Origin: a virus
DNA: 22,207 nucleotides
Virus record (IMG/VR): IMGVR_UViG_3300021598_001532
Location: 1 to 22,207 of that record
Strand: one strand, 5' to 3'
Shown: piece after piece, positions 1 through 22,207 of the stretch
Position numbering within the stretch: position 1 is the first letter of the stretch
Layout of the letters: each line of letters opens with the position of its first letter
The notes under the pieces: model-generated
What the model saw: only the letters and a program-made list of their open reading frames with translations
Told to the model about the DNA's origin: nothing
Databases searched by the model: none
Translations under genes and position numbers: made by a program

Positions 1-1
1 T

Positions 2-28
2 AATGCTAGTATTTACGGGATTGCTTGA
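2..28 (+). CDS. C-terminal tail of an upstream gene (partial)
   Basis: Only eight codons of an open frame (reading NASIYGIA) are inside the window before a TGA at 26-28. The stop lies two bases before the ATG at 31, which matches the one-to-ten-base gaps between the other genes of this block, so I read it as the end of the preceding structural gene. Nothing can be said about function. The frame could also be chance. Confidence 0.35.
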   Translation, partial: NASIYGIA

Positions 29-30
29 CG

Positions 31-2811
31 ATGGCTATTAACGTTCAGAAGTTATTACCTGCAGCAAAGACATCCGCAATTGCAAAAATTGGGGCAAAGG
101 CAGTTTCATCATCTCTTGCAATTAATAAGAAGACTATTGATACTAAAAAATTAACTGCTCTATCAATTAGACGTAGTGAAGAGAATGTAAGTATTATAAA
201 AAAATCTTTAATTGATATTGATGGTCTTTTAAAATCTGTATTAACTGAAGACCAAAAAACAGAAAGAGCAAAGAGAATTGGAAAAGAACAAGAAGAAAAC
301 GAACAGAGGGAAACAAAATTAGAAACTCCTAAGGAATCTAAGAAGTTTAATCTCCCAAAGGTTTCTCTTCCTGGAATGAGTTTCTTAGATAGAATTAAGA
401 GATTCTTATTCTTTACTGCTCTTGGATGGTTGTTTACCAAGTTTCGAGAACAACTTCCTAAGTTGACCGGAATTGTTAAAATTATTACTCCAATAGTAAG
501 TGTTGTTGAAAATGTATTTAAATTTATTTTAGAGAGTGTCGTAAACTTTATAGACCGTGGATATCAAACTTACGATAAGATACAAGGTCTTGTAAAAACG
601 GTTGGCGGCGAAAAGGCTCAGGGTGAATTTGATAAAATATCTGGAAAGTTGAATGAGTATATTAACTATGTTCTAATTGGAGGAATGGCACTCACAGGTG
701 CTATCAATACCTTTGCAAATAATGCAAGAAAATATAAACCACCAAAACCAACCCCACAAGGAACTCCTAGAGGACCAGTTCCGCAGAGAGGTCCAATACA
801 AAGAGTAGTTAGGCCTGCACAAGCGTCTACAATAAAGGCATCTAGAGCAGTTATAGGAAAGCAAGCAACACGTCAATTATTAAGACTTGCGAAAGGACCT
901 TTATCAAGGTTACCTATTGTGGGAGCACTTGTTGAGTTTGGTCTTTCTTGGGCTCTTGGAGATAATCCAGGTAAGGCAGCATTTAGAGGAGTTGGAACTT
1001 TACTCCTCGGCGCTGTTGGTTCTTTAATTATGCCTGGGTTTGGAACTTTTATTGGTGGATATGCTGGTGCAGAACTTGCTGGAAAATTATATGATGTTCT
1101 TTTTGCAAATAAAAGTCCAGAGGCATCAGTTCAAACTCAACGTCGTGGTGGAAAAGTTATCCGACGTTATGCAAAAGGTGGTGAGGTCTTGGGTTCTGGT
1201 GGAAGAACTATAACAACTAAAAAATTTAAAAAACCATATGTTCCTCCACAATCAACTCAACCGGGAAAAGATGTTGGTGGAAAGAAAAAAATTCAAAAGT
1301 TATATCCCGACCCATCAAGAAAATTATCAGTAGCTGAATGGAATCTTGCTGGAGGTGCTGGAACATATCAACAATATGAAGAAGAATGGGAAAAGAAAAA
1401 AGATAAACCAAACCCATATAAAGCACTTACTGAAGTAGCTTCAATCTTAAAAGATATACCATACGGTATTGGATCTTTGATGGGAAGTTCGGTTGATGTT
1501 GCCCTTGGACAAAACATAACTCAGGCAACTCTTAAAAGTATAAATTATGGTCTTGAAAATTTATTTGAAACATTTAGATCGATTTCTTCAAAAAGTTATC
1601 AAGGTGTGTCTTCAATACAGAATCAAATTCCAACGATGGCTTCTGGTGGTTCTGTTAAACGAACTTTTGAATCTAAACCAAGTGTTAGTGTAGACCCAAT
1701 AAAAATTATCGGAACTAATATCAAACAAAAGGTCAATCAAGCTATTAGAGAAGTTCAAAAACAAGTTTCGGTCAGAGGGGGGAAAAATATTCCATCTTCA
1801 TTGTTTTCTTATGAACCTCCTCCACCCAAAACAAATTACAGTGGTTCATGGAAACCTGCTTCTCCAGGATATTTCAATGCAATTGAATATATTACTGGAG
1901 ATAAAAATTATCCATCAAACTATGATTATGATGGACATGGAACTCCATTTAATTACCACGATCATATTGCTTTTGCTACTCCAAAGGATAAGGATAATGC
2001 AAAAAAGGCTTTATTGGCAGCAGGTATTCAAACAGGAAGTGAATATCTTGATAGAATTGGTGATCCGGGATATCACGGTTCGAATCAAGCAATTGATGTT
2101 CCTGGCGGTCAATGGGGAGGAGCGCCGGGTTCTCCTATAACACAAGCACAATATAATGGTTCTGCTAAAGTGAGAAGTGTATTGGGTATTGATAAAGTTC
2201 AACCAATAAAAACAAAACCTGGACAACTTCCTTCATTGTTTGATAGACCCGGTACAGATAAACCAGTAAGACAAACTGGTAAAGCATCTTGGTATGGTCC
2301 AGGTTTTTATGGAAATAGAACTGCGAATGGTGAAAAATTTCGTGAAGGTGATACTGAATATACTGCAGCACACCCAACGTTACCTTTTGGTACTATGGTT
2401 ACTGTTACTAATAAATCAAATGGTAAGAGTATTCAAGTTAGAATTAATGATAGGGGTCCATATGCAGTTGATAGAAATGGAAAGGCAATTTATCCTTTAA
2501 GACCACATCCAACTAGAGTTATTGATTTAAACAAAGCATCAAGAGATGCTTTGGGGGGCCAAGATATTACTGATGTTGAACTTCGTTATCAGGGTGGTGG
2601 TTATATTCCAAAACAAAATCCAAAGAATAAAGCAGTGTCTCTTACATCATATCCATCATATGCTGACGGTAGCACAAAAGTTATGATTCAACCAATTATT
2701 ATTAAAGAGACTGTTCCAATTCCAGTATCAAAAACTTCTAGTTCAACAACTACATTTATGGTTGCGGGTAGTGTAAATAGTAGTAATATGCAAAGTTTAG
2801 TCAGAGGATAA
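31..2811 (+). CDS. Tape-measure-like virion protein with M15-like and RlpA-like wall-degrading domains
   Basis: A 926-aa protein from ATG 31; an in-frame TTG at 25 is possible but overlaps the likely upstream stop. Residues 1-115 are charged and probably helical. Hydrophobic stretches follow at about 125-140, 152-174 and 320-347 (the last glycine-rich), then Gly-Gly-Lys/Glu-Val linkers (GGKVIRRYAKGGEV), a style I associate with tail tape measures. Around 610-715 lie an HDH (643-645) and an H-x6-D motif (H682, D689) like the zinc site of M15 peptidases. Residues 745-850 match the RlpA double-psi barrel: ASWYGPGF, TAAHPTLPFGT, NDRGPY and RVIDLNKAS, with H781 and D807 26 residues apart, as for the essential His and Asp of bacterial RlpA transglycosylase. 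Inferred role: tape measure or hub protein that also cuts host peptidoglycan during infection. The RlpA-like call is strong; the tape-measure and peptidase calls are inference. Confidence 0.8.
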   Translation: MAINVQKLLPAAKTSAIAKIGAKAVSSSLAINKKTIDTKKLTALSIRRSEENVSIIKKSLIDIDGLLKSVLTEDQKTERAKRIGKEQEENEQRETKLETPKESKKFNLPKVSLPGMSFLDRIKRFLFFTALGWLFTKFREQLPKLTGIVKIITPIVSVVENVFKFILESVVNFIDRGYQTYDKIQGLVKTVGGEKAQGEFDKISGKLNEYINYVLIGGMALTGAINTFANNARKYKPPKPTPQGTPRGPVPQRGPIQRVVRPAQASTIKASRAVIGKQATRQLLRLAKGPLSRLPIVGALVEFGLSWALGDNPGKAAFRGVGTLLLGAVGSLIMPGFGTFIGGYAGAELAGKLYDVLFANKSPEASVQTQRRGGKVIRRYAKGGEVLGSGGRTITTKKFKKPYVPPQSTQPGKDVGGKKKIQKLYPDPSRKLSVAEWNLAGGAGTYQQYEEEWEKKKDKPNPYKALTEVASILKDIPYGIGSLMGSSVDVALGQNITQATLKSINYGLENLFETFRSISSKSYQGVSSIQNQIPTMASGGSVKRTFESKPSVSVDPIKIIGTNIKQKVNQAIREVQKQVSVRGGKNIPSSLFSYEPPPPKTNYSGSWKPASPGYFNAIEYITGDKNYPSNYDYDGHGTPFNYHDHIAFATPKDKDNAKKALLAAGIQTGSEYLDRIGDPGYHGSNQAIDVPGGQWGGAPGSPITQAQYNGSAKVRSVLGIDKVQPIKTKPGQLPSLFDRPGTDKPVRQTGKASWYGPGFYGNRTANGEKFREGDTEYTAAHPTLPFGTMVTVTNKSNGKSIQVRINDRGPYAVDRNGKAIYPLRPHPTRVIDLNKASRDALGGQDITDVELRYQGGGYIPKQNPKNKAVSLTSYPSYADGSTKVMIQPIIIKETVPIPVSKTSSSTTTFMVAGSVNSSNMQSLVRG

Positions 2812-2812
2812 G

Positions 2813-4132
2813 ATGCCAGCAGCAAACATTGCCGCACAAGCAGGTGAAGCCCAAATTAAGTTATTTGAAATTAATTCGAATTATAATAAACCCGTAGATG
2901 TTTCTAGTGGTTGCATAGAATTTGAATATTATGAAAGTATTCTTGATAATACTGTAAGAGCAACTGCAATTATCATCGATACTGGACATAGAGGTGGTAG
3001 CGAGGGAACATCATCTTTAGAATCTGATGACCTTAATTTGACTGTTGGTGAAAAAGTAAATCTTAAAGTAACTGATGGAAATCAATTTAATTTAGATTTT
3101 GTTGGAGATAAACATTTTAGAATAAAAGAAGTTAGAAATATTGACGAGAGTACTGACAAAATGATGTTTGTTATTGACTTATTTTCTAAAGAATCTATTG
3201 ATAATGAACTAGAAAGGTGTAGAGTTAAAAAAAGATATGATGGTAAAATATCAGACTCTGCACAGAAAATTTTAAAAGAAACTTTAAAAACTTCAAAAAC
3301 TGTAGATATTGATACAACTTTAAATAAATTGAGTTTCATTGGTAATGTTGAAAAACCCTTTTATAAAATCACATGGTTGGGCCCTAGGTCTGTTCCAGAT
3401 ATCTCAAACGCAAAAGGAATTCTTGCAGGATTCTTTTTTTATGAAACTTATGATGGATTTAAATTTAAATCTATAGATAATCTTTTTAAACAAAAACCAA
3501 AAAAAAGATATATCTTTAACAATTTAATTGAGAAATCTGTTCCTCCTGGGTATGATGGAAAGATTCTTGATTACTCTTTTGATAGTACCTTAGAATTAAA
3601 AAGAGTGTTGCTATCTGGCGCTCAATTAAATACTAAAATGAATGCGGTAAATTCATTCGAAAGTGCTTACAGAGAAAGTACTTTTGATTCTAAAAAGCAA
3701 TTTAATCCAGACACGATTGGTGGAAAGGAACAACCAATAATTGCTAAAGATATTAATCTGCAGCAAGAGACTTCAAGAATATCTTATAAATGGGATGACC
3801 CCGGGTTTCTTGTTGAAGGAAAAACACTTAAAGAGCAACTGCCAAAATCAACTTATATCAATTATAGTAACGATGAAATATTGCGGCAGTCTTATATGAG
3901 ATATAATAACTTATTCTCTATAAAACTTTCTATTGCGGTTGCTGGCGATATGAGTTTGAGAGCTGGAGATTTAATTTTTTGCGATTTTCCAGAAGTTTCT
4001 TCTAAAAAGAAAACTTCTATAAGCCAGAAAAAAAGTGGCATATATATGATAGTCGATGTATGTCATCATGTAACTAAAAATAGTTGCTTTACAAGAATTA
4101 ATCTTGTAAGGGAATCTATCCAAAGAAAGTAG
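2813..4132 (+). CDS. Baseplate hub protein candidate, gp27-like
   Basis: A 439-aa protein starting one base after the previous stop, with an AGAGGA ribosome-binding site at 2804-2809. The C-terminal 60 residues have the layout of phage hub proteins of the T4 gp27/gpD class: a strand containing GDMSLRAGDLIFCDFP, a lysine-rich loop, then SGIYMIVDVCHHV and a closing strand CFTRINLVRES. The N-terminal 120 residues look beta-rich (GCIEFEYYESILDNTVRATA). Its position before a gp5-type OB-fold gene agrees with a hub ring that carries the central spike. I recognise the protein as conserved in marine T4-like phages, usually annotated only as structural. The gp27 assignment rests on context and a weak C-terminal resemblance; a profile or structure search would decide. 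Confidence 0.7.
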   Translation: MPAANIAAQAGEAQIKLFEINSNYNKPVDVSSGCIEFEYYESILDNTVRATAIIIDTGHRGGSEGTSSLESDDLNLTVGEKVNLKVTDGNQFNLDFVGDKHFRIKEVRNIDESTDKMMFVIDLFSKESIDNELERCRVKKRYDGKISDSAQKILKETLKTSKTVDIDTTLNKLSFIGNVEKPFYKITWLGPRSVPDISNAKGILAGFFFYETYDGFKFKSIDNLFKQKPKKRYIFNNLIEKSVPPGYDGKILDYSFDSTLELKRVLLSGAQLNTKMNAVNSFESAYRESTFDSKKQFNPDTIGGKEQPIIAKDINLQQETSRISYKWDDPGFLVEGKTLKEQLPKSTYINYSNDEILRQSYMRYNNLFSIKLSIAVAGDMSLRAGDLIFCDFPEVSSKKKTSISQKKSGIYMIVDVCHHVTKNSCFTRINLVRESIQRK

Positions 4133-4141
4133 GTATTTTAA

Positions 4142-4357
4142 ATGGAAAAGTCACTTCAACAACATATTAATAATGACAGGGATGAACTAGATAATCCAAA
4201 CACAAGTAGTCAGCGTCGTCGTCATTTAGAGGGTGAACTTGATGCATTAGAGCAGTATCAAGTTAATCATCCAGATGACGACCATGATCCATCGTCTCTA
4301 GAACTTTATTGTGATGCTCATCCTGATGCTTTAGAATGTAGAGTTTATGATGACTAA
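4142..4357 (+). CDS. Small acidic conserved phage protein
   Basis: A 71-aa protein of unknown function. It is very acidic, with an Asp/Glu-rich C-terminal half and a helical, Arg-rich middle (SQRRRHLEGELDALEQY), followed by HPDDDHDPSSLELYCDAHPD and ECRVYDD. The pattern, with two cysteines near the end, is one I recall from small proteins between hub genes of cyanomyoviruses. Its TAA shares a base with the next ATG (TAATG at 4355-4359), so the two genes are probably translationally coupled. No enzyme or binding motif is visible. A baseplate-assembly role is a guess from position only. Confidence 0.7.
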   Translation: MEKSLQQHINNDRDELDNPNTSSQRRRHLEGELDALEQYQVNHPDDDHDPSSLELYCDAHPDALECRVYDD

Positions 4358-4773
4358 TGGCAGATCAATATAGAGATAGTTGTGTTGATAGGCAAAATAG
4401 ATTTAGGAAATCATTTCAGGGAGATCCGAATGATCCTATCAGAGTTTCTTTTTATGATAAAGATGGCGAAAGAATTGATGATGTAACTCGCAGTGAAGCA
4501 AACTGTGTTGCATCTGCAAATCCATCACAACTTTTTTATTTTCAAGATGGTGATGGTTATCAGAGAGAACTTTTAATTGCTGACGTTAATAAATTAACGG
4601 TGAATGACCATTCACCAACAGGATCTATTTCGGGTAAATATACTTCTGGAGTGGGTCAAGGCGGTTCTGATTCTGTTATAAGTTCTTCTATTGATAGAGC
4701 TAACGATATTTTTATAAATCAAACTTTAGATAAGGCTGCTATAGACATTCCTCCAGACTTAGGCGAATTCTAA
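4357..4773 (+). CDS. Conserved phage structural-region protein, unknown function
   Basis: A 138-aa protein whose ATG overlaps the stop of the 71-aa gene. The first half contains short strands (RVSFYDKDGERIDD, LFYFQDGDGYQRELLIADV), suggesting a small beta domain. The second half is Gly/Ser-rich and low in complexity (TGSISGKYTSGVGQGGSDS) and ends in a short helix and a PPDLGEF tail. I do not recognise a family. Its place between the hub candidate and the OB-fold gene suggests a virion or assembly component, but nothing in the sequence proves it. Confidence 0.65.
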   Translation: MADQYRDSCVDRQNRFRKSFQGDPNDPIRVSFYDKDGERIDDVTRSEANCVASANPSQLFYFQDGDGYQRELLIADVNKLTVNDHSPTGSISGKYTSGVGQGGSDSVISSSIDRANDIFINQTLDKAAIDIPPDLGEF

Positions 4774-4774
4774 A

Positions 4775-5362
4775 ATGAATGAATATTCAGGAAATTTTGA
4801 CCTAAATTCAATATCATCCCTACCAAGATGGTTTGGTAGAGTTGTGTCCAGTGTTTCGTGGCAGGATAACATTGAAGCATCGCATTTTGATCCAAAAAAT
4901 CAAAAAGGTTGGGGTTATAGATATCGTGTTAGGTACTTTGGCATACACTCGGGAAATACTGAAGAACTCCCTGATGAACAACTACCAATGGCTAATGTTG
5001 TTATGCCAGTAACATCTGGTTCTGGATTGGGTGGGTCATTTGATACGCCTGCAATACTTGCCGGAACTATTGTGACTGGATTCTTCCTTGATGGTATCGC
5101 TGGTCAAGAACCTTATATTGATGGTATCTTGATAAATTCAAATAACACTGTACCAAAGAAGCAACCACAGGGAAATATTGGTGGGTTGCAACTTTTTAAT
5201 GATACATATAAAGGAACTAACCCACAAACGGCGGCATATGTTCCTGACTCTTTACAAACAATTAAAAAGATTGAAAGACCAAAAGTTGCAAGTAATCAGT
5301 ATAAAATTATCCCCCAAAACACTCTGACCATATCTGAAATAAAAGCAAGAATTACAACATAA
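4775..5362 (+). CDS. 5: gp5-type baseplate hub OB-fold protein, without lysozyme domain
   Basis: A 195-aa protein matching the N-terminal OB-fold domain of T4 gp5. It begins with WFGRVVSSV (T4 has WFVGVVEDR), then YRYRVRYFGIHSG (T4 RVRVRVVGLH), EELPDEQLPMANVVMPVTSG (T4 PTEKLPWMSVIQPITSA), GLGGSFDTPAILAGTIVTGFFLDG, and a final strand, YIDGILINSNN. In T4 this domain sits on the gp27 trimer and is followed in the same chain by lysozyme and a beta-helix spike. Here the chain stops about 60 residues after the OB fold, in a Lys/Pro-rich tail. Lysozyme and spike are absent from the gene; a separate spike candidate lies at 7093. The family call is solid; the gene number is by homology to the T4 domain. 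Confidence 0.82.
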   Translation: MNEYSGNFDLNSISSLPRWFGRVVSSVSWQDNIEASHFDPKNQKGWGYRYRVRYFGIHSGNTEELPDEQLPMANVVMPVTSGSGLGGSFDTPAILAGTIVTGFFLDGIAGQEPYIDGILINSNNTVPKKQPQGNIGGLQLFNDTYKGTNPQTAAYVPDSLQTIKKIERPKVASNQYKIIPQNTLTISEIKARITT

Positions 5363-5367
5363 AAAAA

Positions 5368-7089
5368 ATGACAGTACTTCCCGCAGGAACTCCTCAGACT
5401 AAAGATATTGACCAATCTCCAGTAACTCACAGGCACTCCCAATCATTTGCGGAGATTTCTAAACTTGCTTGGCAACAAGATATAGATCTTAGAACCGTTG
5501 TACATATACAAAGTCCATGTAAAAGTGATAATAGTTCTATGAAAGGAATTCAGAGAACTATTAAAAATATGCAGATAGATTTGGAAAGAATAAAAAGATT
5601 TTCAAATGTTAATTCCGCTGTTGATGCATTAACCAGAGAGGACCAAGAACCTGGAAAGTCTATTAAAAGAATAGTAAATTTTTCTGCAACTGATATTTCT
5701 GGATATGTTATTAATATTCTGGGTGGTGCTCGTGGGTGGGTAATGAATACAATACAAGATAAAGTTAAAGAGAAACTTCCTTATTTTTTCCCTGGAGAAA
5801 TGCCATCCTTTATTGACAAACTAGATAAAGGTTTAAATGGAATTTCTTGTGCTTTTGCTAAAATAATTAGAGGACTTGCAAAGACTATTGGCAATCTTTT
5901 ATTGCAAATGTTGGATAAGTTTATAAATGGACCAATGTGTTTTGTTGAAAATTTCATTGGCAATTTGCTGAAAAAAATTATGAATCCAATTGAGAAGGCA
6001 ATAAAGTCTGCAGTATCACTTCTTAATGTTGCTTTGGGTAAAATTGCAAATCTTGCTGGAAGTTTATTTAACGCATTAGATTTTATCACGGGTATTTTAA
6101 ATTTCTTTAAATGTGACGATGATAAAGCGTGCCCTTCAGTTCAGGAAACAACTTTATCTGGAGCAGGTCAAAATAATCCCCAAGGAGGAGACCCAGTAGG
6201 AAAAAATCCATTCAGCAAATTTCTTTCTCCTTCAGATACTTCTAGAAGTTGTCCAACAAATCCATTACCCTGTGGACCACCAAGAGTGCAATTTTTTGGT
6301 GGTAATGGTATAGGTGCAATGGCAAACGCTATAGTCAGTCCAAATTCAAATTCAATTATTGGATTTGATATTGTTAATCCCGGATTTAGTTACCTCGCGC
6401 CACCATTTGCAAATATTGTTGACGAGTGTGGAAATGGATCTGGTGCATCATTAGTTGTTCAAACTAGACCTTCACCTAAAGGTGGATTGGAGATTAAAAA
6501 TATTGTAGTAGCTGCGCGGGGAGACGGGTACTTGCCTGCTCCAGATGGTTCTTTGGGTGGAAATGGTATCACATGGAAAGAATCCCAAGAGGGGTATGTT
6601 GTTACACCTAATGGCGATTATTTTACTGTTCCTTCTGGAATAGAACCACCAAATTTACCCCCAGATAGTGTATTTTTCCCACCAGAGTCTACTTTGGCAG
6701 TTCCATCAGATGCCACATCGTTAACTTATCCTGTTATTCTCATTATTGATGAAATTTATATTGAAGATTCTGGTTTTGGATATTTGCCAGGAGATACTTT
6801 GGAAGTTGTTCCCAATAATGGAGCAATACTTCAACCAGTGATAAATGAAAGAGAAGAAATAACACAGGTTAATATTATTAATCCTGGTTCTGGATTCACT
6901 GACATACCCGAAATCATAGTAAATTCTAATACTGGATATAACGCAAAACTTATCCCAGTTCTTAGAGCTATCCCTGTAGAGGCAATTGCAAATATTGGGG
7001 ACATTGAACCCACAACAGCAGTTGTTAGTGTAGTTGATTGTGTTGGTAGAGTTCCTCCAACAGAAACTTTTGATATAGTACCGAGATAA
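5368..7089 (+). CDS. Baseplate-region structural protein with amphipathic helices and GSGF/GYLP repeats
   Basis: A 573-aa protein that starts after an A-rich gap of five bases. Residues 1-130 are mixed. Residues 137-247 form a long run of hydrophobic, amphipathic helices (for example IIRGLAKTIGNLLLQMLDKF and SAVSLLNVALGKIANLAGSL) without a clear transmembrane topology. After a Cys/Pro-rich hinge (about 250-310) come at least four beta repeats of a phage-fibre type: NPGFSYLAPPF (about 338), RGDGYLPAP (about 383), DSGFGYLPGD (about 467) and NPGSGFTDIPEI (about 504), each followed by a strand rich in Val and Ile. It lies exactly between the OB-fold gene and the spike-like gene, where T4 gp5 has its lysozyme; no lysozyme signature is seen in it. 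The role is unknown; a virion component is likely. Confidence 0.7.
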   Translation: MTVLPAGTPQTKDIDQSPVTHRHSQSFAEISKLAWQQDIDLRTVVHIQSPCKSDNSSMKGIQRTIKNMQIDLERIKRFSNVNSAVDALTREDQEPGKSIKRIVNFSATDISGYVINILGGARGWVMNTIQDKVKEKLPYFFPGEMPSFIDKLDKGLNGISCAFAKIIRGLAKTIGNLLLQMLDKFINGPMCFVENFIGNLLKKIMNPIEKAIKSAVSLLNVALGKIANLAGSLFNALDFITGILNFFKCDDDKACPSVQETTLSGAGQNNPQGGDPVGKNPFSKFLSPSDTSRSCPTNPLPCGPPRVQFFGGNGIGAMANAIVSPNSNSIIGFDIVNPGFSYLAPPFANIVDECGNGSGASLVVQTRPSPKGGLEIKNIVVAARGDGYLPAPDGSLGGNGITWKESQEGYVVTPNGDYFTVPSGIEPPNLPPDSVFFPPESTLAVPSDATSLTYPVILIIDEIYIEDSGFGYLPGDTLEVVPNNGAILQPVINEREEITQVNIINPGSGFTDIPEIIVNSNTGYNAKLIPVLRAIPVEAIANIGDIEPTTAVVSVVDCVGRVPPTETFDIVPR

Positions 7090-7092
7090 AAC

Positions 7093-7668
7093 ATGGCAAA
7101 ATCTAAAAATTACGAAACAAAAACAACGGGAACAAAAGATGGTCAGATAACTTTTGGCAATATTCATCCTGACCAAGTGAAATCTTCTGTCATGCTTCAA
7201 GGTCAAGAGTCTCTTGAATATATTACGATAGACCAAACCGCCCCAAGAAAAAGGTGGATTACTTCTAGATGCAGGGGAAGATATCAAGTTAAATGTGGAG
7301 ATGATATTCCAAAAGATGAAATTGGAATGTGGTTTAATGCCGATAGAAGTGATATCTTAATCCAAACAAAAGGTAGACTAAGACTTGAAGCTGAAAATAT
7401 TGATATAATTGCCAGAGGTCCGGACCCTACAAAGGGTATAGTCAATATTATTTCAAACGAAAGCGTTAATATTGAAACTAAAAAATTTACTGCTAACGCA
7501 AATGAATCCATCAGTATTTTTACTGATGGTCAGATGCAACAAACCGCAATAAATATTATGCGAATTTATGGTGGTAGCATTCAAAGAATAACTTCTATGA
7601 GTGCAGAGAAAACACCATCATTGCCAATATTAGATAAAATAGTACAATTAACTAAACCGCAAGCATAA
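7093..7668 (+). CDS. Central spike-like beta-helix protein (gp5 C-terminal analogue)
   Basis: A 191-aa protein. The middle (about 78-150) alternates short strands with turns: SDILIQTKGRLRLEAENIDI, GIVNIISNESVNIETKKF, NESISIFTDG. This is the pattern of the triple-stranded beta-helix in gp5/VgrG spikes, in which every second residue faces the core. The N-terminal 60 residues include a compact CRGRYQVKCGDD segment. It follows the stand-alone OB-fold gene in the same operon, so I infer that it supplies the needle part of the hub as a separate subunit. No PAAR-type tip motif is seen. Alternative: another baseplate beta protein. Confidence 0.62.
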   Translation: MAKSKNYETKTTGTKDGQITFGNIHPDQVKSSVMLQGQESLEYITIDQTAPRKRWITSRCRGRYQVKCGDDIPKDEIGMWFNADRSDILIQTKGRLRLEAENIDIIARGPDPTKGIVNIISNESVNIETKKFTANANESISIFTDGQMQQTAINIMRIYGGSIQRITSMSAEKTPSLPILDKIVQLTKPQA

Positions 7669-7670
7669 CT

Positions 7671-8483
7671 ATGTCAAGTTCAAGTGATTTTGAATTAATT
7701 CATGGACAACTCCATGTGACAAATGAAGAATCAAAACCAGAAGCTTTAGGAAGAGGTCCAAAAAGCATTCATGGTTCTGCATATTTTCAAGCGCCAGTTC
7801 ATATCGGAAAAGATAGTGATTTTGGAAGTGTTGAAGCATCTTTAATGATTGGTAGAGAAACTAATCCAGATACACCATCAAATGCAAAAAGATCTGTGCA
7901 TGTAAAAGGTGATGTTAAGATTGAAGGTGATGGGCAAACTAGTAATGCCCTTTACGTCACTGGCACTACTACTGATGTGGTCTATATTGATGGTGACTTA
8001 TATGTGAGTGGAAAAGTAGATTGTGATAATAAAGGAAGACTCGCAGCTAGATTTTCGCAAGCAGATGCTAGACCAAAACCATTTGATATGATTCATCCAT
8101 CATTGGGAAATGGTCATCGTCTTAGATATGCATGTATTGAGGGTCCAGAAGTTGGAGTATATTTTAGGGGTAGAATAACAAATCAAACTGAAATTGAACT
8201 TCCTTGGTATTGGAAAGACTTGGTTCATGTTAATAGCATATCTGTTCAACTTCAACCAATAGGTTCTCATCAAGATATTATTGTGAAAAGATGGGATTCG
8301 GAAAAAATATATCTGCAATCAAAGAGTGCAATACCAATTGATTCTTTCTATCATGTTTATGCAGAGAGAAAGGATGTCAATGCATTGGTTGTTGAATATG
8401 ATGGTAATGAGTGGAGTGATTATCCTGATAAAGATTATAATGATCCCCAATATGCAAATAAGGTAAATACAAAGACTCTGTGA
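7671..8483 (+). CDS. Virion structural protein with strand repeats and a conserved C-terminal domain
   Basis: A 270-aa protein of a type I recognise from cyanomyovirus baseplate and fibre regions. Residues 20-125 contain fibre-like strands (GSAYFQAPVHIGKD, SVHVKGDVKIEGD, VVYIDGDLYVSGKVD). Residues 135-255 carry a conserved globular domain: PKPFDMIHPS, RLRYACIEGPEVGVYFRGR, IELPWYWKDLV, VQLQPIGSHQDI and FYHVYAERKDVNALVVEYDG. The same C-terminal domain appears at the end of other cyanophage fibre-like proteins. The function is not known; surface exposure on the baseplate is inferred. Its last codons overlap the GTG start of the oxygenase gene (GTGA at 8480-8483). Confidence 0.72.
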   Translation: MSSSSDFELIHGQLHVTNEESKPEALGRGPKSIHGSAYFQAPVHIGKDSDFGSVEASLMIGRETNPDTPSNAKRSVHVKGDVKIEGDGQTSNALYVTGTTTDVVYIDGDLYVSGKVDCDNKGRLAARFSQADARPKPFDMIHPSLGNGHRLRYACIEGPEVGVYFRGRITNQTEIELPWYWKDLVHVNSISVQLQPIGSHQDIIVKRWDSEKIYLQSKSAIPIDSFYHVYAERKDVNALVVEYDGNEWSDYPDKDYNDPQYANKVNTKTL

Positions 8484-9046
8484 AAAAATTAATTTATATT
8501 GAAGAAAATTTTTTAGATTCAATAGAGTGTAAGTCTTTTGTGGATTTTGCTATCGAAAATAAAGATAAAGAAGTTCCGTATGGTAGCGAAAGTAGGGGTG
8601 GAGATACTTTTATTACTAATTTGGATTACGGTGGCAATCTGTATCAGGGGGGAATACCAGATTGTACTAACTTGGAAAGTATAAAAAGTCCAATAATTTC
8701 TTCAATTACAAAAATTTGTAAGTCTTTTGATGAAAATATTAAATTAGACTATGCAACGATTGTGAGATGGCCTGAAGGAACTTTTATGAAACCTCATTAT
8801 GACAATTCCTATCAAGATAATCCTGATGTTTTTGCTGTATTAGTATACCTAAACGACTCTTATAAAGGTGGATATACTTGCTTTGAGGAATTTCAAGTGA
8901 AACCACAATTAGGAAAATTGGTTATATTTTCCAACTCACAATATCTTCATCACGTTACAAAAGTTGAGGACAGTGAAAGATTTGTCCTCTCCCTCTGGTA
9001 CAGTGGGTTGACACGGACCCCTGACCGTGCTATGATACATGGGTAA
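8480..9046 (+). CDS. 2-oxoglutarate/Fe(II)-dependent oxygenase (prolyl hydroxylase-like)
   Basis: A 188-aa protein starting at GTG 8480, overlapping the previous stop by four bases and so translationally coupled to it. The iron site is visible: H106-Y-D108 in the strand FMKPHYDNS, and H158 in YLHHVTKV; R167 in ERFVLSLWYS is the expected 2-oxoglutarate anchor nine residues later. The core strands (FAVLVYLNDSYKGGYTCF, GKLVIFSN) match the double-stranded beta-helix of the P4Hc/PKHD family. Such enzymes are common in cyanophages; substrates are unproven, with hydroxylation of virion or host protein or of a nucleobase as options. Coupling to a structural gene favours a virion protein as substrate (inference). 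The last twelve codons contain a sigma70 promoter and may be a non-conserved extension. Confidence 0.87.
   Translation: MKKLIYIEENFLDSIECKSFVDFAIENKDKEVPYGSESRGGDTFITNLDYGGNLYQGGIPDCTNLESIKSPIISSITKICKSFDENIKLDYATIVRWPEGTFMKPHYDNSYQDNPDVFAVLVYLNDSYKGGYTCFEEFQVKPQLGKLVIFSNSQYLHHVTKVEDSERFVLSLWYSGLTRTPDRAMIHG
9008..9036 (+). promoter_or_regulatory. Sigma70-type promoter inside the 3' end of the oxygenase gene
   Basis: TTGACA at 9008-9013 and TATGAT at 9031-9036 are separated by 17 bases: a perfect -35 box, a 5/6 -10 box and ideal spacing. Transcription should start near 9043, just before the 60-aa gene at 9062. The spacer holds a five-base dyad (CACGG 9012-9016 with CCGTG 9025-9029) that could be an operator or chance. 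Confidence 0.75.
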
Positions 9047-9061
9047 TCAACGGACGAACGA

Positions 9062-9244
9062 ATGCAAGACGAGTACCTCTCACGCTGCGTTGTGGACCCC
9101 ATCAAACGAACCGTGTACCTTTACTCCAATGAAGGAGATGAAAAGCAAGTGACCTGTGATACGGTAGAAGAATTTATGAATGTACTAGACTTCGTTCGTG
9201 CTACAGTGGATGAAGAGACTCTCTCATACGCAAATCCACTTTAA
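9062..9244 (+). CDS. Small conserved phage protein, unknown function
   Basis: A 60-aa acidic protein, the first gene after the 9008-9036 promoter. It has a two-strand start (CVVDPIKRTVYLYSNEGDEK), then a helix (CDTVEEFMNVLDFVRATV) and an acidic tail ending in SYANPL. I recall similar short proteins in cyanophage genomes, always hypothetical. No catalytic or DNA-binding motif is visible. Its promoter type suggests expression early in infection. Confidence 0.65.
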   Translation: MQDEYLSRCVVDPIKRTVYLYSNEGDEKQVTCDTVEEFMNVLDFVRATVDEETLSYANPL

Positions 9245-9245
9245 G

Positions 9246-9304
9246 TTTCAAAAAAGGTCGAAAAAAATCTCCCGGTAAAAATTGCCCTTATTACTTTTTT
9301 GAAA
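9246..9304. repeat. Imperfectly understood 11-bp inverted repeat between two small genes
   Basis: TTTCAAAAAAG at 9246-9256 is the exact reverse complement of CTTTTTTGAAA at 9294-9304, with 37 bases between. It fills the gap between the 60-aa and 67-aa genes and ends just before ATG 9308. With its AT-rich stem it is too weak for a classic terminator; it might fold over the start of the next gene. Chance in AT-rich DNA is possible. Confidence 0.4.
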
Positions 9305-9307
9305 AGT

Positions 9308-9511
9308 ATGGTTTATAAAATTTCATACAAAGACCTCAAAGAGGAACCAGTTAAGACAACTCCAGAAAACGTGAAAGAGGCAAATGAGGCACTCTTTGCA
9401 GCAAAGTGGAATCTCCCTAAAGCAGCAAAGCACTGCGGAATGTCACAAAAAGAAATGAAGTTGACATTCTGGGAGTATATCAAGTATAATCCTATTACTT
9501 ACGAGGCGTAA
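9308..9511 (+). CDS. Small protein with helix-turn-helix-like segment
   Basis: A 67-aa protein from ATG 9308; an upstream in-frame TTG at 9299 would add three residues and is less likely. After a basic N-terminus (MVYKISYKDLKEE) come two helices separated by a turn, EALFAAKWNLPKAAKHCGMS and QKEMKLTFWEYIKYN, with the spacing of a homeodomain-like or FIS-type helix-turn-helix (the WNLPKAAKHCGMSQKEM part resembles a W-x-x-x-x-A-A-x-x-x-G-x-S pattern). It could be a small DNA-binding regulator, but no target is known. A consensus promoter lies within its last 17 codons. I recall this protein as conserved in cyanomyoviruses. Confidence 0.7.
   Translation: MVYKISYKDLKEEPVKTTPENVKEANEALFAAKWNLPKAAKHCGMSQKEMKLTFWEYIKYNPITYEA
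9461..9490 (+). promoter_or_regulatory. Consensus sigma70 promoter inside the 67-aa gene, upstream of tRNA-Leu
   Basis: Both hexamers are perfect: TTGACA at 9461-9466 and TATAAT at 9485-9490, with an 18-base spacer. Start of transcription is expected near 9497, about 24 bases before the tRNA-Leu gene. It should be read by unmodified host RNA polymerase and drive the tRNAs and following small genes early in infection. Confidence 0.75.
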
Positions 9512-9520
9512 GTTTTTTAT

Positions 9521-9593
9521 GGGCGTGTAGTCCAGCGGCAGAGACAGGGCGCTTAAAACGCCTCCAGGGTCGGTTCGAATCCGACCACGCCTA
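9521..9593 (+). tRNA. tRNA-Leu(UAA) with short variable loop
   Basis: A 73-nt cloverleaf without encoded CCA. Acceptor GGGCGTG (9521-9527) pairs with CACGCCT (9586-9592, one G-U), discriminator A9593. D arm GTC/GAC; anticodon stem GGGCG/CGCCT with loop CTTAAAA, giving anticodon TAA at 9554-9556; T arm GTCGG-TTCGAAT-CCGAC. TTA codons are abundant in the AT-rich late genes here. Odd point: the variable region is only five bases (CCAGG), whereas leucine tRNAs normally have a long variable arm. Confidence 0.9.
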
Positions 9594-9604
9594 TGAGGTT
9601 CTTC

Positions 9605-9613
9605 CTCTAAATA
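9605..9613 (+). promoter_or_regulatory. Possible T4-type late promoter (CTCTAAATA)
   Basis: CTAAATA at 9607-9613 resembles the late promoter motif of T4-like cyanophages. It lies 21 bases before the 89-aa gene start, with a GAAAGGA ribosome-binding site at 9621-9627. It could give that gene a second, late expression phase. The motif is short and may be chance. Confidence 0.35.
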
Positions 9614-9634
9614 AACAAAAGAAAGGACTATTCT

Positions 9635-9904
9635 ATGAAATACAGAATAGATGCCAGATACGTTTGGTATAATCGCGGAACACAAATTGTTCTGCTGTAT
9701 TTCATAAATCAAATTCCCTTTACTTTTGACGATTTGCCAGACGAATCAATATTCGATTTGGAATTAATCGAATTAGCAGATAACGAAAGAAGATTTGAAC
9801 CAGAAGACCTTTATCAGGCATCATACTACTTAATGCTTGAAGAATGTCATCCTCTCTTATATGAGTTGGAACTGGAAAATCCAGAAATGTTGCCTGTTGA
9901 TTAA
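9635..9904 (+). CDS. Small acidic protein between two tRNA genes, unknown function
   Basis: An 89-aa protein with a good GAAAGGA ribosome-binding site seven bases before its ATG. The N-terminus is basic and aromatic (MKYRIDARYVWYNRGTQIV); the rest is strongly acidic with many Leu, Glu and Asp residues (LELIELADNERRFEPEDLYQ; LLYELELENPEMLPVD), suggesting a small helical protein. I do not recognise a family. It is read between tRNA-Leu and tRNA-Thr and ends one base before the latter, so all three probably share a transcript. Confidence 0.65.
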   Translation: MKYRIDARYVWYNRGTQIVLLYFINQIPFTFDDLPDESIFDLELIELADNERRFEPEDLYQASYYLMLEECHPLLYELELENPEMLPVD

Positions 9905-9905
9905 T

Positions 9906-9977
9906 GCCCTTGTAGCTCAGTGGTAGAGCAACGGTTTTGTAAACCGTTGGTCGCTGGTTCAAATCCGGTCGGGGGCT
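9906..9977 (+). tRNA. tRNA-Thr(UGU)
   Basis: A 72-nt cloverleaf without CCA. Acceptor GCCCTTG (9906-9912) pairs with CGGGGGC (9970-9976, two G-U pairs); D arm GCTC/GAGC; anticodon stem ACGGT/ACCGT with loop TTTGTAA, anticodon TGT at 9938-9940; T arm GCTGG-TTCAAAT-CCGGT with wobble pairs. Discriminator T9977. It would read ACA, common in the fibre genes. A small hairpin (GAGTT 9979-9983 with AACTC 9989-9993) follows it. Confidence 0.92.
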
Positions 9978-9998
9978 TGAGTTCATAAAACTCCAAAA

Positions 9999-10157
9999 AT
10001 GTCACTTATTTCACAAACTGACCGCGAGATGGTCATTGAAGCACTTGAATATTATGTTCAGAAACTTAAGGAAGATAACTGCACTCCTGCCTCTATCAGT
10101 GCATTCCAAACACTCCTTAACTGGGTCCAACTGGAGCACTTCAAACATGAAAGTTAA
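9999..10157 (+). CDS. Very small helical protein, unknown function
   Basis: A 52-aa frame from ATG 9999 to TAA 10155-10157, beginning MSLISQTDREMVIEALEYYV and continuing through QKLKEDNCTPASISAFQTLL to LEHFKHES. It looks like two amphipathic helices linked by a short CTPAS turn. It begins 21 bases after tRNA-Thr and overlaps the next small gene by 11 bases, a layout that favours a real gene. I recall similar short proteins in cyanophages. A longer frame on the same strand from 10036 overlaps it and seems to be its shadow until 10147. Confidence 0.6.
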   Translation: MSLISQTDREMVIEALEYYVQKLKEDNCTPASISAFQTLLNWVQLEHFKHES

Positions 10158-10320
10158 TCTTTGGTATTGTAATGAAATGAAACAGTGGCGTTGGACGCTG
10201 ACTGATGATTCACGACCTATTCTTAAGCAAGAATCTGGCCAGCAACCTCATCTGCGTGATGCAATGAATGATGTTGCAAACACTGTTGAATATATGTTAG
10301 AATGCAAACAAAGTGAGTAA
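10147..10320 (+). CDS. Very small protein, unknown function
   Basis: A 57-aa protein from ATG 10147, starting MKVNLWYCNEMKQWRWTLTD. The frame is open back to an ATG at 10036, but that extension lies on top of the 52-aa gene and has poor protein character, so I chose the inner start. It has Trp-rich strands followed by a C-terminal helix (HLRDAMNDVANTVEYMLECK). The start overlaps the previous gene by 11 bases, suggesting coupling. Function unknown. Confidence 0.6.
   Translation: MKVNLWYCNEMKQWRWTLTDDSRPILKQESGQQPHLRDAMNDVANTVEYMLECKQSE
10274..10303 (+). promoter_or_regulatory. Possible weak sigma70 promoter for the Mom-like gene
   Basis: TTGCAA (10274-10279) and TAGAAT (10298-10303) are 18 bases apart and would start transcription about 20 bases before the Mom-like gene at 10331. 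Boxes match 4/6 and 5/6. Less convincing than the two upstream promoters. Confidence 0.3.
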
Positions 10321-10330
10321 AAATACCTAA

Positions 10331-10972
10331 ATGAAATCTGACTTTTATATAGATAGGGTAGGCAAAGAAGAAATAAAAGAACTTCTTTATACCTATCATT
10401 ATCTAAAAGACGAATCAAAAGATTTCAAAAGTGGATATAATTACTCTCTTTACCGCAAATCATTCACAGATGTCCTTAATATTGGCGGGTCTGTTGGTGT
10501 TTGTATTTTTACTGGTCTCCCAGTTCCAGAAATTGCCGTAGGAGCATTTGGATTAAGTCGTAATGAACAACAAGGAATATTTGAACTCTCAAGACTTTGT
10601 ATTCATCCAGAAGTTCAAAAAGAAGAGTATAATATCACATCCTGGTTTGTAAGTCGTTGTATCAAGAGGTTTAGGAAAGATGCCCGCGTTTCTGCAATTC
10701 TTAGTTATGCTGACTCTAATCACCACGCTGGAACTATATACAGAGCTTGTAATTTTCAATACTACGGTCTAACAGAACCCAAAAAAGATTTTTACTATAC
10801 TGATGGAACAAAACATTCTAGGGGTAGCGTCAAGGGTGCTGATGGTGAGTGGCGTAGTAGGAGTCGTAAACATCGGTATCTTATGGTTTTTGACAAGAAA
10901 CTCAAAGAAAAGTTGACGTGGAAAGAAGAGTCGTGGTATAATAATCAAGACGATACTGAATCGTTACAGTGA
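10331..10972 (+). CDS. Mom-like DNA adenine-modification acyltransferase
   Basis: A 213-aa protein with the layout of phage Mu Mom, a GNAT-fold enzyme that turns adenine into N6-carbamoylmethyl-adenine. Visible blocks: VPEIAVGAFGLSRNEQQGIF (central strands), ELSRLCIHPEVQKEEYNITS followed by WFVSRCIKRF, AILSYADSNHHAGTIYRACN followed by FQYYGLT, and the C-terminal GEWRSRSRKHRYLMVFDKK. The ELSRL...SWFVSR and SYAD...H.GTIYRA pairs are the family's most conserved parts. In Mu the change protects phage DNA from host restriction; the same is inferred here. No methylase or com-like activator gene is visible in the window. The gene closes the small-gene cassette and is followed by a strong terminator. 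Family call from remembered motifs. Confidence 0.8.
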   Translation: MKSDFYIDRVGKEEIKELLYTYHYLKDESKDFKSGYNYSLYRKSFTDVLNIGGSVGVCIFTGLPVPEIAVGAFGLSRNEQQGIFELSRLCIHPEVQKEEYNITSWFVSRCIKRFRKDARVSAILSYADSNHHAGTIYRACNFQYYGLTEPKKDFYYTDGTKHSRGSVKGADGEWRSRSRKHRYLMVFDKKLKEKLTWKEESWYNNQDDTESLQ

Positions 10973-10990
10973 CCCGAAAAGTGTGACTTC

Positions 10991-11013
10991 AAAACCTCCC
11001 TTGTGGAGGTTTT
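10991..11013 (+). terminator. Rho-independent terminator after the Mom-like gene
   Basis: AAAACCTCC (10991-10999) pairs perfectly with GGAGGTTTT (11005-11013) around a five-base loop, CTTGT. The stem has five G-C pairs and ends in Ts, continuing TTTTGTTG. It separates the small-gene cassette from the fibre block. Confidence 0.88.
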
Positions 11014-11020
11014 GTTGTAT

Positions 11021-11028
11021 GATAAATA
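11021..11028 (+). promoter_or_regulatory. T4-type late promoter (GATAAATA) for the large fibre gene
   Basis: GATAAATA at 11021-11028 differs by one base from the T4 late consensus TATAAATA. It lies just past the terminator and 30 bases before the ATG of the large fibre gene, the expected position for a late structural gene. Confidence 0.65.
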
Positions 11029-11058
11029 ATCCATAACGGAACTATAAGTATTAATAAG

Positions 11059-14000
11059 ATGGGTCTTTCACGTCTCGATAATTTTCTGAAATCAGTACGC
11101 GGAACGATTTTATATGTTGATCCAAATAGTATTGACTCTACAGATAGCATTGAAAATCAGGGTAATAGTTTAACTAGACCATTTAAAACTATTCAGAGAG
11201 CATTAATAGAAGCTTCTAGATTTTCTTATCAAGCAGGAATTGATAATGATAGATTTGGAAAAACTACAATTGTTTTGTATCCAGGAGACCATTTAGTAGA
11301 TAACAGACCTGGATGGATACCATACGGAAATAATACATATCTTCTTAGAAATGGAACAACCTCTTCAGATTTTCCTCCCTTAGACTTAAATTCAAATTTT
11401 GACTTATCTTCTTCAGAAAACCAACTCTACAAATTTAATTCTGTTTATGGTGGTGTTATAGTTCCTAGAGGAACTTCAATCGTTGGACTTGATTTAAGAA
11501 AGACAAAAATTCGACCATTATATGTACCTAATCCAGAAAATCCAAACGTAGAATCTTCTGCAATTTTTAGAGTAACTGGTTCTTGTTATTTTTGGCAGTT
11601 TACGTTTCTAGATTCTGACCCAAATTCTTTTGCATATTCCGATTATTCATCAAGTACTTTTGTTCCCAATTTCTCTCATCATAAACTTACTGCATTTGAG
11701 TATGCTGATGGTGTAAATCCTGTAGTTATTGATGATAGTTTTGCCACTTATTATTCTGGTAGAACTGATCTTAAGATGTATTATGAAAAGATTGGTCTTG
11801 CTTATGGACAATCATCTGGGAGAGAAATTCAACCTGATTACCCATCAACATCTCTTGATATTCAACCAAAAGTAGATGAATATAGAATTGTTGGTTCTCG
11901 TGGAGTTGAAGTTGGTATTTCTAGTATTCGTTCTGGAAATGGCTCAGTAACTAGCACAACAATTACTGTCGATCTTCAGCAACCAGTTAGTGGTCTGGAG
12001 GTTGATACTCCAATTAAGATTTCTGGAGTAGATGCTTTAGGATTTAATGGACAATATGTAGTAAGTAAAGTTAATAGTTCTACACAAGTAGAATATAGAG
12101 TTCAGAATGCACCAACAGTTCCCCTTCCCGGCAGTGGTTCTGCAAACCTTAGTATTGTTGTAGATACTGTCACTTCTGCTTCTCCATATATCTTTAACTG
12201 TTCATTGCGTTCTGTATATGGAATGTGTGGACTGCTTGCTGATGGAAGTAAAGCAGATGGATTTAAGAGTATGGTTGTAGCCCAATTTACTGCTGTTGGA
12301 CTGCAAAAAGATCGAAATGCTTTTGTGAAATACAATCCTACATTGGGATTATATCAAGATAGCACAGCATCTGGTAATGAAAATATTACATCAGATATTT
12401 TAGCAAGATATAAACCAGAATATTCAAACTACCATGTAAAGTGTAAAAATGATGCATATCTCCAATTAGTATCTGTATTTTCTATTGGTTATTGTGAGCA
12501 ATTTGTTGCAGAGAGTGGTGGTGATCAATCTGTCAACAACTCGAACTGCACTTTTGGAAGTAGAGGACTTGTTTCTTCTGGATTTAAATCAAATGCGTTT
12601 AAAAAAGATGATATTGGGTACATAACTCATATTATTCCACCAAAAGTAATAGATTCTTCAGAAATAAATGTAGATTATTATTCTATTGATGTACCTAAAA
12701 CTTTAAGTGTTTCAAATTCTGGAAGGTTATACTTATACAATCAAAATAATGAAGCACTACTTCCCGATAGTGTAATTGAAGGATATCGTATAGGTGCAAA
12801 ATCTGGAGAAACTTTAAACCTCACTTTAACCAGAAGTGGAGTTTCTACAGAATATTCTGCAAAAGTGGTAATGCCACTCACAACATCTACTTCTTTGGAA
12901 AAGATTTTTTATGTTGGAAGGAATTCAGTTGGAGTTAATAGTATAACTTCAAATATAATTACTTTTACTGCGCCTCACACCTTTGCAAATGGAGAAACAA
13001 TAAGAATCGTATCGAATGATGGACATCTTCCCGATGGAGTAGACCATAATCAAATATATTATGCTATTACTACCGGAATTTCATCCAATACCATTAAAAT
13101 AGCTAAATCATTAAATGATGCAATTGGGCTAAATGAAATAGATATTAACAATCGTGGTGGAATACTAAAAGTTGTTAGTAGAGTATCTGACAAGAATAGT
13201 GGAGATTTGGGACATCCAATACAATGGGATTCCTCAAATAATCAATGGTATGTAAATGTATCATCTGCTTCTAGCGAAAATACATTGTATTCGAGAATTG
13301 TTGGTCTGGGAACAACTTCTTTGGGCCAAGCAACACCAAAGACATACATCAAGAGAATTCCTGATAATAGAAATCCATTAGATACAATTTATAGAGTTAG
13401 GTATGTAATTCCTGCAGATTCGCCATTTGTAGCAAGTCCACCTCTTAATGGATATGTAATTCAAGAGTCTAATAGTTCTATAGAACCAACTTCATTGGAA
13501 GTTGGATACCAATTTAATCCTTCCGGTACTACTTTAACAAATTCTACACAACTAAGAAATCAAAGACTCATTGCGGGTGCTACATGGGAATCTGGTGTAG
13601 CTAAAGTCGTTACAGAATTACCTCATGGTTTGGAAATAGGTTCTAAAGTTGAAATATTAAATGTAAAGAGTACTAATAATGAATCTGGAATTGCAAATAC
13701 TTCATTTAATGGCACTTTTGTTGTTTCCGGTATTAGTAGTGCAAGAGAATTTTATATACCCGTTAAAAATAATCCAGGTACTTTTACTAATAATACTTCA
13801 CTGAGAGATACGACTTCACCATACTTTAAGAAAAAAGAATTTTCAAATACTTACTTAGTATATCAAAGTGAAGAAATTCAAAGATATGTTCAAGGTGAGA
13901 GGGATGGAATTTATTACTTATCTGTAGTAAATGCCTCAAATTCCCCAACAACTTCTCCTTTTACATCTGAAAAATACTTACAACCAATTAAAAATCTCTA

Positions 14001-16920
14001 TCCACAAACAAATAGAGATAATCCAGCATCTGATCCAAAATCAGCAAAATCATTTGCACTGTCTTCTCCTATAGGACAAGTTGTTATTAATGAACCACAA
14101 AATAGTATTACTAAAGAAACTTTAGAGAAAAAGTTATTAGATTTGCATGTTGGTGTTGGAGTTACTGATGTGATTTCTAATTCAGTGGGAACTTCTCATA
14201 CTTTCTATACTAAGATAGATCATGGATTTAATCAATTAACTGGAGTAACCATAGTAAATGGTGGAAATGGATATGGTACTGGTAGTGGTAGTGTTGAGTA
14301 TTTTTATAACTGCAGATTAGTTGGTTATGGAGAATCAACATCTGGGAAAAATGCAACTGCTAGAGTTGCTGTTAGTGCTGCGGGTACTATTTTTGATATA
14401 AAAATTATGGATGGTGGTAGTGCATATGGAATTGGCAACACCATGACAGTTGTTGGCATTGCTACAACGACTTCCTTTGTCCCCGCATCAATTGTATCGA
14501 GTAACATTAATTCTAATATTGGCGATACTTTAAGTTTTGTTGGAATTAATGTTGATGAATACGAATCATACAATAATCTTTACAGAATTGTAGGAATATC
14601 TACTGGTGAACATAAAAAAATACAGGTTTCATCTGCTTCAACTATTCAAAATCCTTCTGTAACTGGTCTTGGAGTAACAATTACTTTGGGTTGTGGTTTA
14701 GTTTTAACCGGACAAAGTTTGAATATATTATCAATTTCTTATAATAGATTTACTGGATTAGCTACAGTTACTACACAACAACCTCATGGATTATTTAGAA
14801 ATAGTTCTATTACTTTTGGTGGCGCTCAACAATCTTTCTACAATGGAAATTTTGTAGTTAATAATGTTGTTGGTCTTTCTACGTTTATTGTTAATTTTGG
14901 CATTAGCACGACAACTCCATCAACATCTGGCACTATATTTGGTTATATAAACGGTTTTTCTGCTGGTGGTGGAAATGTTACTAGGTCAAATGAAAATCTT
15001 TTTGGAAGACTAGTATCTCCATATGCAGGTATTACTACTACACTATCTGCTGCAATTACTGATTTAAATGCTAATACAATAAGTATTTCAAATGTCACTA
15101 ATCTAAGTTTAAATGTTGGAGATTATCTTCAAATAGATGAAGAGATTGTTAGAATTAGGAGCACAGTAACTGGAAATCCTGTTTCAGTTTTTAGGGGATT
15201 ACTTGGAAGTAGTAAGTCAACACATGTAAATGGTGCTGTTGTAAAAAGAATTAATCCAAGACCTATAGAATTCCGTAGAAACTCTTTAATTAGAGCGTCT
15301 GCACATACCTTTGAATACGTTGGATATGGCCCTGGCAATTATTCAACATCATTGCCAGATAAGCAGCAAAGAATCTTAACCGAACAGGAAGAAGTTTTAT
15401 CACAATCGGTTAAGAAAAATGGTGGTATGGTTGTATTCTCCGGAATGAATGCCGATGGTAGTTTCTATACCGGAAATAAAAAAATAAATGCAACCACAGG
15501 ACAAGAAGAGTTTGTTGAAACCCCAATACAAACGACAGTTGGAGAAGATTTTACCTCCGGTCCAAATGTAGGGTTTAATGTAATATCACCTATTGATGTA
15601 AATGTTAAGAATTCTATTCGAGTCGATGGTGGGCCAGAAAATAAAGTTATTTCTAAATTTGATGGTCCTGTCATTTTTAATAACAAAATTGTTTCTTCTT
15701 CAGAGAAAGGTATTGAATCTAATTCTTTACTATTGAAAGGAGACCAAAATATATCTAGAAAGTATACTGTAGGTATTTCAACGCCAACAGTTGCCGGAAA
15801 TCCTGGAGATGTTACATATAATGCAATTCCGGCAACAAATGATTATATTGGATGGGTATACACCTCGAATAATAGATGGGAAAATTTTGGATATATTGGA
15901 AACTTTGGCGTTGGGGTATCTTCATCAGGTTCTTATGTTGGTTTTTCCACCCTAATTAACTTTAGATCGGGTCTTGGTGCCACGATAACTTCATCATATG
16001 ACACTGTTAGTGGAATTACAACTTTAACATTTAGTTCAAATCCTCTTCGTGTTGGTGTTTCTACTGGATTGGGTTCCAACAGAACTTTTGTTGGAGTTGC
16101 TACGGAAATTAACTTTGTTGGATATGGTGTTACTATATCTGCAGTTCAAAATTCTGGAATAGCGAGTATTACATTTGATGCGACAGGTGGCGGAACTGGA
16201 TATCCCGGACTTCCTTTGAATTCTCTTCAATATAATGATGGTGGATTCTTTAGAGGTTCTTCCGCATTATCTTTTAATGGTACAAATCTTTTTGTAGGAA
16301 ATGCTCTAGGAATCAATTCTTCATCACCTTCAACAAGATTGGATATTGTTTCTACATCGGGTGGTTCTGTACGCATTAGATCGACAAGTACTTCTGGAAA
16401 TATTGTCAGAATTGACAGCAGAAATCCGGATGATACAACAACTCCTCTTGTAGTGGATTTTAATGGTAATGTTGGAATTAATACCCCAACTCCATTGGGA
16501 GCTTTAGATGTTACTGGAAACTTAGTTGTTGCTGGTGAAATTAGAATATATGAATCTGATAGGAGTAATTATATTGGAGTAAATGCGCCAACTTTAAATT
16601 CTAACTACACTTGGACCCTTCCAACTACAGTTGGTACTGCTGGAAGTATTTTATCGACAAATGGTTCTGGTACTTTAATTTGGTCTTCAGCCTCTTCTGT
16701 TGTTAGTGGCGTATTGACAAGTACTGACTTCTTAAATGAAGGGTCAACAAATCTTTATTTCAGTGAAGAGAGAGTTCAGGATGCTATTGGTGCCGCAATT
16801 AATTCTGGAATTCAGACAGGAATTAGCGTTACTTATGATGATGCAAACAATAGAATCAATTTTGACAATAGTTTCTCACTATATCCATATACCACTCGCG
16901 GATTTAGTATTCCTATTTGA
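11059..16920 (+). CDS. Giant tail-fibre-like structural protein (1953 aa)
   Basis: A modular fibre protein. Residues 17-60 hold a beta-helix entry motif seen in pectate-lyase-like phage fibres (GTILYVDPNS ... RPFKTIQRALIEASRF). The body has repeated PHGL-type units in which a G-x-x-V-x-I strand is followed by FNG-x-[YF]-V-V: about 310-340 (GFNGQYVV), 853-890 (LPHGLEIGSKVEI, SFNGTFVV), 1240-1275 (QPHGLFRN, FYNGNFVV). A segment at about 1409-1452 (RASAHTFEYVGYGPGNY, LPDKQQRILTEQEEVLSQS) is one I know from many cyanophage fibres. The C-terminal 350 residues contain GINSSSPSTRLDI and GINTPTPLGALDV units and a YFSEERVQDAI motif, then end abruptly in RGFSIPI. No S74 chaperone domain is visible. Start ATG 11059 follows a late promoter; the ribosome-binding site is weak. 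Role: virion fibre for host contact, by family resemblance. Confidence 0.85.
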   Translation: MGLSRLDNFLKSVRGTILYVDPNSIDSTDSIENQGNSLTRPFKTIQRALIEASRFSYQAGIDNDRFGKTTIVLYPGDHLVDNRPGWIPYGNNTYLLRNGTTSSDFPPLDLNSNFDLSSSENQLYKFNSVYGGVIVPRGTSIVGLDLRKTKIRPLYVPNPENPNVESSAIFRVTGSCYFWQFTFLDSDPNSFAYSDYSSSTFVPNFSHHKLTAFEYADGVNPVVIDDSFATYYSGRTDLKMYYEKIGLAYGQSSGREIQPDYPSTSLDIQPKVDEYRIVGSRGVEVGISSIRSGNGSVTSTTITVDLQQPVSGLEVDTPIKISGVDALGFNGQYVVSKVNSSTQVEYRVQNAPTVPLPGSGSANLSIVVDTVTSASPYIFNCSLRSVYGMCGLLADGSKADGFKSMVVAQFTAVGLQKDRNAFVKYNPTLGLYQDSTASGNENITSDILARYKPEYSNYHVKCKNDAYLQLVSVFSIGYCEQFVAESGGDQSVNNSNCTFGSRGLVSSGFKSNAFKKDDIGYITHIIPPKVIDSSEINVDYYSIDVPKTLSVSNSGRLYLYNQNNEALLPDSVIEGYRIGAKSGETLNLTLTRSGVSTEYSAKVVMPLTTSTSLEKIFYVGRNSVGVNSITSNIITFTAPHTFANGETIRIVSNDGHLPDGVDHNQIYYAITTGISSNTIKIAKSLNDAIGLNEIDINNRGGILKVVSRVSDKNSGDLGHPIQWDSSNNQWYVNVSSASSENTLYSRIVGLGTTSLGQATPKTYIKRIPDNRNPLDTIYRVRYVIPADSPFVASPPLNGYVIQESNSSIEPTSLEVGYQFNPSGTTLTNSTQLRNQRLIAGATWESGVAKVVTELPHGLEIGSKVEILNVKSTNNESGIANTSFNGTFVVSGISSAREFYIPVKNNPGTFTNNTSLRDTTSPYFKKKEFSNTYLVYQSEEIQRYVQGERDGIYYLSVVNASNSPTTSPFTSEKYLQPIKNLYPQTNRDNPASDPKSAKSFALSSPIGQVVINEPQNSITKETLEKKLLDLHVGVGVTDVISNSVGTSHTFYTKIDHGFNQLTGVTIVNGGNGYGTGSGSVEYFYNCRLVGYGESTSGKNATARVAVSAAGTIFDIKIMDGGSAYGIGNTMTVVGIATTTSFVPASIVSSNINSNIGDTLSFVGINVDEYESYNNLYRIVGISTGEHKKIQVSSASTIQNPSVTGLGVTITLGCGLVLTGQSLNILSISYNRFTGLATVTTQQPHGLFRNSSITFGGAQQSFYNGNFVVNNVVGLSTFIVNFGISTTTPSTSGTIFGYINGFSAGGGNVTRSNENLFGRLVSPYAGITTTLSAAITDLNANTISISNVTNLSLNVGDYLQIDEEIVRIRSTVTGNPVSVFRGLLGSSKSTHVNGAVVKRINPRPIEFRRNSLIRASAHTFEYVGYGPGNYSTSLPDKQQRILTEQEEVLSQSVKKNGGMVVFSGMNADGSFYTGNKKINATTGQEEFVETPIQTTVGEDFTSGPNVGFNVISPIDVNVKNSIRVDGGPENKVISKFDGPVIFNNKIVSSSEKGIESNSLLLKGDQNISRKYTVGISTPTVAGNPGDVTYNAIPATNDYIGWVYTSNNRWENFGYIGNFGVGVSSSGSYVGFSTLINFRSGLGATITSSYDTVSGITTLTFSSNPLRVGVSTGLGSNRTFVGVATEINFVGYGVTISAVQNSGIASITFDATGGGTGYPGLPLNSLQYNDGGFFRGSSALSFNGTNLFVGNALGINSSSPSTRLDIVSTSGGSVRIRSTSTSGNIVRIDSRNPDDTTTPLVVDFNGNVGINTPTPLGALDVTGNLVVAGEIRIYESDRSNYIGVNAPTLNSNYTWTLPTTVGTAGSILSTNGSGTLIWSSASSVVSGVLTSTDFLNEGSTNLYFSEERVQDAIGAAINSGIQTGISVTYDDANNRINFDNSFSLYPYTTRGFSIPI

Positions 16921-16929
16921 TTGCCCCAA

Positions 16930-17259
16930 TTAACCAAGTTCTGGTATTACTACGATATTATACGAAGTAATACCAGTTGCTGAAAATGTTTGCGTTGGTG
17001 CTAACATTATTTCTGTTGGAAGAGCTGCTGCAGTACCGGTTAAATCTAGAGTTAGTGAGTTGTTTGAAGATGTTGAAGATGCGCTGGTATAAGCTAGATT
17101 TCTACCTATCGCAGATAAACCTGTGCTACTTACAGAAACTCCAGCCCAACTGATAGAAATATCAGTACCACCCATGTAATTTATTATTACCCTTACATTT
17201 TGCCCGGTGTTATTTGTATATCCAACATCAGTTGAACCACTTAATACTTGAGAAGCCAT
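16930..17259 (-). CDS. Small adhesin-like phage protein on the opposite strand
   Basis: A 109-aa protein encoded against all its neighbours. It begins MASQVLSGSTDVGYTNNTGQ and is rich in Ser, Thr, Gly and short beta strands (VRVIINYMGGTDISISWAGV, IMLAPTQTFSATGI), ending YNIVVIPELG. It looks like a compact beta-sandwich adhesin or fibre-tip protein; I recall relatives near tail fibres of cyanomyoviruses. It ends nine bases from the stop of the giant fibre and starts in the divergent late-promoter region, with a CTAAATA motif on its own strand. No clear Shine-Dalgarno sequence. A role as fibre tip or attachment co-factor (like T4 gp38) is inference only. Confidence 0.7.
   Translation of the reverse strand: MASQVLSGSTDVGYTNNTGQNVRVIINYMGGTDISISWAGVSVSSTGLSAIGRNLAYTSASSTSSNNSLTLDLTGTAAALPTEIMLAPTQTFSATGITSYNIVVIPELG
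16941..16976. repeat. Perfect 11-bp inverted repeat at a convergent gene junction
   Basis: CTGGTATTACT (16941-16951) is the exact reverse complement of AGTAATACCAG (16966-16976), 14 bases apart. It encodes part of the C-terminus of the minus-strand gene and lies 21 bases past the stop of the giant fibre. It may act as a bidirectional terminator stem or RNA-end stabiliser; there is no T-run on either side. Confidence 0.65.
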
Positions 17260-17284
17260 ATTGTTTCAAAAATACTTTTTTTAT

Positions 17285-17291
17285 TATTTAG
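17285..17291 (-). promoter_or_regulatory. Late promoter for the minus-strand gene
   Basis: Read on the minus strand, CTAAATA occupies 17291-17285, continuing as CTAAATAATA, 25 bases before the ATG at 17259-17257. It forms a back-to-back pair with the plus-strand TATAAATA, whose 5' end is only five bases away. Confidence 0.5.
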
Positions 17292-17295
17292 TTTT

Positions 17296-17303
17296 TATAA
17301 ATA
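17296..17303 (+). promoter_or_regulatory. T4 consensus late promoter (TATAAATA)
   Basis: TATAAATA at 17296-17303 matches the T4 late consensus exactly and lies 31 bases before the TTG start of the second fibre gene, in an intergenic region. Confidence 0.75.
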
Positions 17304-17318
17304 ACTAAAAAGAAAAGC

Positions 17319-17326
17319 AAGGGGAG
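17319..17326 (+). promoter_or_regulatory. Strong ribosome-binding site deciding a TTG start
   Basis: AAGGGGAG lies eight bases before TTG 17335. The GTG at 17328 is too close and in a frame that stops after 17 codons. The TTG gives MGINKNFVVKHGLEV, the typical N-terminus of cyanophage fibres, so TTG is the real start. Confidence 0.75.
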
Positions 17327-17334
17327 AGTGAACC

Positions 17335-18087
17335 TTGGGTATAAACAAAAACTTTGTAGTAAAACATGGTTTAGAGGTTAACTCAAATCTCATTGTTGCT
17401 GATGCAGATACTGGTAGAGTTGGTCTGGGAACCACAAATCCCGCAGCAGATTTAGAGTTATATTTTCCACCCAAAGCTAAATTATCTGTTAGAAGCACTG
17501 AGGGAGAATCCTTTTTAGATATTGATTCTGGAATTACTTCAACTTCTTATTTGAATTTTAAGCAAAATGGAGTTTTGAAGGGAAATATTTCTTTCAATTC
17601 TCATACTTTAGATGTTTTAGAAATAAATTCTTCAACAGATAAAGACGTTGTTCTCGCAACCGGTGGTGGTAAAGTTGGTATAGCAACAACAAATCCATCT
17701 TCAGAATTGACAGTTTCTGGAGATGTTTTTGTTTCCAACAATATTACTGTAAATGGCATTTCAACTTTGTCCGGAATTACTACTATTTCGGAAACATTAT
17801 TTTCAAATCAATTAAGTATTTCTGGATTTTCTACATTTAATGATAATGTTAACTTAATCCAAGATTTATATGTAGGTGGGAATACAACATTAAGTGGAAT
17901 TAGTACATTTGTTGGATTTTCTACATTTAATGATAATCTATATGTTGCAGGAGTCTCTACATTCTCTAATACTATTGATGCAAACAATGGAGCAACAATT
18001 GATAATGTAAGAATAGGTGTTGCGGATGATAATGAAATTGATACCTCTTCAGGAAACCTAACACTCTTCAGGAAACCTAACACTTAA
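17335..18087 (+). CDS. N-terminal half of a frameshifted tail-fibre protein
   Basis: A 250-aa frame from TTG 17335, supported by a strong AAGGGGAG site and the family-typical start MGINKNFVVKHGLEV. It contains two GLGTTNP/GIATTNP fibre units (GRVGLGTTNPAADLELYF at about 23-40; GKVGIATTNPSSELTVSGDV at about 112-131) and a set of STF-rich strand repeats (about 142-205: GISTLSGITTI, GFSTFNDNVNL, GISTFVGFSTFNDNLYV). These resemble the triple-beta shaft of T4-like fibres. The natural frame ends at about residue 243 (SSGNLTL); the final seven residues (FRKPNT after L) come from the second copy of a 19-bp tandem duplication, which shifts the frame into a TAA at 18085-18087. The product should be a shaft without receptor-binding end. 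Confidence 0.75.
   Translation: MGINKNFVVKHGLEVNSNLIVADADTGRVGLGTTNPAADLELYFPPKAKLSVRSTEGESFLDIDSGITSTSYLNFKQNGVLKGNISFNSHTLDVLEINSSTDKDVVLATGGGKVGIATTNPSSELTVSGDVFVSNNITVNGISTLSGITTISETLFSNQLSISGFSTFNDNVNLIQDLYVGGNTTLSGISTFVGFSTFNDNLYVAGVSTFSNTIDANNGATIDNVRIGVADDNEIDTSSGNLTLFRKPNT
17823..17937 (+). repeat. 25-bp direct repeats spaced 90 bp apart in the fibre shaft
   Basis: The same 25 bases occur at 17823-17847 and 17913-17937, exactly 90 bases (30 codons) apart, coding for GFSTFNDN both times. Recombination between them would remove or add one 30-residue shaft unit in frame. Confidence 0.75.
18045..18084 (+). repeat. 19-bp tandem duplication causing a frameshift
   Basis: The unit CTCTTCAGGAAACCTAACA stands at 18045-18063 and again, identical, at 18064-18082, with two further matching bases. 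Because 19 is not a multiple of three, the second copy shifts the reading frame by one and brings a TAA at 18085-18087. Perfect identity points to a recent event. Confidence 0.95.
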
Positions 18088-18580
18088 TTCTTTTGATGGC
18101 ACAGTAATTGTTGACGACCAGTTATCGGTATCTGGAGTATCTACTTTTAATAACAGAGTTATTTTTAACAGCACAAATTCCATTCAAATTCCTGTTGGGA
18201 CAACAGCACAAAGAGATTCTGTTGGTGTAGCTGTAACTGGACAAATCCGATATAACACTGAATTCTCAACCTTTGAAGGTTATGGACCTGGTGGTTCTTG
18301 GGGTTCTCTTGGTGGTGTTAAGGATGTTGATGGCAACACCTATATTATTCCAGAATCATCTCCTGGAGCAAATGAAAATATTTTATTCTTCTACAATAAT
18401 GGTTCATTATCCGCTACAATATCATCCACTTCCACAAATTTTAACACTGACGCAAATATTAGTGGTGTTGTAACTGCAACAAATTATTATGGAGAAGGTG
18501 GTTCATTAACTTTAGGAACTCCAACAGATTCTAGTATTACTAGCAACGGGGCACTCAATACTCTTTCTGGAAGTACTAAG

Positions 18581-20926
18581 TTGGTTGATAGTATTGATGA
18601 CCTCAACGAACTTGCATTTAATATTATAAGAAATACTGCAGTCACTAATGTAGATTTCTCTTCAAATTCATTAGCTGGAGGTTCTCCACTATCAATTACA
18701 CTATCGGTTACAAGTTCTGGAAACGCTAATCGTTATGATGTTGATTGGGGAGACGGTACAACAACATCAAACTATACATCTGCTTCTATTCCACATACAT
18801 ATACCCAACCTGCTGGTGGACAGTTCTCAATATCTTTAGTTGCTAAAAATAATTCTGGAATTGGTGCAGGAAGCAGTTATTCTACTGCAAAGAGTAATTA
18901 TATTACAGTTTATACGCCAAATCCAGTGGTTACTTTTGATTTGTATAGAGCATCTTCTGGGGGTTCAGTTCTTTCTGGAAATGATTTATATGTAGTTGAA
19001 GGGCAATCACTGTACTTAGATAATAATACTTCAAATACAAGTGGAGCAACAGTCAATTATACAATGAATTGGGGGGATGGTTCATCAAATGATTCTATTG
19101 CAAACAATACTGCTAATGGTGGAGCAGATGTTTCTGCTTCAAGACTTCAGCATACTTGGTCCGAGGGAACAAATAGTTCTACAACTAGAGATACGCTTAC
19201 TTTAACTTTAAACGCACATAACACTGCAGACCCTGCCGTTATTCCCACTAACGGAACTGCATTGTTGAAAGTTTACGATGATGCTCCTGCAGCTCCAGAT
19301 GGATTAAGTAGTAAAACATTATCTAATGTCACTAGTACAGGGACAAATCCAAGACTTGTTTCTGGATTTACTGATAATACTGGCGGAACTACTTTATCCG
19401 CAGGGAATGATGTTACTCGTGTAACTGGTGGAACTGCTGAAGCCACGGCAACTTCTTCGTTTGCATATAATGCAAATAGTGGAACTCTTACAGCACATGT
19501 AAACAGTTCCTCCGATGGTTCCCGAGTATTAACTAGTGGTGATGATTCTGGAACATATACAAGTTTGGTAATTACAGAAGAGAGTGATTATCAGTTATTG
19601 AATTCTTCTGGTTCAACTACAACTTTTGCCTCAAGTATCTATTATCCTGGGTTGTATAAAGGATTTAAGGCAAAAGTTTCAAAAGCAGTTTCTGCTTTAA
19701 GCGTTGGTGTGAATAGTATGAGATTGCTTCATAGTGACACTGGTAATACAAACGCAGTGCAGTTTGTTAAGGATGATGTAACTGCCACACCTGTTGTAAG
19801 TATTTCGACTGCAACACTTGCAGAAAATGTTGCTGGTACTTATCGTTATGTTTCTGGTATTCCATATTACAACACTGGTTCACCAACTCTAACTTTATCC
19901 GGATTAACGGTTACTAATTTAACAGGACAAACTTACACTAACCAAACAAACATTGTTGAAGTTGACACTGGAACAAACCAAGAGGGAACCTCCAGTGCAG
20001 CTACACCAGATACTGATTATACATATACTCAAATTAATGGTCCTTCAAGTATGTTGAGTGGAGGAATACCTATTGCTAATGTTGGGGTGTCTTCCCCATA
20101 TGCATTGGGTAACCTAACAGTTCCTATTACAACATCAAGTGTAAGAACTATCGATAGAGTTAGAGTTCGTGCTAAGAATGTAAATGGAACCAGTAGTTAC
20201 GCAAGTGATATTGCTACTAATATTCAAGTTCATACTGCAGCGCAGAGTGAAATTAGTGAAATTTCAATAGCAGTTCCTTCTGGACTTGGTGATGGAACTT
20301 ATACTGATAATGGAAAGAGAATTTATGATTTTGGCCCTGGAGTTACTACGACAACTCCTTCTTATAATGGAGCAACTAATTTCTATACTAACAATCCATA
20401 TTCCGAATCATCTTCTCCGGCAGGAATTACTACAACAGCAGAAGCAGTTGTTAGATTGGGTGCTATCACTCACAATCAAGTAAATTATTCTACTGGATAT
20501 CTTCCAGTTGGTCCAGATTTTTCATCAGGAAGAAGTGGAACTCAGTATTTTACTTTTGCGTTTAGAAGAAGAGTTGTTGCTAACTTTGATATTAACATTA
20601 CAAGTTCAACTGGTGTCGCTGGTGTTTGGATTGCTGCTCCAGGAACAAGTATAGATACTACAAGTGGATTAAATGGTTGGTTAAGAGCAGATACTGCTTA
20701 TGGAGGTTCTGGAGTTCCTGGTAGTGGGCCGGGTGGAAATGGTTCTGATGGTTGTGCTTTCACTAATGGAGATAGAATTCTTGCATCAACATCTTTAAGT
20801 GGTGGTTATACTATGACACTAGGTAGCGAAAACATGAGTAATGCTACTGGTAATGTTGTTCTTATAAGAATTGCTTTGAACTCAGGGCAATCCGTAACAA
20901 GTCTTAGTATAGGAGCTGCAGCGTAA
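18581..20926 (+). CDS. C-terminal part of the frameshifted fibre, with PKD domains and a glycine-rich tip
   Basis: A 781-aa frame if counted from TTG 18581, but no ribosome-binding site precedes it and the frame stays open back to 18062, so it is the continuation of the fibre begun at 17335. Two PKD-like Ig folds are visible near the start: RYDVDWGDGTT at 51-61 and TMNWGDGSS at 161-169, each with the W-G-D-G turn, and a HTYTQPAGGQFSISLVAKN strand pair. The middle is Ser/Thr-rich beta structure. The last 110 residues (FAFRRRVVANFDINITSS, GVAGVWIAAPGTSID, GGSGVPGSGPGGNGSDG, SVTSLSIGAAA) form a probable receptor-binding tip that I recall from other cyanophage fibres. Unless frameshifted back, this part is probably not made. 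Confidence 0.75.
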   Translation: MVDSIDDLNELAFNIIRNTAVTNVDFSSNSLAGGSPLSITLSVTSSGNANRYDVDWGDGTTTSNYTSASIPHTYTQPAGGQFSISLVAKNNSGIGAGSSYSTAKSNYITVYTPNPVVTFDLYRASSGGSVLSGNDLYVVEGQSLYLDNNTSNTSGATVNYTMNWGDGSSNDSIANNTANGGADVSASRLQHTWSEGTNSSTTRDTLTLTLNAHNTADPAVIPTNGTALLKVYDDAPAAPDGLSSKTLSNVTSTGTNPRLVSGFTDNTGGTTLSAGNDVTRVTGGTAEATATSSFAYNANSGTLTAHVNSSSDGSRVLTSGDDSGTYTSLVITEESDYQLLNSSGSTTTFASSIYYPGLYKGFKAKVSKAVSALSVGVNSMRLLHSDTGNTNAVQFVKDDVTATPVVSISTATLAENVAGTYRYVSGIPYYNTGSPTLTLSGLTVTNLTGQTYTNQTNIVEVDTGTNQEGTSSAATPDTDYTYTQINGPSSMLSGGIPIANVGVSSPYALGNLTVPITTSSVRTIDRVRVRAKNVNGTSSYASDIATNIQVHTAAQSEISEISIAVPSGLGDGTYTDNGKRIYDFGPGVTTTTPSYNGATNFYTNNPYSESSSPAGITTTAEAVVRLGAITHNQVNYSTGYLPVGPDFSSGRSGTQYFTFAFRRRVVANFDINITSSTGVAGVWIAAPGTSIDTTSGLNGWLRADTAYGGSGVPGSGPGGNGSDGCAFTNGDRILASTSLSGGYTMTLGSENMSNATGNVVLIRIALNSGQSVTSLSIGAAA

Positions 20927-20927
20927 A

Positions 20928-22207
20928 ATGGCTATTTCAAACGATCAGAAGATAGACTATCTCTGGAAAAAAATTGGTTATGGTAGAGCGAAGACTGATA
21001 CTGCAGCAATTAAGGATGCAGTAAACGAATCCATCTCAAGTGCGTTATTGTTGAGAGGTGATAATGTCTGGGCTCAATCAAATTTAATACCAACAACTAT
21101 TCCCGGTAGTAGTACATCAGTAGTTACTTTATATCCAACATCACTACCCGTCGAATGTACTGCAGATACTACTTCGTCCACAAATAGAACTTGGAAAACA
21201 AATATTACAGATTGGGTTCCGCCAGAAATTGGTTCTACTTATCTCGTAAAAGTCTACGTTCATACTTCAGGTAACGCAGCAACTGCTGCTGCATCTGGAA
21301 CTCAATTAGTTGCTGCAGGTTCTGGTAATAATGATGAGTGGTTCTTCGACTACCAATCAGGAACTTTAAACTTTATTGGAACAAACCTTCCTAGTGGAGT
21401 TAATTTTACTGGAAAGAGTGTTTATATTAGTGGTGCAGTTTATAGTGGAATTAAAGGAGTTCCTGCAGTAGGTTCTGCAAATACCTTTACAAATTTAGAT
21501 TTAACTGGAAATTTAAATGTATCTGGTGTTTCCACATTTGTGGGCGGTATTCGGGGTATTGGCATTCAGTCCGGAAGTGTCAATATCGCAACGGGGATTA
21601 TTACTGCATTAAATTTTGTTGGTTCTGGTAATTCTATTTCATATAATGCAGGAACTAAAGTTGTTGATATTAGTATCGGTGGTGGAAATTGGGAGTATGA
21701 AAATCCAACAAATACTTATCAAAGCGATATTTATCGTTTGAATGGAAATGTTGGGATAGGAACCATAGACCCAACATCAAAACTTGATGTTAGGGGAGAC
21801 GTAAATGTAACTGGAATCGTCACTGCTACAGTATTTGTTGGTGATGGTTCTGGACTGACTGGCATTACTGCTTCTGGGTCTGGGATTATTATCAGAGACT
21901 CTGGAATTTTAGTTGGAACGGCAGGTACGATAGATTTTGGTGATAATTTAACAGTTTCTACAATATCTGCTGGAGTAGTTACTGTTACTTCGTCTGGTGG
22001 TGGAGCTTCATCTCAATGGGTCTCCAATCCTACGGGCATTCATACTTTTTCTAGTGTTGGAATAGCAACAACAAATCCAACATCAACCTTTACTGTCGTA
22101 GGAAACGTTTTAATATCTGGAGTAACAACTTCAGGTGGATATAATGCAACCACAGGAAATGATTATAAAATCAATGGGACTTCAGTTCTCACTGCAACAA
22201 CTTTAGG
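20928..22207 (+). CDS. Third tail-fibre protein, N-terminal part (runs off the window)
   Basis: An open frame of 426 codons from ATG 20928, one base after the previous stop, without stop before the window end. The start MAISNDQKIDYLWKKIGYGR is one I know from cyanomyovirus tail-fibre proteins and may be a virion-attachment helix. A beta-rich region follows (about 28-180: WVPPEIGSTYLVKVYVHTSG, EWFFDYQSGTLNFIGTNLP), then shaft repeats: GNLNVSGVSTFVGGIRGIGI, NVGIGTIDPTSKLDVRGDV, GDGSGLTGITASGSG, VGIATTNPTSTFTVVGNV. These shaft units are shared with the two other fibres in the window. The missing C-terminus should hold the tip or chaperone domain. Confidence 0.88.
   Translation, partial: MAISNDQKIDYLWKKIGYGRAKTDTAAIKDAVNESISSALLLRGDNVWAQSNLIPTTIPGSSTSVVTLYPTSLPVECTADTTSSTNRTWKTNITDWVPPEIGSTYLVKVYVHTSGNAATAAASGTQLVAAGSGNNDEWFFDYQSGTLNFIGTNLPSGVNFTGKSVYISGAVYSGIKGVPAVGSANTFTNLDLTGNLNVSGVSTFVGGIRGIGIQSGSVNIATGIITALNFVGSGNSISYNAGTKVVDISIGGGNWEYENPTNTYQSDIYRLNGNVGIGTIDPTSKLDVRGDVNVTGIVTATVFVGDGSGLTGITASGSGIIIRDSGILVGTAGTIDFGDNLTVSTISAGVVTVTSSGGGASSQWVSNPTGIHTFSSVGIATTNPTSTFTVVGNVLISGVTTSGGYNATTGNDYKINGTSVLTATTL

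Follow-up and report, generated by a model that had tools for sequence, protein, structure and literature searches.

A gene lying directly upstream of the tail fibre gene in virus record IMGVR_UViG_3300021598_001532 raises the question whether T4-type cyanophages mark their own DNA with a Mom enzyme and, if so, how its synthesis would be controlled. Mom of phage Mu adds a carbamoylmethyl group to adenine in viral DNA, which keeps bacterial defences from cutting it. According to the original prediction, the gene is a Mom-like modification gene of a T4-like phage, its product shares ELSRL, SYAD and GTIYRA blocks with Mu Mom, and its control must differ from that found in Mu. These claims were followed up on positions 1 to 22,207 of the record, a stretch of 22,207 nucleotides termed here the window, and on related loci from phage and IMG/VR collections. 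The features discussed are gathered in Table 1.

Table 1. Position of features in and around the mom-like gene of the window.
Feature	Position	Strand	Basis
Sigma-70 promoter, host-type, TTGACA-18-TATAAT, 12/12	9461..9490	+	consensus match
tRNA-Leu (taa)	9520..9594	+	
tRNA-Thr (tgt)	9906..9977	+	
Short ORF directly 5' of mom, 57 amino acids with its ATG, Bellamy gp26 homologue	10147..10320	+	
mom-like gene, putative N6-adenine DNA-modifying transferase	10331..10972	+	ORF; Pfam, PHROG, AF2 model
Codons T103-S104-W105, with S104 corresponding to Mu Mom S124	10637..10645	+	alignments, PDB title
Second sigma-70-type promoter, TTGACG-18-TATAAT, 11/12, inside mom 3' end	10913..10942	+	consensus match
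Candidate small RNA, ~65 nt, promoter to hairpin; 5' part also codes last Mom residues	10949..11016	+	
10-pair hairpin, terminator-like, between mom and fibre gene	10990..11014	+	fold -16.6 kcal/mol, z -4.29
T4-type late promoter GATAAATA of tail fibre gene	11021..11028	+	
Tail fibre gene, 1953 amino acids	11059..16920	+	ORF; 70% identity to Bellamy gp27, first 399 residues

Family membership, fold and active site

The mom reading frame spans exactly positions 10331-10972 of the plus strand, from ATG to TGA, and is intact, coding for 213 amino acids. An HMM search against Mom, proposed as a check together with the original prediction, gave 73.1 bits with Pfam PF25680 Mom (cut-off 27.1, E 3.1e-20, residues 4-200), and phrog_1384 'Mom-like DNA modification protein' matched the protein with E 4.6e-31. 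All three predicted blocks are found, as FELSRLCIH (84-92), LSYADSN (124-130) and HAGTIYRACNF (132-142), and align with MELNRMWLH, QSFADER and RAGVVYQASNF of Mu Mom (NP_050657; PDB 8bv8), to which the window protein is 23% identical. A sequence search of the PDB with the window protein alone retrieved 8bv8, 'Methylcarbamoylase mom', at E 0.005. With a profile built from 79 rows, the window protein plus 78 relatives, the same entry reached 2.6e-15 and the next chain 0.25.

The fold was modelled with AlphaFold2 from alignment A3, which has 79 rows of less than 88% identity and leaves out fusions to MazG and GIY-YIG. The model has a mean pLDDT of 88.6 and a pTM of 0.84, residues 205-213 being the sole stretch below 50. 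Foldseek placed two 8bv8 chains on top (6e-11 and 6e-10), well ahead of generic GNATs (from 4e-6), and VIA gave 8bv8 a Z of 17.9 (rmsd 2.9, 172 residues), the next entry having 13.4. The product could also be an ordinary GNAT acetyltransferase, RimI- or Nat-like, whose target is a host protein or a small molecule, as the model resembles many GNAT acetyltransferases at Z of 12-13 and rimI, the sole NCBIfam match, has an E of 0.029. However, the 14.5 bits of rimI lie far under its cut-off of 86.4, sequence profile and fold both rank Mu Mom first with a clear gap, and the Mom-specific residues are invariant, which makes such an activity improbable. No other GNAT family thus matches better than Mom.

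The residues H23, Y24, G56, E85, L86, R88, S104, S125, D128, G134, Y137, A139, N141, G146 and H162 are invariant in 16 proteins that include Mu Mom. Across the 79 rows H23, Y24, E85, L86, R88, S125, D128, G134, Y137, A139, N141 and H162 are kept without exception, position 104 has Ser in 76 rows and Thr in three, and G56 and G146 are found in 71 and 74 rows, respectively. In the 241-residue numbering of Mu Mom, the residue aligned with S104 is S124; the PDB title of 8bv8 reads 'inactive mutant S124A', and the mutated Ala faces the S104 column in the profile match. Work on Mu Mom reportedly implicates H48, Y49, R101, S114, D139 and Y149, in a numbering that is lower by ten, and these positions are all identical in the window protein. 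For residues other than S124 a role in the active site is suggested by such work and by their conservation.

The dN/dS ratio between the window gene and its relatives is 0.10-0.20 in nine of 12 pairs, dS being not computable in the other three; purifying selection acts on the window gene. Like Mu Mom, the window protein has a GNAT fold, stands alone and is of similar length, and the two share the H-Y, E-L-x-R, S, S-[YF]-A-D, G-x-x-Y-x-A-x-N and H residues. HMM searches, the fold and the conservation of the active site all support membership of the Mom family, and the window gene is an additional member of this already known family. The Mom-like proteins of Listeria phage A511 and Bacillus phage Riggi (PHROG 1384) belong to it as well and have all invariant columns in common with the window protein, but identity is ~28-30% and their hosts and genomic places are different.

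Genomic slot and control of mom

The assignment to a T4-like phage also stands. The window carries tail and baseplate genes with PHROG matches, and its fibre protein is 70% identical to that of Synechococcus phage Bellamy across the first 399 residues and matches 460 phage records with names that start with Synechococcus, Cyanophage, Prochlorococcus or Marine. The window phage is a Kyanoviridae-like T4-type cyanophage. A 2OG-Fe(II) oxygenase gene at positions 8480-9046 precedes the tRNA cluster and lies amid the genes for tail and baseplate.

The mom-less phages Bellamy, S-SM2 and SynMITS9220M01 have the same order of tRNA-Leu, short ORF, tRNA-Thr, short ORF and fibre gene, while S-B43 and P-TIM68 have short ORFs and no annotated tRNAs in this place and S-SCSM1 has two tRNAs directly 5' of the fibre gene. 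Since cultured relatives have this order without mom, mom occupies a cargo slot (slot a) 5' of the tail fibre gene. One IMG/VR contig (L005) is 100% identical to window positions 5024-18064 except for two exact gaps, at about 9990-10094 and 10896-11115, with no evident repeats at the junctions. The second gap removes the 3' end of mom together with the 5' end of the fibre gene, and this contig is thus an assembly error or a defective copy.

Mu mom is under Com and Dam/OxyR control, Com being a small zinc-finger activator of translation whose gene overlaps the start of mom and the Dam/OxyR control acting through upstream GATC sites. The literature on Mu also describes dependence of mom transcription on C (PMC4461284). 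The earlier reading that Com and methylation control are not visible was borne out, as the window has no com gene and no GATC between positions 8443 and 11118, around mom. The short ORF of 57 amino acids upstream of mom has no zinc-finger or Com match in Pfam and was rejected as a Com counterpart because its homologues are kept in mom-less phages; Dam control was rejected because no GATC lies near mom. The whole window has 24 GATC sites versus 72 expected from base frequencies, a depletion that is mild under a higher-order model (O/E 0.80 in loci with mom and 0.87 in loci without). Mu is a transposing temperate phage with a com-mom operon, whereas the window gene lies in a tRNA and short-ORF cluster of a T4-type cyanophage, and Mu-type control is absent from it.

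A different control is suggested by the promoter that precedes this cluster. Among 66 sources, redundant loci included, 43 have a sigma-70 match of at least 10/12 ahead of tRNA-Leu, mostly at a similar distance, and the remaining 23, among them all five cultured phages scanned, lack one. The scanned stretch has eight sigma-70 matches versus 6.2 expected, a number not above chance, and it is therefore the recurrence upstream of tRNA-Leu that carries the argument. From this recurrence, the promoter at 9461-9490 likely starts a transcript covering tRNA-Leu, tRNA-Thr, the short ORF and mom. In cyanophages, promoters of the host type are a mark of early genes. If mom is transcribed along with the tRNA cluster, its expression would be earlier than in Mu. 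The position in a putative tRNA operon, the host-type promoter and the absence of Com and of nearby GATC agree with the prediction that control must differ from that of Mu. In the 42 sources scanned, the late gene downstream has a signal of its own, an NHTAAATA motif that precedes the fibre start by 36-63 nt.

The 3' end of mom carries a second promoter match, and such a match (at least 10/12) is present in 44 of 62 distinct mom ORFs from the first IMG/VR scan versus four of 45 distinct ORFs from the second genomic slot described below (slot b). Upstream of the fibre gene, a promoter, a segment mostly of 50-76 nt and a late promoter follow each other in 90 of 152 loci, giving 56 distinct segments, of which two are tRNAs and two are short and lack a hairpin, these four not being the same element. 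The promoter background is eight of 169 windows of 260 nt in the window, compared to 18 of 42 selected fibre loci. The hairpin that ends the candidate small RNA is absent from a consensus terminator scan, and its T run lies partly within the stem. Rfam has no family for this candidate, and alifold consensus structures of two sequence groups are weak except for the terminator stem. The carboxyl terminus of the window protein is variable and modelled with low confidence because its codons double as promoter and candidate RNA sequence.

Distribution and fusions of the Mom branch

The window protein has matches in 113 phage records, none reaching 60% identity, in a search that, like that of IMG/VR, was made in a collection that may omit records very close to the window. 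The closest sequenced isolate among the matches listed is Roseobacter phage CRP-212 (gp15 region), at 55% identity; it differs in having Mom fused in frame to MazG and in being another type of phage. Cyanophages among the best 60 of the 113 matches are only Synechococcus phage S-SSM7 (two records) and S-SSM6a, at 28%, and one more Synechococcus record is found among the remaining 53. The S-SSM7 protein is likewise coded by a Kyanoviridae gene directly 3' of a tRNA cluster, but its identity to the window protein is 25-28%, its gene is near psbA rather than the tail fibre gene, and with its close relatives it forms a separate branch (96% SH-aLRT split).

A first IMG/VR scan with the window protein as query confirmed 200 of 212 candidate stretches, of which 80 were kept; a second, with a 16-row alignment, gave at least 600 candidates, 433 of those listed being confirmed and 80 kept. 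When 80 loci were instead fetched by the fibre protein, redundant contigs included, 12 had mom within 2.5 kb upstream, 58 did not, and the other 10 had less than ~1.2 kb of upstream sequence. Among 15 contigs tagged as mom-less, mom lies slightly further upstream in one (G015) and is absent from the other 14, contigs being fragments. Slot b is found in 49 of the 80 loci kept from the second scan, a subset of at least 433 confirmed. Its gene order, named from locus L166 only, is gp33, gp59, an unknown ORF, gp32, mom and the convergent genes gp53, gp48, gp2 and gp4; mom and the gp32 ORF of L166 share four overlapping bases. A few loci (L108, L122 and L159) are in neither typical order. A mobile mom in scattered places had been expected, but these two fixed positions hold most loci. 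Loci of slots a and b are intermingled in the tree, a quick one made with no bootstrap, in which slot b requires at least three label changes on starred branches, and moves between slots are therefore likely, but few.

Of 14 large contigs bearing mom, 13 have one Mom match and one (G005) has two. PF00124 (psbA/psbD type) is present in ten of them, including slot-b contigs G009 and G010, and these contigs are therefore from cyanophages. A Dam-type methylase match occurs in one of the 14 (G010:C1:97562-97900). Uncultured cyanophages commonly carry the Mom branch of the window, which was not found in their cultured counterparts.

Fusions of the Mom domain were also seen. In CRP-212 it is joined in frame to a MazG pyrophosphohydrolase (L082:8001-8924), the annotation of gp15 having a later start and a name taken from the MazG part, and the same fusion is present in ten of 47 IMG/VR loci from the scan (L324-L333). 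A protein of 557 amino acids (L317:1501-3171) combines an amino-terminal Mom domain with a GIY-YIG nuclease domain. The literature on jumbo phages reports Mom proteins that are often fused to nucleases (PMC7824862). Among the titles and abstract openings that were searched, no paper dealing with Mom of cyanophages or with a fusion of Mom to MazG stood out, and within these searches no description was found of the abundant cyanophage Mom branch, of the two slots it occupies or of the fusion with MazG.

Such nuclease fusions bear on whether the window gene could be a cargo remnant of a Mom-endonuclease homing element, devoid of a role in modification. The PHROG profiles of homing and HNH endonucleases match through their carboxyl-terminal part, many viral Foldseek matches are named endonuclease-like, and the protein of L317 shows that a Mom-GIY-YIG protein exists; judging from the fusions, the endonuclease profiles probably match via a Mom-like part. 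Yet the window protein has no nuclease domain, its gene is under purifying selection, and mom is kept in the same slots across many phages. A homing remnant is accordingly highly improbable.

Proposed function and restriction avoidance

The reading favoured by sequence and model, with a probability of about 0.7, is that the window gene makes a working Mom enzyme that would mark adenines in the phage's own DNA against restriction. The GNAT-fold transferase would add a bulky group to the N6 of adenine, and the marked DNA would withstand cutting by host restriction enzymes whose site contains adenine. That the modified base is adenine, that the group is as in Mu and that the effect is anti-restriction are proposed by analogy with the Mu protein. 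mom would be transcribed with the tRNA-Leu, tRNA-Thr and short-ORF cluster from the promoter at 9461-9490, before the late genes, unlike the tightly held late mom of Mu.

Sequence composition around the fibre gene was compared between 29 loci with mom (the window and 28 hand-picked loci from the first scan) and 14 loci without. O/E values with and without mom are, respectively, 0.40 and 0.54 for CATG, 0.63 and 0.80 for ACGT, and 0.80 and 0.87 for GATC, TGCA being the exception (0.85 and 0.74). The eight SAS-containing 6-mers have 0.72 versus 0.77 (p 0.65), and all 6-mer palindromes 0.86 versus 0.80 (p 0.006, relatedness ignored), a difference carried by those without SAS. There is in general no relaxed avoidance of A-containing palindromes in the 29 loci with mom relative to the 14 without, a comparison that the host mix may confound. 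The composition pattern differs from the prediction of adenine protection and gives it no support; another mix of hosts could cause it. The GC-only palindromes CCGG, CGCG and GCGC are avoided more strongly where mom is missing, with O/E of 0.47, 0.31 and 0.50 in the loci without mom (L375-L388, with small counts) versus 0.76, 0.85 and 0.78 in those with mom.

These data touch on a Mom-fold enzyme with changed chemistry, which would still modify DNA, with another acyl group or at another base. In its favour, adenine sites do not stand out in the composition test, the window protein and Mu Mom share just 23% identity, and relatives that fuse Mom to MazG and GIY-YIG indicate that the family diversified. 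Against this, the active-site residues in common with Mu Mom are invariant or nearly so, and a change of chemistry appears rather unlikely.

Adenine marking by a working Mom enzyme can be extended, tentatively and with more doubt than confidence, to a large uncultured clade of T4-like cyanophages with adenine-hypermodified genomes. Mom would be made from an early tRNA operon with a host-type promoter or, in sister phages, be translated together with gp32, such that DNA is marked during replication; cultured Kyanoviridae would lack the branch since the hosts used for their isolation do not need it.

If adenine marking is confirmed, many wild cyanophages carry an adenine hypermodification that, as far as searched, is unreported for their cultured relatives. 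Cyanophages shape marine and freshwater primary production, and such a modification would imply adenine-targeting restriction in their natural hosts. Enzyme-based library preparation could then be biased, and a Mom system free of the tight control of Mu would become open to study.

Follow-up and report, generated by a model that had tools for sequence, protein, structure and literature searches.

A baseplate-attached tail fibre gene in an environmental virus contig is broken by a perfect tandem duplication of 19 bases. The doubled unit is probably an assembly or library join in which a 19-base overlap was left uncollapsed, and it is likely not present in the phage genome. The window analysed here is the whole IMG/VR virus contig, 22,207 bases of environmental DNA. 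Its genes make up the tail and baseplate set of a T4-like, cyanophage-type myovirus, and the broken gene lies directly behind a 1,953-aa tail fibre gene. The features around the break are listed in Table 1.

Table 1. Features of the fibre gene and the duplicated site (window coordinates)
Feature	Position	Strand	Remarks
Upstream half, baseplate-attached tail fibre gene	17335-18087	+	Conserved N-terminal stretch followed by beta-repeat modules; stop after 250 aa
32 bases coding for the recurrent motif ...NEIDTSSGNL...	18030-18061	+	Exact copies in L091 and L092
First copy of the 19-base unit CTCTTCAGGAAACCTAACA	18045-18063	+	TRF and direct scan; end of contig L090 at 18064
Second copy of the 19-base unit	18064-18082	+	Match extends 2 bases, to 18084 (TRF and direct scan)
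TAA stop	18085-18087	+	Met solely through the frame change
Downstream half of the fibre gene, frame 2	18088-20926	+	About 940 codons, zero stops; weak PKD-like domain; PHROG 8578 C-terminal region

Duplicated unit and reading frames

TRF and a direct scan both identified a perfect tandem array with a period of 19 at 18045-18084, across which 21 consecutive bases each equal the base 19 positions further on. This array is the only perfect two-copy tandem repeat with a period of at least 10 in the window, and when the window was Markov shuffled (40 copies), the longest shifted self-match was 11 to 13 bases (shift, <300). The copy-to-copy junction is confined to 18063 to 18065, and CT on both sides of the single unit provides 2 bp of flanking homology. 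A 25-base direct repeat at 17823-17847 and 17913-17937, whose copies lie 90 bases apart (30 codons, in frame), is an ordinary fibre repeat module.

Frame 1 opens at a TTG at 17335, downstream of a Shine-Dalgarno-like AGGGGAG, and runs to the TAA in Table 1. Since 19 mod 3 is 1, the extra unit shifts frame 1 into frame 2, which is open from just past 18061 to a TAA at 20924-20926. The first-pass annotation had described two identical units, a frame change and a stop, and every checkable detail of that description proved right by TRF and direct scan. It had also reported that the downstream half lacks start signals; indeed, the earliest frame 2 start codon, a TTG, does not occur until 18581, some 500 bases into the frame, and no ribosome-binding site for it was visible on inspection.

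The base rate of such repeats was estimated from 1.9 Mb of related contigs, in which almost all perfect tandem pairs with a period of at least 14 have periods that are multiples of three. The other exceptions (in contigs L127, L213 and L220) are intergenic or lie at gene ends, and a long frame is broken by none but the pair in the window. This singles the pair out as anomalous, and the base rate fits an error and a fresh mutation alike.

Homologues of the fibre gene

The upstream half matches PHROG 8215, "baseplate wedge initiator," and its repeat modules resemble other baseplate wedge families. Its conserved N-terminal stretch (GINKNFVVKHGLEVN...) stands behind a large tail fibre gene, the arrangement of the cyanophage type (PHROG 8215 and 529), and the order is the same in contigs L030 and L031. 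The last ~540 residues of the downstream half (19288-20926) share 33 to 36% identity with Caulobacter phage tail proteins, e.g., those of CcrSC and phiCbK. Among relatives, this C-terminal region is joined to many different N termini, making it a widely exchanged fibre end. Searches of solved structures by sequence with both fibre halves gave no match.

The nearest full relative, IMGVR 3300008120_000093 (L030), has 82% DNA identity to the window over the whole region and keeps its TTG start and Shine-Dalgarno sequence. L030 and its near copy L052 carry one 19-base unit rather than a repeat tract, and their fibre is encoded in a single frame of 1,191 aa, in agreement with the 1,190 aa that the first-pass annotation had counted for the rejoined frame. 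Beyond the break, the window and L030 share 94% amino acid identity. The dN/dS ratio between them is 0.18 upstream of the break and 0.07 downstream, where there are no stops; judged by these values, the coding region past the break is still under strong purifying selection, without decay. Because of that low downstream ratio and the absence of stops, the break, if real, would be very recent. The larger genes of the window other than the broken one have matching frames in the L030 contig (e.g., 1,953, 573, 195 and 191 aa). A baseplate hub/lysozyme-like gene at 4775-7089 also occupies two frames (195 and 573 aa), and it was rejected as a second gene break, being a natural pair that the L030 contig carries as well.

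Elsewhere among the relatives of the downstream half, a single frame links the C-terminal to an N-terminal part, save where the contig is cut. A break or natural gene end at the window's stop was absent from every relative examined, and a natural end at 18087 was rejected, since the homologues have neither such an end nor a separate downstream gene. With relatives that have a single unit and a single frame, and none that ends at the window's stop, the comparison indicates that the fibre gene is broken in this contig and is not naturally split. The earlier description of a broken fibre gene thus holds.

Origin of the duplication

Only one other contig of the same population reaches the site, and it ends there. 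This contig, L090 (IMGVR 3300021599_001469; 12,715 bp), comes from another IMG/VR dataset, is 100% identical to the window over 11116-18064 and has one mismatch in ~12.7 kb aligned. It terminates at 18064, where one copy of TCTTCAGGAAACCTAACAC has its final base, within the three-base junction interval, as expected of a false duplication made in assembly; by our arithmetic, the chance of a contig ending within 18063-18065 is roughly 3 in 10^4. This exact coincidence of the junction with the end of an otherwise identical contig from a separate dataset is why we favour an assembly artefact. Two contigs or fragments would each reach into a recurrent fibre motif and would have been joined without collapsing their 19-base overlap TCTTCAGGAAACCTAACAC, and the real fibre gene of the phage would be one open frame, like that of its relatives. 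The single 1,191-aa frame of L030 and L052, the strong purifying selection on the downstream half and the matching frames of the other larger genes all argue for a join.

The motif around the site, NEIDTSSGNLT, recurs in many phage fibres. Its 32-base stretch has exact copies at 1620-1651 of L091 and 3661-3692 of L092, both of which are without other DNA similarity to the window, and it is a recurrent module that may also be a recombination point or an assembly break point. A degenerate form of the motif was found in at least 120 IMG/VR contigs, the counts representing a sample of contigs that are partly related. In 7 of the 120 listed contigs, L090 among them, a contig end is no more than 50 bases away from it, versus 1.0 expected under even placement. 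This excess, which is suggestive rather than exact, points to assemblers tending to break at the motif and so supports a join. The doubled motif was present in none of the 120 listed contigs, and a degenerate pattern for the doubled form, limited to this phase, recovered the window's own copy as a positive control and had zero matches in the rest of IMG/VR. This absence is also consistent with a join; a recurrent, motif-specific duplication was rejected on the same counts.

Several observations speak against a join. The junction contains no Ns, reads spanning it would be needed in a pure de Bruijn assembly, and the related 1.9 Mb hold no other uncollapsed, gene-breaking duplication of at least 14 bases, so that such an artefact would be rare. 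To our knowledge, a 19-base overlap does not equal k - 1 for any common assembly setting. L090 is itself imperfect, as it lacks 105 bases (window 9990-10094) and 220 bases (window 10896-11115) with blunt joins. Through the 220-base gap, a Mom-like gene loses its end and the 1,953-aa fibre gene its start. A third contig of the population, L224 (100% identical over 4188-10025), has the window sequence across the first breakpoint, and the alignment of the window to L030 is continuous through both gap sites; on the strength of these two alignments, the gaps appear to be assembly errors or deletions of L090 itself.

A true tandem duplication that arose recently and is probably damaging, carried by some or all of the phage population, is a serious though lesser possibility. 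Slippage or misalignment at the 2 bp of CT homology would have copied 19 bases, the fibre would be lost past residue ~245, and fitness would probably be lower. The copies are perfect, as expected of a fresh event, and the single unit is flanked by CT at both ends. The end of L090 could also be explained, since a mixture of genotypes would end a contig near the site when one-unit and two-unit reads fork its assembly graph. However, such a fork would end the contig at 18065 and not at the observed 18064, a difference that slightly favours a join. In addition, IMG/VR yielded no other same-population contig that runs across the site in the one-unit or the two-unit form and would reveal a mixture, and the downstream half is free of decay. 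Of the three origins that the first-pass annotation had proposed, an assembly artefact is thus the one favoured by the end of L090, and a recent knock-out comes second.

The third, a reversible on/off switch, is very improbable. Here, the duplication would be real in a fraction of the population, and gain or loss of one unit by slippage would alternate full-length and truncated forms of the receptor-facing fibre end in a lytic, cyanophage-type virus. The frame logic is correct: a 19-base unit in two copies lies within a gene, a change in copy number alters the frame, and a tandem unit of such length could in principle be lost again. Yet a two-copy 19-mer reverts rarely compared with known phase-variable tracts, and a single pair with 2 bp of flanking homology looks like an ordinary one-off duplication. 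In the off state, a lytic phage would lack the distal portion of a fibre that is conserved, and neither the 120 listed motif contigs nor the full IMG/VR collection, scanned at this phase, contains a second case. Tandem repeats that switch phage fibres were also looked for in the literature, as was the IMG dataset 3300021599, with no direct match for either. Least probable of all, and hardly credible, are two natural genes or programmed frameshifting at the repeat to give one product: frames 1 and 2 do overlap by ~25 bases, but frame 2 has no start signal, in no homologue does an upstream gene end or a separate downstream gene begin at this point, the single frame in L030 and L052 contradicts both, and programmed frameshifting was rejected for want of a recognised shift-prone motif at ACT TAA T.

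Known systems and implications

The gene belongs with the baseplate-attached fibres of freshwater or marine cyanophage-type myoviruses (PHROG 8215 N-terminal, PHROG 8578 C-terminal), with which it shares gene order, TTG start and Shine-Dalgarno sequence; it differs from the nearest of them, IMGVR 3300008120_000093, which has one unit and an uninterrupted frame. Slipped-strand phase-variable adhesins likewise carry, within the adhesin gene, a unit whose length is not divisible by three, whereas the window has two copies only, no second example and no evidence of alternating states. False (under-collapsed) duplications have been described in vertebrate genome assemblies, some of which went back to gaps or contig ends in previous assemblies (PMC9516828). 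As in those cases, sequence is written twice in the window, but the duplication is far shorter (19 bases), lies in a metagenome virus contig without Ns and was judged here from contigs alone.

A real duplication would mean that an uncultured phage carries a naturally knocked-out fibre. In the case of an assembly error, the warning would be that metagenome virus contigs are fragile at shared fibre motifs, where adhesins can falsely look broken or switchable.
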